Assembly (NCBI GenBank): GCA_020848545.1
Contig: JADLHZ010000022.1
Coordinates: forward strand, 1-64,000
DNA from: Deltaproteobacteria bacterium
GTDB taxonomy: Bacteria; Myxococcota; JADLHZ01
Reading direction: 5' to 3'
Length of the DNA stretch: 64,000 nt
Shown here: piece after piece, positions 1 through 64,000 of the stretch
How positions within the stretch are numbered: position 1 is the first letter of the stretch
How the letters are laid out: every line of letters begins with the position of its first letter
Made by a program: the position numbers and the translations under genes
The notes under the pieces: model-generated
Database searches by the model: none
What the model saw: only the letters and a program-made list of their open reading frames with translations
Told to the model about the DNA's origin: nothing

Positions 1-1416
1 ATCGGCGGTGTAGAAGTCGCTCACTATACCCAATGGAATCCGATCGATCCCGGCACCACGCCTAGCACGCGTTTCTTCGCTCGCGGGATCGAGCGGATCG
101 TCGTGCAACCAGGGGCAGCGGTGCCCTCCGGCACACAAGACGTGCGCGTCGTCGTCAACGGCAAGCCGAGCAACCCCGCTTCGTTCGCGGTGCGCGCCGG
201 CAACCTCTGGTTCGTCGACGTCAACGCGGGCGTCGCTGGCAACGGCAGCGTCGCGTCACCGTGGCAACACCTCTATGAGGCGAAGCTGCCGAGCGTGGCG
301 GCCGGAGACATCGTCTACGTCAAGGGACGGCTCGACGGTCAGACCATCGTCGAGCTCGATCCATCCAACGAAGTGTCCATGCACAACAGCGCGCTCCTGC
401 TCACGAACACGAACGCGGCGGCCGGCACCGCGAGCACCCCGATCGCATACGTCGGCCATCCCGACATGCTCCCGAAGATCGGCGCCGCGGTGCAGGACGA
501 CACGCGGCAGACGATTCTTCTCTCGGGCAGCAGTCTGCCCAACTACGTCATCGCGAACATGCAGTTCATCAACGTCGGTTCACTCGACGCGACGAACAAC
601 GGCACGCGTGTCGTCGGGTGTTCGTTCATCAACGGCCCGGCATCGGAGGAAATGGTGCGCATCGGCCGAACCACCATAGGAACCGCGGGCGCCGCTGCGC
701 TCGGAAACTACTTCTACAACCCACCGCGGGCGATCTGGGTGAAGAACACGGCGACGAGCTCCGAGGTGGCATGGAACGAAGTCCGTGCGTCGCGTGCTTT
801 CGGCGGGATCAATCTCGAGGTGCAGTCGGGTGTGGACAGCATCGTCGGCGCATTGGTTCACGACAATTACATCGCCGACGCGACGCTGCACGGCGCTCAC
901 TTCGCGAAGAATCTGATCGATGCCGCCGTCTGGAACAATCTCCTCGTGAACAACCGCTACTACCCGATCGCGCTGCGCGCCGACCTCGGCGTTGGCCAGC
1001 ACATCACGATCGAGCACAACACGCTCGTGCAACGCCCGCCGATCGCGAATGCCACCGCGATCCTCGGCGTCGATGGCACGGAGACGGCGGCCGACACGTT
1101 TGTTTTCCGCAACAACCTGTTCACGATTCGCGCCGGAGAGCCGTACCTGTTCTTCGTCGGCGGCACGCCGATGACGAGCGTTTCCTTCGATCACAACCTG
1201 TTCTACGGAAGCAGCTCGCCACCGCCAACCGACGCCAACGCGGTGACCGGTGAACCCATCTTGTCAGCGCCCGCGAGCGGCGGCTTCGACTACGGCAGTG
1301 CTTCGAGTCCCGGGATCGGCGGAGCAACGGCGACCACGCGATGCAGCGACTACTTGGGGAGAGCGCGGCCAAGCGGCGCGGGAGCCGATATCGGCGCTTT
1401 CGAGTGGCCGGACTGA
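1..1416 (+). CDS. Partial right-handed beta-helix surface protein (5' end outside window)
   Basis: The frame is open from base 1, so the start lies outside the window; 471 codons are visible. The first part (IGGVEV, then VQPGAAVPSGTQ) looks like the end of an IPT/TIG-type domain. The rest is Asn-rich, short-strand sequence typical of right-handed parallel beta-helix proteins (for example NNLLVNNRYYPIALRAD, IEHNTLVQ, RNNLF). It ends with a DYLGRARPSGAGADIGAFEW box, a common C-terminal signature of secreted beta-helix proteins. It is a clear paralogue of the 870-residue lipoprotein at 36758-39370, which shares IGGVEV and VQPGAAVPSG. Whether it is left-flank chromosome or cargo of the mobile element cannot be decided here. 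The role is probably extracellular, with an unknown ligand. Confidence 0.8.
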   Translation: MGGVEVAHYTQWNPIDPGTTPSTRFFARGIERIVVQPGAAVPSGTQDVRVVVNGKPSNPASFAVRAGNLWFVDVNAGVAGNGSVASPWQHLYEAKLPSVAAGDIVYVKGRLDGQTIVELDPSNEVSMHNSALLLTNTNAAAGTASTPIAYVGHPDMLPKIGAAVQDDTRQTILLSGSSLPNYVIANMQFINVGSLDATNNGTRVVGCSFINGPASEEMVRIGRTTIGTAGAAALGNYFYNPPRAIWVKNTATSSEVAWNEVRASRAFGGINLEVQSGVDSIVGALVHDNYIADATLHGAHFAKNLIDAAVWNNLLVNNRYYPIALRADLGVGQHITIEHNTLVQRPPIANATAILGVDGTETAADTFVFRNNLFTIRAGEPYLFFVGGTPMTSVSFDHNLFYGSSSPPPTDANAVTGEPILSAPASGGFDYGSASSPGIGGATATTRCSDYLGRARPSGAGADIGAFEWPD

Positions 1417-1427
1417 GCCGTCGGCAC

Positions 1428-1564
1428 CACTGTGAAATAGATCTTGTTCTTCTTACCGCGTGTAATAATCCAGACTTGTTTCTAAGTCGATGGTTAGATA
1501 TACTGTGAAACGGATCTGCTACGAGTCACAAAAATGGAACAAGAAGCACCATTTCACAGTGAAA
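1428..1564. promoter_or_regulatory. Repeated CACTGTGAAA half-sites around the abiE promoter
   Basis: CACTGTGAAAT occurs directly at 1428-1438 and inverted at 1551-1561. ACTGTGAAA recurs at 1502-1510, overlapping the -10 box. The inverted copy is part of a near-perfect palindrome, TTTCACAGTGAAA, at 1552-1564 inside the start of the antitoxin gene. AbiEi antitoxins are known to repress their own promoters through inverted repeats, so these are the natural candidate operators. That assignment is inference. Confidence 0.55.
1476..1504 (+). promoter_or_regulatory. Predicted promoter of the abiE operon
   Basis: TTGTTT at 1476-1481 and TATACT at 1499-1504 are separated by 17 bp, a good sigma-70 layout in an AT-rich patch within high-GC DNA. 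Transcription would start near 1511, about 22 nt before the ATG at 1534. An operator-like half-site (1502-1510) covers the -10 and start region. Confidence 0.6.
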
Positions 1565-2421
1565 ATAACCGCGATCGGTCGGGCCGAATAGTCCCCCGTT
1601 GGGCCGCCGATCTGGTCGCGCGGCTCGCCCAAGAGGCGCCCACCATCGTCACTCGCGAACGGTTGGAGAAGCTGCTCGTCGACAGCGGGAGCTCCGTCCC
1701 CGTAGACGTCGCACTCAAACGACTGCTCCGCCTCCGCTGGTTACGGGGCGTCTCTGTCCGTGGCGCCTTCGCCTTCGTGCCGCCTGGCGTCGACGACATC
1801 GCCGACCGGTACATCGACTTGCGCGGCTGGCACGCGAAGAACCCGAGCGCGATCTTCTACCTCGCGAGCGACAACGCTGCTTGGCATCTTGGTTATCTCG
1901 ATCGTGAACCCGAAGGGGTCACGGTGTGGTTGCCGCCGAACACAACGTTGCCGTCTGGGCTTCGCGGCAAGATCTCGAACGTCAAGACGCGCTTTCCTAC
2001 CGACAAGATCGACGCTCGCCACGTTGGCCCGACCGCTGACCTGCTCCGAAAGCGTCGCCTCGATCTCCTCACGTGGTCTGCAGGGCTTCCTGCTTTCGGA
2101 CCGGAAGCACTCATCGCTCAAATTGCGTCACGGCCGGCCAGTTTCAAGAGTTGGGTCGATCTTGCGAACAAGATCGGAGACCTCGCGCGTGACGCGGACA
2201 TCGAGCGACTGCGTGTCCTTCTGTCGGCTTCGAGCGCGTCTGCTCAACAGCGCGCTGCGTATCTGCTGCGCCTTGGGAAAAGAGATGACGCGGCGACGCT
2301 GTTACCGGCGAAGATCCAACCCGTCGAGTTTGGAACGGGTGACACAACGAGTTGGGACGCGATCACCGGCGTCAACGATCACCTTGTCGCGCGCTTGATG
2401 AGCGCGAATGCGAAGGCCTAG
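1534..2421 (+). CDS. abiEi: AbiEi-type antitoxin / autorepressor of an AbiE system
   Basis: A 295-residue protein placed 2 bp before an AbiEii-type nucleotidyltransferase toxin gene. The N-terminal part (about residues 20-100) has the winged-helix look of AbiEi antitoxins: PRWAADLVARLAQEAPTIVTRERLEKLL, followed by LLRLRWLRGVSVRGAFAFVPPG. The C-terminal part (about 110-290) would hold the antitoxin domain. In the AbiE family this protein represses its own promoter and neutralises the toxin without forming a stable complex (type IV toxin-antitoxin). No strong Shine-Dalgarno precedes the ATG. The promoter at 1476-1504 and the repeated CACTGTGAAA sites support autoregulation. The family call leans on the neighbour more than on this sequence alone. 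Confidence 0.78.
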   Translation: MEQEAPFHSENNRDRSGRIVPRWAADLVARLAQEAPTIVTRERLEKLLVDSGSSVPVDVALKRLLRLRWLRGVSVRGAFAFVPPGVDDIADRYIDLRGWHAKNPSAIFYLASDNAAWHLGYLDREPEGVTVWLPPNTTLPSGLRGKISNVKTRFPTDKIDARHVGPTADLLRKRRLDLLTWSAGLPAFGPEALIAQIASRPASFKSWVDLANKIGDLARDADIERLRVLLSASSASAQQRAAYLLRLGKRDDAATLLPAKIQPVEFGTGDTTSWDAITGVNDHLVARLMSANAKA

Positions 2422-2423
2422 CG

Positions 2424-3302
2424 ATGGCACTCACACGAGCCCTCGTTCAAAGACATGCTGGAAGAGCGGCCTACGAGGCGGCTCTTCTCGATGTCGCTCA
2501 AGACTATCTTCTGCACCTGATACATGCGGCGGGACTCTTCGATCGTCCGGGACTCGTCTTCAAGGGCGGTACAAGCTTGCGCAAGTGTCGTCTGGGAAGC
2601 GCCGGGCGCTTTTCGACGGATCTCGATCTCGCGGCCCCGGACGACACCGACGTCGTCGACGTGTGCGCTGCGATCGACGGCGCCCGCATCGCGGGTTTCT
2701 CATTCTCGCTCGCCGACTCGTCCGGCTCGGCGCGCATTTGGTCACTCGATGTGCAACATGACTCGCTTGGCAACGTGACGGGCCTCGCTCGCGTCGAGTT
2801 CGCGCGCCGCAAACCAGCGCTCACGCCGGAGCGCTTGGTTCCAATCGCGCTGCCGATTCACGCGCAATACGGCGTCGAGCTCGCTGCGCTTCCGGTCATC
2901 GCCGAGGTCGAAGCGTGCGCCGAAAAGCTCGCGCGCTACCGAAGAACGCCGCTGGCTCGCGACCTCTACGATCTCGCTTGGTTCGCTACGCGACCCATCA
3001 ATGAACGACTGCTTCGCCGCTTGTGGGTACTGAAAGTCTACTGCGACGTCGTGGAAGACGATCGCGGAGGAAAACCTCTGACCGCGGCCGACGTGTTGAC
3101 CAAACGGGAGGTACGAGATTTCCCGGCGGCATCGATAGGTGTGCTCACGCAAGCGCCAGACATCGCGGGATGGGAAGCGAGGGTGCGCACTCGCTTTCAG
3201 TTCCTCTCGCAGATGGACACCGACGAACAGAGATGGGCGCTGTGCAACCCTCGCGACCATGACGAAGTGCTCAAAATGCTGGCCAACAGCGGATTCGCTT
3301 GA
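2424..3302 (+). CDS. abiEii: AbiEii-type nucleotidyltransferase toxin
   Basis: A 292-residue protein. The start is the ATG just after the antitoxin stop, giving a translationally coupled pair; a longer upstream frame overlaps the antitoxin and was not used. All four family motifs are visible: FKGGTSLRK at residues 46-54, FSTDLDL at 63-69, a Lys motif in EVEACAEKLARYR, and RDLYDLAWF. They mark the DNA-polymerase-beta-like nucleotidyltransferase fold of AbiEii (PF08843). Known relatives transfer nucleotides to tRNA and stop growth, giving abortive phage resistance or element stability. The key residues look intact, so an active toxin is likely. The pair sits near the visible left side of the mobile element, a common place for defence cargo. 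Confidence 0.88.
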   Translation: MALTRALVQRHAGRAAYEAALLDVAQDYLLHLIHAAGLFDRPGLVFKGGTSLRKCRLGSAGRFSTDLDLAAPDDTDVVDVCAAIDGARIAGFSFSLADSSGSARIWSLDVQHDSLGNVTGLARVEFARRKPALTPERLVPIALPIHAQYGVELAALPVIAEVEACAEKLARYRRTPLARDLYDLAWFATRPINERLLRRLWVLKVYCDVVEDDRGGKPLTAADVLTKREVRDFPAASIGVLTQAPDIAGWEARVRTRFQFLSQMDTDEQRWALCNPRDHDEVLKMLANSGFA

Positions 3303-3338
3303 GGCAAACCGCTCCTGCTAAGCGCGGCAAGCCCCCAG

Positions 3339-4040
3339 TCACTCAGTGGGTTGCGGCTTACGTTCAACCGGCAGAAGGCGGCGACGACGTTCCCGCGCAG
3401 CTCGCGCCACAACAAGCGCCGTACGCTGATCTTCGGTCCCGATCGTGAGCGCAGCCGCGAAGTGCGCTTCCGAGTCGTATTCGCCGTCGAGCTCGATGAT
3501 CGCGTCGAGAACGAGCTTGGCGAACTCATTCGGCGTCGTCGTCGCGGCCAGGCACGCGAACCACGCCGGAAAAACCTTTCTCCAATTGATCTGCACCTGC
3601 CAGGAGCCGTGCTCATCGCCAAAGAAAATGATCTCCTCGCAGGCATCGATCCGCCGAAGCAGGTCGAAAATCATCTCGAATGCCTGACGGGTTGTGCCAG
3701 GGTCGGCGACCTCAGCGATGCACCGGTCAATGAGACGGTGACACTCGGCAACCCATCCGCGCGTTCCCGTCGAGACCGTCATGAAATTGCTCGAATCAAC
3801 GAAGAAGGCCGCGTAGAACTCGCCCCTGAGACTCGCGTCGCGAAAGGCCGTCGTCATTGCCAGCAGATCCGCTGTCGGCGGACCGCACGCAGAGATCATA
3901 TTGACGTCCATGTACTGCCCGGCGATCTCCGCGAGCTGAGCGGAGGACAAGAGCTCGATAGCTCGATCGAACATGTAGTAGACGTAGTCGTCGCCCATCT
4001 TGCGGACCTGCGCCCTAAGCTTCGCGCGATCGATCTCCAT
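3339..4040 (-). CDS. Hypothetical protein, convergent with abiEii
   Basis: A 233-residue protein I do not recognise. It begins MEIDRAKLRAQVRKMGDD and is mostly helical by eye, with a basic C-terminus (ARERRRRLL). A motif rich in acidic and aromatic residues, EEIIFFGDEHGSWQVQINW, lies near residue 140. No signal peptide or membrane segment is visible, so it is probably cytoplasmic. The reading frame stays open upstream to 4382, but that extension is low-complexity and Arg-rich and crosses the divergent promoter gap, so the internal ATG at 4040 was chosen. No good ribosome site precedes it, so the start is uncertain. It is convergent with the AbiE pair and divergent from the TPR gene at 4315. 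Confidence 0.55.
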   Translation of the reverse strand: MEIDRAKLRAQVRKMGDDYVYYMFDRAIELLSSAQLAEIAGQYMDVNMISACGPPTADLLAMTTAFRDASLRGEFYAAFFVDSSNFMTVSTGTRGWVAECHRLIDRCIAEVADPGTTRQAFEMIFDLLRRIDACEEIIFFGDEHGSWQVQINWRKVFPAWFACLAATTTPNEFAKLVLDAIIELDGEYDSEAHFAAALTIGTEDQRTALVVARAARERRRRLLPVERKPQPTE

Positions 4041-4314
4041 CGGAGAAGAATACGACGATCGGCGCGCCCGCTCAAACACGGGCGAATCGGTCGCGACCAC
4101 ATATGTCGTCGCGAAAACCTGTTGACCTGTGCGCCATCGTTGCGGCAGGAAACGCTCCACGGCGGCACCGACGCCGAACCCCGATGGTCCTTCCCCCGCA
4201 GGGACCCTCGACGGGGCAAAGGGGAGTCGACTCCTCCGGATGGCCATCGCACATCTTCTTCGTGCGTGTTGCCATGGGCGGGGGCTGAGGCGACGCGCAT
4301 TGAGGAGAACGTCG

Positions 4315-5307
4315 ATGACTGCCCATCGTGATTTGAAGAGACTCATCCGAGAACGCCAAACGAAAACCGGCGAGTCGTACACGACCGCACGAGCGCACGT
4401 GTTGCGTGCTCAAGCAGAGATGCTCGGGCCGCCCGCGGAAGCGCCTGAAGTCGCGAGGCCCGAGCGCCGAGACGCGATCGTTCTCAAGCTCAACCGTCAA
4501 TCGCTGCGAGTGCGAATGCTCGGCGAGCCCGGCGAGGTGACGTTTCGCGCGACGGGAACCTGGCGGGTCGCGCCCGGCCAGATCGCGACACTGCTCGTCG
4601 AGCGGACGTGGACCTGGCGAGGCGACGACTATGCGAGTGGAACGATCGAAGATGCGAAGGTCGACATCGCCAAGCTCGGCCTGACCCCGCTGCCGCTCGA
4701 AGGCGGCGAGCTCGAGGACATGCGGGCTGCGTATGAACCATACCGGCGGCCCGATCCCTACGCGCCACTCTGGCGAAAGCTGACGGCCAAGCCGCGACCA
4801 GCGTTCGAGATGGACGGGATTGCCTGGGGCGCATTCCCCGATGCTGATCCCGAAGACAACCCGACGTGCGATGCAGCCGAACTGATGGAGATGGGCGATC
4901 GCGCCGGCGCGTACGAGTTGCTCATGGACACTGTACATCGCGACTTGCGCTGCCTCGATGCGCACGGCCACCTCGGCAACTTCGCCTTTGATCACTCGCC
5001 CGAGCGCGCGATCGTCCACTACGAAATCGGAATGCGGATCGGCGAGTTGTCTTTGCCGGCGGACTTCGATGGTGTCTTGCCGTGGGGCCTGATCTACAAT
5101 CGGCCGTACCTGCGTTGCCTGCACGGCTACGGCTTATGTTTGTGGCGGGCGGGACGCACCGAGGAAGCTCGCGTTGTCTTCGAGCGCATCCTGTCTCTCA
5201 ATCCGAACGACAACCAAGGCGTGCGCTTCTGCTGGCAGGACGTGAAGAACGGCCTGACATGGGAAGCGTCCGCTGCCGCAGAGGAGCAGGCGAACGGCGT
5301 TCAGTAG
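4315..5307 (+). CDS. TPR-like protein with DLKRLIRxRQ...TGESYTTARAH N-terminus
   Basis: A 330-residue protein. The ATG at 4315 is preceded by GAGGAG 8 bp upstream, which decides the start over a longer open frame from 4129. Residues 6-30 carry the short helical motif DLKRLIRERQTKTGESYTTARA, which I have seen at the N-terminus of varied bacterial proteins. The centre (residues 45-130) is a beta-rich domain. The C-terminal half has tetratricopeptide-style helices, including AHGHLGNFAFDHSPERAIVHYEIGMRIGE and GLCLWRAGRTEEARVVFERILSLNPNDNQGVR. It is probably cytoplasmic and a protein-binding adaptor, with unknown partners. It is convergent with the next gene, 7 bp away. Confidence 0.7.
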   Translation: MTAHRDLKRLIRERQTKTGESYTTARAHVLRAQAEMLGPPAEAPEVARPERRDAIVLKLNRQSLRVRMLGEPGEVTFRATGTWRVAPGQIATLLVERTWTWRGDDYASGTIEDAKVDIAKLGLTPLPLEGGELEDMRAAYEPYRRPDPYAPLWRKLTAKPRPAFEMDGIAWGAFPDADPEDNPTCDAAELMEMGDRAGAYELLMDTVHRDLRCLDAHGHLGNFAFDHSPERAIVHYEIGMRIGELSLPADFDGVLPWGLIYNRPYLRCLHGYGLCLWRAGRTEEARVVFERILSLNPNDNQGVRFCWQDVKNGLTWEASAAAEEQANGVQ

Positions 5308-5314
5308 TCAGCCC

Positions 5315-5797
5315 TCACGCAGCTGACGACAACAATGCCATGGCCAGATCGCGCGGGCGATCCCCTCCGATCGGGCTGCACGGCGCCTCGGCCAGACGAA
5401 CAGCGCACTGAACAATGCCGTCGCCCGCGTCGAGGTGCGACGGAAGCATCGAGGCGAAGTCAGTCAGAGATCCGACAACCCGCCGATTCGCGGTCTTGCT
5501 GATGACCGACTCACGCATTTCGTCCAGCTCCGCTTGCACCAGCTCGCGTGAGACGCCGAGGGCCTTCAACACTTCCGCTACCCAGCACGGCAGCATCTTG
5601 CCCAGATGGCGCGCGTCGCGTCCTGGAAGGACGACAGGTAACAGAGTCCGATCGCTGACGCCGATGATGTAGCGCTCTCGGGCGACTCTGACCTCGTTGC
5701 AGTACCAGTCGCCGAGGCGCGTGCTGGACGGCGGCTTCGGCACTGTCGGCACCTTCATGCGGTCGAGCAGCTTGCGTGTACAGCAGAGCGCGAACAC
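5315..5797 (-). CDS. DUF6933-like protein
   Basis: A 160-residue protein with a GTG start. The opening CCTRKLLDRM, then TRLGDWYCNEV, a segment with DRTLLPVVLPGRDAR, and KTANRRVVGSLTDFA match in order the pattern I recall for the DUF6933 family. The function of that family is not established. No membrane segment or catalytic signature is visible. It lies in the small-gene region between the AbiE pair and the conjugation operon. The family match is from memory and was not searched. Confidence 0.62.
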   Translation of the reverse strand: MFALCCTRKLLDRMKVPTVPKPPSSTRLGDWYCNEVRVARERYIIGVSDRTLLPVVLPGRDARHLGKMLPCWVAEVLKALGVSRELVQAELDEMRESVISKTANRRVVGSLTDFASMLPSHLDAGDGIVQCAVRLAEAPCSPIGGDRPRDLAMALLSSAA

Positions 5798-5884
5798 GCA
5801 TGCGCAATATCACGCCGGATCAACGTGCGGAAAGGATACGAGCCCCGCCGGCAAGGCAGCGCACGTGATCGCCACGGAGGAACC

Positions 5885-6121
5885 TCAGGCGAACGGTACG
5901 TCGATGGGTAACCGATGTCGCTCGTGGAGCAGCACGACCTCCTCGGGGGTAAGGGTGATCCGGCGACATGAACAGAACCCGAGCGACGCCATCTGCTCGT
6001 TCATCTCGCGGACGAGCTCGCTGAGCACGCGATGCTGTACGTAGACCGCCTTGCCGTCGAGGCGGATGCGGCCAACCCACGCCTTGTTCACTTTGCTGTA
6101 GGTGATCCCCTTCCCTCGCAT
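5885..6121 (-). CDS. Small basic protein, possible AP2-like DNA-binding fold
   Basis: A 78-residue protein. The ATG at 6121 has GAGGAGG 7 bp upstream, a far better start than the longer frame to 6190. The N-terminal half (GITYSKVNKAWVGRIRLDGKA, then a helix with ELVREMNEQM) resembles the three-strand plus helix pattern of AP2-like domains found in integrase arm-binding regions and homing proteins. A CSC pair follows near residue 52. It is 32 bp downstream of the small gene at 6154-6474 in the same direction, so the two probably form an operon divergent from the T4SS operon. A regulatory or DNA-processing role is inferred from context. Confidence 0.6.
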   Translation of the reverse strand: MRGKGITYSKVNKAWVGRIRLDGKAVYVQHRVLSELVREMNEQMASLGFCSCRRITLTPEEVVLLHERHRLPIDVPFA

Positions 6122-6153
6122 GTGCTGCCTCCTCGCGAGATCACCTCGCGCGT

Positions 6154-6474
6154 CTAGCGTTTGCCTTTCGCTTCGGACTGCTGCGCCCACTGATTGAGGA
6201 CGGCCGTGACGGCGACTTGAATGTCGGTATTTCCGGTCATCTGCTTCGCGTAGTCGCGCAGCTTGCTCACCGTGTTCGGCTGCAAGGTATCGACCGTGAT
6301 GAAGAGCCCGTCGAGGTATTGCTTCACCACGTTCTTGAATAACAGATGCGCCGCGAGACTCCGGCTCTCGAGCAACCCCTCGAAGCGCTTGAACGATTCT
6401 TCGTCGAACAAGAACTGCCTGACATAGCGGCTCTTGGTGGTCGGTGGGGGATTCTCGCTCTTCGGTCTTGGCAT
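6154..6474 (-). CDS. Small putative DNA-binding regulator, divergent from the T4SS operon
   Basis: A 106-residue protein. The ATG at 6474 is preceded by AGGAG. Its basic N-terminus (MPRPKSENPPP) is followed by FDEESFKRFEGLLESRSLAAHLLFKNVVKQYLDG and two further amphipathic helices. By eye it aligns with the chromosomal 99-residue protein at 35969-36268, with shared FD...KFE/RFE, VVxxY, a T-V-L/K helix and a final W after a V/I-rich helix. Strand-helix-helix character suggests a ribbon-helix-helix-type repressor, but I cannot prove the fold. It is the nearest gene to the operator at 6552-6569, so it is my first candidate for the protein that binds the element's palindromes. Confidence 0.6.
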   Translation of the reverse strand: MPRPKSENPPPTTKSRYVRQFLFDEESFKRFEGLLESRSLAAHLLFKNVVKQYLDGLFITVDTLQPNTVSKLRDYAKQMTGNTDIQVAVTAVLNQWAQQSEAKGKR

Positions 6475-6545
6475 TCCTGCTTCTCCTTTTCTCAGGCCTC
6501 TACCTCATTCACTAGCAGACATCTACACCGATATCACTTTTTGGT

Positions 6546-6574
6546 TTACATATCATTATTTGTAATGCTACATC
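6546..6574 (+). promoter_or_regulatory. Promoter/operator of the T4SS operon (palindrome in the spacer)
   Basis: TTACAT (6546-6551) and TACATC (6569-6574) flank a 17-bp spacer covered by ATCATTATTTGTAATGCT (6552-6569). That sequence matches 15 of 18 bases of the perfect palindrome at 18810 and 29471. The palindrome ends 14 bp before the ATG at 6584, exactly as at the 18842 gene. The predicted start of transcription is about 6581, so the mRNA would have almost no leader; no Shine-Dalgarno is visible. Confidence 0.6.
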
Positions 6575-6583
6575 AGTTTCACG

Positions 6584-8365
6584 ATGGCGCTCGCCGATAA
6601 ACCCAAGATTCCGATCGCAGTGCGCTTGCTGGCCGTCGTGGCGCTGTTCGCGCTGATACCGCCATTGGCCTTGCTGGCCTCGCAGAGAACCTCACGAGTG
6701 CCGCCGTCACTCATTGCCCTCGGCCGGGTCGCCCTCACGAACCCCGCGGCTTACGGCGCCATGTTCATCGGACTCTTCATCCTTATTGTCCTCCTCACGC
6801 GCTCGCTGATGGACCTCTGGTTCAATCGCGTTCGCCCGCGCATCGCAGGGATCCACGAAAGCACGGCGGCCTACGCTTTCGCGACGCTCGCGGTCGACTT
6901 GCTCGACGCGCTCGCCGCCATGGACTGCGCGGGCAAGCACGCGGGCCTCTACTTCGTCGGCCTCGAGCCAAAGCACGGAGGCCTCGCGCGGTTCACCAAG
7001 GGAACGCCGCGCTTCATCTCCGATGAGCAGCGCACGATGCACCTGCACTGCCTCGGGCAAACAGGGTGCGGCAAAACACAGGGCGCCCTGTTCCCGTTCG
7101 TCCTGCAAGACATGCGCGCCGGGAAGGGCGTGCTCATTGCTGACGGCAAAGGCAGCAACGAGCACATCAACGCCATCCGCAACCTATGTGAGGTCACCGG
7201 GCGAACGGCGGACCTTCGCATCTTCTCGCTGACCTTCCCTGACCTCTCGCACACGTACAATCCGATGTGGATCGAGCCGCGAACACCCGCGAAACCGGCA
7301 GGCGGCGATCCGCTCGCCGTCGCCGAGCGCATCTTCAGCGTCTTCAAGGCCGAGATGCAGGAGATGTACTACAAGAACCTCGGCGAGAGCCTGTTTCGCT
7401 CCCTGATCTGCGTGCTGCACGGCATCGTCGATGAAACCGGCGAGTCGCTACCGTTCACCTTCGTCGACGTCCTCGAGTGCTTGCAGAACCGCGAGGCGCT
7501 GACGTGGTGCCTCACGCGCACGGTCGATCGGCCAGCGGCTCTGAACATTCAGTCGCAGCTCACGAACCTCGGCGAGCGCTTCGGCCCCTCACTCATGGGG
7601 TTGCAGAACATGGTGCAGAAGTACGCCGATCTCCCGCTGCTCAACGCCACCGCGCCCGACATCGTCCTCGAGGAAGTCCTCGAGCGAAACCTCATCGTCT
7701 ACTTTCAGCTGCCAGCGAACTACTACGGCAACCTCACGCTCGACATCGGCAAGATCGTGCTCCAAGACCTGCAACAAGCAGGCTCCCGCCGACAGGTCTT
7801 CCGCGATCGCCTCAATCAGCGCCCCTTCGGCGTCTTCATCGACGAGTTCTCGAACTTCGCCTTCCCTGGCATGATCAGCGCGCTCAACAAGCTGCGCGAC
7901 GCCAACCTGCAGTTCTTCCTCGCCCACCAGACGCTCGCCGATCTGGACGCCGTGTCGAAGGAGTTCTGCGCCGGTATCTGGGACAACACACGCACGAAGC
8001 TGATCCTGTTCCAGAACAACCCGCAGCTTTGCGAGCAGCTCTCGAAGAGCCTCGGCACGTATCAAACGGTCAAGCCAACGTCGCGCGCCAGCGTGGGCGA
8101 GCTCGCGCTTCGGCTCAACATGGGTGAGCAGTCGCTCCGCGAGGTCGAAGAGTTTCGACTGCATCCGAACCGCATCAAGAGCCTCGCTGCCCGTGGTCAG
8201 GCCTACCTCGTCGAAGGCAGCGAGTTCATTCCGCTGAACCTCGGTCGCCTCCCGCCGCCGTTCTTCTCGAAGCGACCGCAGGCGCCGCTCGCCGCGCGCA
8301 GAGCCTCGACGCGGGCGATGCGCCTTCGCGAGCGCGTCCGCGGCGAGCTCGGAGGTGTCGCATGA
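6584..8365 (+). CDS. Type IV coupling protein (VirD4/TraD/TraG-type ATPase)
   Basis: A 593-residue inner-membrane ATPase that would bring substrate DNA to the secretion channel. Two N-terminal membrane helices are seen (VRLLAVVALFALIPPLALLA and AAYGAMFIGLFILIVLLT). They are followed by Walker A GQTGCGKT at residues 158-165 and Walker B FGVFIDEFSNFAF near residue 415, the region of the TraM-recognition (TraD C-terminal) domain. Length and order fit TraD/TraG-type coupling proteins. It is the first gene of the conjugation operon, and its stop overlaps the VirB1 start (ATGA). It starts 14 bp after the palindromic operator with no Shine-Dalgarno, pointing to near-leaderless expression. The usual partner, a relaxase, is not in the window. 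Confidence 0.9.
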   Translation: MALADKPKIPIAVRLLAVVALFALIPPLALLASQRTSRVPPSLIALGRVALTNPAAYGAMFIGLFILIVLLTRSLMDLWFNRVRPRIAGIHESTAAYAFATLAVDLLDALAAMDCAGKHAGLYFVGLEPKHGGLARFTKGTPRFISDEQRTMHLHCLGQTGCGKTQGALFPFVLQDMRAGKGVLIADGKGSNEHINAIRNLCEVTGRTADLRIFSLTFPDLSHTYNPMWIEPRTPAKPAGGDPLAVAERIFSVFKAEMQEMYYKNLGESLFRSLICVLHGIVDETGESLPFTFVDVLECLQNREALTWCLTRTVDRPAALNIQSQLTNLGERFGPSLMGLQNMVQKYADLPLLNATAPDIVLEEVLERNLIVYFQLPANYYGNLTLDIGKIVLQDLQQAGSRRQVFRDRLNQRPFGVFIDEFSNFAFPGMISALNKLRDANLQFFLAHQTLADLDAVSKEFCAGIWDNTRTKLILFQNNPQLCEQLSKSLGTYQTVKPTSRASVGELALRLNMGEQSLREVEEFRLHPNRIKSLAARGQAYLVEGSEFIPLNLGRLPPPFFSKRPQAPLAARRASTRAMRLRERVRGELGGVA

Positions 8366-8934
8366 TCGCGTTGCTGCTCATCGCTGCGCTCGCGGCGGAT
8401 CGCGACGCCTGCCTGCAACAGTTCGCGGATCGCGCTCCTCGGTCTGCGAAGACCTACTTCTCGCTTTTCGATCCACTGTTCGTGTCGGTCGGCGAGAAGC
8501 GTGGTCTCGATCCTGCGCTGCTCAAAGCCCACGCATGGTGCGAGACGCGCTTCGATCCCTGCGCGGTCTCGCCCGTCGGCGCGCGTGGCCTGATGCAGTT
8601 CATGCCGCGCACTTTCGATCTCGTCGCCAGCGCGGCCGAGGCGACGAATCCCTTCGATCCCATCGATTCGGTCGAGAGCGCCGGTGTCTACCTCTCGGCG
8701 CTCGTCAATTATTGGCAAGGCGACATCTACGCGGTCGCTGCGTCGTACAACGCCGGTCCCGGTGCCGTCGCACGAGCACGAGCGCGCGGTCGCCGCGTCC
8801 CTCGCATCCCCGAAACCGAACAATACGTCATCTGCGTCGTCGATGCGTTCGCCCGTTTCGGCGGACGATCGCAGGTCTCACCGCTCGAGAGCGTATTCGA
8901 CGCCGTCACGCACTGGTTCCGAGGTGCCCCGTGA
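8362..8934 (+). CDS. virB1: VirB1-like lytic transglycosylase
   Basis: A 190-residue SLT-family muramidase with a short hydrophobic N-terminus (MIALLLIAALAADRDAC), probably a signal peptide. The catalytic glutamate lies in AHAWCETRFDP. The family motifs GARGLMQFMP and SYNAGPGAV follow in order. It would open the peptidoglycan so that the T4SS channel can be assembled in the periplasm. The ATG overlaps the coupling-protein stop (ATGA), so translation is coupled. Size and place in the operon fit VirB1 of conjugation systems. Confidence 0.9.
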   Translation: MIALLLIAALAADRDACLQQFADRAPRSAKTYFSLFDPLFVSVGEKRGLDPALLKAHAWCETRFDPCAVSPVGARGLMQFMPRTFDLVASAAEATNPFDPIDSVESAGVYLSALVNYWQGDIYAVAASYNAGPGAVARARARGRRVPRIPETEQYVICVVDAFARFGGRSQVSPLESVFDAVTHWFRGAP

Positions 8935-9010
8935 CGAAGCGCATTCGCGACGGCCCGGCGAGCCGCAGCTCACTCGTCATCGCACCAAACCTAACCACTG
9001 GAGACTCACT

Positions 9011-9235
9011 ATGAAGACCGCAGACAAGCCCGCCAAGAACACCCGCTCGATGCCGATCAAAGTCGTCAAGGAATACGAGACGAAGGACGGCGAGAAGAAG
9101 AGCCGCTTCGCCACCATCGGCTGGATGCGCGAGGCGACGAACCAAGACGGCAAGATCGCGTTCTACCTCGACCTCGACATGTTCTCGTCCCGCTTCCTCG
9201 TCTTTCGCGACGACGACGCCGGCAACGAGTCCTGA
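9011..9235 (+). CDS. Small hypothetical protein between virB1 and virB2
   Basis: A 74-residue soluble protein. The ATG at 9011 follows GGAG (9000-9003), and this shorter start replaces a longer frame that overlaps virB1. It begins with many Lys residues (MKTADKPAKNTRSMPIKVVKEYETKDGEKKS is basic and charged) and ends with beta-like sequence, IAFYLDLDMFSSRFLVFRDDD. No signal peptide or membrane segment is visible. I do not recognise the family. Its place inside the T4SS operon implies a role in conjugation, for example a small accessory or single-strand-binding-like protein, but that is only inference. Confidence 0.65.
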   Translation: MKTADKPAKNTRSMPIKVVKEYETKDGEKKSRFATIGWMREATNQDGKIAFYLDLDMFSSRFLVFRDDDAGNES

Positions 9236-9268
9236 CCTCGCTCACCTGAACCCACGAGGAAGCCGTTC

Positions 9269-9568
9269 ATGAAAGCTGTCGTACAAACTATCCGCTCCGC
9301 CGTCGTCGTGCTCGCGCTCGTCTTTGGCCCACGCCTCGCGATCGCTGCCGGCGGCGGCTCTGTTCTCCGGCCGTTCGAGTCGTTCGTCGACTTCATCTGC
9401 GGCCCCTTCGCCATGGTCCTCGTCCCGCTCGCGCTCGCCGGCGCGATCATCTCGCTGATGTTCGGCGGGGGTCAGTACATCGGACGACTGCTGATCGCTC
9501 TGTTCGGCGGCGTGGGCTTGTTCATCCTCGGGCAACTCCGTGACTGGGTTGCCGACATGGCGCGGTGA
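9269..9568 (+). CDS. virB2: VirB2/TrbC-like conjugative pilin
   Basis: A 99-residue protein with a signal sequence ending near ALVFGPRLAIAA and two hydrophobic helices, GPFAMVLVPLALAGAIISLMFGGG and LLIALFGGVGLFILG. This is the typical layout of the VirB2/TrbC major pilin, which is processed and assembled into the mating pilus. The helices meet at a short polar turn (QYIGR). GAGGA precedes the ATG. It lies directly before virB3 as in other VirB-type operons. Confidence 0.82.
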   Translation: MKAVVQTIRSAVVVLALVFGPRLAIAAGGGSVLRPFESFVDFICGPFAMVLVPLALAGAIISLMFGGGQYIGRLLIALFGGVGLFILGQLRDWVADMAR

Positions 9569-9571
9569 CCG

Positions 9572-9871
9572 ATGAACGCGCCTGTCTACCGCACCATCGA
9601 GCGGCCAACGCGACTCTTCGGGCTCGAGCTCTTCGACGCCGTCCTTTGGTGTTCGACCCTCGTGCTCTTCAAGTGGACGCTCGTGCTCGCGCTGTGCGTG
9701 TCGGCCGCGGTGTGGCTGGCGCTGTTTGCTCTTCGGTATCGCCGGCCACCGCGGTTCTTGCTGTCGTTCCTGCGTTTCCATGCGTTTCGCTGGCTCTGCC
9801 GAAATCGCTTCTCGGCCGCCGCTCGCGAACCGCACCGCGGTGCGTGGCTGCCTAAGAGCGTCCGATCGTGA
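9572..9871 (+). CDS. virB3: VirB3/TrbD-like inner-membrane protein
   Basis: A 99-residue protein starting PVYRTIERPTRLFGLELFDAV, which matches the VirB3/TrbD pattern of a short polar N-terminus with Rpt/LFG before the first helix. Two hydrophobic segments follow (VLWCSTLVLFKWTLVLALCVSA and VWLALFALRY), with a basic C-terminus. It sits 3 bp after virB2 and before virB4, the standard order. VirB3 proteins anchor and work with the VirB4 ATPase at the inner membrane. Confidence 0.8.
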   Translation: MNAPVYRTIERPTRLFGLELFDAVLWCSTLVLFKWTLVLALCVSAAVWLALFALRYRRPPRFLLSFLRFHAFRWLCRNRFSAAAREPHRGAWLPKSVRS

Positions 9872-9943
9872 ACGAGGCGGCCGGGGGAGGTGGCGCCGCC
9901 CCCGGCCATTCGCGCCGCACCGTCGGCGCACGGGAGAACAAAC

Positions 9944-12412
9944 ATGCCGACGAGAGCCCTGCCGCTCGCCCCTCGCGTCCCGATCGCGCAGATCACCGAT
10001 CGCGTGCTCAACGTCGATGGATCTCTCGCCATCGGCTTCGAGCTCACGCCCCTTCCGCACACGTCAACCGCGACCGCGGCGGTGGCGACGCTGTCTCTCG
10101 GAATCTCCGAGCTCATTCGCAACCTGCCGGACGGCTTTTGCATGCAACATGTCGTCGAGTGCGTCGACGCTGCACCCTCGACGGTCACGGAGTTTGCGTC
10201 CGATCGCCGGCCGCCCCTCGGTGCCCAAGGTGCCGCCGCGTTGCTGGCCGAGGACGCGGCAGACTTCGTCGCGTCGATGCCGTTCCGCACCGTCCGACAG
10301 TACTTGTTCATCTGTCACCCCTACCCGTTTCAGAACGATACGCTCGTTCGCTCCGGCGCATTGCCCTTGGCGTTCCCTCGCATGGCGATCACGCGCTTCG
10401 AACGGGCGACGAAGCAGCTCGAGCAAGTGGCGTCCGCCTGCGCCGATCACCTGCGAGCGCTCGGGATAGAGCTGACTCGCTCGGCCGCTGAAACGATCCT
10501 CGGTCTCACTTCGCGCCTCCTGAATCCCGGGCGGTCGGTCCCCGCTCCGTGTTCCGGCGCCGGACACGATCCATCGTTGTTCCTTGGCACGCGCGAGCTC
10601 GATTGGCGGCTCACGCTGCGCGAACAGCTCATCGCCACCGACTTCGAGCAACCGACGCCGCAGGTACTCGTCGCTGGCGACGTCGGCATTCGCACGCTGT
10701 CGCTGAAGACACTCCCCGATCAAACGACCCCCGGCATGCTCGCGGAGCTCTTCTTCGCGTTGCCGGCCCCGTACATCCTCAACACCGCGATCGAGAAGCT
10801 CCCCGCGGAGCGCACGCTTGCGGGCCTGAAGGTTCGCCGCTCCATGGCCCAAGGCGTCGCTTCGCTCGCCGCGCGCCGCAACATCGATGCCGAAGTGCAG
10901 CACGCCGAGCTCGAGGCGCTGATGGAGTCGCTGTCGGCATCGGCGATCTCGCTCTGCGCTCTCCAGGTCACGTGCGCCGTGTTCGGACGCACCGAAGAGG
11001 AGCTTTGGGAGCGCAGCGAGAATGCCACGCAGGCGTTCTCTCGCGCTGGCGGTCTCGGGACGCTGATCGAAGACTACAACCACCTCGACGTCTACATGTC
11101 GCAGCTTCCCGGCGCGTCGCATCGCTTTCGACGCAGCCGAACCGTCACTGACCTCAATGCGGCCCACATGCTCGTTCCGTTTGGGAGCTGGCGTGGACAC
11201 GCGTCGGCAACGCTGATGCTGCGCACGCGCGCGGGAGACGCCGTCGCGTTCGATCCCTTCGCCGACGAGCTGCCGGCGTACAACGGGCTCATCGTCGGCG
11301 CGACAGGCTCGGGTAAGTCCTTCTTCACGAACCTGTTGCTGGCGAACTCGCTCGCTGCTGGAGGCGGCGCCGTCGTCGTCGACATCGGCGGATCGTATCG
11401 CCGGCTGACGCAGCTCTTCGGCGGCACGTACCTCGACGTCGGTCAGCTCGACTCGATCGGCCTCAACCCGTTGCCGTCGCTCGACGCTCTCAACGCACTG
11501 CCTCCGGACTTACGTGACCAGAAGCTGCAGTTTCTCGCAGGCTTCCTCGAGCTCCTGCTCTCTGAAGACGGCACAATGGGAACGGCGGAGCGCGCGCTCA
11601 TCGCCAAATTGCTCAGCACCTTCTATTCGCCTGAACGAGGCAGCGATCCGACGCCGCCGACGCTCGATACTCTCCAATCCTTCCTGAAGGACGACAGCGC
11701 GCTCGAGCGCGACGGCGCCCAGCGGCTCGTCCGCCGCCTCGATCTATGGACTCGCGGCCCACGCGCACGCCTGTTTCAACGCCACATCGATCTCGATCTT
11801 CAGACCTCGATCATCTCGATCGACCTCAAGGCCATCGAAGCCGACCGCGAGCTGCAAGCGATCGCGCTCTACGTTCTCGGGTTCGTCGTCTGGTCGAAGC
11901 TCGCCGAGGCTTCGGTGTCGCGCCGCAACACTCTCGTCGTCTTCGACGAGTGCTGGGCGCTGCTCGCGAGCCCGCCGGCGCAGCGGTTGATCGAGAACCT
12001 CGCGCGCACGTCGCGAAAATACGGCGCCGGGCTCTGGTGCCTGTCGCAAGCGCTCTCCGATTTTTCACAAGCGTCGATCGGGCCGGCGCTGCTCACCAAC
12101 GCTTACAGTCGCATCCTGCTGCGCCATCCGCACGGTCACGAAGACGTCGCGGAGCAGCTCGGGCTCAACGAGCAGTCGCTCGATGCGTTTCGCTCGCTGA
12201 CATCCGTGCGCGGCAAGTACGCCGAGATCTTCCTGCAATCCGGCCCGCACGCCGAGCTGCTGCAAGTGGTGCCGTCGCCCATCGCGTACTGGATGGCGAC
12301 CACGAACGCGAAAGACCGATCAGTCGAGCACGCGACTCGCGAGAAGAATCCGAGCGCCTCACCCCTGCGCATCCTCCGCACTCTCGCGGAGCGCTTTCCC
12401 AACGGAGTTTGA
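9944..12412 (+). CDS. virB4: VirB4/TraC/TrbE-type conjugation ATPase
   Basis: An 822-residue protein with Walker A GATGSGKS at residues 452-459 and Walker B NTLVVFDECWALL about 210 residues later, followed by the family's TSRKYGAGLWCLSQALSDF arginine/glutamine region. The N-terminal half (to about residue 400) is the VirB4/TraC N-terminal domain. It is the motor for pilus biogenesis and substrate transfer at the inner membrane. The ATG at 9944 has GGGAGA just upstream and is preferred over an open frame from 9890. It is the only complete conventional assembly ATPase in the operon, because no VirB11 is seen. Confidence 0.92.
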   Translation: MPTRALPLAPRVPIAQITDRVLNVDGSLAIGFELTPLPHTSTATAAVATLSLGISELIRNLPDGFCMQHVVECVDAAPSTVTEFASDRRPPLGAQGAAALLAEDAADFVASMPFRTVRQYLFICHPYPFQNDTLVRSGALPLAFPRMAITRFERATKQLEQVASACADHLRALGIELTRSAAETILGLTSRLLNPGRSVPAPCSGAGHDPSLFLGTRELDWRLTLREQLIATDFEQPTPQVLVAGDVGIRTLSLKTLPDQTTPGMLAELFFALPAPYILNTAIEKLPAERTLAGLKVRRSMAQGVASLAARRNIDAEVQHAELEALMESLSASAISLCALQVTCAVFGRTEEELWERSENATQAFSRAGGLGTLIEDYNHLDVYMSQLPGASHRFRRSRTVTDLNAAHMLVPFGSWRGHASATLMLRTRAGDAVAFDPFADELPAYNGLIVGATGSGKSFFTNLLLANSLAAGGGAVVVDIGGSYRRLTQLFGGTYLDVGQLDSIGLNPLPSLDALNALPPDLRDQKLQFLAGFLELLLSEDGTMGTAERALIAKLLSTFYSPERGSDPTPPTLDTLQSFLKDDSALERDGAQRLVRRLDLWTRGPRARLFQRHIDLDLQTSIISIDLKAIEADRELQAIALYVLGFVVWSKLAEASVSRRNTLVVFDECWALLASPPAQRLIENLARTSRKYGAGLWCLSQALSDFSQASIGPALLTNAYSRILLRHPHGHEDVAEQLGLNEQSLDAFRSLTSVRGKYAEIFLQSGPHAELLQVVPSPIAYWMATTNAKDRSVEHATREKNPSASPLRILRTLAERFPNGV

Positions 12413-12414
12413 CG

Positions 12415-13215
12415 ATGTGGTTCAAGAGATTCGCCAAGGACCGAGTGCCGCAGAACATCACGCGAGATCTGCTCGACACGCTCATGTTCGAGGATCTGCT
12501 GCTCGTGGGCGGGCGCGGCAGCGGGCGCTCGCGCTTTCTCGCGCAGCTCTCCTCGCGGGCGCATTGCCTCGGACAACCCGTCGTCAGCGTCACGAGCAGC
12601 GTCGGACCCCTCAATGAGTACGGCGTCGAGTACCGCTACGGCGACGAGGTGAAGTGGCAGTGCGCGCCAGCGATCGTCCATCTGAACGTCGACGGCCGCA
12701 CCGGGCCGAAGGTGATGCAGTGGCTTGATCACGCGCTGCGCGGGCAGATGGAGCTCTTCGTGCGCTCGAGCTACATCTCGTCACGCATCGTGCTCGTCCT
12801 CGACGAGACGGCCGGGTACTTGTCGGCCGGGGTGTCGCAGTATCTCTCGTTGCTGCACCAGCAAAGCCGCATGGTCGTGTGGCTCGCGCAGAGCCAACCA
12901 CTCGACTTCGACGCCAGCCCGCTCATCAACCCGCTGCTCGAGCAACGCACGCGCGTCGCGTTTCCATGGACACGAGGCGGCGGTGCAACGCATCAGCGCC
13001 TTCTCCACCCGGTCACGGTGACGGCCGTGAGCAAGGCGAAGATCGAGCCGTACAAGTACTGCGACATCGTCGTCGAGCGGCACTGGCAGCCGGAGATGTT
13101 CCGGAACCCGTACAATTTCTGCGCGACGGCCGACATCCGCACGGCGCCGCTGATCGATCCGAAAGCGCTCACGCCGACCTCTGAAACGCCGCTCCCGGGC
13201 GGTGCCTCATGGTGA
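12415..13215 (+). CDS. P-loop NTPase-like protein with altered Walker A
   Basis: A 266-residue protein starting 2 bp after virB4. Residues about 30-47 read LLVGGRGSGRSRFLAQL, a P-loop in which the invariant Walker A lysine is arginine (GGRGSGRS). A Walker-B-like strand, SRIVLVLDETAGYL, lies near residue 125, and VVWLAQSQPLDFD resembles the sensor region of AAA/HerA-type ATPases. There is no signal peptide. It is far too unlike VirB11 to be called that. It could be a second, weakly active or inactive ATPase that helps VirB4 or the coupling protein. It overlaps the following gene (ATGGTGA). Confidence 0.7.
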   Translation: MWFKRFAKDRVPQNITRDLLDTLMFEDLLLVGGRGSGRSRFLAQLSSRAHCLGQPVVSVTSSVGPLNEYGVEYRYGDEVKWQCAPAIVHLNVDGRTGPKVMQWLDHALRGQMELFVRSSYISSRIVLVLDETAGYLSAGVSQYLSLLHQQSRMVVWLAQSQPLDFDASPLINPLLEQRTRVAFPWTRGGGATHQRLLHPVTVTAVSKAKIEPYKYCDIVVERHWQPEMFRNPYNFCATADIRTAPLIDPKALTPTSETPLPGGASW

Positions 13216-14033
13216 AGCGAGGCCTCGCGGTGTTGATCGTCTTGTGCGTGCCAGCCCGCGCGCACGCCGGCGCATCCATCCTCGGTTTCTCGATGGGCGA
13301 CGACACGATCACGCTCGGCGCGATCCTCACGCAAGCGATCGAGCAGGTCGCGGTCCTGAAAGACGTCGCGTCGTTCACGAAGGACATGGGCGAGAACATC
13401 GCCTTCGTGAAGGACGTCTACGCCACCGCAAACGACGTCATCAACGGCGATTGGGATTCGCTCTCGAGCGAGTTTCTTCACGAGGTCATCCAGTCCGATC
13501 CGAGCTTGCGCGAGATCTACGCGAACACCGAGGCGGTGATGAACAACCGCGTGCGTCGCAATCACAAGTTTCGTCGCTTGCTCGGCGCCGGCTTCAACCA
13601 GCTCGTCTTCGAATCGTTCGGCGCGTACCCCGAGGGCCCAAACGCCGACCGTTATGCCGTCAGCGACTACCAATCGATGACGCTCAACGCGCTCGCCGAG
13701 CAACAGATGGACGAGTGGAAGCGCAAGCAAGCGGCAAAACGGATTCAGAAGGCGTGGGAAGCCTGCGAGCAAGGGCTCGAGTCTTGCGGCAACGCCCAAG
13801 GCAAGATGGCTGCACAGGCCGCCGCGTCGATCGAGGACTTGAAGGCGATCGAGGCAGAGCGCGCGCGGCTGGAAGCGCTTCGCGCCGCGACCGAGACAGC
13901 CGAGCGCAAGGAACGCGACGCGGCGATCGAGCGCGACATCAAGGCGGTGGTCAAGGCCGCCGACGACCTCAAGCGCCAGGAATCGCCGCTCGTCTTCGAA
14001 GAAGAGGACTTTCACTCGGAGGACACCCCATGA
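13209..14033 (+). CDS. virB5: VirB5/TrbJ-like periplasmic T4SS protein
   Basis: A 274-residue protein with a clear signal peptide (VKRGLAVLIVLCVPARAHAG). The mature part is strongly helical, with the TrbJ/VirB5-like stretch LGAILTQAIEQVAVLKDVASFTK and long charged coiled-coil helices near residues 195-265, rich in Ala, Glu, Arg and Lys. VirB5/TrbJ proteins are minor pilus components exported to the periplasm. Position (after virB4 and before virB6), signal peptide and helicity support the call; sequence identity by eye is low. The ATG overlaps the previous stop and the stop overlaps the virB6 start. Confidence 0.72.
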   Translation: MVKRGLAVLIVLCVPARAHAGASILGFSMGDDTITLGAILTQAIEQVAVLKDVASFTKDMGENIAFVKDVYATANDVINGDWDSLSSEFLHEVIQSDPSLREIYANTEAVMNNRVRRNHKFRRLLGAGFNQLVFESFGAYPEGPNADRYAVSDYQSMTLNALAEQQMDEWKRKQAAKRIQKAWEACEQGLESCGNAQGKMAAQAAASIEDLKAIEAERARLEALRAATETAERKERDAAIERDIKAVVKAADDLKRQESPLVFEEEDFHSEDTP

Positions 14034-15049
14034 GCTATTACTCGTACTTTCAGCTCGCCCCGATCGCCGGAGTCGGTCTCGAGGTGGCCAGGCGCTCGCT
14101 GGGCTTGGCGTTCGGGCTACTCGGCTCATGCGCGGTGATCGCCTACGCCTTCGAGTACGCCGGCCTCGCGTTGCCGGGCCGCCAGGGCGAACGCAATACG
14201 CTCCGCGTGGTCGTCGCCACGTTCGGTCTGTGTATGCTTCTCTTGCTGTACGGCAAGATCATCGGCCTCGTCTCGAGCACGAGCGCATCGTTGGCGAAGA
14301 ACATCACCAAGAACTCCGACTTCGACGCTTACATCGGGACCCTCGGCCAAAAGATCACCGAGCAATTCTCGACCGACGGCAAGTCGGCCGGTGAGCTCAT
14401 CACGTCGTTCACGAGCGGCATCATCAGCACCGCCGTAGCCGCGCTCAGCATCGTCGCCGTGATGATCTTCCTTCAGCTCTTCTTTGGGCTTCAGACGATC
14501 CTATTTTCGATCTTGGTCGCGACCGGCCCCTTGGTCATCGCCTGCGCGATCCTGCCCGGCACCTCTGGGCTCATTGGGCGTTGGCTCACCGGTCTCATCG
14601 AGCTCGCCGCGTGGCCAGTGCTGGCTTCGATCGTGCTCGCGATGTGCATGAAGGCCGGCCTCGCGCAGTACTCGGTCGACCCCGGCAACTGGGTCAAAAT
14701 GTTGGCGGCGAACATCCTGCTCGTCGCGTCGCTCGCAGTCGTTCCGACGATCGCGTCGCGGCTCGTTGGCCAAGGCTTCGGCGCGGTCGGCCCGATCATG
14801 AGCGTCATCGCCATGAAGGGTGTGTCGATGGTCGGAGGACTTCGGCAGTCCATCTCGAACAGCGTCCTCGCCAACGTCGGCTCAGTCCGAACCGTCGGCA
14901 AAGCTGCCGCAGCGGTCGGGAGAGCCTTCGGCAAGGGCGGTGGTCATGTGGCCGACGCTGCCGTCGCGCGGCGCTCGCCCAAGAACCACATCGGCAACGA
15001 CCAGATGGCGAAGAACGCCGCGCTCAAACATCCCGTGAAGGGCGAATAG
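14030..15049 (+). CDS. virB6: VirB6/TrbL-like polytopic channel protein
   Basis: A 339-residue inner-membrane protein with about six hydrophobic segments, including LAFGLLGSCAVIAYAFEYAGLAL, VVVATFGLCMLLLLYGKIIGLV, a long pair around IISTAVAALSIVAVMIFLQLFFG, and ILLVASLAVVPTIASRLVG. The C-terminal tail is polar and basic. VirB6/TrbL proteins form part of the DNA path across the inner membrane. The ATG at 14030 is preceded by GGAGG, and ATGA overlaps the virB5 stop, so translation is coupled. Confidence 0.85.
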   Translation: MSYYSYFQLAPIAGVGLEVARRSLGLAFGLLGSCAVIAYAFEYAGLALPGRQGERNTLRVVVATFGLCMLLLLYGKIIGLVSSTSASLAKNITKNSDFDAYIGTLGQKITEQFSTDGKSAGELITSFTSGIISTAVAALSIVAVMIFLQLFFGLQTILFSILVATGPLVIACAILPGTSGLIGRWLTGLIELAAWPVLASIVLAMCMKAGLAQYSVDPGNWVKMLAANILLVASLAVVPTIASRLVGQGFGAVGPIMSVIAMKGVSMVGGLRQSISNSVLANVGSVRTVGKAAAAVGRAFGKGGGHVADAAVARRSPKNHIGNDQMAKNAALKHPVKGE

Positions 15050-15058
15050 GAGCACGTC

Positions 15059-15769
15059 ATGGCGAGCAAGGCCTTTTCTCGACTCCACAAGCTGCCGCGG
15101 TCGACCAGCGCCGGCAGGACATTCATCGCGACGGTCGGCGGTCAGCAGCCTGAGATCTGGTCGCGCGCATTTGCGATCGCTCGCGGACTCGGCTTCGCGC
15201 TGTTCGCGTCGCTCACGCTCAACGTCGTGCTCGTTGGCTTGTGCATCGCGCTCGCGTTCCGGCCGGCCGACGTCATCTTCGTCGACAAGCTCGGCGTCGC
15301 TACGTTTCTCCCGCTCGTGGCTCGCGCCGACGACGACCCACGCGAGATCGAAGCAGAGGCGTTCGCGAAGCAATGGGTCCGCGACTTCATGTCGCTCGAC
15401 GCGATCACCGCTCGTGAGGATCTCGCCCGCGCGCTCAGCGTCTCCGACCGCGAGATCCAAAGCAAGTTGAAGGCACAGCTGATCGACTCGGGCGTCATCG
15501 ACAAGATCCGCAACGCCTTCGTGCACTCGTCGGTCCGCTTCGAGACCACGAAGGTCACCGCCGTCGCCGCCGATCGCTTTCAGATCACGGTCACCGGAGA
15601 GCGCATGCTGACGGCGATGGGCGTCGAGCACAAAGCGATTGCCGAGCCCTTCAAGCTCGAGCTCGTACTGTCGCGCACCATGCGCACGCGCCAAACGCCG
15701 AACGGGCTCCTCGTGCGCTACGTCTCGGGTTCGTTCGGATCGAACATGCCCGTGGGGGGTGGCCAGTGA
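15059..15769 (+). CDS. virB8: VirB8/TrbF-like inner-membrane assembly protein
   Basis: A 236-residue bitopic protein. A short cytoplasmic N-terminus is followed by one membrane helix (LGFALFASLTLNVVLVGLCIALAF) and a periplasmic domain of about 170 residues. The alternating helix and strand order (EAFAKQWVRDFMSLDAIT, then VTAVAADRFQITVTGER) suits the NTF2-like fold of VirB8/TrbF. These proteins nucleate the channel and contact VirB6, VirB9 and VirB10. AGGAG lies just before the ATG. The end overlaps the next gene through GTGA. Confidence 0.83.
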   Translation: MASKAFSRLHKLPRSTSAGRTFIATVGGQQPEIWSRAFAIARGLGFALFASLTLNVVLVGLCIALAFRPADVIFVDKLGVATFLPLVARADDDPREIEAEAFAKQWVRDFMSLDAITAREDLARALSVSDREIQSKLKAQLIDSGVIDKIRNAFVHSSVRFETTKVTAVAADRFQITVTGERMLTAMGVEHKAIAEPFKLELVLSRTMRTRQTPNGLLVRYVSGSFGSNMPVGGGQ

Positions 15770-16617
15770 ACGCATTGGTGGTCGTCCTCTTGCTCGCCGC
15801 GTCCGCCAAGGAGCGTGATCCCGTCCGCAATTACACGGTGACGGAGGCGACCAAGACTCGTCCGATCGAGGTGCACATTGCGCAGAACTTCATCACGGGT
15901 CTGCGCTTCAATCACCAGGTCGTCGTGGGCGAAGTGCTCTGCGGCAACACGGCCGTCGTCCGCGTCGTACCCACACGCGAGAATACGCAGCTCAACTTCA
16001 CGGCGTTGCAGCAGACCCCGAAGGACTTCGTCACCAACTGCAACGTCCCGTTCACGAACGGGCTCAACGTGACGCTGTCGGTCGCAGTCACCAAGCAAGC
16101 AGACTCGTTCATCGACGTCGTCGTCCAGCTCGCGCCAGGCCCGAGCTCGTTGCCCAAGCAAGCGCAGCGGCTCGACGAAGAGGTCGTCGCAGAACGCGTC
16201 ACCGAGGCCGTCAACGCGTGCAAAGCGGAAGGCAGCGAAGCGCTCGTCCGCCAAGCCGCCGAAGCGATCGTCACGAAGCGGATCCATGAGCGCGCCGTCA
16301 CTGACAACGTCGTCTTGGCCGTCCTCGACCACGTGAAGATTGGCTCGCAAGGGCTCATTCGCTTCTCCATCGAGAACCGTTCGCGCACGCAATGGCCGGC
16401 GGGCGTCGTGAAGGTGTTCTTCTACGTGCCCGGCAAGGAACCTCGCTTGCTGGCATCGGTCGCCGCGTACCGCGCGCCTATCGTCGGCATGAACGAAGAA
16501 GTCTCGGCGGCGGTCTCGTTCGACATGTTCGATCTGCCGGAGAGCGCAAAGTTCGTGCTGCAGGCCTTCGAGAGCAACGGCGGCCGCCATCCGCGCGTCG
16601 AAGGTTTTCGTCTCTAA
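15766..16617 (+). CDS. virB9: VirB9/TrbG/TraK-like outer-membrane core protein
   Basis: A 283-residue secreted protein with a GTG start and a signal peptide (NALVVVLLLAASAKE). The N-terminal domain (residues 20-125) is beta-rich, with TRPIEVHIAQNFITGLRFNH and the strand-rich TAVVRVVPTRENTQLNF. It resembles the N-terminal domain of VirB9/TraK and of myxobacterial VirB9-like proteins. A helical linker and a second beta domain (IGSQGLIRFSIENRSRTQWPAGVVKVFFYV) follow. Its place between virB8 and the VirB10-like gene fits an outer-membrane core subunit. No VirB7 lipoprotein is visible nearby. Confidence 0.72.
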   Translation: MNALVVVLLLAASAKERDPVRNYTVTEATKTRPIEVHIAQNFITGLRFNHQVVVGEVLCGNTAVVRVVPTRENTQLNFTALQQTPKDFVTNCNVPFTNGLNVTLSVAVTKQADSFIDVVVQLAPGPSSLPKQAQRLDEEVVAERVTEAVNACKAEGSEALVRQAAEAIVTKRIHERAVTDNVVLAVLDHVKIGSQGLIRFSIENRSRTQWPAGVVKVFFYVPGKEPRLLASVAAYRAPIVGMNEEVSAAVSFDMFDLPESAKFVLQAFESNGGRHPRVEGFRL

Positions 16618-16633
16618 ATCGTCGGAGCTTCTC

Positions 16634-18772
16634 ATGCGCGCATTCGAACCGGGCGAATCGATCAAGGAGACCTATCGCATCGTCGGCGGTCTCGATGCCG
16701 GCGGTATGGGCCAGGTCTATCTCGCGAATCACGCGGCGCTCGGCCATCAGGTGTGCGTCAAGACGCTGAACATCAAGGCCGACTTCTCCGAAGCCTCGCT
16801 GCCGCAGTACCGAAAGCGCTTCGAGCGCGAAGCCCGCGCCCTCCTCCGGCTCAAGCACCCTTCTGTCGTGACGTTCTATGACTTCGGAATTCAGGACGAC
16901 ACGCCGTTCTTGGTGATGGAGTACTTCAGAAACGGCAGGCCCGCGCTCGCGTGGGGCAACAGCATGAAGCCGTCCGTGAAGCAGTGGCTCGCGGTGTTCC
17001 GGCAGCTTTTCGATTCATTGCACCATGCTCATCTTCGCGGGGTTCTGCATCGCGACATCAAGAGCGGAAACTTTTTGGTTCGCGGCGGCGCCGACACGGC
17101 CGAAGCGTGCCTGATCGACTTCGGGATCGCCTTCGACTCGCACAACAGCACGCTCACCCAAGCAAACGCGATCCTCGGCACGACCGGCAACATCGATCCG
17201 GCAAAGCTCGCGAATCCCGGCCTACCGTTCACGCCGCAGAGCGACCTCTACGGTGCGGGGGCGCTGCTCTATCACGCAGTCTGCGGACGCGCGCCGATCG
17301 TCTTCCCCAAAGACGCTTCGCCGATGGACCGCTTTCAGCTCGCGTTGCAGAATGCGGTCACGCCTCCTCGCGCGATCGATGCGACGATCTCCGAAGATCT
17401 CGAGCACTTTCTCCTGGCGCTGCTCGCGACCGAACCCGAGAAGCGGCCGCCATCGGGTGCGGCATGCGTCGCAGTGATCGACGCGCTCCTCGTCGACGCG
17501 CCAGTCTCCCTCGGGTCATTGCGAGCCATCTTCCCGCCCGTACAGCTCGAGGAGCGTGATGCACCCGAAGACGATGTTCCGTTGCTCGAAGCGGAGCTCG
17601 TCGAGGCGCCGCCGTCGAAAGCCACGAAGAACGAGCGCGCCGCGATCGCGCCCGTCGGCAGCGAGAGCAAAGCGGAAGATCGGGTTTCGCTCGCCCTTTC
17701 GGCCGCCGAAGTCGTTCATGTCCCGGTCCCGAAGGCTGTCGAGAGCAAGCCGAGGTCGTTTGTCGCAGCCGCGTTCTCGTTCGTTGGTGAGCGTCCGCGC
17801 ACCGGCAACTATCGGCAGACCGTTTTCGCGGTCGTCGGTCTCCTCGTCGTGCTCGGCGGCGCGGCGATCGTCGTCGCTGCACAGCGAGCGCAACACAAAG
17901 AGAAGCCGACTTTGCCGCCGCTCGTCACCGCGGCCGAGCTCGAGCACTCTCGCTCCCCGGACAAACCCGCGATCGACCAGATCATCGCCACGCGTGCACC
18001 TGATCCGACGATCACCGATAGCCGCCTCGACAACTTTCACCGAGACATCAAGGCGCGCTACCCGGTGAGCGCGCCAGGTGCTCCGTTGCCGGCGCCTGCA
18101 TCGCAACCGGTTGCGAGCACACTGCGCAAGAGCGTGAAGGAAACGTCTGCGCCCACGACGCCGCCCGCTCCGGAGCCAGTTTCGCTTGGAATCGTCCCTT
18201 CGTCACCGCCGCAGCCGACCGGCAAGCCGGACGCGAAATCCGAGACGCCGGCGATACCACACGGAACCAAGGCGACGGTGTACTTGCTCGACGTCCTGGA
18301 CACGTCGAGCGCCGAGCCGGTGCGCGCCGAGCTGCGCTCGAGTCTGAGAATCGGCAGCCAAGTGATACTTCCGGTGGGCACCGTGCTCCTCGGTCGCGCC
18401 GCGCTCAAGAACACGCGCGCCCAAGCCTCGTTCGATCGCGCGCTGCGAGAAGACGGATCAGAGCTACCGATTCGCGCGGTGGCGATCATGCCGGACGGAC
18501 GCGAGGGAATCCTCGGCGGGCAATACGAATATGGCGATGATGCTTCGTCCGGAGCGGCAGGTGCTGTCGTCGCCGACGTTGTTGGCTCGGCAGCGCTCGA
18601 TCTCGCCTCCGCCGCCATCCCGGGCACCGACACTTTCAGCCGAAGCGCGCGGAAGGCGCTCTCCAACGAGGCGACGAAGAGCCGGCACATCAAAGACGAG
18701 CCCCCGCGCAAGCGCGACCGAATGACCTTGCAACAGGGCACGAAGCTCGTCGTCCAATTCCGCGCCCGCTAA
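16634..18772 (+). CDS. Hanks Ser/Thr kinase fused to a VirB10/TrbI-like T4SS protein
   Basis: A 712-residue fusion. Residues 14-285 form a Hanks kinase that looks active: Gly-rich loop LDAGGMGQV (20-28), Lys43, a helix-C Glu in RFEREARALL, HRDIKSGN (His139), DFG (162-164) and SDLYGAG. A single membrane helix (TVFAVVGLLVVLGGAAIVV, about 396-417) follows an acidic linker. A Pro/Ala-rich periplasmic stretch leads to a C-terminal domain (544-712), with GTKATVYLLDVL, IGSQVILPVGTVLLG and AIMPDGREGILGGQYEYG, which fits the VirB10/TrbI beta-barrel pattern. VirB10 normally has only a short cytoplasmic tail. The ATG has GGAG 6 bp upstream. No frameshift or stop separates the two halves. It is the last T4SS gene before a new promoter. 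Confidence 0.85.
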   Translation: MRAFEPGESIKETYRIVGGLDAGGMGQVYLANHAALGHQVCVKTLNIKADFSEASLPQYRKRFEREARALLRLKHPSVVTFYDFGIQDDTPFLVMEYFRNGRPALAWGNSMKPSVKQWLAVFRQLFDSLHHAHLRGVLHRDIKSGNFLVRGGADTAEACLIDFGIAFDSHNSTLTQANAILGTTGNIDPAKLANPGLPFTPQSDLYGAGALLYHAVCGRAPIVFPKDASPMDRFQLALQNAVTPPRAIDATISEDLEHFLLALLATEPEKRPPSGAACVAVIDALLVDAPVSLGSLRAIFPPVQLEERDAPEDDVPLLEAELVEAPPSKATKNERAAIAPVGSESKAEDRVSLALSAAEVVHVPVPKAVESKPRSFVAAAFSFVGERPRTGNYRQTVFAVVGLLVVLGGAAIVVAAQRAQHKEKPTLPPLVTAAELEHSRSPDKPAIDQIIATRAPDPTITDSRLDNFHRDIKARYPVSAPGAPLPAPASQPVASTLRKSVKETSAPTTPPAPEPVSLGIVPSSPPQPTGKPDAKSETPAIPHGTKATVYLLDVLDTSSAEPVRAELRSSLRIGSQVILPVGTVLLGRAALKNTRAQASFDRALREDGSELPIRAVAIMPDGREGILGGQYEYGDDASSGAAGAVVADVVGSAALDLASAAIPGTDTFSRSARKALSNEATKSRHIKDEPPRKRDRMTLQQGTKLVVQFRAR

Positions 18773-18786
18773 CCGCGGCGATAACC

Positions 18787-18808
18787 CACAATACACTTTT
18801 CGATTGTG
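18787..18808. repeat. Short inverted repeat CACAAT...ATTGTG after the T4SS operon
   Basis: CACAAT (18787-18792) and ATTGTG (18803-18808) form a 6-bp stem with a 10-nt loop containing TTTT, just after the kinase-VirB10 stop. It may weakly end the upstream transcript. Its right arm also overlaps the -35 box of the next promoter, so a second operator is another reading. Confidence 0.35.
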
Positions 18809-18832
18809 TATCATTACTAGTAATGATATATC
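18804..18832 (+). promoter_or_regulatory. Promoter/operator of the surface-protein operon (perfect palindrome in spacer)
   Basis: TTGTGT (18804-18809) and TATATC (18827-18832) are 17 bp apart. The spacer is filled by ATCATTACTAGTAATGAT (18810-18827), a perfect 18-bp palindrome (20 bp counting the flanking T and A). The palindrome ends 14 bp before the ATG at 18842, the same distance as at 6584. Predicted transcription starts near 18839, so the message would be nearly leaderless. Confidence 0.68.
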
Positions 18833-18841
18833 ACTCATACA

Positions 18842-19462
18842 ATGATTCGTCGTGTTCTCGTACTCGTCGTCGTTCTCTATGCGTCCTCCGCCGACGCGCA
18901 CAAGTACGAGCTCGGCATCAATATAGAGCCGCGCTTCGGCCTGCTCGGAGCGGTGGCACCACAAGCGCAGCAGACTACCCTGGCGCCGAGCCTCGGTGGC
19001 GTCCTCGGCCTCGAATTCTATCCGCTGAACATGCTCTCGATCGTGTTCAACGTCGGCTACATGCACGGCCTCGCCGACTCGCTCATCGGCGAAGCGACGT
19101 TCTCGAATCGCACAGGGCTGTATTACTTTTCGCAGTCGACCGGCTTGGCGACTGCCGGACTGCGCCTCGAAACGCTGCCGAGCTGGATGCCCCTCGTCCT
19201 GAGCGTCTCAGCCCAGGCCGGAGCAGCGTTGCTGGTTCACACGAACCGCGATCTGCGAAACAAGGAGCAGCTCTCCTACAAGCTCGCCCTCGCGACCGAC
19301 TTTCGCGTGCTCCCCATGCTCACCGTCGACATCGGGATCGGCGGACGCATCACCAATCAGATCCGGCTCAGCGCGCACCCAGCGCTCTACGTGTTCTTCG
19401 CCGAACGCCCGGTCCCCGGCGCCGGCATCCACCTCGCCCTCACCTTCTTCTTTTATCCCTGA
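18842..19462 (+). CDS. Predicted small outer-membrane beta-barrel protein
   Basis: A 206-residue protein with a signal peptide (MIRRVLVLVVVLYASSADAH). The mature part is a series of alternating amphipathic strands with Gly/Leu/Phe turns (GGVLGLEFYPLNMLSIVFNVGYMHG, GLRLETLPSWMPLVLSVSAQAGAALLVH) and ends in aromatic residues, LTFFFYP. This is typical of a small outer-membrane barrel. I do not recognise a named family. It is the first gene after the palindromic promoter, no Shine-Dalgarno is seen, and it is followed 13 bp later by two giant lipoproteins. A surface role in mating or attachment is inferred. Confidence 0.68.
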   Translation: MIRRVLVLVVVLYASSADAHKYELGINIEPRFGLLGAVAPQAQQTTLAPSLGGVLGLEFYPLNMLSIVFNVGYMHGLADSLIGEATFSNRTGLYYFSQSTGLATAGLRLETLPSWMPLVLSVSAQAGAALLVHTNRDLRNKEQLSYKLALATDFRVLPMLTVDIGIGGRITNQIRLSAHPALYVFFAERPVPGAGIHLALTFFFYP

Positions 19463-19475
19463 ACCCGGAGTCGTC

Positions 19476-22340
19476 ATGGTCACGCGCGCACTCGCAATCT
19501 GCATCCTCACTGCCGCTTGCCGACCGGATGTGAAGCCGACGAAGAGCGCGCCGCAGCTCTCGGGCACGGCCGTGCTCGTCGCGCCCATCGTCGGAGCACA
19601 GGTTCGTGTCGTCCGCCTCGACGTCAACGCCGGCGAAGTGGTCGGGACGACGACAACCGATGAAGAAGGAAACTTCAGCGTCGAGCTGCGTGAAACCGAA
19701 GGCACGGTCCTCGTGGAGCTGCTCGGCGCGGGCCAGGGATCGACCGCGGATCCGCTGACCGACAAGCAACTGTCGCTGTCGCTGACCGACAGGTTTGCCA
19801 CCATCGTGCCCGACTTGATCCTCGGCGAGTCTCGCGAGGGCATCGTCGTCTCTCCTTGGTCGACGCTGATCGCGGCGCGTGTGCAGTGGGACGTCGCGAC
19901 GAATCCGCGGCCCTACAAAGACGCGTTGACGGAGACAACGCAGCTCTTCACGCATCACTTCGGCGAGCGCGCGTTCCTCGACTCTCTCCCGTTGTCGCCG
20001 ACCGCCGGTCCGACCAACGGCCTCTCGACTAGCGCCTTGCATGGTTTCGCGACGACCTCGCTGTCCGCCGTGGGCGTCGACTTGTCGCGGCGACTGCAGC
20101 TCACGCCGTCGGGGCTCATCAATACGATCTCGCTCACGCAGTGGCTCGCCGACGATCTGCGCGCCGACGGCGCCTTCAATGGCGCGGGCACGAAGGGCCA
20201 GATCAACATCCTCGACGCCCAGTACGTCGACATCGAGCTGACACGCGCGCTGCTCGGTGCGGCGATGGGCTCGTTCGCCACCAGCATCGAGAACAAGAGC
20301 GGCGTCGGCCTCGGCGATCTGACGGCGATGATCACCGCCATGAGCACCGACACATCGGCCCTCTACGGGAGCGCAGCCGCGGTCGCCACGAGCATGGGTC
20401 CCGGCGCCGTCATCACCATCACGAGCCCGACCGCCAGCGCGGAGTACCGCGACGAGGTCGTCATCGTGGGCAAGGCGGAGAGCCCGATCGGTGTTGCCGG
20501 TGTCGAGCTCGCTCTCGATGGGGTGCCGATCGGCAACGGCGGCGAGCGCGCGGCCACCACGAAGATCGTGTGGACGATCAAGACTCCGATCGAGGACGGC
20601 TTTCACACCCTACGCGTCGACGCCAAGGACGCGAGCGGCGTGCCGAGCTCGTTGACGGTGACCTTCAGCTCCGACAAGACCGCGCCGTCTCTCCTCTTCG
20701 CCTCCTGCAAGCTACCGGATGATCGGACGCGCGGCGCCACGTCGGACTTTTCGACCGGCGCGGTCGCGTGGGGAACGGTTCAGTTCGACGCCACGTGCAT
20801 CGGCCCTTCCCTGCAGCCGAAACGAGACGAGGACGCTCTCGTTTTTCATCAGTACGCGGAGCTGACGAAGGCGCCCGAGACGAGCGCCGCGATCGTGCTC
20901 GTCCCGGAAGATCGCGGGGTCGTCGCGACCAAGCCTCACGAGCTCACTGTTCATGCCGGGATCTACCGCAACGGGAAGCTCCTCGGCACGGAGGCGGAGA
21001 TCCCGTCGAAGAGCATCAGCAGCAGCGGCCGCGACATTGCCATCTCGCCGGCGCTCTTCGGTGCGGCGCTCCTCGACGTGTCTGTCTCGGATGTCCTCGA
21101 GCTGCGCGCTCGCGTCGTCGATCGCCAAGGGAACGAGGGGCAAGCCGTCTACAAGTTCCGCCTCGACCTCATCCCAACCCCGATCGCGGTCGAAGAGCGC
21201 ACCGCCGAGATTCCTGGCGCGCAACGCGTCGACACGTTCTCTTACGCGAACAGCAACGCGCACCAGCTCTTCGACGCGTCGATCAACCGCAGGTTCGGCA
21301 TCTATGCGACGGCCAAGTACGCGGTGAAAAACGTCGCCGACCGGCCGACGCTCCTTGGCATCGCGTACGCCCCAGCAACAGTGAAGGCGAGCATCCGCGA
21401 GTGGCATGGGCTCGTCGCCGGCGAAAACACCACTTGGGGCATGCCGAACGGCCTCGGCTACTCGACCGCCACGACGTGCGCATACACCCAAGCGCAGCTG
21501 ACGAATCCGACGCCCGACGAGATCTTCACCTACTGCCGAAGCGAAGCCTCGGACACCGTGCCCACCCAAGGAAGCCTGCCGGCGAACCCGCTCGTCCTCG
21601 TTCGACGCAATGGCCAGGAGACCTGCATCCGAGCGGACGACTATCCGACGTTCGAGCCGATCGAGCAGCTCCCGGAGCGCCAGACGCCGTGGCGGGTGAT
21701 CGTCGTGGACGCGGCGAGCGGCGTGCCCATCGTGAGGAGCGCTGCCGGCGAGTACTCGCTCGGCGCCGGAAAAGAGGCGCACGTCTTCATCGGCTTCGAT
21801 GTGCCATCGTTCGATCAGCGCAGCATTCCGGTGTGCACGCCGGCGTACGTGGGCAACCCGCCGGTCTATTCATCTGGGCAGAATCCGCCCCACGCGCCGA
21901 TCACATCTCTCGTTGGCGTCCTTCCGCACCGCACCGTGTACAACGGCGCGTTCGCCTGGGACGGACAAGCATACATCGACTGCAGCGGCATGACCTGCGT
22001 CGGCAGCGACTGTCGCAGCACGGACAATCAAGTGCTGCTGCGCGCCCAGGGCACGGTCTTCTACGAAGACACCTTCATCGGCGCCGGCGGCTGCTACTGG
22101 TATCGGCGCGCGATTCGGAGAGCGGCGAACATCAGCCTGTCGAGAATGCGCGCGACGAGCGACGTGGCGGTCACCGGCAGCTTCGCGATCACGACGAGCG
22201 CCCGCCTTCCGAAGAACCCGACGCTCCACGATCAGACCTTCGATCTGCCGCGTGAGTCGTTCGCCATCGATCACCGCTCGCGCAACCCGAACCAACCGCC
22301 AGATCACGTGATTCGTTACACGAAGGGGCTGCCGCCGTGA
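19476..22340 (+). CDS. Large surface lipoprotein with Ig-like domain (copy 1 of 2)
   Basis: A 954-residue protein. The signal sequence ends in the lipobox LTAAC (Cys15), so it should be lipid-anchored. Residues 27-95 (SGTAVLVAPIVGAQVRVVRLD, then VGTTTTDEEGNFSVEL) form a carboxypeptidase-regulatory-like beta sandwich. A helical domain follows (about 110-290). Residues about 312-400 read VITITSPTAS...GVELALDGVPIGN...FHTLRVDAKDASG, an Ig/cadherin-like repeat. The C-terminal 450 residues are beta-rich with several Cys (for example CSGMTCVGSDCR). It is paralogous along its whole length to the next gene. GGAG precedes the ATG. It is probably displayed on the surface for cell contact or mating-pair stabilisation, by inference. 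Confidence 0.75.
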   Translation: MVTRALAICILTAACRPDVKPTKSAPQLSGTAVLVAPIVGAQVRVVRLDVNAGEVVGTTTTDEEGNFSVELRETEGTVLVELLGAGQGSTADPLTDKQLSLSLTDRFATIVPDLILGESREGIVVSPWSTLIAARVQWDVATNPRPYKDALTETTQLFTHHFGERAFLDSLPLSPTAGPTNGLSTSALHGFATTSLSAVGVDLSRRLQLTPSGLINTISLTQWLADDLRADGAFNGAGTKGQINILDAQYVDIELTRALLGAAMGSFATSIENKSGVGLGDLTAMITAMSTDTSALYGSAAAVATSMGPGAVITITSPTASAEYRDEVVIVGKAESPIGVAGVELALDGVPIGNGGERAATTKIVWTIKTPIEDGFHTLRVDAKDASGVPSSLTVTFSSDKTAPSLLFASCKLPDDRTRGATSDFSTGAVAWGTVQFDATCIGPSLQPKRDEDALVFHQYAELTKAPETSAAIVLVPEDRGVVATKPHELTVHAGIYRNGKLLGTEAEIPSKSISSSGRDIAISPALFGAALLDVSVSDVLELRARVVDRQGNEGQAVYKFRLDLIPTPIAVEERTAEIPGAQRVDTFSYANSNAHQLFDASINRRFGIYATAKYAVKNVADRPTLLGIAYAPATVKASIREWHGLVAGENTTWGMPNGLGYSTATTCAYTQAQLTNPTPDEIFTYCRSEASDTVPTQGSLPANPLVLVRRNGQETCIRADDYPTFEPIEQLPERQTPWRVIVVDAASGVPIVRSAAGEYSLGAGKEAHVFIGFDVPSFDQRSIPVCTPAYVGNPPVYSSGQNPPHAPITSLVGVLPHRTVYNGAFAWDGQAYIDCSGMTCVGSDCRSTDNQVLLRAQGTVFYEDTFIGAGGCYWYRRAIRRAANISLSRMRATSDVAVTGSFAITTSARLPKNPTLHDQTFDLPRESFAIDHRSRNPNQPPDHVIRYTKGLPP

Positions 22341-22393
22341 GCACGCCGGTCCGCGCACTTCATCCAATCGTCTTCCGCAACAGAGGAGCCTCC

Positions 22394-25108
22394 ATGTCCA
22401 CGAAGTTCTCTACGCTCGTCCTGTTCTCGCTGCTCGCCTGCAAACCGGCCGTCAACGGCGCCTCGATCGTGGGCGTCGAGGGTGTATCCGGACAACCGGA
22501 CGCGCCGACTCCTGCGCCCGCAGTCGTCTCGAATCTGACCGTGCTGTCCGGCACTGCGTTCCTGATCGCGCCGGTGAAGGGTGCGCACGTGAAAGCAACG
22601 CGCCTGACGAATGCAGCCGAAGTAGTCGGCGAGGCCACGACCGGCGGCGACGGCGAGTGGACGATCGAGTTTTCGGCCGATGGCGACGTGCTCATCGAGG
22701 TGCTCGGTGATCGCGGCGGCGGATGCATCGAGCCCGTCACTGGCGTCACTCCGATCGCGCTCTCCCAAGACGATCGCCTGCTCACCGTCGCGGCACACGT
22801 CGGCCTCGGTGAGAAGCGCGGCGGCATCACGGTCAATCCGTGGACGACGTTGATCGGCGTCCGAACGCTTGCCGCTGTGCGCGCAGGGACCGAGTTGGCG
22901 ACGGCATGGCAGCACAACACCGAGCTGTTCTCCGCGCACTTCGGCTCGATCGCTCCTTGGGACTCGAGCGCCGTCGACCTCGCGCGTGAACCCGCGGCGG
23001 GATTATCGTCGAGCGCGATCTACTCCTTCACCGTGTTCGCGCTGTCACAGCACGCGCTGGAGCTCGGTCGACGCGCCGGCGTGACCGACGTTTCGGTGAT
23101 CAACTCGTTCACCACCCTGCGCCTCTTGATGCGCGACTTGGACGACCTCGTGTTCGACGGCGCCGAGAAGGGATCGCCACTTCCCGCGTTGGCCGGCAAT
23201 GTCCGCCTCGACGCCGAGACCACCCGCGCGAGCTTGGCGCGTTCGCTCGAGGATTTCCTGGCGTCCGAGAACAACAAGTCCGGCTTCGGCGCTCGCGATC
23301 TCGCGAAAGTGCTCGCCGCGATCCGCGCCGACAAGAGCGAGCTCTACCCGACGGGCGAGCCGGACATCGACCGCGATCCTACCGAGGAGCTCGGCTCGCC
23401 GCCCGCGATCACCATCGTCGCGCCGACGGAGATGCAGATCATCGGCCAGGGGACGAAGCTGACGGCGGAGATCGTCGACGTCGACGGCATCAGCGAAGCA
23501 TCCGTTCTCATCGACGGCATGCAGACGGGCATCGTCTTCGATTCCTCGAACCCAACCACTTGGCGTACTGACGTCGCCATGAGCGTCGACGACGGCGCGC
23601 ACGTGCTCGAGGTGAACGCGACGGACGCAAAGGGGAACACGTCGACGAAGACGCTGAATTTCACGTACGATCACTCCCCGCCCGCCGTCGCGTACCTCGC
23701 CTGTCACGCGCCGAACGATCTCTTGCGAACCGTGACCACGAGCGCCGGCGGGGCGACGTTCGATCCGATCACGCAGCTCGAAGCCTGCGTCGAAGCATCG
23801 CTCGACAGCGGCGACCAGCAGTTCCACACCTTCGCCGATCTGCTCGCGAGCGAAGGCACCGACACGCCGGCGGTGAACATCTCAGTGACGGATTCGTCCG
23901 AGCTCGCGTCGGTCACGTGCCAGTTGCTCATCAACGGCGCTGCCTCGGGTTCCTCTCTGCCCTGCCCCACCGGAGACGCGCCAGCCACGCACTCTTTGGC
24001 GGTGAACGCCGCGGTGTTCGGCGACTCGCTCTTGGGCTTGAACGCGGCGGACCAAGTCGCCCTCCAGGTGACGGCGATCGACGCGCTGGGCAACACAACG
24101 GTGCGGACGTTCGCGTTTCGGCTGCACGTGCTGGCGACGCCGCTGCATGTGACGACGTTGCCGCTGACGCCGCAGTATGCGCTCGTCAGCTACAGCTTCG
24201 CCGCGGACAACATCGACAAGCTCTTCGTCGGCACCAACTTTCCCGACTACCTGGTGCAGCTCAACGCGTACCAGGTGACGAACGTGTCGGCGCGACCGGT
24301 GAAGCTCTCGCTCGTCGAGGGTTTCGAGAACGACGGCGCTTGGTGGACTCGGCGAACGCTGATGTCGCCATTCCAGCTCTACACGGGCTTCACAGTGACC
24401 GACGGCGCCGGCGTGTGCAGCAACGGCCAGGCACTCAAGTTCCTGCGCTGGGGCTCGACGCCGTATCATCAGTGCGTGACGCCGGCGTCGCTCACCCGCC
24501 TCGAGTCGATGCAAACCGGCTACATCCCGGGCTTCAACTTCGACATCCAGCGCCAAGTGTTCACGGCGACGGGGACGAAGCTCGTGCCGGACGACAACAA
24601 CGACGTCGAGCTCGCGCCCGGTCAGTCGTACCGGGTGCAGATCGGCACGCGGTATCCATTCTTCACCGCGGGATCGACGTCGCCGCGCTGCGAGGCCGTC
24701 TACTATCCGGAGTGGATCACGCACGCGGTGCGCTCAGCGCCGCAGAACGTCGGCGGCTTCTACAAGAAGCACCTGTTCATCACGAACTATCAGGCCGGCG
24801 GGACGTATTCGTTCTACGGCTACCTCTCGTGCGACAGCAACATGAGGTACTCGTGCCCGAGCAGCGGCCTCTGCGGATTCGACGCGTTCGTCAGCAACGG
24901 CGCCGTCTACCCGGTGAGTTACGCCGTCATCGAGCGTGACCTGCGCTTCCAGACGGCGGCGACGTGGATGCCGCGCATTCGGCTCGCGACATCGACGACG
25001 TCGATCCCGGCGCGCGCCGATCGCACCGGCTTCGCGATCCTTCAGGACTATCGCACCGAGAACACGCGCCCGCCGGACGGGCTCGGGTTTTCGCTCGCGG
25101 GTTGGTAG
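22394..25108 (+). CDS. Large surface lipoprotein with Ig-like domain (copy 2 of 2)
   Basis: A 904-residue lipoprotein. The ATG at 22394 has GAGGAG 5 bp upstream and is chosen over a longer frame overlapping the previous gene. The lipobox is FSLLAC (Cys16). Domain order repeats that of its neighbour: SGTAFLIAPVKGAHVKATRL, VGEATTGGDGEWTIEF, NPWTTLIGVRT, ENKS/ENNKSGFGARDLAKVLAAI, then an Ig-like unit (DGISEASVLIDGMQTG...GAHVLEVNATDAKGN) and a Cys-containing beta-rich C-terminus. The two copies clearly arose by tandem duplication and have since diverged, most strongly in the last 400 residues. This could give different binding specificity. It is the last gene of the operon. Confidence 0.75.
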   Translation: MSTKFSTLVLFSLLACKPAVNGASIVGVEGVSGQPDAPTPAPAVVSNLTVLSGTAFLIAPVKGAHVKATRLTNAAEVVGEATTGGDGEWTIEFSADGDVLIEVLGDRGGGCIEPVTGVTPIALSQDDRLLTVAAHVGLGEKRGGITVNPWTTLIGVRTLAAVRAGTELATAWQHNTELFSAHFGSIAPWDSSAVDLAREPAAGLSSSAIYSFTVFALSQHALELGRRAGVTDVSVINSFTTLRLLMRDLDDLVFDGAEKGSPLPALAGNVRLDAETTRASLARSLEDFLASENNKSGFGARDLAKVLAAIRADKSELYPTGEPDIDRDPTEELGSPPAITIVAPTEMQIIGQGTKLTAEIVDVDGISEASVLIDGMQTGIVFDSSNPTTWRTDVAMSVDDGAHVLEVNATDAKGNTSTKTLNFTYDHSPPAVAYLACHAPNDLLRTVTTSAGGATFDPITQLEACVEASLDSGDQQFHTFADLLASEGTDTPAVNISVTDSSELASVTCQLLINGAASGSSLPCPTGDAPATHSLAVNAAVFGDSLLGLNAADQVALQVTAIDALGNTTVRTFAFRLHVLATPLHVTTLPLTPQYALVSYSFAADNIDKLFVGTNFPDYLVQLNAYQVTNVSARPVKLSLVEGFENDGAWWTRRTLMSPFQLYTGFTVTDGAGVCSNGQALKFLRWGSTPYHQCVTPASLTRLESMQTGYIPGFNFDIQRQVFTATGTKLVPDDNNDVELAPGQSYRVQIGTRYPFFTAGSTSPRCEAVYYPEWITHAVRSAPQNVGGFYKKHLFITNYQAGGTYSFYGYLSCDSNMRYSCPSSGLCGFDAFVSNGAVYPVSYAVIERDLRFQTAATWMPRIRLATSTTSIPARADRTGFAILQDYRTENTRPPDGLGFSLAGW

Positions 25109-25160
25109 CGCCCTTCGACGCTCGCGATGAGCCGACTTCGACCGGCGCGCCGCGTGTCGG

Positions 25161-26735
25161 CTAAGATTGCGCGGCCTTGTGAAGCCTCGGAGTGAAACCC
25201 GCGCGCTTTATTCGAGAAGCGTGAGTCTGCAGATTCACCAAGCTCAGGAAGAACAGGATGTCTGACAACTTCCCAGGCCTGTCCGTCCCGATCACCCAAA
25301 CGAACGTCGCACGAAATCCCGGAGCTTTCGCATCAAAGTGCTTCCAGCCCGCGGCGCGCACAATCTCATTGAATTTGTCCACGGCTTGCTCGGAGTCACG
25401 TAGCAAGATCGCCGGCACCGACCCCTGGCTAAACGCGTGACTAAGAGTACTCGATTTGGTCAGATCCTTTACGACGAGAAATTCATTTTCGGGGGTAAGG
25501 AAGTCGCAAGGTTCAACCGCTTCGTGATGTTTGCCGAAGTTCCATTTCTTGCTCTGGTCGAACGTTAACCACTTGCCCTTTCGCTTCTTGCTTACCTCGC
25601 GGTTGAACTTCGGTTCTGTCCAAGTCTTCTTCCACTCTGGCAATTTCAACGTGGGTGCCGACTCAAGACCGCGCGCAAATTTCCTGAGTTTCTTCTCGTA
25701 GTCAGGTTGCACCTGGAACCAGGATCCCTCGGACAACACAAAGCTCCTATCGCCGCCGCCCAGCACGATTGCAGCGGCGAGAAAATCTTTGAGTGGCCAA
25801 GACCGGCGCGATTCACCGCCAACTTTCAATCGTACGTGACTGGTGGCGAGAACATCGTCGTTGTTCACTTGTTCGATCCAGTCGAAAATCCCGTCGATAT
25901 CCAGTTCCTCATACGTGGCCTTTTTTCTTCTGCGACTCAATTCGAGCGCGTCGAGTTCAGCCGGATCCAACACTTCCGGAAACGCGAACGCCACTGAGGT
26001 GCCGTCCCGCGACGCACAACGCTTCAGGAGTTCGGCGTCCAGCGTCGCCACGAGAGATGGGTTCTTCGAGACATCGGTCACGTGATCAATGAAACCGTAA
26101 CCCCGATCGCGGTACTTCTTTTCGCGAAAAGCCTTGAGAAGTGCCCTCGTTAGTCCCGGGAGACCCACAAGGTCGGTCTTCGATGTAATGTGCAACGCAT
26201 CGGCGCCCGCCAATGACCCGGCAAAATCTTGATCCTCGGCCTTCCCGGCGACGAGTCTTACGCGATCCTGTTCGTCAGCAATTCCGAAAAGACCGAAGCT
26301 ATTACCCTGTGGAATCTGCACGCGCATTAGGCGACCCGTCAGGTCCAGACTTCGCGCATCAATTGTCGACAGCCTGGTTGTGTCAACACGGTTCAGAGTG
26401 ACCTTTATCCCGAATTTCGGTTCAATGGATGTCGCCGACAATGCCGTGTGCGCGTGGCCGAAGGAGAATGCGACGACGCGGCCGCTAGTTTTCACAAAAA
26501 GCAGCAACGAATGAGAGCGCGTCTTCAAGCTTCCTAAAGGCCCACCATTGAGAAGCAGCGCATCTCCGATGAATTTCCTGAACGGCGGCTCAGCACCGCT
26601 CTTGCGGTAGTACGCCGACTCGAGTTCCGCTGGTGCGGCATCAGATTTTTCAAGTCGTATCATCTGATGCTCCGGATCCATCGCTTGCAATCCGGAGGTG
26701 ATGTGTTCGCGCATCAGATATGCAGTGAGCCTCAT
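25161..26735 (-). CDS. DUF6119 / TIGR04141-type sporadically distributed protein
   Basis: A 524-residue soluble protein. The opening MRLTAYLMRE..., then GDALLLNGGPLGSLKTRSHSLLLFVKTSGRVVAFSFGHAHTAL, IEPKFGIKVTLNRVD, RSLDLTGRLMRVQIP, and GLPGLTRALLKAF follow the pattern I recall for the TIGR04141/DUF6119 family, down to the late strand-helix block with VWVIGT. The biochemical role of the family is not settled, and members are typically found on islands. Codon use is less GC-biased than in the T4SS genes, a sign of separate origin. It is convergent with the surface operon and co-directional with the PNP-fold gene, 46 bp apart. A defence role is inferred from the neighbourhood. Confidence 0.72.
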   Translation of the reverse strand: MRLTAYLMREHITSGLQAMDPEHQMIRLEKSDAAPAELESAYYRKSGAEPPFRKFIGDALLLNGGPLGSLKTRSHSLLLFVKTSGRVVAFSFGHAHTALSATSIEPKFGIKVTLNRVDTTRLSTIDARSLDLTGRLMRVQIPQGNSFGLFGIADEQDRVRLVAGKAEDQDFAGSLAGADALHITSKTDLVGLPGLTRALLKAFREKKYRDRGYGFIDHVTDVSKNPSLVATLDAELLKRCASRDGTSVAFAFPEVLDPAELDALELSRRRKKATYEELDIDGIFDWIEQVNNDDVLATSHVRLKVGGESRRSWPLKDFLAAAIVLGGGDRSFVLSEGSWFQVQPDYEKKLRKFARGLESAPTLKLPEWKKTWTEPKFNREVSKKRKGKWLTFDQSKKWNFGKHHEAVEPCDFLTPENEFLVVKDLTKSSTLSHAFSQGSVPAILLRDSEQAVDKFNEIVRAAGWKHFDAKAPGFRATFVWVIGTDRPGKLSDILFFLSLVNLQTHASRIKRAGFTPRLHKAAQS

Positions 26736-26781
26736 CTTCGTCCCTGTTCTCCGCTAGCACCAAGCAGCTATTGAGGGCCCG

Positions 26782-28089
26782 TCATGCGGAAATGGGCGCC
26801 AACGGTCCATCTTCGAGGAGTGCAATTGCGAACGCAGCAGCTGAATCACAAGCGTATGCACGCCAAAGGTGTACGCTCTTCTCGTGCTTGTTTTGACCGT
26901 GGTCCGATACGCCCTTGATCAGCAGAAACTCTGGTCGATGTGATGCCTGATGCAGCGCGGCGGCAGCACCACCACCTTCCATCTCGATACCGATCATTTT
27001 CGGAAAGTCCGAACGGTACCGCTGCACGATGTCGTCGTTGGCAACGACGTCCCCGCCTGACGCCACTACCCCACGAACTTTTTCGGCTGCCAACAGCCCG
27101 CCAGGTGGGCGCTCTGCGACGATGTGTCCGCGCCAGTGCGCAGCGTCCAAATTGGACGCGCTATCGAGGAGGGATGAGCCACACGGATACATCACCCATC
27201 TGATCTCGCGTTCACCGGAGGCGAGCTGCTTGCCGAGTGTGTAGTCCGCGATATGCGACGCGACAATCACGTCGCCCAAGGCCGCGTCGTCCGAGACACC
27301 GCACGCGATGCCAACCATCAGCACGCACCGAGGATGCCAACGGTGGAGCATGGCCGCGGTCTTGAGCGCCGCGGCGGTAGGTCCCATCTCTGCCATGCAC
27401 ATTGCCACTACGCGATACACCGCAGCATCAGCGCGCTTCGTCCTGACGCTGGCGGAATAGTAGCTGAGCGTTTCGTCTCTTTGCTTGTCGAGTTTGACGT
27501 ACCCGGCGAGCTTGCTCAAGACCGCGTCTCGTTCTTCCTCGAGCGCCGTAACGATCGCGCAGTCAATAACATCGATCTGCTCGATCGCTGGGGCAGGTGC
27601 ACCAAGAGGCCGCGTGGCTCCAACCGGGGCATGCACGTTCGATACGCCTTGTTGAATTGTCGTCCCCGTGACGCTGCCGTGGATAACGATCGAATTCGAA
27701 CCTGAACTCTTGGTCGGCTCGGCTCGTTGCAGCGCAGATGCACGCGTGCGCTTCGCTTTGTGCTTTCCGAGGGCCCAGTCGAAGGAGACCTCGGAAGATG
27801 GACGAAGGACAACGTTCGCTTGGGCCTCGAGTTTTTTCACGCGCGCCGCCAGCTCCGCTTCGTCCCTCGCCAGCTCGAACGGAATGATGATGCGCGCCGT
27901 GAAAACAATGTACGGTTCCGCGATCTCCTGAATTGTCCCCGCGACGAGGTTTAGTAGCTCGACTTCACACGCCTCAAAAAAAGTGAGTCCCTCGCTGTCG
28001 TCCAATAGAGCGAGGTAGTCTTTGAGCCGAGGAAACAGCTCCTTGCGGAAAAGAGCATCATCTTTTGCCGTTAGTTCGTAGGCGGCCAT
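26782..28089 (-). CDS. Nucleoside phosphorylase/hydrolase-fold protein with IQQG motif (probable defence effector)
   Basis: A 435-residue protein. Residues about 172-425 carry a PNP/MTA-SAH nucleosidase-like domain: IDCAIVTALEEERDAV, CMAEMGPTAAALKTAAMLHRWHP, VLMVGIACGV, IGIEMEGGGAAAALHQ, and LLIKGVSDHG with the family's catalytic-position Asp. The N-terminal 120 residues are helical and unrecognised. Between them, residues 132-151 hold a short beta-prone motif with IxGxV and TIQQGxSN, also present in the next upstream protein. PNP-fold domains are known as effectors in some bacterial immune proteins, where they cleave nucleosides or nucleotides. The shared motif suggests homotypic contact with the partner. 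Substrate and role are inferred. Confidence 0.78.
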   Translation of the reverse strand: MAAYELTAKDDALFRKELFPRLKDYLALLDDSEGLTFFEACEVELLNLVAGTIQEIAEPYIVFTARIIIPFELARDEAELAARVKKLEAQANVVLRPSSEVSFDWALGKHKAKRTRASALQRAEPTKSSGSNSIVIHGSVTGTTIQQGVSNVHAPVGATRPLGAPAPAIEQIDVIDCAIVTALEEERDAVLSKLAGYVKLDKQRDETLSYYSASVRTKRADAAVYRVVAMCMAEMGPTAAALKTAAMLHRWHPRCVLMVGIACGVSDDAALGDVIVASHIADYTLGKQLASGEREIRWVMYPCGSSLLDSASNLDAAHWRGHIVAERPPGGLLAAEKVRGVVASGGDVVANDDIVQRYRSDFPKMIGIEMEGGGAAAALHQASHRPEFLLIKGVSDHGQNKHEKSVHLWRAYACDSAAAFAIALLEDGPLAPISA

Positions 28090-28120
28090 GTCCGTAGTCT
28101 ATTCTCCATCTTACCTACGC

Positions 28121-29239
28121 TCACATTGGTAATTTTTGGATCTGTTCGGGAATCACGGCGCCATTCTCGACGAAGGGGATGGCGTCGTTCCCCAAACCCC
28201 ACAAGGCATAGAGCCTTTCAAGACACTCAACCGCGGCGCGTTCAGACGTCGCTGAGACAATCGGCAGAACCTGCTCGAATCGATCGGTGAGAGCGTGATG
28301 AGGATCAGTCCATTCGCCGCGACGACGATGCCCTCGGTGAAGTTCGACCCTCGCTGTGCCTAGGTTCTCCACCTGAAGGCGGTAACGCCAACTGGTCCCA
28401 CCGGCCGCTGCTGCCACGACAGCAAAGAAGAACCGAAAGACATCGTGCGTCGCTTCTACGAACGCCGCGCCATTGATGCGCGGCGCTGCTGCGGAGTCGT
28501 CAGACCGCATGAACCATCCGAGGTAGTCGTTCCGGAAAGGCGCGGCGAACTCGAACCAACCATCTGCGTGCAACGCGGCTGCCCAGCGCCCACCACCAAA
28601 AACAATCGTCTGTCCGCGCGGCTGGACATTGCTGCTTTGGAGATCGAATCCACTCTGACGAATACCCTGCCAATCCCGAATCTGACGCTCGAGCGACGCC
28701 GCGCCACTATAGAAGCGCGTGAGCAGATCAAGAGAGTTATCGGGGACAAACTGGAACAAGATCCACGCCTCCTTCTGTTGGAGTTGGTCGATCTGCGCCA
28801 AGAGCGCCACCTTGCGAGTATCTCCAAGAGCCTTTTCCTCGGCCGTCAAGTCCGCACGACGCGGAGGTGTTGCCGTCCCCATGGCGGCGTTGGACTGCCC
28901 CTGCTGGATGGTCGAATTCACGACATTTCCGGCGATGATGATCGTGTTCGCGGGCGGAAAGTGCGCGGTCGCGTGCGCGGGCTCGTTCAAGGCAGCCTCC
29001 ATCTCGACGACTCCATCATGCGATATCGAGAGCGCACCTCCCAGCGCGCGCAGTTCGATCAACCCTTCATTGTCGAGGAAGCGAAGCACTCCATCACGCT
29101 TTGCTTCAGGCACGCCGGCCTCAGAGAGCATGTGATCTATCTCGTCTGGGTCGAAAACCAGATCCGAGTCCCCCTCGGATGCCTCGTAGAGCTTCAGCAT
29201 GAACGCGAATCTCAGAGCTTTTTTTTCGCGTGCTTTCAC
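28121..29239 (-). CDS. Partner protein of the PNP-fold effector, N-terminal winged-helix-like domain plus IQQG motif
   Basis: A 372-residue protein from the GTG at 29239, which overlaps the stop of a short upstream frame (GTGA). An in-frame ATG at 29201 is an alternative start. Residues 1-85 look like a winged helix (LRFAFMLKLYEAS...DGVLRFLDNEGLIELRALGGALSISHDGVVEME). Residues 97-117 carry the motif with IIIAGNV and STIQQGQSN, sharing 12 of 21 positions with the PNP-fold protein. The C-terminal 230 residues hold a predicted coiled coil (KVALLAQIDQLQQKEAWILF) and an unrecognised alpha/beta region. It lies 31 bp upstream of the PNP-fold gene in the same operon, as a sensor-effector pair would. 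Confidence 0.7.
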   Translation of the reverse strand: MKAREKKALRFAFMLKLYEASEGDSDLVFDPDEIDHMLSEAGVPEAKRDGVLRFLDNEGLIELRALGGALSISHDGVVEMEAALNEPAHATAHFPPANTIIIAGNVVNSTIQQGQSNAAMGTATPPRRADLTAEEKALGDTRKVALLAQIDQLQQKEAWILFQFVPDNSLDLLTRFYSGAASLERQIRDWQGIRQSGFDLQSSNVQPRGQTIVFGGGRWAAALHADGWFEFAAPFRNDYLGWFMRSDDSAAAPRINGAAFVEATHDVFRFFFAVVAAAAGGTSWRYRLQVENLGTARVELHRGHRRRGEWTDPHHALTDRFEQVLPIVSATSERAAVECLERLYALWGLGNDAIPFVENGAVIPEQIQKLPM

Positions 29240-29343
29240 CTGCCGGCGTCGTCCTTGCGGAGCCCCCGCACGGGCTTCGGATCCGACAAATCGTAGCGGG
29301 GGCCGAACCCGAGCACCGCGACAACCGTGACAAACGCGAGCAT
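29236..29343 (-). CDS. Very small hydrophobic leader peptide coupled to the partner gene
   Basis: A 35-codon frame from the ATG at 29343, with AAGG 5 bp before it. It begins with a hydrophobic run (MLAFVTVVAVLGFGP) and ends in a charged tail, DLSDPKPVRGLRKDDAGR. Its TGA overlaps the GTG start of the next gene (GTGA), as in translationally coupled genes. It could be a small membrane peptide or only a coupling leader. Evidence is limited to position, ribosome site and overlap. Confidence 0.4.
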   Translation of the reverse strand: MLAFVTVVAVLGFGPRYDLSDPKPVRGLRKDDAGR

Positions 29344-29464
29344 GGGCACCTTGCAAACCACAGGCGAGCGAGGGCGGCAAGACCGCCCGCGCCCGCTGAA
29401 GACGCTCGCACAACGCTCATCCGCAGGCTCCCGCGCCCCGGGGCCGCACGCATCACTTTCCAAT

Positions 29465-29493
29465 TCACAAATCATTACTAGTAATGATATATG
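29465..29493 (+). promoter_or_regulatory. Promoter/operator of the xis-int operon (perfect palindrome in spacer)
   Basis: TCACAA (29465-29470) and TATATG (29488-29493) flank ATCATTACTAGTAATGAT (29471-29488), identical to the palindrome at 18810-18827 together with the following ATAT. Predicted transcription starts near 29500 and leaves a leader of about 30 nt with GGAG before the ATG at 29532. The site lies between divergent transcription units, so it might also affect the leftward defence operon. Confidence 0.65.
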
Positions 29494-29531
29494 ATGACAA
29501 GGTATTTTCGATAGAATCGAGGAGCACGAGC

Positions 29532-29948
29532 ATGAGTCCGTCAGACAGCAAGATGAAGAGCGCAACGCTGAGCTCGCCGTTCACGACCGCCGACGGAGCG
29601 ACCGCCCTCCTGTTGCATCGCCCACCTGGGTCGCCAATCGAATCGGCACAAGCGCGAAGCACCATGACGACCTCGACCAAGGCAGAGCGCGGCGCGCGGT
29701 CCACGGCCGAGATCGCGCCGCCGCACACCGAGCGCAGGCAGCAGAAGTGGCTCAACTACGAGCAAGCCTCCGCGTACACCGGATGGTCGGTCGGCCGACT
29801 CCGCAACATGGTCAGCGCCGGCCAAATCCCCGTCTACGGTAAGAAGGGCGTTCGAAGATTCCGGGCGGACATGCTAGACGCGTTCTTGTCCGACCCGGAT
29901 GTTGCGATGCGCAAGTTCCGACTCGAAAGGAACACGCATGGCGACTAG
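29532..29948 (+). CDS. xis: Excisionase-like helix-turn-helix protein
   Basis: A 138-residue protein. The ATG at 29532 has GAGGAG upstream; an earlier in-frame ATG lies inside the operator and was not used. Residues 1-68 are low-complexity and probably disordered. Residues 70-120 form a MerR/excisionase-type HTH: WLNYEQASAYTGWSVGRLRNMVSAGQIPVYGKKGVRRFRADML. Such proteins bend att DNA and set the direction of recombination, and some also regulate transcription. It overlaps the integrase start by 11 bp, so the two are co-translated. It is the second candidate, besides the 6154-6474 product, for binding the element's palindromes. Confidence 0.75.
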   Translation: MSPSDSKMKSATLSSPFTTADGATALLLHRPPGSPIESAQARSTMTTSTKAERGARSTAEIAPPHTERRQQKWLNYEQASAYTGWSVGRLRNMVSAGQIPVYGKKGVRRFRADMLDAFLSDPDVAMRKFRLERNTHGD

Positions 29949-31047
29949 AAAACTGCCCGATTCTTGGGCTTACGACTTCACACTGCCCGGCTTCGGCCGG
30001 CAACGACAAGGAGGGTTCAAGACGAAAAACGAGGCTGCGCTGGCCGAAAGAAACGAGCGCGAGAAGTTGTTGAGCGGCGCCAAGCTGATCCTCTTCGCCG
30101 ACGCCTACGAGATGTACATGACGGCGACGAAGATGAAGGACCGCTCTCGAGATTGCTTTGAGGCGTATTGGGACAAAGAGATCGAGAACGTGATGGGCCA
30201 CCTCTACATCGAAGAAGTCGACACGACGGTGATCGACAAGTTCAAGCAAGGACTGCCGCGCCACCTTGCGGGCGTGACGGTCAACAAGCGCTTGCAACTC
30301 GTCCGCGCCGTCCTTCGCTTCATGTGGAAACGGGGCAAGCTCAAGTTCGTGCCGTATGTTCCGATGGAGGAGGCAACGAAGCCGCAGGTCGAGTGGTACG
30401 ACGAGACCGAACGCGACGCCTTCTTGGACGGAATGTTTCAGCTCCATCCGCAGTGGTACACGTTCTTCTACGTGACGATGCGGCTCGGGCTGCGACGCGG
30501 CGAAGTGTACGCGATCGGCAGATCACGTTTGCGAAAATCACCGCCTCAATTGGTCGTCGATCGTTCGGTGCAAATCGGGAACAGGACCAAGAAGCGACCG
30601 GCGATGCTCGTCGGCCGCAAGACCGATGAAGCGTACACGCTAGATTTGCCGCAAGACGTGGTCAACGCGATCGAGTGGCACATCAAGCAGGGCTATTCGG
30701 GCAAAGAGTTCCTGTTCACGAAGACCGGCGACTTCACGATGAATCTCGATAGCCACGTGCGGCCAATGAAGGAGGTGCAGGAGTTGAAGAGCCTGCGCAG
30801 CCTCAGTCACCACGAGCTCGGACGTCACTCTGTGGCGAGCCAAGCGGTGACGGCCGGCGAGTCGATCAAGGCGATCCAAGCACAGCTCGGCCACGCTTCC
30901 GAACAATCGACGCACAAGTACGCGAAGATTGGATCGAAGGTGCAGCTGCGGCTCGTGCAAAATCTCGCGCCGATTTCACCGCCACACGTCACGTCGGTTC
31001 ACGAGGTTTCACAACCTCATGGCAACGTGGCGTCAACGGGAGATTAG
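29938..31047 (+). CDS. int: Tyrosine recombinase (integrase) of the element
   Basis: A 369-residue site-specific recombinase. It has an arm/core-binding N-terminus (WAYDFTLPGFGRQRQGGFKTK; helical core domain about 60-150) and a C-terminal catalytic domain with Arg in MRLGLRRGEV, Lys in GRKTDEAYTL, His in QAQLGHASEQ and nucleophile Tyr in STHKYAKI. The second box reads HHELGRH, so the usual H-x-x-R has one extra residue or uses the first His. AGGAA precedes the ATG. The gene ends 60 bp from the tRNA-fMet 3' end, the normal place for a tRNA-targeting integrase, and a strong hairpin follows it. It would integrate and excise the element. Confidence 0.9.
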   Translation: MATRKLPDSWAYDFTLPGFGRQRQGGFKTKNEAALAERNEREKLLSGAKLILFADAYEMYMTATKMKDRSRDCFEAYWDKEIENVMGHLYIEEVDTTVIDKFKQGLPRHLAGVTVNKRLQLVRAVLRFMWKRGKLKFVPYVPMEEATKPQVEWYDETERDAFLDGMFQLHPQWYTFFYVTMRLGLRRGEVYAIGRSRLRKSPPQLVVDRSVQIGNRTKKRPAMLVGRKTDEAYTLDLPQDVVNAIEWHIKQGYSGKEFLFTKTGDFTMNLDSHVRPMKEVQELKSLRSLSHHELGRHSVASQAVTAGESIKAIQAQLGHASEQSTHKYAKIGSKVQLRLVQNLAPISPPHVTSVHEVSQPHGNVASTGD

Positions 31048-31055
31048 AACGAGAA

Positions 31056-31093
31056 AACCCGCCTAGTTAGCTTCGCGCGTAACTAGGCGGGTT
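31056..31093. terminator. Strong hairpin terminator between int and tRNA-fMet
   Basis: AACCCGCCTAGTTA (31056-31069) pairs perfectly with TAACTAGGCGGGTT (31080-31093) around a 10-nt loop. On the minus strand the stem is followed by TTCTCGTTCT, giving a short T-rich tail, so it fits best as the tRNA-fMet terminator. It may also stop the int transcript. Confidence 0.75.
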
Positions 31094-31107
31094 CTCTGAA
31101 GAAAAGT

Positions 31108-31184
<77 letters not shown>

Positions 31185-31200
31185 ACTGATTGCGAGCGGG

Positions 31201-31229
31201 TAATGCCTGCGAAGCGGCTACAAAGTCAA
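31201..31229 (-). promoter_or_regulatory. Predicted promoter of tRNA-fMet
   Basis: On the minus strand TTGACT (31224-31229) lies 17 bp before GCATTA (31201-31206), about 16 bp before the tRNA start. The -35 box is close to consensus and the -10 box is poor. The rest of the gap up to 31436 holds no feature I can support. Confidence 0.45.
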
Positions 31230-31436
31230 GATGAGGACCACCGATAGACCCACGCTGGCGCCGGAGGGTTTTCGGGCGCGGCCGGATGAACGCAAATACG
31301 CCATGCCGCGGAGCGACGACGTGTGGACCGGCCCCGGAAGGTCGTGCGGGCGCTCGGGCGACGTCGTCATCAAACTACGAGATGCTCTGCGGTGCGTGCG
31401 GGAGGTTCAGCGTGATCGTCCAGAGCCGCTGAGGGA

Positions 31437-32564
31437 ATGAGGCGGCGCCGGGCGCGGTTTGCCCACGGCGTGCGGCACAGGCGACGGGTAGCGCTTGGCA
31501 TCTCGGCGACGCTGCATGTCGCGGTGGTCTCGTTCGTGGCGAGGCTGCCCTCGCCGCCGGCGAAGATGCAGCCGAAACCGGTGGCGCTGACGCTGCGGAG
31601 CCCGCCGCCGGAAGTCGTGGCGGAGCCGCATATAATAGTTGTGCGCAAAGTGCGGCCATCGCCATCGCCATCGCCATCGCCATCGCCATCGCAGGCGCCG
31701 AGAGCGATCGCCCTCCCCTCGTTGTTGATTCCCGAACGGCCCGACGCGCCGGCGTTGCCCGAGCGGACGACCGTGCGCGGCGACGACGACATCGGCGAAG
31801 CGACGCGCGTGCGCGAACGGCTCACGGCCCTCGCCGAGGAGAATGCACGCGTGACGAACGCCAAACGCAAAGGCGTCGACCCGCGCTCGCAGCAGATCGC
31901 GCGCGGCATCGAGAACGCCTTCACCGCCAACGTCAAAGCGATCCGCGATTACACCTCACCGAAGGGCGCGATCCAAAACGGCTTCGTCACCGCCTTCGAG
32001 CAGTGGCAACGCGACATGCCGGCGAACCTCGGGCCGCCGTTGCCGGACAAAGCCAACAACGCGCTCGAGCGGCGGCGCGGCGAAGGCACGAACCAACCGG
32101 TGCTCGACTCGATGCCGGTGAACTTCTGCTTCGGCGCCTGCAGCGCGAGCACGCACGAGATCGCGCGGCTGAGCACGCGCATCGCGATCGACCACGACGC
32201 GCTCGGCATTCCCACGCGCTGGACGATCGAGAAGAGCAGCGGCATCAGCCTCTTCGACCACGACGCGTTGGAGAGCGTGCAGCTGGCGCTCGGGTGCATG
32301 AAGGAGAGCGCGCATCACGTGCTCTTCTGCCGCCCGCTCGCGCAGCCTGGCTTCGGGCCGGTGCCGCGAAAGAGCGCCTACGTGCTCCACGGCATCGTGC
32401 GCAGGTGGTCGCACACCGAACGCTGGCTCGATCCCTTGTTCACGCCGAGCGGGCGCAAGATCGAGTCGGGCCCGTTCTCCGGACATTTTCTCGAGAGCGC
32501 CGTCGAGCTCGTGGAGCTCGCGTACTGGGACCCAGGATCGCAGCCGACCAGCGTGCCGAACTGA
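31437..32564 (+). CDS. TonB-family-like periplasmic protein with Pro-Ser repeats
   Basis: A 375-residue protein. A basic N-terminus precedes one membrane helix (VALGISATLHVAVVSFVARL), in which ATLHVAVV resembles the TonB S-H-x-x helix. A Pro-rich periplasmic stretch contains six Pro-Ser pairs from a perfect hexamer repeat. The C-terminal region has a TonB-C-like motif: IDHDALGIPTRWTIEKSSGISLFDHDALESVQLA. Cys residues in FCFGACS and LGCM may form disulphides. Such proteins pass energy from the inner membrane to outer-membrane receptors or act as envelope links. It is the first chromosomal gene right of the tRNA. Confidence 0.72.
   Translation: MRRRRARFAHGVRHRRRVALGISATLHVAVVSFVARLPSPPAKMQPKPVALTLRSPPPEVVAEPHIIVVRKVRPSPSPSPSPSPSQAPRAIALPSLLIPERPDAPALPERTTVRGDDDIGEATRVRERLTALAEENARVTNAKRKGVDPRSQQIARGIENAFTANVKAIRDYTSPKGAIQNGFVTAFEQWQRDMPANLGPPLPDKANNALERRRGEGTNQPVLDSMPVNFCFGACSASTHEIARLSTRIAIDHDALGIPTRWTIEKSSGISLFDHDALESVQLALGCMKESAHHVLFCRPLAQPGFGPVPRKSAYVLHGIVRRWSHTERWLDPLFTPSGRKIESGPFSGHFLESAVELVELAYWDPGSQPTSVPN
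31655..31690 (+). repeat. Six perfect GCCATC hexamers inside the TonB-like gene
   Basis: Six tandem GCCATC units encode the alternating Ser-Pro linker. Gain or loss of a unit changes the protein by exactly two residues without a frameshift, so linker length could vary between strains. Confidence 0.85.
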
Positions 32565-32615
32565 CGTCTTTTGTCCTGATAGCGTCGCAGTCAAAGCTCA
32601 GGTACACAGAGCGTC

Positions 32616-33527
32616 GTGAAGCAGATCGGCCGCTTCCTCTTCGAAAAACGCCTCGCCGAAGGCGGCGTCGCGAAGGTCTACCTCGGCTACGATCCCGCCG
32701 ACGAGCCGAAGGAAATCTTCGTCATCAAGGTGGGCAGCGCCGAGGATCACGACGACTTCATGAAGGAAGCGACGATCCTGAAGCGCCTGCGCCATCCGAA
32801 CGTCGTGCGCGTCGTCGACTTCGGCACCGAGCGCGGCAAGGTGTTCATTGCCATGGAGTACGTGCACGGCGTGGACCTGCACACCTTGCTCCGCCAGCAT
32901 CCGATCTTGGCGATCAACGACGCCGCGATGATCACGCGCGAAGTCGCGTCGGCGCTCGCGGCCGCGCACGCGCTGAAGGACGAAAGCGGCGCCGAGCTGC
33001 ACATTGTTCACCGCGACGTGACGCCCACGAACATCCTCCTGTCGCTGAAGGGCGAGGTGAAGCTCGCGGACTTCGGCACGGCGAAGTGGGAGCAGGCCGA
33101 AGTGCGGACGAAGACCGGCATCATCAAGGGCAAGTACGAGTACTTGGCGCCGGAGCAGGCGTTGGGCGTTGGCGTCGATCACCGCACCGATCTCTATTGT
33201 TTGGGCTTGGTGCTCTACGAGATGTTGAGCGGCAAGCGCGCGTATTCGGCGGCGGATCCCTACGACATGATCGAGCTCGCCGCGAACGGGACGCTCGTGC
33301 CAGCGAAGACAGCGATGCCGAAGGAAGCGAAGGCGATCGTGCCGATCGTCGAGCGCTTGCTCGCGAAGGATCCGAAGCAGCGCTTTCGGACGGCGAAGGC
33401 CGTGATCGAGGCGCTCGACCTAGCCGTGCCGGGAGCGAAGGCAGGGTCGGTGCGGACGGACGTGTCGCTGCTCGTGCAGGCGTCGCGGCACGCACGCGGA
33501 CGCAAGACGCCGACGCGTGATGACTGA
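32616..33527 (+). CDS. Hanks-type Ser/Thr protein kinase (soluble)
   Basis: A 303-residue protein from a GTG start. All main kinase motifs are present: AEGGVAKVYLG glycine loop, FVIKVGS Lys, FMKEATILKRLRHPNVV (helix-C Glu), HRDVTPTNIL catalytic loop, ADFGTAKW, and APEQALG. The C-terminal 35 residues are basic and probably disordered. There is no membrane helix, so it acts in the cytoplasm. Such kinases are numerous in myxobacteria and act in developmental and stress signalling. Substrate unknown. It is not closely similar to the kinase domain at 16634, beyond family motifs. Confidence 0.92.
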   Translation: MKQIGRFLFEKRLAEGGVAKVYLGYDPADEPKEIFVIKVGSAEDHDDFMKEATILKRLRHPNVVRVVDFGTERGKVFIAMEYVHGVDLHTLLRQHPILAINDAAMITREVASALAAAHALKDESGAELHIVHRDVTPTNILLSLKGEVKLADFGTAKWEQAEVRTKTGIIKGKYEYLAPEQALGVGVDHRTDLYCLGLVLYEMLSGKRAYSAADPYDMIELAANGTLVPAKTAMPKEAKAIVPIVERLLAKDPKQRFRTAKAVIEALDLAVPGAKAGSVRTDVSLLVQASRHARGRKTPTRDD

Positions 33528-33547
33528 GGACGTGGTACCCTAACACC

Positions 33548-33781
33548 ATGGGAAACGACCCGCGCGCTGCACGTCGAGCTTGGCCGGTGCGAAAGGTTTC
33601 GCTCGGCACCGAGACCGCGAACCTCGAAGCGACAACGACCGCCGCGGAGCGCATCGCGATGATGTGGCCCTTGGCCGTCGAGGCGTTCGCGCTCGCGGGA
33701 CGGGTGATCCCGGGCTACTCCCGCAAAGACACGCCGACGCGGCTCTATCGACCAGGCGAAGTGCGAGCGCCTGACGAATGA
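33548..33781 (+). CDS. Small partner protein of the nucleotidyltransferase (putative antitoxin)
   Basis: A 77-residue protein. The core ATTTAAERIAMMWPLAVEAFALAGRVIPGYSRKDTPTRLYRPG fits a family of short proteins usually coded just before a small nucleotidyltransferase: ERxAMxWPLxxxAxxxxGRxxPxYxR. It overlaps the next gene through ATGA, so the two are translated together. By position it may be an antitoxin or a substrate-binding partner, and this role is inferred. Confidence 0.7.
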   Translation: MGNDPRAARRAWPVRKVSLGTETANLEATTTAAERIAMMWPLAVEAFALAGRVIPGYSRKDTPTRLYRPGEVRAPDE

Positions 33782-34239
33782 GCCTGGCTGAGATCAACCC
33801 GGACTTTCGCGACTTGCTTCTGGCCTTCGCCGATGGCGGCGTCGAATTCGTGATCGTCGGCGCCTACGCTCTGGCGATGCACGGCGTTCCGCGAACGACC
33901 GGAGACATCGACGTTTTCGTGCGCGCCTCACGAGAGAACGCCGTTCGCGTGGTGGCTGCGCTCGACGCTTTCGGTGCGCCGCTCTCCGCCTCCGGCATCA
34001 GCGCGAAAGACTTCGAGCAGCTCGGCATGGTCTACCAGATTGGCCTGCCGCCACGCCGTATCGATGTGCTGACGAGCCTCTCGGGAATCAGCTTCGACGA
34101 AGCGCTCGTCGACAAGCGTGAAGAGTTGCTCGACGGAAGAAGCATCCCGTTCATCGGCCGCGACGCGTTCATCAAGAACAAGCTCGCCACGGGGCGCCCG
34201 CAGGATCTCGCCGACGTCGATCGCTTGAAGAAGGCGTAG
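33778..34239 (+). CDS. Small nucleotidyltransferase (putative toxin-like)
   Basis: A 153-residue protein of the DNA-polymerase-beta-like nucleotidyltransferase superfamily. EFVIVGAYALAMHG is followed by TGDIDVFV, with the two catalytic Asp. A later IKNKLATGRPQDLADVDRLKKA is the usual C-terminal motif of DUF6036/MNT-like proteins. It stands with its short partner gene and so resembles a chromosomal toxin-antitoxin pair. The similarity to AbiEii at 2424 is in fold only. Confidence 0.8.
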   Translation: MSLAEINPDFRDLLLAFADGGVEFVIVGAYALAMHGVPRTTGDIDVFVRASRENAVRVVAALDAFGAPLSASGISAKDFEQLGMVYQIGLPPRRIDVLTSLSGISFDEALVDKREELLDGRSIPFIGRDAFIKNKLATGRPQDLADVDRLKKA

Positions 34240-34307
34240 CCCGGTCCCTGTCCCACTCGTTTGGCCGTGAAACGTGGCCGTGGCTACGTTCTCAGAAAGG
34301 GACGCCC

Positions 34308-35735
34308 CTAGTGCGCGTTGAAGAAGTTCCAGATCGTCTGCAGGCCGCTCTCGGTGATCGTGTGGTTCCAGTCGTTGTGGCCCGGGAAGTTCGTCGTGTA
34401 GTCGTAGTTGTCTTGGCACCACGTGACGGTCTTTCCTGACGAGCACGATGCGTACTTCACACAGAACGTGTCCGGCGTGAGGCCCGCCGGCTGCGTCGCC
34501 GTCGTGCAGCCGTTGATCTGCAGCCACTTGTCGCGCTCGGCGATGCCGCTCGAGATCGTGACGATCGGGTCGTGCGTCCTGTGGTTGATGAGCACGTCGT
34601 TCGGCGTCGAGTAGTTGCCCGGCATCGCGCCGGCGCCGACGGCGATCGCCTTCAGCTCGGATTGGCGCAGCGAGGCCAAGTAGTTCAAGAAGTAGGCGCC
34701 GTTGCTGAAGCCGAGCGCGAAGCGGCGCGTCTTGTCGATGCAGATCGTGTTGTCGAGCTGCGTCTTCAAGGCGTCGAAGAAGGCGATGTCGCTCGTCGTC
34801 GACCAGCTCCAGGCGTTGTTCTGCGAGCCGGCGTCGCCCCCCGACGAACGCGCGTCCGGCCAGACGACGATCGCGTTCGGCATGTACGTCTGCACTTCGA
34901 GCCACGACGCGGTGTCGGCGCCGGACGAGCCGATGCCGTGGAAGGCGAAGACGATCGTGTTCATCTTGGTGTGATCGTAGTTGCTCGGGACGAAGAGGAA
35001 GTGGCCGCGATCTTGGATGCCGACGTGGATCGTCTTCTGCACGCCGTTCGGGGACTTCGCAGGTACGGCCGCGGCGCAACCGGCGCTCGCGTTGGTCGGA
35101 GTCGGCGTCGGAGTCGGCGTCGGCGTCGGGGTCGTCGCGACCGGCTTCTCGACTTGGATATTATCGAGGTAGATCGAGAACCCCGCCGGGTGATCGTTGT
35201 TCTTGATCGCGAAGCGCCGGATCGCGTGCGCCGGCGTCGTATTGAGCGCCGCGATCGGGATGCGCACTTGCGTGAACTTGTTCGCGACGAGGCCACCCGC
35301 CGGCAGGTACGTCGCCAGCGGCACCCACTTGTCGTCATCGGTGCCGTCGAGCCCGACCATCAGCTCGCGCTTCGCCTGCGTCACCGACGAGCCCGGGCTG
35401 ATCGAGAAGATCAAATACGCGTAGGTGCTCGCCGGAAGCTCCGGCTTGTTCCAATCGTAGTCGACCGAGAACCCAGCGGCCGTCGTCTTGTAAGTGACCT
35501 TCAGCGCCGAGCCGGTCTGCGTCGTCGTCGCTTGCACGCTGGTCGTCGTCCCCCAGCCGACCGCCTGCCAACCATTCTCGAACTTGTCTCGGAAGATCGA
35601 CACGCGCTCGCCGGCCGTGGCCGAGTCTTCGCGCTCGTCGCTCTCCTCGATCTGCGGGATGATGTCTTCTTCAGGTGCGCCGCACGCGGCGAGGACGACG
35701 AGCAGAGAGAGTCCGACGCGAAGTTGCCATGCCAT
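34308..35735 (-). CDS. Secreted PHB-depolymerase/feruloyl-esterase-like lipoprotein with a beta-sandwich domain
   Basis: A 475-residue protein. The lipobox is VLAAC (Cys18). Residues about 45-200 form a beta-sandwich like a carbohydrate-binding or discoidin-type module (FENGWQAVGWGTTTS...IYLDNIQVEKP). A Thr-Pro linker (TPTPTPTPTPTP) joins it to an alpha/beta hydrolase (about 235-475) with an oxyanion turn FAFHGIGSSG, nucleophile GFSNGAYF, Asp in NHRTHDPIV and His in FPGHNDWN. This fits LpqC/PHB depolymerase-type esterases that degrade external polymers. AT-rich sequence around 35755-35785 probably holds its promoter. Confidence 0.85.
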   Translation of the reverse strand: MAWQLRVGLSLLVVLAACGAPEEDIIPQIEESDEREDSATAGERVSIFRDKFENGWQAVGWGTTTSVQATTTQTGSALKVTYKTTAAGFSVDYDWNKPELPASTYAYLIFSISPGSSVTQAKRELMVGLDGTDDDKWVPLATYLPAGGLVANKFTQVRIPIAALNTTPAHAIRRFAIKNNDHPAGFSIYLDNIQVEKPVATTPTPTPTPTPTPTNASAGCAAAVPAKSPNGVQKTIHVGIQDRGHFLFVPSNYDHTKMNTIVFAFHGIGSSGADTASWLEVQTYMPNAIVVWPDARSSGGDAGSQNNAWSWSTTSDIAFFDALKTQLDNTICIDKTRRFALGFSNGAYFLNYLASLRQSELKAIAVGAGAMPGNYSTPNDVLINHRTHDPIVTISSGIAERDKWLQINGCTTATQPAGLTPDTFCVKYASCSSGKTVTWCQDNYDYTTNFPGHNDWNHTITESGLQTIWNFFNAH

Positions 35736-35893
35736 GAGCGCCTCCGGATGTCGTTAAGAGCGTTATATGTATTTATCACATAACACGCATAACGAACGCA
35801 AGAAGGATCTGCAGGCCGTGACGCCCGGCGCTTAGGCGGTGACTAAGGCGTCGTCGCTGGTAGCCGTCGTGGTCGAGACGTGGACGATCCCGA

Positions 35894-35934
35894 GTGGCAG
35901 GTGGCAGGTGGCAGGTGGGCGTAGCTCGTGGCAG
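35894..35934 (+). repeat. Heptanucleotide GTGGCAG repeat array
   Basis: Three perfect tandem GTGGCAG units (35894-35914) are followed by a degenerate GTGGGCG and another GTGGCAG (35928-35934). They lie in the 233-bp gap between the esterase start and the small gene at 35969. No gene is seen in that gap; the AT-rich part near 35760 is promoter-like. Confidence 0.75.
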
Positions 35935-35968
35935 GTATCCGTGGCGGGGTGGTCGTGGCCGAACGCGC

Positions 35969-36268
35969 TCACTTCTTCTTCTTCCGCTGCTCCATCCAGT
36001 CCGCCAGGATCATGTCGATCACCGGCTGCAGCGTCGTCAGGTGCAACTCTTCCTGCCGCGCGCGCAACGCTTCGAGCACCCCGCCCTTCACCGTGTCGAG
36101 ATGCACGTAGCGGTTGTCGACGTAGTCGTTGACCACCTTGCGGCAGAAGCTCGATGGCGAGATGCCGAACTGCTTCGCGCGCTCTTCGAACTTCACCCAA
36201 GCGTCGGCGTCGAAGACCATCGTCTTCGCAATCGTCTTTCCGCTCTTCGTCACTGGCGTGCGTGTCAT
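35969..36268 (-). CDS. Small putative DNA-binding protein, homologue of the 6154-6474 product
   Basis: A 99-residue protein: basic N-terminus, then MVFDADAWVKFEERAKQFGISPSSFCRKVVNDYVDN, a strand-helix-helix pattern like ribbon-helix-helix proteins, and a C-terminal helix pair ending in WMEQRKKKK. By eye it aligns over its full length with the element protein at 6154-6474. It is 19 bp downstream of the Pro/Ala-rich gene and read in the same direction. The role is unknown; regulatory is the best guess. Confidence 0.65.
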   Translation of the reverse strand: MTRTPVTKSGKTIAKTMVFDADAWVKFEERAKQFGISPSSFCRKVVNDYVDNRYVHLDTVKGGVLEALRARQEELHLTTLQPVIDMILADWMEQRKKKK

Positions 36269-36287
36269 CGCTTCTCCGTTGGTTGGT

Positions 36288-36719
36288 TCACTTGTTGAGC
36301 TTCTTCTTCGACGCGGCCTTCTTCTCGCCCATCATGTCGTCGAGGTTGCTCTCGCTCTTCTTCTTCGATTCGTCGTCGAGGAACTTCACCGGACCGTCGG
36401 CTTTCTTCGGATCTTCCTTCGGGGCCTCGGCGGGCGCCGCAGCCGGCGTCGGCGCGGGAGCGGGCGCAGGTGCCGGCGCAGGCGCGGCCGCGGTGGGCTT
36501 CGGCGCTTCCTTCTTCTCGGGCGCGGGCTTGGCGGCAGGCGCCGGCTTCACCGCGGGTGCGGGTGCTTCGATCTTCGCAGGCTCTGGCGCAGGTGTCGGT
36601 GCCGGCGCTACTGCGGCTGGAGCAGTCGCCGGCGGCGGAGTCGGTGCCGGTGGTGGCGGTGCGAGCTTCTCCTCAGCGCATGCTGCCAGCCACAAGAGGG
36701 GCAATATGAGTTTACGCAT
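36288..36719 (-). CDS. Pro/Ala-rich lipoprotein
   Basis: A 143-residue protein with signal sequence MRKLILPLLWLAAC, a lipobox at Cys14. The mature part is almost only Pro, Ala, Lys and Glu (repeats of PAPAP and KPAP) and ends in a charged segment, DDESKKKSESNLDDMMGEKKAASKKKLNK. Low complexity makes a family call impossible. It could span the periplasm or bind the cell wall. It lies upstream of the small DNA-binding-like gene at 35969. Confidence 0.68.
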   Translation of the reverse strand: MRKLILPLLWLAACAEEKLAPPPPAPTPPPATAPAAVAPAPTPAPEPAKIEAPAPAVKPAPAAKPAPEKKEAPKPTAAAPAPAPAPAPAPTPAAAPAEAPKEDPKKADGPVKFLDDESKKKSESNLDDMMGEKKAASKKKLNK

Positions 36720-36757
36720 AACTACGATTAGACATGAGATCGCGGTCGCGGCAACGT

Positions 36758-39370
36758 TTATGGGACGTATTCGAACGCACCGATGTCCGGAACGGAGCTA
36801 CCATTTCCATCGCCGTCCCAGGCACGAGGAAATCCGAGATAGTCGTTGGTCACCGACACCGATCCCGTCGCTTCGGTGGTGCCCTTGTCGATCGCCGGGC
36901 TCGCCGCTTGTAGAGACAAGTCACCCGTACCAAAATTCGTCATCATCACACCGGCGGTCGTGCCGACAAGGACGTCATTCGCCCCTGAAACCGAGGCAGG
37001 CCCGCCAACGACACTTGGCACCCAAAGGTTATAATTGAATGTAAATCCGCCAGGCGCTGGCCGAAACGCCAACAAGCCGTCTTCGAGGATCTCGTCGATG
37101 TAATGCGGCGCGGAAAAGCTGAACCCTTCTGAAATGAGGTTGCGCTTGAACCACACCTGCGCTGTGTCCGCGGGGTTGTCGATCACCTTCAAGATGATAT
37201 CGTCCGGCGTGTACATGGAGTTGTGCGTCACGTACGTCGCGCCTCGCGCAACTTCCAAGTAGATCTGCTCCGCCCCGCTCGCACCCAAGCCGTCGAGAAA
37301 CACGTTGTTGAAGACGTGAAGCTCCCCGATGACGCCGCTGACAATTCGCGTCGCACCGCCATCGTATCCGTCCTGAACGAAGACTCCGCGGTATCCTCCC
37401 TTGAAGCGATTGTGGTGCACCGTCATCAGAGTCACGTCTTGCTCCACGCGAAGCGTGATGTTGCCTCCGAAAGAGTATGCCGTACCGCCGTCCGGCGCCG
37501 CCCCGGCAAACTCGTTGTAGCCAATATCGATCTCATCAACGAGCGGCTTCGTGGCACTGGGGTTCGAGTATAGGATGTTGTCGGTGTCTGAATTGAGCGC
37601 GAAGGTATTCCCGAGAATCGCTGTTCGCCCAAGTGTCTTGCTGAGCCTCACATGAGGTGCGTCTACCGATGCCGAGCTCGCTTGCGTGCCAAACGAATTT
37701 CCGATCAGGCGCACCGGTGTTTCCGCAAAGACAGTGATCAGCCGCGCCGACCCGCCTGAGTTGTTGAACGTCAAGTTGGCCAGCGTCACAGGCGTCGCGT
37801 TCCCTGTGCGAATCGTAACGGTCTGCTGAGCGGCAGCAGCAACGTCGATCGTCGCGGTCTCGCCCGGATATCCCAACACTGCGACTGGATTTGCTGGACC
37901 GCCAGCGGGCGAGCCTTTGAAGCACAACGTTGCCTTGTCGGCTGCAGAAGCGTCGCAGTTTGCGGACGCCGTGTCGTAGGTGCCGCCATGCAGATAATAG
38001 ATGCTACCGGCTGCGGCTGCCGCGAAAGTGGTGTCGAGATTCGATCCTGTGGTGAGCTCGGTGATTGTCCCTGAGCGAATCGTAAACGTCACCGCATTCG
38101 ACGGCGATCGGGTGTCGCGCCACACGATCAGCGGCTGCGCGCCCGACGGCACGGCGGCACCCGGTTGAACGTACATCCGATCCAGCCCACGTGCGCCACC
38201 AGCGTAGTTCTGCCCGTATCCTGCGCTGCCGTATGTTCCGTACACAGCGACTTCAACGCCGCCGATAGTGACCTTGGGGAGCGTCGTCCCAAACCGCTCG
38301 CCGTAGATCGTGATGAACGCGCCATTCCCGCCGACGCCGCCGCTGTTCGGTCCGCTCGTGATATCCGTAAAGAACACCACCGGCACTTCGTTCGGATGCC
38401 GCGCGCCGCAGAGCACGCGGATCGCCGAGAAGTCGCTGCCCGCGGGAATCGTGAACGCAGTCGCCGGAACGCCCGCGCCGAGATCCACCGTGCACGTCTG
38501 CGTCGGCGAGGTCGGCTGCGCGCTGATCGTGATGCTCGCGACCGTCGATCCCTCGAGGATCGTCGCACCGAAGGTGAACACGCCGTCGCTCGTCAAAGGC
38601 TTCGACTGATTCCCCGCCGGCGAGGTCAACGACAATGTGAGCCCCGTGCCGTAGAGCCCGCTCACCGTGCCGCCGATGCTGCGCATCGCCGGACCCGCAG
38701 GCGTCACGCACGCGACGCGCAGATCGGAGAAGTCCGAAGCGCCAACGGCAAACCCGCTCGCCGCGCCGCCGCCTGCCAGCGTCACCGTGCAGTTCTGTGA
38801 AGGCCCTGTCGGAGCCGCGCCGACGGTGACGGCTGTGACCACCGTTCCGTCCGGCACCGTCGCCGGAAACGTGAACGCGCCGTTCGCCAGGATCGGCACC
38901 GTCTGATCGTTCGCCGATCCCGGCGCGTCAAGCGCCAGCGTCATCCCCGTGCCTTCGAGCCCGCTCACCGTGCCGCCTACCGCGCGCGGATCGCCGCCGG
39001 CGCGTGTCACCGGCGCCGTCACGAAGCCGCGCGTGCCGTCAGCGGCGATCACCGCCACCCGCACGCTGTTCGGACCGGCGAGCAGCTCGCTGCCGGGGAA
39101 AGTGCTGCTCACGGTGATGTCGGTGGAGCCGGTCTCTTCGATCGCTTCGCGCGCGAGCACGCGGGCACCGGCGGCGTCGTCGAGCGTGAGGTACGCCGTC
39201 CCGGCGCGCGTCGTCTTGAAGACGATGGTCACGAGATCGGTGCCGGTGGAGATCGCCGGCGACACGCTGACCAGCGTCACCACCGGCGCCGGCAGCCTCT
39301 CGCGCGGCGTCGTGGTCCCCGGCACGCGCGCGCACGCACAGAGAACCAATGCCAACAACGCCCGCTTCAC
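36758..39370 (-). CDS. Large beta-helix lipoprotein with IPT/TIG-like domain
   Basis: An 870-residue protein with a GTG start. The signal peptide ends LVLCAC. Residues about 30-330 hold beta-sandwich repeats, two of them nearly alike (GGTVSGLEGTGMTLAL and GGTVSGLYGTGLTLSL). An IPT/TIG-like unit follows (FITIYGERFGTTLPKVTIGGVEV), then a right-handed beta-helix (about 440-830) and the terminal DYLGFPRAWDGDG...DIGAFEYVP box. It is paralogous to the partial gene at 1-1416. Its start overlaps the stop of the preceding gene (GTGA), so it belongs to the 40403-36758 operon. It is probably surface-exposed, with unknown ligand. Confidence 0.82.
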   Translation of the reverse strand: MKRALLALVLCACARVPGTTTPRERLPAPVVTLVSVSPAISTGTDLVTIVFKTTRAGTAYLTLDDAAGARVLAREAIEETGSTDITVSSTFPGSELLAGPNSVRVAVIAADGTRGFVTAPVTRAGGDPRAVGGTVSGLEGTGMTLALDAPGSANDQTVPILANGAFTFPATVPDGTVVTAVTVGAAPTGPSQNCTVTLAGGGAASGFAVGASDFSDLRVACVTPAGPAMRSIGGTVSGLYGTGLTLSLTSPAGNQSKPLTSDGVFTFGATILEGSTVASITISAQPTSPTQTCTVDLGAGVPATAFTIPAGSDFSAIRVLCGARHPNEVPVVFFTDITSGPNSGGVGGNGAFITIYGERFGTTLPKVTIGGVEVAVYGTYGSAGYGQNYAGGARGLDRMYVQPGAAVPSGAQPLIVWRDTRSPSNAVTFTIRSGTITELTTGSNLDTTFAAAAAGSIYYLHGGTYDTASANCDASAADKATLCFKGSPAGGPANPVAVLGYPGETATIDVAAAAQQTVTIRTGNATPVTLANLTFNNSGGSARLITVFAETPVRLIGNSFGTQASSASVDAPHVRLSKTLGRTAILGNTFALNSDTDNILYSNPSATKPLVDEIDIGYNEFAGAAPDGGTAYSFGGNITLRVEQDVTLMTVHHNRFKGGYRGVFVQDGYDGGATRIVSGVIGELHVFNNVFLDGLGASGAEQIYLEVARGATYVTHNSMYTPDDIILKVIDNPADTAQVWFKRNLISEGFSFSAPHYIDEILEDGLLAFRPAPGGFTFNYNLWVPSVVGGPASVSGANDVLVGTTAGVMMTNFGTGDLSLQAASPAIDKGTTEATGSVSVTNDYLGFPRAWDGDGNGSSVPDIGAFEYVP

Positions 39371-39771
39371 GGCAGCGCCTCCAAGGTCAGCGTCACCTTC
39401 GTCGTCTCGTCACGGTAGATCGGCGGCAACGCGACGCAGCCAAAGCCGGTGCGCGCGCCGAGCCCCGTGGCGTCCGCATACGCTTCACCGACGAGCAGCC
39501 ACTTGCCATCACCGATGCCTTTGAACGACGCCGTCACGCCGGCGCCGAGCTGCTGCCGCGAGAACACGTCGACGTCTTCGCGCGTGGCGATGAGCCCGGT
39601 GCCGAGCGCTGCGCAGTCCTTCGCCCGCGTCGGCGCGCTCGCGTCGAGCAAGTACAAGTCGACGAGCGCCACCTCCGCCGCCGTGAGCCCGTGCGCGACC
39701 ACGCTCACGCCCACGCTGGGCGCTGCGCCGCACGCTGCCAAGAGCACGCATGTGACGACCACCGCCTTCAT
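39367..39771 (-). CDS. Small lipoprotein of the beta-helix operon
   Basis: A 134-residue protein with signal sequence MKAVVVTCVLLAAC (lipobox Cys14). The mature part is a single beta-rich domain (SVVAHGLTAAEVALVDLYLLDASAP, FKGIGDGKWLLVGEAYADA). Two Cys residues (in KDCAALG and GFGCVAL) may pair. The ATG overlaps the preceding stop (ATGA) and its TGA overlaps the next GTG, so three genes are translated as a unit. I do not recognise the family. Confidence 0.7.
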   Translation of the reverse strand: MKAVVVTCVLLAACGAAPSVGVSVVAHGLTAAEVALVDLYLLDASAPTRAKDCAALGTGLIATREDVDVFSRQQLGAGVTASFKGIGDGKWLLVGEAYADATGLGARTGFGCVALPPIYRDETTKVTLTLEALP

Positions 39772-40403
39772 CGCGCGAAACCGATCTCCACGTCGACTTG
39801 CCCCGGCCGCGGCTGCGCGCGCTCGGTGAGCACCACGGCCGTCACGGCGGCGGCCGCGCCTGCGGCGGCCACGCCGACGATGATCGTCCAGAACCACCAC
39901 TTCTTGTAGACCGGCGTCGCCGGCTCCACCGCGACGGTCGTCTGCGGCGGCGGCGCCACGTCGCTCTTCGCTTTCTCGACGACGCGCGGCTGATCGATCG
40001 TCGTAGGCTTCTGCGTGTCGAGCTCCTTCTGCTTCTCCGCTTCGGCCACCTTCTCGCGCAAGACTTTCGCGCGCACCTTCTCGAACGCGTCCTTGATCTT
40101 CGGGCTGGTGCCGCCCGGCAGCTTCTGATCGAGTTCGATCGCCAGGACTTCGCGAAAGCGCTTCTCCGCCGCTTCGCCGTTGCCGAGGCCGACTTGGCAA
40201 AAGCCGATGAGCAAGGTCGCTTGCCGGCGCAAAGGATCGGAGAGATCAGCGAGCGCGAGCAGGCCGTCCAGGATGCCAATCGCTTCGCCGTACTGCACTT
40301 CGTCGTAGGCGGCCTTCGCCTTGTCATATTGTTGCTGCTGCTGACTCGGTGCCGATTTAGACGGTGCCACGATCAGCAGAGCGGCCAACATCGACGCTAG
40401 CAT
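39768..40403 (-). CDS. TPR-like periplasmic/membrane protein
   Basis: A 211-residue protein from the ATG at 40403; the frame stays open to 40562 but the extension is Arg-rich. A signal-like start (MLASMLAALLIVAPSKSA) is followed by tetratricopeptide helices (YDKAKAAYDEVQYGEAIGILDGLLAL, ATLLIGFCQVGLGNGEAAEKRFREVLAI), a charged linker, and a membrane helix near the C-terminus (WFWTIIVGVAAAGAAAAVTAVVL). Such TPR plus TM proteins are frequent in myxobacteria next to surface lipoproteins. It heads the operon and is divergent from mreB. Confidence 0.72.
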   Translation of the reverse strand: MLASMLAALLIVAPSKSAPSQQQQQYDKAKAAYDEVQYGEAIGILDGLLALADLSDPLRRQATLLIGFCQVGLGNGEAAEKRFREVLAIELDQKLPGGTSPKIKDAFEKVRAKVLREKVAEAEKQKELDTQKPTTIDQPRVVEKAKSDVAPPPQTTVAVEPATPVYKKWWFWTIIVGVAAAGAAAAVTAVVLTERAQPRPGQVDVEIGFAR

Positions 40404-40609
40404 TAAACGTAATGATAACAGGCTTGCGCGCTGCCGCACGAAACCGTTGGCATCTAGACGGAGGCTCTTGGCGGCCCGACGCACTGCGCCTCCGCGCCGC
40501 GGGTCGACATTCCACTTCTTGCAGTGCTGCACACTGACCCACCTCGCCGACCGTCCAAGCAAGAACGTTCCTTGATCGCTTGCCCCGCGTCGCTTACATC
40601 AATGCAACG

Positions 40610-41644
<1,035 letters not shown>

Positions 41645-41669
41645 CGTCTGGGCGACCGAGTCGCCTTTG

Positions 41670-43004
41670 CTAGTCGCCGCAGGCGCAGTGCGACGAGGTC
41701 GCCAGCGTGTTGCCCGCCGTGTCGAGCTTGAACACCACCGCGTCACGTCCGCCCTCGAATTCGCCGCCTGAGAAGCTGCCGTTGACGATGCCCGCGGCCG
41801 CGACCGTGCCGTCGGCACCGACATCGACGCTCGTGAGCGTCATGCCCGCTGCCGGATCGACGAACGCGCGGCTCCATGCGACGGCGCCGGCGTCGTACTT
41901 CGTGACGAAACCGATCGCGGTGTCGTTGTCGCCGCCGAAGTCCGTGAGCTTGCCGCCGCGCGATCCCACCACGTAGACCGCGCCGCTCGCGTCGGCGCTG
42001 GCGTCGAAGGCGAAGTCGGCCTCGGCGCTGCCGAAGCGGCTGCGCGTGACCGAGCCATCCGCGGCGTTGATGCGCGCGATCGCGATGTCTCGGCTCTCGA
42101 GCGCCGGCGGCATCGTGAGCACGTCGCCGAACGCGACCAGCGCGCCGTCTTTGCCTAGGCGCAGGCCGTTCCAGCTCACGTCGTTGCCGAGCTCGGTCTG
42201 GCCTTGGCCGATGCCCTTCCCCACTTCGTACCGCGCGACGACGATGTCCGAGACGCGCGACGGCGAGCGGGCCGCGTCGCGCGCGGCGATGAGGAAGAGC
42301 GCCTTCTCGTTCGGCGCGCTGACCAAGCTGAAGCCGCCGCCGAGCCCGTCGAGCTCGGTGATGTTGCGCCGCCACAGCTGGTTGCCCTGCGGATCGAACG
42401 CCAACAAGATGTCTTGGAAGGTGGCGTCGTAGTAGTTCTTCACGATCGACAGACCCGCTTCATCGAGCGTGACCTCGCCGCTGCTGCCGCTCTGCGCGAG
42501 CGCGAGCACGTAGAGGTGGCCCGTCGGCGCCAGCGTCACGTCCTTCACCGCGTTGTACGGGCCGATGAGGAAGCGCAAACGCTCGGCGCCTTTCTCATCG
42601 TACTTGAAGCCGTAGTACGCCTTTTCGCAGTGCATCGCGCCGGCGACGAACGCTTCCGGCGCGTAGTCCGGCGACGGCGCGAACGACGGCGTGGTGCCGG
42701 TGGCCGTCGGCTTCACTTGCGTGAGCGCGCCGGCGGCGTCGTAGCTCACCAAGCGATACGATTGAAACTTGCGCTCGGTCTGCCCGCCGAGCTTGCGGCT
42801 CGCGGCGAGGCCCACTTCGACGAGCATGCTGCCGTCTTGCTTCAATGCGACGCGCGCGCTGTGCTCGACGAGCGGCGCTTCGATCGTCGCCGGCTGCAGC
42901 TCGTCGCAGTTGATCGAGGAGATCGGCCGGCGCACACCGGGGCCGCCCGGTGGGCAAGCGGCGAAGAAGGAGCACAGCGAGAGGCACAGCAAGACGCGCG
43001 ACAC
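41670..43004 (-). CDS. Secreted beta-propeller-like lipoprotein
   Basis: A 444-residue protein with a GTG start and the lipobox FFAAC (Cys17). Residues 150-440 contain repeated beta-propeller-style blades of the form D-I-x-x-A-x-x-D-x-x-G (ILLAFDPQGNQLWRR, AIARINAADGSVTRSRFG, GFVTKYDAGAVAWSRAF, VVFKLDTAGN), as in SBBP/NHL-like proteins. It ends in HCACGD. It is convergent with mreB, 25 bp apart. It is probably on the outer surface; no catalytic motif is visible. Confidence 0.75.
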   Translation of the reverse strand: MSRVLLCLSLCSFFAACPPGGPGVRRPISSINCDELQPATIEAPLVEHSARVALKQDGSMLVEVGLAASRKLGGQTERKFQSYRLVSYDAAGALTQVKPTATGTTPSFAPSPDYAPEAFVAGAMHCEKAYYGFKYDEKGAERLRFLIGPYNAVKDVTLAPTGHLYVLALAQSGSSGEVTLDEAGLSIVKNYYDATFQDILLAFDPQGNQLWRRNITELDGLGGGFSLVSAPNEKALFLIAARDAARSPSRVSDIVVARYEVGKGIGQGQTELGNDVSWNGLRLGKDGALVAFGDVLTMPPALESRDIAIARINAADGSVTRSRFGSAEADFAFDASADASGAVYVVGSRGGKLTDFGGDNDTAIGFVTKYDAGAVAWSRAFVDPAAGMTLTSVDVGADGTVAAAGIVNGSFSGGEFEGGRDAVVFKLDTAGNTLATSSHCACGD

Positions 43005-43168
43005 GGTCTAACATTCTATCACGGCGAACGCCCTTCGCGAAGCAGTAGTTGCATTTGCTGAACGACGAGAACTCGCGTCTCGGACTTATGCCGGGTGAAT
43101 CACGACAGCCGTCGTGTTCTACCGCGCCGCCCAAGTGCTAGACCGGCGGCTCTTTTGAGGAGCCCACT

Positions 43169-44326
43169 ATGATGCGTTTGCTCGTCTTGCTCAGTGTCTT
43201 TGTCGCTTCGTCCGCCCACGCCGCCTCGGTCGTTCGCACGCAGTTGAACGACATGGCCGAGAGCGCCGCCGACGGCCTCGTACCGGTCACGAAGGTCGTC
43301 GGCGGCCTGTTCACCAAAGGCCAAAAGGCGCCGGCGCAATCGTTCGAGGTCGACGCCGGCACCTGCATCCTCGTGCTCGGAACGTCCGGCCGCGGCGCCG
43401 ACATCGCCGTCGCGATCTTCGATCAGAGCAACAAGAAGATCGACAGCACCTCCGGCGAGAACATCAACTTCCGCGTCTGCGCGGCGGCGGGCGGCCGCGT
43501 GCGCTTGGAAGTCGAAGCCGGCGGCGACGGCGAGATCGCCGTGCAGGCGTTCGCGCGCGCGGACTTCGGCAACGACGTCTTGGCCAGCGCGATCGAGAGC
43601 GCGGCGAAGAGCTGGGAAGGCGGCGCCGCGCGCGTCAGCACTTGGCACTCGGCCGTCGACAAGGAGACCGACTGGAACGACTTCGTGCTCGAGGCCGGCA
43701 AGTGCTACCTCTACGCCGCCGCCGCCGAAGGCACCGTGAAGGGCGTGAACCTTTATCTCTACGGCCCGAATCGCCGCGGCATCACCAACGCGAAGTCGAA
43801 GAAAAAGCCGGAGGCGCAGCTCGCCTACTGCGCCACCGAGAGCGGCCCGCACATGCTGCGCGTGAAGACCAACGGCGGCAGCGGCGAGTACCGCGCGGCG
43901 CTCTTCGCCAAAGACGGCGGCAAGGCGCCGGTGTCGAAGGTGAAGGCGGTGAAGCAGGACAAGAAGGAAGCGCTCGGCCGCGATCCGTTGGCGGAGCTGC
44001 TCGACGGCAAAGCGAAGACCGCCGCGCGCGGGATGAAGCTCGTCGGCGATCCGCAAGACGGCGTCGGCAGCTCGGGCGACATGATGGACTTCGAAGTCCA
44101 GCTCGACGCCGGCAAGTGCTACACGCTCGTCGGCGTCGGCAGCGCGGGGATCAAAGAGCTGTCGCTGTACTTGTGGGATCCGAAGAAGAAGCGCGTGGCG
44201 GATCGCAAGGCGAAGGAATCGTCGGCAGCGCTCGGCCACTGCGCGGCGGTGGACGGGCCATATCACGTGCAGGCGAAGGTGCACGACGGGCGCGGGCAAT
44301 TTCGGCTCGGCTTGTACGCGAAGTGA
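43169..44326 (+). CDS. Secreted protein with three PPC-like beta repeats
   Basis: A 385-residue protein with a signal peptide (MMRLLVLLSVFVASSAHAA). Three homologous beta-domains follow. Each opens with F-x-x-x-A-G-x-C (FEVDAGTCILVLG, FVLEAGKCYLYAA, FEVQLDAGKCYTLVG) and closes with a Cys in a C-A-A/A-T-E-S block, so each probably has one disulphide. The repeats resemble bacterial pre-peptidase C-terminal-type domains. There is no catalytic domain. GAGGAG precedes the ATG. It is convergent with glnD, with only 3 bp between the stops. Confidence 0.72.
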   Translation: MMRLLVLLSVFVASSAHAASVVRTQLNDMAESAADGLVPVTKVVGGLFTKGQKAPAQSFEVDAGTCILVLGTSGRGADIAVAIFDQSNKKIDSTSGENINFRVCAAAGGRVRLEVEAGGDGEIAVQAFARADFGNDVLASAIESAAKSWEGGAARVSTWHSAVDKETDWNDFVLEAGKCYLYAAAAEGTVKGVNLYLYGPNRRGITNAKSKKKPEAQLAYCATESGPHMLRVKTNGGSGEYRAALFAKDGGKAPVSKVKAVKQDKKEALGRDPLAELLDGKAKTAARGMKLVGDPQDGVGSSGDMMDFEVQLDAGKCYTLVGVGSAGIKELSLYLWDPKKKRVADRKAKESSAALGHCAAVDGPYHVQAKVHDGRGQFRLGLYAK

Positions 44327-44329
44327 GCG

Positions 44330-46777
44330 TTATCCGGCGGCGGCCGCGAGGGCGTCTTTGAGCGCCGTCAACGTGACCGCAGCGTCACCCGCAGGCCGAA
44401 CGTAGAAAGCATCGACGGCCCGGTTGCCTTCCGTCGACACGCGCGCGCTGACGATCGAATAGCCCGCCGCAAAGATCGCCCGCGACAAGTCGAAGAGCAA
44501 CCCCGCCCGATCCGGCGCGAAGACGTCGACGACTTGCCCGACCGCGCTCGCTTCGCCGAGCTGCACGCGCACCTCCGGCATCAACGCCGGCGAACGCCGC
44601 GGCCGCCGGTCGTCCACTCTCCGCGCCATGTACGCCGCAAGCCCCGCGCGATCGGCGAGCGTCCGCCGGAGCGCACCCAAGAACGCCTCCGCGCGCGCCG
44701 CTTCGCCGCGGAGCCGAAAGCGATCGAGCGCCCAGCCGTCGTCCGACGAGAACAGGTCGGCTGATGCGATCGACATCCGGTGCTCCGCGCACACACCGGC
44801 GACGACCGCGACGAGGCCCGGGCGGTCGCGCGACACCATATATAAGGACAAGTGCCCGTGCTCGGCCGCGCCGAAAAACGCGTCGCCATCGCCGCTCTTG
44901 GCCTGCATGAGCCGTTCGAGCTCCGCCGGCGCGAAGATCTCGGCCATGCGCGCCGGCACCGCCGCCTCGCCGCTCGGCGCAGCGCCCGAAGCCAAGACGG
45001 CGCCGGTCTTCTCGTAGAGCTCGTGGAGCAGCGCCGCCTTCCACGGTGTCCACAACGTGGGCCCGGTGCCGTGCGTGTCGATGTAGCTCAACACGTAGAG
45101 GCGCGTGAGCCGTCCGGCGTCCTGCGCCAGCTGAGCGAACGAGGCGATCATCGCCGCGTCGGACAGATCGCGGCGCTGTGAGAGCTTCGGCATCGTCAGG
45201 TGCTCGCGCACCAGGATCGCCGCGTCCGTCGTCTCCTCTTCCGTCGCGCCGAGTCGCCGCATCACCGCCTGCACGAGCTCGGCCCCGTAGATCGCGTGAT
45301 CGCGGCCGCTGCGCTTGCCGGCGTCGTGAAACAACGCGCCCATCACCAGCGAGCGAAACTGCGGCTCGCCGCGCGTCAGGGTCGCAAACGGCTCCGGCCC
45401 GTCCCCGCGGCGCAGGCCGTAGAGCAATTCGATCACGCGCAGCGAGTGCACGTCGACCGTGTGCGAATGGTAGAAGTCCGCTTGCACCATGCCGCGCGTG
45501 CGGCCGAACTCGGGCAAGTAGCGACCGAGCACGCCGGCGTAGAACATGTCGACCAACGCGCGATCGCCGTCTTTGTGCTCGACGATGCGCCAGAAGATCT
45601 CCGCACACTCGCGGTCGGCGCGCAGCGCGTCGTCGATGACCTCGCTCGAGTGGAGCAGCGCGTCCAAGGCGAAGTCCGAGATCGACAGGCCGTGTAACAG
45701 GGCGGAATGGAAGATGCGCAGGACGTCGCGCGGGTGATCGAAGAAGCGCCGCGGGTCGCTGATGCTCAAGCGACCGTTGTGGCGGATGAAGCCGTCTTCC
45801 AACTGCTTCGGCCGAAAGAACGAGCGCTTCGGCCGCAATTCCTCGTCGATGCGCGTAAAGACGCGGTGCTTGATGTCGATGACTTGCTGCGCGTGGTTGT
45901 AGTGGCGGCCGAGCAGCTGCTCCACCGCATCACGAGGGCTGCCGTGCGCATAGACCCGCTCGGCGAGCTCTCGGTGCAGCTCGAAGGTGATCTGATCCTG
46001 CCGCCGCCCGCTCGCCATGTGCAGGAACGCGCGCGTGCGCAGATAGAACGATCGCGCGGCGAGGAGCTGGCGATGTTCGCGCTCGCTCAAGACGCGCAGC
46101 TCGACGAGCCCTTGCAGATCGCTCCTGCCGAAGCGAAAGCCCGACACCCACTGGATCTGATGGATGTCGCGCAGGCCGCCCGGCCCCGTCTTCAGGTGCG
46201 GCTCGAGCACGAACACCAGGCTCTCGGCGCGGCCGCGCTCCCTGATCGGCTCGAGCAAGCGCGTGACGTAGGCGCCGCCGCGCTTGGCGAACGCTTTCTT
46301 CGAGCCCTTCTCGAGCGTGCGAAACAACGCCTCGTCGCCCGCAAGCAAGCGCGCGTCCAAGTGCGAGGTGAGCGCCGCTTCGTCGCGTTCGAACAACGCG
46401 AGCGTCTCGTCCACCGTGCGGACGCCGTGCCCGAGGTCGAGCTTCGCGTCCCACAACGGATAGAGGAACGCGTCCGAGTAGCGCCCGAGCAGCGCCTCGT
46501 TCGCGCCGCCCTCTGCCGCGTGCAAGAGCAAGAAGTCGACGTCGCTCTTCGGGCTGCGCTCCCGCCGCGACAAGCCGCCGACCGCGACCAACGCCGTCGC
46601 AAAGGGCGCCGCGCCTTCGCCGAACACCGCGCGCCGCGCCACCACTTCGCTGGCCACCAAGAACGCATCCATCGCCGCCGAGAGCTCGAGCGCGAGGCGC
46701 AGTCCGGACGCACCCTGCGCGAGGCCGGCGATGGCCCGCTCCTCGCGCGCCCGGAGCTCTGCGAGCGCGCCGCTCAT
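44330..46777 (-). CDS. glnD: Bifunctional uridylyltransferase / uridylyl-removing enzyme GlnD
   Basis: An 815-residue nitrogen sensor that uridylylates and deuridylylates PII proteins. The N-terminal nucleotidyltransferase motif GGLSRRERSPKSDVDFLLLH is intact. The HD domain shows FHDAGKRSGRDHAIYGAEL. Two C-terminal ACT domains are clear (LYMVSRDRPGLVAVVAGVCAEHRMSI and VDVFAPDRAGLLFDLSRAIFAAGYSI). The ATG at 46777 overlaps the preceding stop (ATGA) and is preferred to one at 46792. It is the last gene of a four-gene operon with a porin, a PHP metallohydrolase and an EF-hand protein. Confidence 0.94.
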   Translation of the reverse strand: MSGALAELRAREERAIAGLAQGASGLRLALELSAAMDAFLVASEVVARRAVFGEGAAPFATALVAVGGLSRRERSPKSDVDFLLLHAAEGGANEALLGRYSDAFLYPLWDAKLDLGHGVRTVDETLALFERDEAALTSHLDARLLAGDEALFRTLEKGSKKAFAKRGGAYVTRLLEPIRERGRAESLVFVLEPHLKTGPGGLRDIHQIQWVSGFRFGRSDLQGLVELRVLSEREHRQLLAARSFYLRTRAFLHMASGRRQDQITFELHRELAERVYAHGSPRDAVEQLLGRHYNHAQQVIDIKHRVFTRIDEELRPKRSFFRPKQLEDGFIRHNGRLSISDPRRFFDHPRDVLRIFHSALLHGLSISDFALDALLHSSEVIDDALRADRECAEIFWRIVEHKDGDRALVDMFYAGVLGRYLPEFGRTRGMVQADFYHSHTVDVHSLRVIELLYGLRRGDGPEPFATLTRGEPQFRSLVMGALFHDAGKRSGRDHAIYGAELVQAVMRRLGATEEETTDAAILVREHLTMPKLSQRRDLSDAAMIASFAQLAQDAGRLTRLYVLSYIDTHGTGPTLWTPWKAALLHELYEKTGAVLASGAAPSGEAAVPARMAEIFAPAELERLMQAKSGDGDAFFGAAEHGHLSLYMVSRDRPGLVAVVAGVCAEHRMSIASADLFSSDDGWALDRFRLRGEAARAEAFLGALRRTLADRAGLAAYMARRVDDRRPRRSPALMPEVRVQLGEASAVGQVVDVFAPDRAGLLFDLSRAIFAAGYSIVSARVSTEGNRAVDAFYVRPAGDAAVTLTALKDALAAAAG

Positions 46778-47268
46778 GGACACGCCAGCCATTGCACCAC
46801 CTCGGTCGCCGCGACGCACGCATGGTCCGCCCGCACGGAGAACGTCGTCGCCAGGCGCGCGCCGGCGTAGACGAGCCACTCTCGCCCCGGCTCGCACTCG
46901 ACGAGCACTGCGATCTCGAAGGACCGATCGTCCAAGGCGCCGTCGGCGTCGCGCGACCGTACGGTGGTCACGCAGCGCGCCGCTTGCCGATCGGCTTCGA
47001 TGACGACGTCATCCATCATCGTGGCAGCGAGCTCGCGCGCGCCAAGCGAAGCCTCCGTCGCCGACACGCTCTGATCACCGTCGCGATCCCACGAGCGCCG
47101 CAGCAATCCGGCGCGCGCGATCCGCGGCATCTTCAGCGCCACGAACAACGCGGCGCCGCCGGACGCGTCCGCTTGCAGGACGATCGATCGCTCCATCGCG
47201 AAAGTATGCGCCTCTGCGTCGACGCCGACCAGAACGATCGAGAGCAGCCAGCCGAGGCGACGACTAAT
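46774..47268 (-). CDS. Small secreted EF-hand protein (unusual start)
   Basis: About 164 residues if read from the ATT at 47268, which overlaps the previous stop. No ATG, GTG or TTG gives a sensible N-terminus, although the frame is open to 47346. The first segment, LGWLLSIVLVGVDAEAH, is a signal peptide. Near residue 55, DRDGDQSVSATEA is a good EF-hand calcium loop. Two Cys (RCVTTV, VECEPG) follow, and later CVAATEVVQWLACP. The function is unknown. The start is the weak point of the model. It is coupled to glnD through ATGA. Confidence 0.6.
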   Translation of the reverse strand: MSRRLGWLLSIVLVGVDAEAHTFAMERSIVLQADASGGAALFVALKMPRIARAGLLRRSWDRDGDQSVSATEASLGARELAATMMDDVVIEADRQAARCVTTVRSRDADGALDDRSFEIAVLVECEPGREWLVYAGARLATTFSVRADHACVAATEVVQWLACP

Positions 47269-50200
47269 GATGCCCGCCGAAGAGCTTGAACAAGGCACGC
47301 ACGTCGTCCGGTGCCGGGAGCGGCGCTGGTGGCGGCGGCGGCTCATCGCGCGCAGCGCCGCGGGCCACCGGAATGGGATTGCCGGGCGCTGCCCACGCGC
47401 CGTCGCCGTCCACGTCGACCCACACCGGGTTCGTGATCGCGTAGGGATAAACCGGACGCGGCATCACCGGCTGCAAGTTGCCGAGCGTGTCGAAGGTGAT
47501 GCCCAACGGACCGGCGATGCCGGACACCGCGTCTTGCAAGGTGAGCGGCGGCTCTTCCCAACCGGTGACGATCGGAAAGAGCGAGGTCTGCTGCCCCGTC
47601 ACTTCGGCCACGACGTACGCGTCGCGATCGACGATGAACGAATCCTCGATGGTGTCATCGTCGACGTCGTTCAGAGCGTGGCGCCGCACCGGCTCACCGT
47701 TGATGTAGATCGACAGATACTCGATCTTGATCCAGCTCGGCTTCTGCACACGCACGCGCACGTCGATCGCCCTCGGCGCGCCGCCGCCCGCGACCTGACT
47801 TCCCATCGGCTCGCCGTTGACGAAGAGCTCGACGAAGGGCCCCTGCGACACCGTCACGTTGTGCGACTTGAAGCCCCGCACGATCTCGAGATCGCGCACC
47901 TCGAAGGGATCGTCTTTGCCCACGTAGACGAACGAGCGCGGCCAGCCCGGCTCTTCGTAGGTGCTGCCGTGGCTGTCCGAGTCGCCGATGCCGGTGAAGC
48001 GAAGGCCGCGATTCAAGAGCTTGAACCAATCGTCGACGGCGCCGGGGTACGCGATCTCGCCGCTGCCGTAGCGCAAGATCGCGCCGGGCTGCGGATCCGC
48101 GATCGCGTACGGCGGCGGCGGCAACACGTCGGGGATGCGCACGGTGCGCAGGAGCTCCCAGCGCTTGCCGTTCAAGATCTCCAAGTTGTCGAAGTCGAGC
48201 GACAAGTTCTCGAAGCGCACGGCGTCGATCTGCGACGAAAACGTGCTGCCGGGCTGCGGCTTCGGCCGGTCCATGGTGTCGGCGTCGACGCGCAGCTGCG
48301 TGAAGTAGCCGAGCAAGTTGTCGCGCGGGTGGTTCACTTGCACGATGGTGTCGGCGGGCCCGTATTTTCCGAGCGAGCGCAGATCGTCGAAGATGTCTTG
48401 CGCCTTCCGGTTGAACCAAGCGAACGAGCCGCGGTTGCCGCTCGCGAGATCGAGCTTCAGCGGATAGCCGTTGAAGTGACCGAGCTCGAGCGTGGTCATC
48501 TCGAGGCCGACGACCGGCACCAGCCACTGCTCGAGCTCGAGGTCCGTGACGTAGGGCGCGTAGTCCGTGATGTAGTTGTGATCGGTGGCGACGGCGAAGT
48601 CGAGGCCCTCGGCCGCCACTGACGTGACGCGCGAACGCAGGGATTCACCGCTGTCGATCGAGTTCATCGAGTGCAGGTGCATGTCACCGCTGACGTAGCC
48701 GTCGGTGCGCACGCTCTTGCGCAACACGACGTCGACCGTCGTCACCTTGCCGACCTCGAGCGTCACGTCTTCGGTGACGAGCTCGTACTCCATGCCACGC
48801 GAAACGAAGATCGTGTAATCGCCCGGCCGCACCTCTTCGCCGATGCTGCCGTTGTGGGTCCAAAACTGCGCCTCGACGAAGCGCCGCGTCTCCGGCTCGT
48901 CTTCGAGATCCGGGATCTGATCGACCGGGCGCCGGCGCTCGCCGCGCGACAAGTTGAACAAGAACGTTCGCGGATCCACCGCCTCGCCGCCGGCGTAGTC
49001 GTGCGTGCCGACGACGATGACCTTCGCCGGAACGCGCCGGCCCTTCTCGTCGCGGATCTGCACGTTCAAGATCGCGCCAGGGATCACCTTCGGCTCGATC
49101 GCGGTGGTCTTCCCCGCTTCGATCGAGAACGGCTCGGGCGGCAGCATCGGCATCCGGTCGCTCACGACCTGGTAGCTGTAATCGCCCGGCGGCAACGTGC
49201 CCTTGAAGTCGCCGTTCTCGTCGGTCGTGTGCTGATTGAACGGCCGGCCGGCGCTGTCGTAAACGATGACCGAGACGTTCGCCACGCCGCGCAGCGTCTG
49301 CGCGTTGCGAATGCGGCCGCTGAACTTGCCGGTCTCGATGCCGCGCACTTGATGGTAGATGTCGCGAATGTCGGCGACGTCGCCCTTGCCGATCGCGAAG
49401 TACTGCGTGAACGAGAATGACTCGTTCTGCTGCAGAAAATCCGGGCCGACGCCGTAGTAGTAGCCGATGAACGACGAGAAGAAGAACGGGATCTCGAGCG
49501 AGGCCTCGTTGGTCTCGGGCCCGTACACGTCGCGGTTTCTGTACGCGAAGTTGTTCTCGCCAGCCGGCTCCGCGAAGACGCCGTACGAGACGCCCTCGCC
49601 CTTCGTCGCGATGAAGTCGGTGACGAGGCCTGGGAGCGCCGGCAAGGTGACTGGGTTCGCCTTCACCGTCTCCGGGAGCACGAAGCGGAGATCGAAGCCG
49701 GCGTTGCCCGGCACGAACACTTTGTTCGACGAGCCGAAGAGCGCGACCATGCCGAAGGGCACCGAGATGTTGATGCCGCCGAACGAGGTGCGCAGCGGCC
49801 GCACGGCGCCCGAGATATTGCGCAAGGTCGACGTCATCTTCACGAAGCGATCGTCCGGCCCGAGGCTGTACTCCACTTGGTACGCGAGCTCGTTGTTGCC
49901 GAGCGCCGCGGTGTTGATGAGATCGACGTTCGACAAGAACGAGCCGCCGCCTCCGCGGACGACGATGCGCGCCGGCTTGCCGTCGCTGCCGTCGCTCGCG
50001 ACCTCGACGCGGTTGGCGTTGACGGCTTGCAGGAAGAACACCGGGAACATCTCGGCGAAGCGATCGTTGCCGACGCCGCCCTTGGCGTTGCCCACGTCGG
50101 CGCCACGGCGAAGGTCCGCGTCGATGATGCCGCCGCCGTAGACGCCGAAGCCGCGCGAGAAGCCTTTGTCCTGGATGATCACGCGCACGCGGCCGTTGCG

Positions 50201-50380
50201 CAGCATGAAGTCGCCGACTTGGCCGAGCGCGGAGGTGCCGCCGATGAGATCTTCTTGACGCTCGATGCGGAAGGCCGACGAGCGGACGGGCGTCGAGACG
50301 CAGCCGCCGAGAAGGCAGAGAAGGACGAGACTCTGTCGGCCACGGCCACGGCCACGTTCACGGCCACGACGGGGAAGCAC
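47264..50380 (-). CDS. CehA/McbA-family PHP-domain metallohydrolase, lipoprotein
   Basis: A 1038-residue protein from a GTG that overlaps the previous TAG. The signal LVLLCLLGGC gives a lipobox near residue 26. Residues about 30-360 are a beta-rich domain, and two carboxypeptidase-regulatory-like repeats follow (GRIRNAQTLRGVANVSVIVYDSAG; GDYTIFVSRGMEYELV). The PHP-type domain starts near residue 565 with GDMHLHSMNSIDS, then AVATDHNY, QVNHPRDN and GDSDSHG near residue 799, giving the metal-binding His and Asp of CehA-like enzymes. It is probably a periplasmic or surface phosphoesterase or other hydrolase; the substrate is not evident. Confidence 0.8.
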   Translation of the reverse strand: MLPRRGRERGRGRGRQSLVLLCLLGGCVSTPVRSSAFRIERQEDLIGGTSALGQVGDFMLRNGRVRVIIQDKGFSRGFGVYGGGIIDADLRRGADVGNAKGGVGNDRFAEMFPVFFLQAVNANRVEVASDGSDGKPARIVVRGGGGSFLSNVDLINTAALGNNELAYQVEYSLGPDDRFVKMTSTLRNISGAVRPLRTSFGGINISVPFGMVALFGSSNKVFVPGNAGFDLRFVLPETVKANPVTLPALPGLVTDFIATKGEGVSYGVFAEPAGENNFAYRNRDVYGPETNEASLEIPFFFSSFIGYYYGVGPDFLQQNESFSFTQYFAIGKGDVADIRDIYHQVRGIETGKFSGRIRNAQTLRGVANVSVIVYDSAGRPFNQHTTDENGDFKGTLPPGDYSYQVVSDRMPMLPPEPFSIEAGKTTAIEPKVIPGAILNVQIRDEKGRRVPAKVIVVGTHDYAGGEAVDPRTFLFNLSRGERRRPVDQIPDLEDEPETRRFVEAQFWTHNGSIGEEVRPGDYTIFVSRGMEYELVTEDVTLEVGKVTTVDVVLRKSVRTDGYVSGDMHLHSMNSIDSGESLRSRVTSVAAEGLDFAVATDHNYITDYAPYVTDLELEQWLVPVVGLEMTTLELGHFNGYPLKLDLASGNRGSFAWFNRKAQDIFDDLRSLGKYGPADTIVQVNHPRDNLLGYFTQLRVDADTMDRPKPQPGSTFSSQIDAVRFENLSLDFDNLEILNGKRWELLRTVRIPDVLPPPPYAIADPQPGAILRYGSGEIAYPGAVDDWFKLLNRGLRFTGIGDSDSHGSTYEEPGWPRSFVYVGKDDPFEVRDLEIVRGFKSHNVTVSQGPFVELFVNGEPMGSQVAGGGAPRAIDVRVRVQKPSWIKIEYLSIYINGEPVRRHALNDVDDDTIEDSFIVDRDAYVVAEVTGQQTSLFPIVTGWEEPPLTLQDAVSGIAGPLGITFDTLGNLQPVMPRPVYPYAITNPVWVDVDGDGAWAAPGNPIPVARGAARDEPPPPPAPLPAPDDVRALFKLFGGHH

Positions 50381-51621
50381 TAGAACACCGCCTGAACCAA
50401 GCACTCGAACAAGTTGTTCTTGATCGAGCGCGCGCTCTGCTCGCCGGTCAGCGAGTAGTTCACGAACACTTTGATCGGCACCCACGGCAGCTCATAGTTT
50501 AGGCCGAAGGTGTGATAGAGCAGCTGATCGCCCGAGATGCGATCGTTCGGCTCGAGCCAGGCGATGCGATACGCGGGCTGCAAGCCGAAGAAGAGCTTGT
50601 AGCCGACCTGGCCGTGCGCGCCCATCGCGTTGACGGTGGGGGCGCCGGTCGAGGTGTACTTCGTCTGCACGAACATGAACTGGCCGAGGAACTCCAAGCC
50701 GTTCCACTCGAAGCGCACGTCGCCGGTGACGCCCCACTTCTGCTCGTCGAAGAGGTTCGGATAGGTGCCGTAGGTGATCGGGTTGAACATGCCGGCGGCG
50801 GCGAAGCGCACGAAGGGCACCTGCAGCTCGAGCCGGCCCCAGATCGAGATGTGGTTATTGTCGTTGGCGTTCACGTTCGGGCCGTTGCCGTTGGTGATCG
50901 CCGCGAAGTAGCTGACGTACACGCGCTCGGAGAGGTGCAGCTCTTCGCCCGAGATGCGCAGGCCGAGCTCGCGATCCGGCGACAGGCCCGGGACGAAGAA
51001 GCCCTCGGTCGCCCGCACGCCTTGCGACGGCAGCGCACGCGAGACGAAGAGCAGCTTCGCCGTGCTGGTCAGCGCCTCTTCGTCGAAGGGCGCGCGGAAC
51101 TGGCCGATGGTGAAGCGGAGCGGCTGAAACGGTTGATACGCGATGTACGCGTCGCGAAACGCCGCCACCACGTTGCCGGCGCCGGTCTGCGCGACCGCGC
51201 CGGTGAAGCCGTTGCCGCGATCGAAGGCGCCGTCGAGCGAGAAGCGCAGCCACAGCTTGTTGCCGTAGCCAGCGGTGAGCTCCAAGCGGGCGTGGGCCAG
51301 GTTGAAGCCGTTGTTCGTGCCGACGAAGGGCGCCGCGGCGTCGGTCTCGGCGGCGCTGGCGCGCGCGCGGATGTAGCCGTGAACGAAGAGGCGGAAGCTC
51401 GTCTCTTTGGCGCCCTCGTACGGGAGCGGGCCTTCTTCGTCGACGCCGATCACCGGGTTGAACATGCGATCCTCGTGCGGCAACGGCGCCGGCTCGATCG
51501 CTTTTGGTGGCGCGCTCGGTTCGGCCGGCGGCGAGGCGGGCTGAGACGCGGGTTGGGACGAAGGTTCCTCGGCGAACGCCGCAGAGGTGCAAATCAGGAG
51601 GGCAACAAAGAGCAAGCGCAT
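50380..51621 (-). CDS. OprO/OprP-like outer-membrane porin
   Basis: A 413-residue protein with a signal peptide (MRLLFVALLICTSAAFAE) and a Pro/Ser/Ala-rich linker, then a beta-barrel of alternating strands: RLFVHGYIRARAS, ARLELTAGYGNKLWLRFSLDGAFD, AYIAYQPFQPLRFTIGQFRAPFDEEALTS, GLRISGEEL. It ends in Phe, as outer-membrane barrels do. The GQFRAPFD box is typical of phosphate-selective porin O/P-type proteins. It is the first gene of the operon that ends with glnD, which suggests nutrient uptake. Confidence 0.85.
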   Translation of the reverse strand: MRLLFVALLICTSAAFAEEPSSQPASQPASPPAEPSAPPKAIEPAPLPHEDRMFNPVIGVDEEGPLPYEGAKETSFRLFVHGYIRARASAAETDAAAPFVGTNNGFNLAHARLELTAGYGNKLWLRFSLDGAFDRGNGFTGAVAQTGAGNVVAAFRDAYIAYQPFQPLRFTIGQFRAPFDEEALTSTAKLLFVSRALPSQGVRATEGFFVPGLSPDRELGLRISGEELHLSERVYVSYFAAITNGNGPNVNANDNNHISIWGRLELQVPFVRFAAAGMFNPITYGTYPNLFDEQKWGVTGDVRFEWNGLEFLGQFMFVQTKYTSTGAPTVNAMGAHGQVGYKLFFGLQPAYRIAWLEPNDRISGDQLLYHTFGLNYELPWVPIKVFVNYSLTGEQSARSIKNNLFECLVQAVF

Positions 51622-51699
51622 TGAGGCTCCGGGGATAGAGTGCGCCCGGCTAACACGGAGGGGCGCGAGGGAAAAGACCGGGCAGAGACCGCGCGAGGA

Positions 51700-52995
51700 T
51701 CATTCGACCGTCCTTGCGCCGCGGCGGCGCACCCGCACGAGGACGGGCTCCTCTGGGCGCAGCGTCACGAGCATCTCCGGCCTCGGCACGAACGGCGGCG
51801 ACCGCACAGGCTCGAGCGAAACGCGTTCGAGCAGCGTCGTCAACACGAGCGGCATCTGCAAGAGCGCAAAGCCGGCGCCGATGCACGCGCGCGGGCCGGC
51901 GCCGAAGGGCAAGTACGCCGACGGCGGCAACGCGGCGCGCGCTTCGGGAGAAAAACGCGCCGGCCGAAACGCGAGCGCGTCGGGGAAGAGATCCGAGCGC
52001 CGGTGCATCAAGTAGGTGCTGACGAGGACGATCGCGCCCTTGTCGAGCACGTGATCGCCGAGCTCGACGCGCGCCTTCGCCTCACGGCCGAGGCCATGCA
52101 CGGGCGGATAGAGGCGCATCGCTTCCTCGATCGCTTGGCGGGCATGCGCGATCGACGTCGCAGCGATCGCGAGCTCCTCCGGATGCGCGACGAGCAGCGC
52201 CAGCGTCCACGCGAGCGCGTTCGCCACCGTCTCGTGCCCGGCGGCGAACAAGGTCATCGTCTCGTCGCGGATCTCGCGGTCATCGAGCGACGGCTCGCCC
52301 TCGTCGTCCTTGGCGTAGACGAGGTTCGAGAGCAAATCGCCCACATCGCCGCTCGCCCGCCGTTCGTCGATCATCTTGGCGATCGTCGCGTCGAGATAGG
52401 CGATCGCGCGCGCGAGGCGGCGGTCGCTCGGCGTCGGCACGAAGCGCGGCAACATCAACGGGCGCGCGATGCGATCGCTCACGTGCCGCATCACAGCCTG
52501 CATCGCGTCGCCGAGCGCCTTGCTGTCGCCGATCAGGTCCTGGTGAAAGAGCGTGCGCCCGACCACGGCGAGCGAGAGCCGCAGCATCTCTTCGCGTAGA
52601 TCGATGACGGCGCCGTCCTCGAGCCGTCCGATCATGCGCTCCGTCTCGGCGACGAACGCGTGCGTGTGATCCATGATCCGCCGGTGCGCGAACGCCGGCG
52701 CGACGAGCCGGCGGCGGCGCTTGTGCGCGGCGTTCTCGACGCTGACGAGACCGTCGCCGAGCAGCGGGCGGGCGAAGCGGCGGACGACCGGGCCTTTCTC
52801 GAAGAGCTCGGCGCGCTCCTGCAAGATGATCCGCGCGTGCGCCGGCGACGCCGTGACGAGCACGCGGCGGCCGCCGAAGTCGAGCACGCCGGCTTCGCCG
52901 CACTCCTTCGCCAGGCGCTCGAGCAACGCGATCCGATCGCGGCGAAACTCGCGCAAGTGCCCGATGATCGGCGTGCCCGAGAGCCGCGCGATCAC
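51700..52995 (-). CDS. Cytochrome P450
   Basis: A 431-residue monooxygenase. The I-helix oxygen-binding motif is FAAGHETVANAL, the K-helix ExxR is in AIEEAMRLYPP, and the heme loop is FGAGPRACIGAGFA with Cys371 as ligand. The GTG start overlaps the stop of the upstream gene (GTGA), which ends the long open frame that continues upstream. There is no membrane anchor, so it is soluble. Its partners in the operon are a fatty-acid-hydroxylase-type protein and a metallo-beta-lactamase-fold protein, which suggests tailoring of a lipid or secondary metabolite. Redox partners are not adjacent. Confidence 0.95.
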   Translation of the reverse strand: MIARLSGTPIIGHLREFRRDRIALLERLAKECGEAGVLDFGGRRVLVTASPAHARIILQERAELFEKGPVVRRFARPLLGDGLVSVENAAHKRRRRLVAPAFAHRRIMDHTHAFVAETERMIGRLEDGAVIDLREEMLRLSLAVVGRTLFHQDLIGDSKALGDAMQAVMRHVSDRIARPLMLPRFVPTPSDRRLARAIAYLDATIAKMIDERRASGDVGDLLSNLVYAKDDEGEPSLDDREIRDETMTLFAAGHETVANALAWTLALLVAHPEELAIAATSIAHARQAIEEAMRLYPPVHGLGREAKARVELGDHVLDKGAIVLVSTYLMHRRSDLFPDALAFRPARFSPEARAALPPSAYLPFGAGPRACIGAGFALLQMPLVLTTLLERVSLEPVRSPPFVPRPEMLVTLRPEEPVLVRVRRRGARTVE

Positions 52996-54551
52996 AAGAG
53001 CATCCGGATACGATCGCGCACGAGCGGAAAGAGCAGCCGCGTCCCCGGCGGCAGCATCGCGCGGTACCACTCGTCGGCGGCGACGTCGCGCTCTTCGGCC
53101 TGATGCGCACGGCCGACGAGGAAGCGCGCGCGGGCCCTGTGGGCAAACGACGGGAGCCCGGCCGCCAACGCGCGCTCCAGAGTCGCGATCGCCTGGTCCA
53201 TCGGCTGCGCCAAGACGACACCGCCGAACACCGCCGCGGCGCCGTGGTTCAAGAGGCCGAGCGCGTTGTTCGGATCGATCGCGAGCGCCTTTTTTGCCGC
53301 CTGCGTCGCCAGCACGATGTACTCGGTGGCGTCGACCTTCGGCATGACGGTGCTCGCCGCGACGAAGCAGAGGTCGGCGAGCCTGCCCCACGCCGCGGCG
53401 TCGTCGGGATGCGCCGCCAAGTGCAGATCGAGCACGGCGTGCGCGAGCGGCCCGCGCCTCTTGCGGATGAGCTCGTCGATGCGCGCGTGAACGTCCCCGG
53501 TCCGCGCCAGCTCGAGCCGCGCCGCTTCGACCGGCGCCCGCTGCACGACCGACGGCCGAAAGTCGTGCCACCAACCGCGGCCGTTGCGATCGGGCAACAG
53601 GTTATTGATGCACCGATAGATCGCGAAGCGCTGCGACACCGTTTGCTCGCGCAGGTCGCTCCGCCGCCGGTATCGCGCGAGCCGGCGATCGACGATCTCG
53701 ACGATCTCTTGGAGCGGCCGCTGCTTCGCGAGCTCCGCCTTCACGTTCGCGAGCAAGTCGCGCATCAACCGCACGAGCAAGTCGAGGCGCCGCGCGATCG
53801 TCTCCTTGCCGACGAGCGCCGGACCGTGGCCTGGCACGAGCACCTCCGGCGCGAGCGCTTTGACCGCCTCCAAGTAGCCGATCCACGATCCATCGTCGCG
53901 CAGGCCTTCGTCGAGGAAGGGCACGCCGAGATAAGGATAGTCGCGCGTCGCCACGCCGTCGCCGCACGCGAGCGCCTGCATCCGCGGCCACCAAACGACG
54001 CATGCGTCCGGCGTCTCGACGCGCCCGCGCTGCATCAGCACGATCTTGTCGTCACCGATCTGAAGCTCGAGGTCGCCGTTGAAGGTCCGCGCCGGCGGCA
54101 CCGTCGGATGCACCTCGACGAAGTCGAGGCCGAAGGTGTTCGCGTACTCGACGCGCTCGCTGTCGCGCTCCTGCACGTAGCGCGCGGTGTCGGCGGTGGC
54201 GATGATCGTCGCCTCGGGGAACGCCGCGTTCCCGCCGCTGTGATCGCCGTGGTAGTGCGTGTTGATCACGTACGCGATCGGCTTCGGCGTCAGCTTCTCG
54301 ATCTCGCGGCGAAGGCGCTTCGCTGCCCGCGGCGCCACTTGGGTGTCGATGACCACGACGGCGGTGTCGAGCACGAAGACCGCCGAGTTCGAGAAGAAGC
54401 CGCGATAGATGTAGACACCCTCGGCGAGCGGATGCAGGAGCAAGTCGCCGGCCGAGTCGCTCTTCTTCGGGTGCGCGAGCCAGTACGCCGCGCCGGCGAG
54501 GAGCGCGAGCAGCGAGAGGCCAACGGAGACGCCAAAGACGGCCAGGGTCAC
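52992..54551 (-). CDS. Membrane-anchored metallo-beta-lactamase-fold hydrolase
   Basis: A 519-residue protein with a GTG start and an N-terminal helix (FGVSVGLSLLALLAGAAYWLA). The metal motif is INTHYHGDHSGG (His99, His101, Asp103, His104). Further ligand regions are QALACGDGV and EVLVPGHGPAL. The C-terminal part (about 270-515) is helical with TPR-like units (AVLDLHLAAHPDDAAAWGRLADLCF, AKKALAIDPNNALGLLNHGAA), as in alkyl-sulfatase-type MBL proteins. It would hydrolyse an ester, lactone or sulfate. It sits between the hydroxylase and the P450, with the stops and starts overlapping or touching. Confidence 0.85.
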   Translation of the reverse strand: MTLAVFGVSVGLSLLALLAGAAYWLAHPKKSDSAGDLLLHPLAEGVYIYRGFFSNSAVFVLDTAVVVIDTQVAPRAAKRLRREIEKLTPKPIAYVINTHYHGDHSGGNAAFPEATIIATADTARYVQERDSERVEYANTFGLDFVEVHPTVPPARTFNGDLELQIGDDKIVLMQRGRVETPDACVVWWPRMQALACGDGVATRDYPYLGVPFLDEGLRDDGSWIGYLEAVKALAPEVLVPGHGPALVGKETIARRLDLLVRLMRDLLANVKAELAKQRPLQEIVEIVDRRLARYRRRSDLREQTVSQRFAIYRCINNLLPDRNGRGWWHDFRPSVVQRAPVEAARLELARTGDVHARIDELIRKRRGPLAHAVLDLHLAAHPDDAAAWGRLADLCFVAASTVMPKVDATEYIVLATQAAKKALAIDPNNALGLLNHGAAAVFGGVVLAQPMDQAIATLERALAAGLPSFAHRARARFLVGRAHQAEERDVAADEWYRAMLPPGTRLLFPLVRDRIRMLL

Positions 54552-55328
54552 TCAGCGAACAATAGCGGGCGTCGCCTGCGGCGCAATGTCTTTGCCGGCG
54601 GGGATGTCTTTCGCCATCGGCTTCGCTTGCTCGAAGCTCGGCACGCGCGCGGCTTCTTCCGGCGTCAACGCGAGCTTGTTCGTGCCGAGCAGCACGTCGC
54701 AGAGCGGGAGCATGAAGTTGATGTTCGCCGAGAGATCCACGTGGTGGATGTAGTGGTGGCGATCGAGCCACTGAAACCAGCCCATCCGTTCGATCAGCCG
54801 ATCGCCCGGCGTGTGGATCGCGCCATGGACGTAGGCGAGCAGCCACGAGATCAACGCGAGCGTCGCCAAGGTGCTCGCTGCGAAGACCACGTTCTCGGTG
54901 AGCAGCCACGCCGGCGTGACGATGAGCGGGATGCCGACGACGAAGTGCAGGCCCACTTGGCTGCCCATGGTCAGCAAGTTGTCGAGCGCGTTGTCGGACA
55001 TCGTGAACGGCACGTAGGGCTTGCGAAAGCGCATGAAGGGAAAGCCGCTCGTCTGTACGTAGTGCTTCGGCGGAAAGAGCGCGAAGTGGTGCCCGGCGTG
55101 GTGGATCTTCTGGATGAACTCGAGGCCCGGCAGCGACGAGTGGTAGAGCACGCCGTGGACCAGCCACTCGCCGAGCGAGCAGAGGGGCACCGTGAACAAG
55201 GCGCCGCCGACGATAGCGCCGAGCGTGCCGCCAAACTGGGCCATGGCGATGCACGCCGCGCCCCACGCCGTCAGCACCGAGAGGCCAAACGCCCACCGCT
55301 TCTTCGAGACCGTGATCTTGTCGCGCAC
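54552..55328 (-). CDS. Fatty acid hydroxylase / sterol desaturase superfamily membrane protein
   Basis: A 258-residue integral membrane protein. The GTG start at 55328 is fixed by GGAGG 6 bp upstream. The di-iron histidine boxes are EWLVHGVLYHSS, IHHAGHH, YVHGAIH and DRHHYIHH. Hydrophobic helices lie between them (GLSVLTAWGAACIAMAQFGG, GAIVGGALFTVPLC, LATLALISWLLAYVH). Enzymes of this group use oxygen to hydroxylate or desaturate lipids. It is the first gene of the three-gene operon and is divergent from the methyltransferase, 75 bp apart. Confidence 0.87.
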   Translation of the reverse strand: MRDKITVSKKRWAFGLSVLTAWGAACIAMAQFGGTLGAIVGGALFTVPLCSLGEWLVHGVLYHSSLPGLEFIQKIHHAGHHFALFPPKHYVQTSGFPFMRFRKPYVPFTMSDNALDNLLTMGSQVGLHFVVGIPLIVTPAWLLTENVVFAASTLATLALISWLLAYVHGAIHTPGDRLIERMGWFQWLDRHHYIHHVDLSANINFMLPLCDVLLGTNKLALTPEEAARVPSFEQAKPMAKDIPAGKDIAPQATPAIVR

Positions 55329-55403
55329 GCAGCGCCTCCAAAAGCCCTGGGAACACCGCGTTATCGGCGCGCCGTGGAGGGCCGTCCTGCCGATATTGGT
55401 GGT

Positions 55404-56285
55404 ATGGCCGACGCCCTCGCCCGCGCCGAAGCGATCGCCCTCCCCGAGAGGAAGGCGCCGCGCTCGCTCATCGCGGCGGTGAACGCCCTCTTTCGCGCCG
55501 CCGAGACCGAGCGGCCGGACGCGATCCTGCGCGATCCCTACGCCCGCCGCTTCGCCGAGCGCGACGGCAAGGTCGCCCTCGTGCGCTACGGCCGCTTCTT
55601 GCTGCCGGCGCTCGGCCGCGCGATCGACGAGCTGTGGACGGCGCACTGCGTCCGCCATGCGAGCATAGACGCCCTGGTCATCGACGCGCTCGCGGCGGGC
55701 TACGAGCAAGTCGTGATCATCGGCGCCGGCTACGACATGCGCGCGTCGCGGATCGGCGCGGCGTTTCCGCGCGTGCGCTGGTTCGAGGTCGACCTGCCGG
55801 CGACGATGGGCGCGAAGTGGGAGCAGCTGGCGAACGGTGCCAGGGACTGGCGCGACGTGCTTCGCGTCCCGCTCGACTTGAACGTCGACTCACTCTCCGC
55901 CGAGCTGCGCCGCGCCGGCCTACGCAGGGATCAAAAGACGCTCTTCGTCTGCGAAGGCCTCATCCACTACTTGCCGCTCGCGCGCTTGAACGCGTTGCTC
56001 GCCGCCATCGCCGAAGTCGCGCCACGCCGCCGCCTCGCGCTCTCGTTCATTCGCAGCGAGATGTACGCGAGCCGCGGCGGGTTGTTCGTGCGCCTCGTGC
56101 AGACGCTCAAAGAGATCCCACGCCTGCACTTCTCGCCGCCGGCCCTCGCCGCCTTGCTCGCGACGCACGGCCTCCAGCGCTTTCGATCGTGGACCGCCGC
56201 CGAGCAAGTCCGCGGCTTCGCGCGCGCGGCCGAAGGTCGCCCGTTGCGTCTGAGCCAAGACGTCGCTATCGCCGAAAGCCTCTGA
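55404..56285 (+). CDS. LCM-type SAM-dependent methyltransferase
   Basis: A 293-residue protein. The N-terminal helices with DPYARRF are typical of the leucine-carboxyl-methyltransferase-like family (TIGR00027-type). The SAM-binding motif is VVIIGAGYDMRASRI, followed by WFEVDLPATMGAKW, and FVCEGLIHYLPLARLNALL. Such enzymes methylate small molecules or protein carboxyl ends. The gene is divergent from the hydroxylase-P450 operon and overlaps the FtsX-type gene. Confidence 0.88.
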   Translation: MADALARAEAIALPERKAPRSLIAAVNALFRAAETERPDAILRDPYARRFAERDGKVALVRYGRFLLPALGRAIDELWTAHCVRHASIDALVIDALAAGYEQVVIIGAGYDMRASRIGAAFPRVRWFEVDLPATMGAKWEQLANGARDWRDVLRVPLDLNVDSLSAELRRAGLRRDQKTLFVCEGLIHYLPLARLNALLAAIAEVAPRRRLALSFIRSEMYASRGGLFVRLVQTLKEIPRLHFSPPALAALLATHGLQRFRSWTAAEQVRGFARAAEGRPLRLSQDVAIAESL

Positions 56286-58831
56286 TCGCCCTCTTCCGTC
56301 TCCTCTCTTTGCGTCACGTCGTTGCGTCGCCGCTGCGCTCGGCGCTCCTCGTCGTGTCTGTGGCGCTCGGCGTCGCGAGCTACGTGGGCAACACGGCCGC
56401 GAGCCGGTCGATCCTCAGCGCGTTCCTGGCGCTCGCGCGTGACGTCTCGGGCAAGGCGGACCTCGTCGTCGACAGCGCGGGCGCCGGCGTCGACACCGGG
56501 CTCGTCGAGGAGATCGCGAAGGCGCCTTCCGTGGCGCACGCCGCGGCGATGCTCGAAATCGTCACGACGACCGTCGCGCCGCCGCGCACGATGCTCGTCC
56601 TCGGCCTCGACTTCTTCGGCGATCGCCACTTCATGCCGATGAAGATCGACGCCGGCGACGATGTGCTCGACGACCCGTTGGCGTTCGCAAACGATCCCTA
56701 CGCGCTGCTCATCACCCGCTCGCTCGCCGCGCGCTCCGGCGTCGGCGCCGGCGGCAAGCTCGCGCTGATGACCCCGGCCGGCGCCAAGGACTTCCACGTG
56801 CGCGGGATCCTCGCCGACGAGGGCATCGCGGCGATCTTCGGCGGCGACCTCGCGGTGATGCTGAGCGACGCCGCCGAGATCGCCTTCGGCCGGATCGGCA
56901 AAGCCGATCGCGTGCTCGTCGCGCTGAAGCCCGGCGCCACCGAAGCGCAGGCGACCGCCGAGATCACGCCGCTGCTCGCCGGCACGGCGTCGATCGGCAA
57001 GCCGAAGGACCGCACGAAGAACTTGGCCTCGATGGCCGCGCCGATGCGGCAAGGGCTCGGCCTCGCCGGCATCATCGCGCTCGTCGTCGGGATGCTGCTC
57101 ATCTTCTCGGCGGTCAGCATCGCCGTCGCCCGGCGCAAGCGTGAGCTCGGCACGCTGCGCGCCCTCGGCGCTTCGAACGCGATGCTGATCGCCGCGATCG
57201 TCTTCGAGACCTTGCTGCTCGCTGCGGCCGGCGGCGTGCTCGGCGTGTGGCTCGGACGCTCGCTCGCAGAGGCCACGCTGGCGCAGACCGCCCCGAGCCT
57301 CAGTCGCTTCTACGCGCCGGTCGCGCCGCCGCCTCCGGTCGTCGACGCCGCGCTCGCGTTCGCCGGCATCGCGCTCGGCGTGCTCGTCAGCTTGCTCGCG
57401 TCATGGCTCGCCGCCCGCCGCGTCGTTCGCTTGGATCCAGTGGAAGCGCTGCGCCGCCTGCCCGCCGAGCCGCCGCGCGTGCGCCAGCGCGTGACCGCCG
57501 CGTTCGGGGTGGGAGCCGGCGCCCTGGGCATCGCGCTCTCGCTCGTCGGCACCTCCGACGCCGCCGGGATCGGCGTCTTCGCGTTCATCGCGGCGGGCGT
57601 CCTCTTGATGCCCACCTTCCTCGCCGCGATCGGCGGCGTCGGCGCCCGGGTCTTCGAGCGCGTGCTCGGCCTCCCAGGGCGCCTCGCGGTCGACTATGCC
57701 CGCCGTGATCCCACGCGCAGCGCCACCACCGCCGCCGCGCTGATGATCGGCGTCTCGGCGAGCATGTGCATCGGCGCCTGGGCCGTCTCGCTCGAGCGCT
57801 CGATGATGCGCTGGGTTGAGCAGGCGCTGCCCTCGGATCTCTACGTCACCGCCGGCTCGCCGGTGAACGACGAGCGCAACGTGCCCTTCACTCTCGAAAC
57901 GATGACCGCGCTCGCGGAGCTCGACGGCGTCCGCTTGGTGACGGCGTCACGCACGCTCGCGATCGATCTCGACGACGCGCGCCTGCCGATCCTCGGCATG
58001 GACGCCGAGGACTACTATCGGCGCAGCGACCCGTCCTTGGTGCGCGGCGGCCCGAAGCCCATCGACGGCGCCGCCATGCACGCCGCGCCGCTGCTCGTCC
58101 TCTCCGAGAACGCCGCGAGCCGCCTACACCTCAGTGTCGGCGATCGCGTGCGGGTGCACACCACGTCCGGCGCACGCGAGCTACGGGTCTACGCCATCGC
58201 GGTCGACTACACCTCCGACAGCGGCATCGGCATGATGGATCGCCGCTGGCTAAGAGAGCTCTGGGGCGACTCGCTCGTCGACACGATCGCGATCGAGGTG
58301 AAGCCCGGCAGCGATCGCGCAGCAGTGGCGGACCGCATCCGCGGCCTGCTCGGCCGAAACGTTCCCTTGTTCGTCGTCTCCGCGGCGGAGCTGCGCGCCG
58401 AGATCAAGAAGGCGCTCGGCGACTTTCTCGGCGTCTTTCACGCGATCGACTTGCTCGCGTTGATCATCGCTGCGCTCGGCGTCGCGTCGGCGATGGTGAC
58501 GGCAGTCGCCGATCGCGTGCGCGACATCGCCGTCCTGCGCGTCATCGGGGGCGATCGCGCGCAGATCGCACGGTGGACGGCCTCCGAGGCCGCGTACCTC
58601 GCAATCGCCGCGGCGCTCTTTGGCGCGATCGTGGGTTGGCCAATGGGCTACGTGTTCGTGCGCGTGTTCGGCGCGGCGAACACCGGCTGGATCGTCGACT
58701 ACGTGTTCCCGCTGCGGGACGCCGCGTTGGTCGCCGGCGGCTGCGTGGCGCTCGCGGCCTCGATCGGGGCGATCGTCGGGTATCGCGCGGCGACGGCGGC
58801 TTCGTTCGCGGACACGCTGCGGGTGGAGTAA
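56282..58831 (+). CDS. FtsX-type ABC transporter permease (lipoprotein/antimicrobial export-like)
   Basis: About 849 residues. The start is uncertain: CTG at 56282 overlaps the previous TGA and gives the usual IALFRLLSLRHVVASPLRSALLVV opening, while TTG at 56309 is the alternative. It has two FtsX modules: LGLAGIIALVVGMLLIFSAVSIAVARRKRELGTLRALGAS near residue 260, and LLALIIAALGVASAMVTAVADRVRDIAVLRVIGGDRAQI near 720, with MacB-like periplasmic domains between. About eight membrane helices fit LolC/MacB-like ten-helix-class proteins. No ATPase gene adjoins it in this window. Confidence 0.85.
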   Translation: MIALFRLLSLRHVVASPLRSALLVVSVALGVASYVGNTAASRSILSAFLALARDVSGKADLVVDSAGAGVDTGLVEEIAKAPSVAHAAAMLEIVTTTVAPPRTMLVLGLDFFGDRHFMPMKIDAGDDVLDDPLAFANDPYALLITRSLAARSGVGAGGKLALMTPAGAKDFHVRGILADEGIAAIFGGDLAVMLSDAAEIAFGRIGKADRVLVALKPGATEAQATAEITPLLAGTASIGKPKDRTKNLASMAAPMRQGLGLAGIIALVVGMLLIFSAVSIAVARRKRELGTLRALGASNAMLIAAIVFETLLLAAAGGVLGVWLGRSLAEATLAQTAPSLSRFYAPVAPPPPVVDAALAFAGIALGVLVSLLASWLAARRVVRLDPVEALRRLPAEPPRVRQRVTAAFGVGAGALGIALSLVGTSDAAGIGVFAFIAAGVLLMPTFLAAIGGVGARVFERVLGLPGRLAVDYARRDPTRSATTAAALMIGVSASMCIGAWAVSLERSMMRWVEQALPSDLYVTAGSPVNDERNVPFTLETMTALAELDGVRLVTASRTLAIDLDDARLPILGMDAEDYYRRSDPSLVRGGPKPIDGAAMHAAPLLVLSENAASRLHLSVGDRVRVHTTSGARELRVYAIAVDYTSDSGIGMMDRRWLRELWGDSLVDTIAIEVKPGSDRAAVADRIRGLLGRNVPLFVVSAAELRAEIKKALGDFLGVFHAIDLLALIIAALGVASAMVTAVADRVRDIAVLRVIGGDRAQIARWTASEAAYLAIAAALFGAIVGWPMGYVFVRVFGAANTGWIVDYVFPLRDAALVAGGCVALAASIGAIVGYRAATAASFADTLRVE

Positions 58832-58839
58832 CCCCGACC

Positions 58840-59595
58840 TCAGAACGATCGTCCCTGCGCGCCGTCGACGACCACGCACGATCCCGACACCCACGACGCC
58901 TTCGGCGAAGCGAGGAACGCGACCACGTTCGCGACCTCTTCGGGCTTGCCGAAGCGGCCAAAGGGAAACTCGTGCTTCAAGAAGTCGGCGATGCCCTTCG
59001 GATCCGCTTGTTGGCGCCGCTCCCAGCCGCCGCCCGGAAACAGGATCGATCCAGGCGCCACGCTGCACACGCGCACGTTGTCCTTGGCGAGATCGCGCGC
59101 CATCGCTTTCGTGAGGCTGATCTCCGCCGCCTTCGCGACGTTGTAGCTCGGCGCGCCGCCGGCCTCTTTGCCCCAGATCGACGTGACGTTGACGATGACG
59201 CCGCCGCCCTTCGCACGGAGCTGCGGCAGCACCGCGCGCGAGCAGCGAAACGCCGGCCACAAGTTGCGATCGAGCGCGGCCGCGAAGTCGGCGTCGTCGA
59301 CTTCAGAGAAGTGGCGCGCGCCGGAGCCGCCCACGTTGTTCACCAAGATGTCCGCGCCGCCGGCAGCGCGGGCTGCTTCGATCAACGCGTCGACGCCCGC
59401 AGCTTGGGTCACGTCCGCTTCGACGGCGATCGCCTGCGGGCCGATCTCGGCGGCCGCCTTCGCCAGCGTCTCCTTGCCCCGAGCGCAGAGGACGACGCGA
59501 CAGCCTTCGTTCGCCAACGCGCCGGCGATCGCGCGGCCGATGCCGCGGCTCGCGCCGGTCACGATCGCCAACTTGCCGTGGAGCTCGAGATCCAT
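58840..59595 (-). CDS. Short-chain dehydrogenase/reductase
   Basis: A 251-residue SDR. The cofactor motif TGASRGIGRAI is at residues 14-24, the NNVGG motif follows, and the active-site Tyr and Lys are in PSYNVAKAAE. Ser in VNVTSIWG is the catalytic serine position. The C-terminus GSCVVVDGAQ is typical. It would oxidise or reduce an alcohol or ketone with NAD(P). It is 1 bp after the DUF2330 gene, so it may be the last gene of that operon. It is convergent with the permease gene. Confidence 0.93.
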   Translation of the reverse strand: MDLELHGKLAIVTGASRGIGRAIAGALANEGCRVVLCARGKETLAKAAAEIGPQAIAVEADVTQAAGVDALIEAARAAGGADILVNNVGGSGARHFSEVDDADFAAALDRNLWPAFRCSRAVLPQLRAKGGGVIVNVTSIWGKEAGGAPSYNVAKAAEISLTKAMARDLAKDNVRVCSVAPGSILFPGGGWERRQQADPKGIADFLKHEFPFGRFGKPEEVANVVAFLASPKASWVSGSCVVVDGAQGRSF

Positions 59596-59596
59596 C

Positions 59597-61225
59597 TCAG
59601 CGCGCCCGTCGCCGCCGGCGCAGCATCAGCACCAGCGTGCTGAGCACCATCGCCGATAGCCCACCGTCGCTCGCGCCGCACGCGCAGCCCGCGTTCTTGC
59701 GATTCGACGCCGCCACCGCGTCGGCGATCGGCCGCCGGTTGTCCTTGACGACCTCGCCGAAGCCGCTCGTCGCCATCTGCACGATCTCGAGCGTCGCCGT
59801 CGTGTCGTTGCCGGCGGTGAGCGGCCACGTCGTGCCAGAGCCGCGCACGATCGATCCGTCGCTCAAGATCACGCGCCACGGCGCGGTCGCATTCGTGACC
59901 ACGGGGTTGCACTCGATCACGCGCTCGGCGGTGTGGACGTTCGAGAGCGTGGGAAGATCGGGGTTGTAGTCGAACTCGGGATCGACGGTCATCTCCGGCG
60001 CCGAGAGCGTGGAGTAGAGACGCGTGACGTAAGGCAGTGAGTCGACGACCGCTTGCGTGTCGAGCATCGGCTTCACCACGTTCGTGCGAAACGCCGCGAG
60101 CAGCGCCGGCCCGTCTTCGAGCTTCACGCTGCCGGCGACGCCGCAGCCGCCGCAGTTGATCCACTGCGTGAGCGTCATGTTCTGCGGCGCGTTCATGAAG
60201 TCGTCGAGCGTCTCCTCGACGCCGTCCCAGCTCGAGAACTGCAAGAGCGCCTTGGCCAGCTGCGCCGTCTTTCCGGTCCAATCCTGGGCCTCGACCGTGA
60301 GCCACTGCGTGCGCTCGTTGTCGCGCACGACGATGTTCTTCAGCGTCTCCGCCGACTGCGCGTACTCGGTGACGAAGCCTTGGCCGCCGGCTTCGTCGGC
60401 GGCGAGATCGACGACGGCGGCGTAGTTCGACGCGCCAGTGAGCCAATTGATCGCTGCGTCGTTCAGCACGAGGTGCCGGTAGTTGATCGGCACCGAGCGC
60501 TTTTGCCCGAGCACCCAGACGAGCACGCCCATGTTGTCCTGCGCAGCGACGGCCGTCAGCTTGATCGGGATCATCGGGCGATCGTCTTGGAAGGTGAGCG
60601 CCACCGGCCGAATGTCACCGGCGTCCGAGGTCTTGGTCAGCCGAAACGCGATCAGCAGATCGCCCTGCTCGAGGTAGGGACGGATCAACGCCGGGCCGAC
60701 GGCGGTGACGTCGTAGCCGTTCTGGGTCAGCCACTCGACCGCAACCTGCGCCTTGTCTGCGTGCGCGACGTTCACGCGGATGACTTCGTAGTCGTAGGGG
60801 CCGACGCTGCCCTGCGCGACGACATCGACCGGCGCCGACGGATTCGCGCTGCCGCCGGCAGAGTCTTCCGACGCGTTGCCGGCCAGGCTCACCTGCGCGC
60901 GGCGATTGCTCGTGGCGCAGTTGCCCTCGATGCGCGTGGTCAGGCGATAGGACGGGTTCGTCGCAAACTGCAGCCGCGTGAACGCGCTGTTCGACGACAC
61001 GGCGACCGTTGGCACGCTTGGCACCGGCAGCACCCAAGAGAACTTCTCGGCCGGGCCTTGATACAAGATCTGCACGACGCTCGTGACCGAGCCGTCGGCG
61101 TTCTTGGCGAAGATGATGCGCTCGGCCGCTTGGTTCACCGACTGGGTCTGCGAGCAGAAGAAGCCGCCGCAAGCGTCGGCCACGCGCGGCACGGCCAGAA
61201 GAATCACAAACGCGAAGATCCTCAT
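59597..61225 (-). CDS. DUF2330 protein with MYXO-CTERM-like tail
   Basis: A 542-residue secreted protein. The ATG at 61225 has GGAGG upstream. The signal peptide (MRIFAFVILLAVPRVADACGGFFC) runs into the Cys-rich start typical of DUF2330 (CGGFFCSQ, then AERIIFAKNADGSVTSVVQILYQGPAEKFSWVLPVP). The C-terminus has CACGASDGGLSAMVLSTLVLMLRRRRRAR, that is C-x-C, a hydrophobic helix and an Arg cluster, which matches myxobacterial MYXO-CTERM sorting tails. It is probably displayed on the outer surface after tail processing. The function is unknown. Confidence 0.88.
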   Translation of the reverse strand: MRIFAFVILLAVPRVADACGGFFCSQTQSVNQAAERIIFAKNADGSVTSVVQILYQGPAEKFSWVLPVPSVPTVAVSSNSAFTRLQFATNPSYRLTTRIEGNCATSNRRAQVSLAGNASEDSAGGSANPSAPVDVVAQGSVGPYDYEVIRVNVAHADKAQVAVEWLTQNGYDVTAVGPALIRPYLEQGDLLIAFRLTKTSDAGDIRPVALTFQDDRPMIPIKLTAVAAQDNMGVLVWVLGQKRSVPINYRHLVLNDAAINWLTGASNYAAVVDLAADEAGGQGFVTEYAQSAETLKNIVVRDNERTQWLTVEAQDWTGKTAQLAKALLQFSSWDGVEETLDDFMNAPQNMTLTQWINCGGCGVAGSVKLEDGPALLAAFRTNVVKPMLDTQAVVDSLPYVTRLYSTLSAPEMTVDPEFDYNPDLPTLSNVHTAERVIECNPVVTNATAPWRVILSDGSIVRGSGTTWPLTAGNDTTATLEIVQMATSGFGEVVKDNRRPIADAVAASNRKNAGCACGASDGGLSAMVLSTLVLMLRRRRRAR

Positions 61226-61236
61226 CGTTGCCTCCG

Positions 61237-61641
61237 TCAATCGTTCGGTGCGCCACGCGCGATCCACGCGCGGATGATCGCCTTCCACTCGTCGCTCAAG
61301 GTCCCATATTCCGGCGGCGGCATCACGTCCGAGTGGCCTTCGTGCTTCTTCGCCGACTCTACCGGCGTGCCGAAGAGCTTGTCGATCAAATAGCTCGCGT
61401 CGGGATCGCCCGGCACGACGAGCACGCGCGTGGGCTCGTGCTCGGAGGGCTTGCCGACCATCCCCGCGTACGACTTGCCGGTGCGCAGATCGAGGCGCGC
61501 CTCGGAGTACGCGCTGCCATGGCACGACGAGAACGCGCAGGACGTGGAGAACACCTCGCGCTGGATGACGCTGAGCTTCGGCTGCTTCGGCGGCGGGCCG
61601 CAGCTCGCCAGCGCGAAGAACATGAGCGCGAGCCGGGTCAT
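61237..61641 (-). CDS. Small c-type-cytochrome-like lipoprotein
   Basis: A 134-residue protein with signal and lipobox FALASC (Cys14). The mature part contains STSCAFSSCHGS, a CX4CH heme site, unusual next to the common CX2CH. The rest fits the Planctomycete-type cytochrome region (SLIDxKL, MPP, L..., IRAWIARGAPND). It might carry electrons for the copper monooxygenase encoded two genes upstream. The ATG overlaps the preceding stop (ATGA). Confidence 0.75.
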   Translation of the reverse strand: MTRLALMFFALASCGPPPKQPKLSVIQREVFSTSCAFSSCHGSAYSEARLDLRTGKSYAGMVGKPSEHEPTRVLVVPGDPDASYLIDKLFGTPVESAKKHEGHSDVMPPPEYGTLSDEWKAIIRAWIARGAPND

Positions 61642-62240
61642 GGCGCTGCACACCCGGCGCGGCCGTCGTCGGTGCAAGCGGTGTCGCCCGCGGGGCACGT
61701 CGGCACGACGGTGAACGTCTTCGTCCACAGCGGCTCGCTCGCGCCGGTGCAGTCGACGACGGCCGCTTCGAGCTCGAGCGCGGCGCCGTCGAGCGCGGTG
61801 CCACTGATCTGCGACGGACAAACGAAGAACACGAGCTGGCCCGTTTGCTGCCCGCCGCCCGTGCGATCGAGGAGGCCCATCTCGTACTGCTGAAGCCGCA
61901 ACACCGACGCAGCGCCGGGCTCGCGCAAACGCACCGTCGTCATCACCCAGCTCGCGCAGACGTTGTCGGTGCGCACATCGAGGTACGCGTGATAGCCGCC
62001 TTGCGGGCCCGGGTGCAGCGGCAGCGTGTTCGTGGCGCTCTCGTCGAGCGGTGTGAAGGTCGTGCCTTCGAGCACGCCGAGCGCGACGTTCGGCCCGGCG
62101 ACCGCCGCGGCGCAGCCCTGCGCATACGCCGGCGTCGCCGTGCAGCGATAGCTCGGCTTGTAGATCGGCAGGTTCGGCTGCGGCTTCGGCCGAGGTCCGC
62201 AGGCGTAGAGAGCGATCAGCACGCAGAGCCCCCGCGGCAT
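61638..62240 (-). CDS. Secreted lipoprotein with conserved cysteines
   Basis: A 200-residue protein with the lipobox LYAC (Cys14). It is beta-rich and holds seven further Cys (RCTATP, QGCAAAV, VCASWVM, FVCPS, DCTGAS, TCPAGDTACTDD, GCAAP), likely paired. No family is recognised. It overlaps the copper monooxygenase stop through ATGA, so the genes are co-translated. Confidence 0.68.
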   Translation of the reverse strand: MPRGLCVLIALYACGPRPKPQPNLPIYKPSYRCTATPAYAQGCAAAVAGPNVALGVLEGTTFTPLDESATNTLPLHPGPQGGYHAYLDVRTDNVCASWVMTTVRLREPGAASVLRLQQYEMGLLDRTGGGQQTGQLVFFVCPSQISGTALDGAALELEAAVVDCTGASEPLWTKTFTVVPTCPAGDTACTDDGRAGCAAP

Positions 62241-63187
62241 CAGAAGCAGTAGAGCGACCCGAGCTCGGTGAGGCGCGGATAGTAGTAGGCGAAGAGGTTG
62301 CAGTGCTCTTCGAACTCGACGTGCGGGCCGAACACGATGTCGAAGTCGAAGGGGTTGTCGAACTCGCACGCGTAGTTCAAGCCGCCGCCGGGCTCGAGCG
62401 TGGGCCCGTTGCCGCCGAAGGTCTCGAAGAGCGGCTCGTGCCAGTCGCGGTTGTCGTAGACAGGATCGGTCACATCACCCGCGGCGTTCGCGAGCGAGAC
62501 CGTAAAGCGCTTGCCGCGGCTGTGAAAGTGGCCGCTCACCGCCGCGATCGTCACTTGCTGCGGCACGGTGCAGAACGAGCTGAACGCGCTCTTCTCGCCG
62601 GCGCGCAGGAAGATGTTCCGGTTGTTCGCGAACATCGTGCCGAGCTCGGCCTGCACGGCGCTTTGCGGAATCGTGTGGAAGTTGATGACGACCTTGCCGC
62701 GCCCGAGGTTCGTCTTCTGCGTCGTCGCGTTCACGTAGTGCGTCTGCACCATGATGAGCTCGCCGGCTTCCAAGTGCGTGGCGACGCCGTCCGGCAACGT
62801 CCACACGAAGGCGCCGTTCTCGGTCTGCTCCTGGCCGTCGGTGAGCTGCGCGTTGACGATGAGGCCCCAGTCTTGAAACGGCAGGCCGTCCCAGCACCCG
62901 CGCTGCACCTGGCCGTCGTCGAAGGGCGACGCGCCACCGCCGGAGGCGCTCGAAGCGACGCGGAACATGTTCATGTGGTGCGTGCCCGGGTTCTGCGCGA
63001 TCTGGAACGAGTGCACCCAGGCGTCTTCCTTCACGCGGAAGTAGTAGCAGTCTTGCAGCTCGCTGCCGGCCGGGACGTCGAAGGGGCCGACTTGCAGCTG
63101 GAAGCCGGCGGACGGCTTATTGAGCTTCACGTCGGCCGGCGTCTTCGGACCGCACGCGACGAGCATCACGAGCAGCATCCGCTTCAT
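62240..63187 (-). CDS. Copper type II (ascorbate-dependent) monooxygenase-like lipoprotein
   Basis: A 315-residue protein with the lipobox MLVAC (Cys12). The PHM/DBM-type copper motifs appear in order: HSFQIAQNPGTHHMNMFR (HHM), LIMVQTHYVNAT (HxYVN) and AVSGHFHSRGKRF (HFH). Tests of His spacing suggest two copper sites. Such enzymes hydroxylate carbon next to a peptide or aromatic group. It is lipid-anchored, so it acts in the periplasm or on the surface. The next gene overlaps (ATGA), and a c-type cytochrome follows two genes on. Confidence 0.8.
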   Translation of the reverse strand: MKRMLLVMLVACGPKTPADVKLNKPSAGFQLQVGPFDVPAGSELQDCYYFRVKEDAWVHSFQIAQNPGTHHMNMFRVASSASGGGASPFDDGQVQRGCWDGLPFQDWGLIVNAQLTDGQEQTENGAFVWTLPDGVATHLEAGELIMVQTHYVNATTQKTNLGRGKVVINFHTIPQSAVQAELGTMFANNRNIFLRAGEKSAFSSFCTVPQQVTIAAVSGHFHSRGKRFTVSLANAAGDVTDPVYDNRDWHEPLFETFGGNGPTLEPGGGLNYACEFDNPFDFDIVFGPHVEFEEHCNLFAYYYPRLTELGSLYCF

Positions 63188-63774
63188 TCGCACACCACGC
63201 TGGCGACGCCACGGACGCCGAGAAAAGTCGCGCCGATCGTCACTTGCCCGACCGAGAAGCACGTGACGAGGCCCGCCATGCTCACCTTCGCGACACCGAC
63301 GTTGTTCGAGGCCCACGCCGCGCGCGAGCTCACGTCTTCGTCGACGCCCGATGCGAGCTTCGCCGTCGCGCTGAGCGGCTGCGCGTTGCCTATCTGAAAG
63401 CGCAAGGACGCCGGCGCGACCACGACGCGATCGACGTCCGAGGCGATGATGTCGACGGCGACGCTGGCCTCGGGACCATGGGGGTGAACCGCCTTCACGT
63501 CGATGCGGCCGGCGGCGAGGCCCTTCACTTGCCCGAGCTCGTTGATGCTCGCTTTCGTCGCATCCGAAACGCTCCACGCGACGAGCTCGTTTTGGTCGAA
63601 GGACTGCCCGTTCTCTGCGTTGGCTTCGGCGACGATCTGAATGCGGCGGCCGACGGCGAGGACCGGCGTCGGCGGGCGCAGCTTCAGGGCGACGACCGTC
63701 GGGTTCGGCGGCGGCGGCGGCGTCACCGGGCCGCAGCCAACGAGCCAGATCGATAAGATGAACGCACGACGCAC
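63184..63774 (-). CDS. Ig-like (Big_2-type) lipoprotein
   Basis: A 196-residue protein from the GTG at 63774. The lipobox is WLVGC (Cys14). Residues 20-195 hold two Ig-like beta-sandwich domains of the Big_2 kind: LKLRPPTPVLAVGRRIQIVAEA...ASINELGQVKGLAAGRIDVKA, and VVVAPASLRFQIGNAQPLSATAKL...ASNNVGVAKVSMAGLVTCFSVGQVTIGA. It is the first gene of the operon that runs to the SDR at 58840. It is probably an envelope-displayed binding or spacer protein. Confidence 0.78.
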   Translation of the reverse strand: MRRAFILSIWLVGCGPVTPPPPPNPTVVALKLRPPTPVLAVGRRIQIVAEANAENGQSFDQNELVAWSVSDATKASINELGQVKGLAAGRIDVKAVHPHGPEASVAVDIIASDVDRVVVAPASLRFQIGNAQPLSATAKLASGVDEDVSSRAAWASNNVGVAKVSMAGLVTCFSVGQVTIGATFLGVRGVASVVCE

Positions 63775-63790
63775 GGGGCCCTGCTCTAAA

Positions 63791-63825
63791 CTGAGAGCTG
63801 ACAACTGACAACTGACAGCTGATTG
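63791..63825. repeat. Heptanucleotide CTGANNN repeat array
   Basis: Five tandem heptamers: CTGAGAG, CTGACAA, CTGACAA, CTGACAG and CTGATTG, between two minus-strand genes. The period is exactly seven bases. A second heptamer array of other sequence lies at 35894-35934. Confidence 0.75.
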
Positions 63826-63987
63826 CTAGCCGCGGGCGATGCGCTGCTCGAGCACCTTGACGATGCGCTCGAGGTCGGCGGCGTGGCGCTCGATCTTTTG
63901 CAGGTGCTCGATCGCGTCGGAGCCGAGGTCCGGCGTGCCGAGCGTCGCCTTCGCCGCTTGCGCGATCGCGCGGATCGGCTCAGCCAT
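63826..63987 (-). CDS. Small helical protein at the window edge
   Basis: A 53-residue protein, complete if the ATG at 63987 is the true start: MAEPIRAIAQAAKATLG, then a coiled-coil-like helix, IEHLQKIERHAADLERIVKVLEQRIARG. Heptad-like Leu/Ile spacing suggests dimerisation. The frame could extend past the window edge. No function can be assigned. Confidence 0.5.
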   Translation of the reverse strand: MAEPIRAIAQAAKATLGTPDLGSDAIEHLQKIERHAADLERIVKVLEQRIARG

Positions 63988-64000
63988 CGTCTCTCTGAGC

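Follow-up and report, generated by a model that had tools for sequence, protein, structure and literature searches.

A type IV secretion system (T4SS) whose VirB10 protein is fused in frame to a Hanks-type Ser/Thr kinase is encoded in the window, by which we mean the whole stretch of 64,000 nucleotides that was analyzed. The 712-residue protein (Table 1) is a variant VirB10 architecture, in which the cytoplasmic tail contains a kinase domain. Such kinase-VirB10 T4SSs constitute a lineage-wide variant in Myxococcota that is new to the open-licence literature searched.

Domain organization of the kinase-VirB10 protein

The kinase domain of the window protein contains a complete catalytic set, comprising K43, E66, the HRD motif (residues 139–141), N146 and D162 of the DFG motif (162–164). 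Hydropathy analysis identified one hydrophobic segment (best 19-residue window at position 397), located where the inner-membrane helix of VirB10 would be expected, and proline makes up approximately 20% of residues 418–540 (counted by eye). The initial annotation of this DNA had described a kinase with Lys43, HRD and DFG at these residues, a single membrane helix at about 396–417 and a Pro-rich stretch thereafter, all of which are borne out by the Pfam match, the hydropathy and the sequence. With a cytoplasmic Hanks kinase at the N-terminus, a single membrane helix and an extracytoplasmic C-terminal domain, the fusion shares the layout of the PASTA/PknB-type receptor kinases, and PknB_PASTA_kin is its best NCBIfam match (2e-48; 165.8 bits versus a cut-off of 450), ending before the outer part of the protein. 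PASTA repeats were not matched in the window fusion; where these receptor kinases carry such repeats, it has a VirB10 domain of the secretion core, which by homology would reach the outer membrane.

The initial annotation had also assigned the C-terminal residues to VirB10/TrbI and proposed an HMM search for confirmation. A TrbI (PF03743) match is indeed present at residues 541–674 (E = 7.8e-5 with the full-length sequence and 5e-6 when the domain is searched by itself); its score of 23–27 bits (26.9 noted) nevertheless falls under the Pfam cut-off of 35 bits. The cut-off is exceeded by the fusion on contig C126 of the same genome and by the Anaeromyxobacter copies. We built a family profile for the VirB10 domain from 18 relatives, 15 of which match TrbI individually (best 4.8e-10), and this profile matches VirB10 of X. 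citri (6gyb) across the whole domain (E 1.4e-4), as well as ComB10. An AlphaFold model of the domain has a pLDDT >90 in the barrel; in the region examined for the two-helix outer-membrane antenna, model residues 112–146 have a pLDDT <50 and one helix is predicted (143–156). In a Foldseek search of this model against the PDB, ranks 1–25 (to E = 2e-3) are all VirB10 homologues, among them TrwE (1.1e-7), X. citri VirB10 (2.6e-7), CagY, ComB10, TraF, DotG and F-type proteins, with noise thereafter. The sequence of the window copy by itself is marginal for the assignment; because the predicted structure retrieves VirB10 homologues at all of these ranks, we regard the identification as VirB10 as secure when model and sequence are taken together, and the structural match that the initial annotation had called for was thus obtained. 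The fusion resembles VirB10, TrwE, TraF and ComB10 in its single inner-membrane helix, Pro-rich periplasmic part, TrbI-type barrel and gene position after virB8 and virB9, but its cytoplasmic part, instead of being a short tail, runs to approximately 395 residues and includes a complete kinase, and its sequence has diverged to marginal Pfam scores.

Table 1. Features of the kinase-VirB10 protein and of the T4SS operon in the window.
Feature	Position	Strand	Basis or remarks
virD4/TraG coupling ATPase	6584..8365	+	PF12696 5.6e-12
virB1 lytic transglycosylase	8362..8934	+	PF01464 7.5e-23
virB2 pilin equivalent	9269..9568	+	PF04956 3e-6
virB3 equivalent	9572..9871	+	weak PF05101
virB4 equivalent (TraC/TraG P-loop type)	9890..12412	+	PF19044 1.4e-27, PF11130 2.6e-16
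Small P-loop-like protein (GGRGSGRS)	12415..13215	+	no Pfam match; protein at the same place in contig C1 matches AAA_16
Probable virB5 equivalent, secreted	13209..14033	+	position; kept in all four operons of the genome
virB6 equivalent	14030..15049	+	PF04610 7.4e-7
virB8 equivalent	15059..15769	+	weak PF04335 (E 0.028); 46–64% identity to genes at the virB8 place of sister operons
virB9 equivalent (DUF2381), partner of kinase-VirB10	15766..16617	+	PF09544 2.8e-10; Foldseek
Kinase-VirB10 fusion protein	16634..18772	+	712 aa; ATG start, GGAG 6 nt upstream
Hanks-type Ser/Thr kinase domain, residues 20–273	16691..17452	+	PF00069 4.5e-32
Transmembrane helix (single), residues ~396–417	17819..17884	+	hydropathy; position shared with relatives
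Pro-rich periplasmic linker, residues 418–540	17885..18253	+	sequence
VirB10/TrbI C-terminal domain, residues 541–712	18254..18769	+	Pfam, family profile, AlphaFold, Foldseek
Short secreted protein, possible outer-membrane barrel	18842..19462	+	no Pfam match; kept in all four operons of the genome
Large Ig-domain lipoprotein; candidate adhesin or contact component at the cell surface	19476..22340	+	PF17957 1.2e-7
Second large Ig-domain lipoprotein	22337..25108	+	PF19077 1.5e-6

The T4SS operon and the identity of DUF2381

The fusion gene occupies the virB10 place after virB8 and virB9, as the initial annotation had it; the gene order is right, with DUF2381 as the likely virB9 and a virB8 that is matched weakly in Pfam. 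The genes for the short secreted protein and the two Ig-domain lipoproteins recur downstream of most other fusions. VirB11 was not seen in the window operon, a feature shared with the F-type T4SS (TraB/TraK/TraV, TraC), as is the match of the window VirB4 to TraC_F_IV and the finding that F-type TraK is the best structural match of the window DUF2381. In contrast, TraB of F has no kinase, and DUF2381 and the Ig-domain lipoproteins are absent from the F genes.

DUF2381 (PF09544), a family without assigned function, adjoins most of the fusions. A model of the window protein (pTM 0.44, moderate confidence) retrieves exclusively members of the VirB9 family at ranks 1–6 in Foldseek (F TraK at 8e-11, DotH, TrwF and X. 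citri VirB9), and on the strength of these modeled matches DUF2381 is most likely the VirB9 of the window T4SS. The family was found in 76 of 189 Myxococcota genomes, with numerous copies in each of the Myxococcaceae; a search of open-licence papers for DUF2381 or TIGR02268 returned nothing relevant. On contig C160 of the host genome, an additional gene for a secreted protein of 118 residues (L029 12267–12623) lies ahead of the DUF2381 gene, and possibly represents a duplicated N-terminal domain of VirB9 or a stand-in for VirB7.

The gap separating virB9 from kinase-virB10 is a hotspot, with contents that differ among the operons of the host genome. It is empty in the window, holds an AbiE-like two-gene pair (by sequence resemblance) on C126 (L004 9540–11167), and XRE-like regulators on C1 (L005 9560–9916) and C160 (L029 13550–13888). 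Contigs C126 and C160 begin with the same coding sequence (L004 12–150, L029 12–140), a repeat where the assembly broke.

The window region is probably an integrated element with its right edge at the tRNA-Met gene (31108–31184), since a tyrosine integrase gene (29899–31047) abuts it. No repeat of the tRNA-Met end that would mark the left end (attL) was found in the window, and relaxases of PF03432 or PF08751 were not found in the host genome, where VirD4 is present. An integrase-like gene on C160 adjoins tRNA-Pro. Upstream of the window T4SS lies an AbiEi/AbiEii toxin-antitoxin pair (1534–3302), and a minus-strand segment of lower GC content (25161–29413) encodes a DUF6119 protein, an effector of the nucleoside-phosphorylase (PNP) type that is similar to defence effectors, and a third cargo protein, with a shared motif "TIQQG". 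The presence of AbiE and the PNP-type effector on the island, and the matches of the kinase part of the fusion to the PD-T4-6 and mad6 models, would be in line with a defence or abortive-infection kinase that is triggered by the secretion core, for example upon sensing incoming conjugation or phage. We consider this highly improbable, as the PD-T4-6 and mad6 matches span the generic kinase fold only and the fusion is located inside a transfer operon with virB2–B9 and virD4.

Recurrence and conservation in Myxococcota

The host genome (8 Mb) contains four diverged fusions on four contigs, each within its own full T4SS operon of the same type, and the sister fusions are 35–44% identical overall to the window copy. 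Searches with PF03743 and the family profile found these four fusions and no ordinary VirB10, neither in the operon nor in the genome; the initial annotation had considered that another gene of the operon might prove to be a clear VirB10.

A search of the phylum covered 195 Myxococcota genomes, including the host, in one scan, and the counts for the profile and for DUF2381 refer to 189 genomes. The family profile matches 33 of the 189; the weaker of these matches are short and fall in proteins of Myxococcaceae. Besides the family of the host, six or more families of Myxococcota have comparable fusions, and a further one is encoded on a 64-kb plasmid of Myxococcus (NZ_CP123279.1), where it has a T4SS context and is annotated only as "protein kinase". 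Fusions in families f1, f8, f9, f13 and f25 are flanked by genes for VirB4, VirB6, VirB8 or DUF2381; those of f17 and f30 are on short contigs with little of the neighborhood visible. A VirB10 without a kinase is encoded beside virB4, virB6, virB8 and DUF2381 in family f7 (L098 6119–7561, genome G015), and another in f31 (L034 1319–3112, G193), which possibly reflect the ancestral state or a loss. Beyond Myxococcota, a non-exhaustive search with one short peptide pattern gave a single match, in Bryobacterales (L056), without a kinase and without T4SS genes nearby.

The pairing of kinase and VirB10 beside T4SS genes, for which the initial annotation had suggested a database search, therefore recurs in independent genomes and on the Myxococcus plasmid. 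We found no earlier description of it in open-licence papers, in agreement with the statement in that annotation that no such fusion was known, and a 2025 review of T4SS nomenclature contains none of the words "kinase", "phosphorylat" and "myxo" (PMC12857230). The suggestion of a novel system holds as far as the literature searched is concerned, but by placing it in this window the annotation understated its distribution.

Of 29 diverged proteins, 28 have the catalytic Lys, and every one has the Glu, HRD, Asn and the Asp and Gly of DFG. A comparison of Anaeromyxobacter soli with A. oryzisoli gave dN/dS values of 0.053 (kinase), 0.072 (VirB10 domain) and 0.27 (linker between kinase and helix); other pairs are alike in kind, with synonymous sites near saturation. 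These values indicate that the kinase is under strong purifying selection, with its catalytic residues kept. That the kinase fold serves mainly as a structural docking platform for VirB4 and VirD4, with catalysis incidental, has a basis in known machines, in which the ATPases dock on the VirB10 N-terminus (PMC12624023). A scaffold would be expected to lose its catalytic residues, however, and these are essentially invariant across highly diverged sequences; moreover, two distant kinase types have been fused in the same manner. We therefore consider a mere platform improbable.

Artefact, in the form of a chance fusion, an assembly error or a pseudogene, receives virtually no credence from us. 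The window domain on its own does score below the Pfam cut-off for TrbI, but the arrangement recurs in many genomes and on complete replicons, is under strong purifying selection and has a clear VirB10 fold. This explanation was rejected on finding the same in-frame fusion in three other operons of the host, in independent genomes and on a complete plasmid.

A tree was inferred from 59 kinase domains, including 30 non-fusion kinases that all derive from the genome of the window. The kinases of 24 fusions and DUF2381 pairs form one supported group (96/86) apart from the 30 other kinases, whereas those of L031, L095, L100 and L101 (families f9, f13 and f17) group with a stand-alone kinase encoded at position 32616 of the window, and that of L040 (f30) is separate from both groups. 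Constraining all fusions together was not rejected (p-AU 0.357), and the tree is thus compatible with either one or several fusion events.

Several Myxococcaceae loci (L088, L089, L091, L102 and L104) have a DUF2381 gene adjoining a kinase gene, with no virB4 within approximately 5 kb. The kinases of these pairs branch inside the main group of fusion kinases. At the C-terminus they retain a degenerate VirB10 domain and core motif, which is recognized by the VirB10 profile (hhalign 97.6%, E 3.1e-12) and may have another role. Several of them contain an internal lipobox-like stretch, such as VLTGCLPAAQVRP in L104. In four genomes (G041, G030, G120 and G036; L154–L157), a kinase-VirB10 gene lies 11–16 kb from the ordinary VirB10 gene of a canonical T4SS, and in G036 and G041 it is directly adjoined by DUF2381. 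Apparently, the DUF2381/kinase pair is able to exist without the remaining T4SS machine, and a signalling unit therefore fits it better than a valve.

A possible receptor kinase on the secretion core

VirB10 bridges both membranes in known T4SSs. Its N-terminus has been placed on VirB4/VirD4, and in the R388 system touches VirB4, VirB3 and possibly VirD4 (PMC12624023). How a T4SS detects a recipient, stops building its pilus and begins transfer is still an open question; VirB10 is the suspected relay and, according to reviews, the candidate that would set off this switch (PMC12624023, PMC12857230).

We favor the reading that the fusion is an envelope-spanning receptor kinase, controlled from the outside in by the state of the VirB9-VirB10 core, and put its chances of being correct at about even. 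In this myxobacterial T4SS, the short cytoplasmic tail of VirB10 is replaced by a Ser/Thr kinase that is predicted to be catalytically competent. If the stoichiometry of known T4SSs applies, a dozen or more copies of VirB10 would ring the machine and hold the kinases side by side at its inner-membrane base, near VirB4 and VirD4. Passage of the pilus or contact with a partner cell may shift the state of the outer-membrane barrel formed by VirB9 (DUF2381) and VirB10; this change would pass along VirB10 through the single helix, presumably in the inward direction, upon which neighboring kinases could trans-phosphorylate. The kinases would then phosphorylate candidate substrates in the donor, such as VirB4, VirD4 and regulators, and thereby commit the cell to transfer. 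In support of this receptor reading, both domains are real, the fusion recurs, the catalytic residues are constrained, the context is that of a T4SS and DUF2381 is most likely a VirB9. Against it, the kinase is dispensable for some such machines, given the kinase-less VirB10 proteins in the T4SSs of families f7 and f31.

The main rival, along the lines of what the initial annotation had put forward, is signalling in the opposite direction, with a cytoplasmic cue activating the kinase and phosphorylated VirB10, VirB4 or VirD4 opening or closing the channel or licensing its assembly. The kinase is attached to the very end of VirB10 that touches VirB4, VirB3 and VirD4 in R388 (PMC12624023), and the XRE-type regulators or AbiE-like pair adjoining the fusion in sister operons show that the operon is regulated. 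On the other hand, a cytoplasmic sensor domain is missing from the fusion, whose sequence from the kinase to the helix is of low complexity and fast-evolving (dN/dS as given above), and pairs without a nearby virB4 have no evident channel to gate. We rate such gating as rather unlikely. Outside-in control is at least as likely as gating, because there are DUF2381/kinase pairs without virB4 and pairs near T4SSs that have a VirB10 of their own.

More tentatively, and with somewhat less than an even chance of being right, we propose a new class of receptor kinases in which an outer-membrane-reaching VirB9 (DUF2381)-VirB10 core is the sensor, and which would have arisen in the T4SSs of Myxococcota and then, once independent of the machine, expanded in Myxococcaceae in the form of DUF2381/kinase pairs. 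If true, part of the large myxobacterial kinome would be a domesticated secretion-system core. DUF2381 gains a likely identity as VirB9, which hints at the source of the many myxobacterial DUF2381/kinase pairs. The fusion places an enzymatic readout on the suspected VirB10 relay, such that the state of the core complex could be read directly from kinase activity or from phosphosites, and mutation of one Lys would separate signalling from structure. The presence of a kinase on VirB10 suggests that the T4SSs of myxobacteria and their relatives sense or control transfer via phosphorylation.
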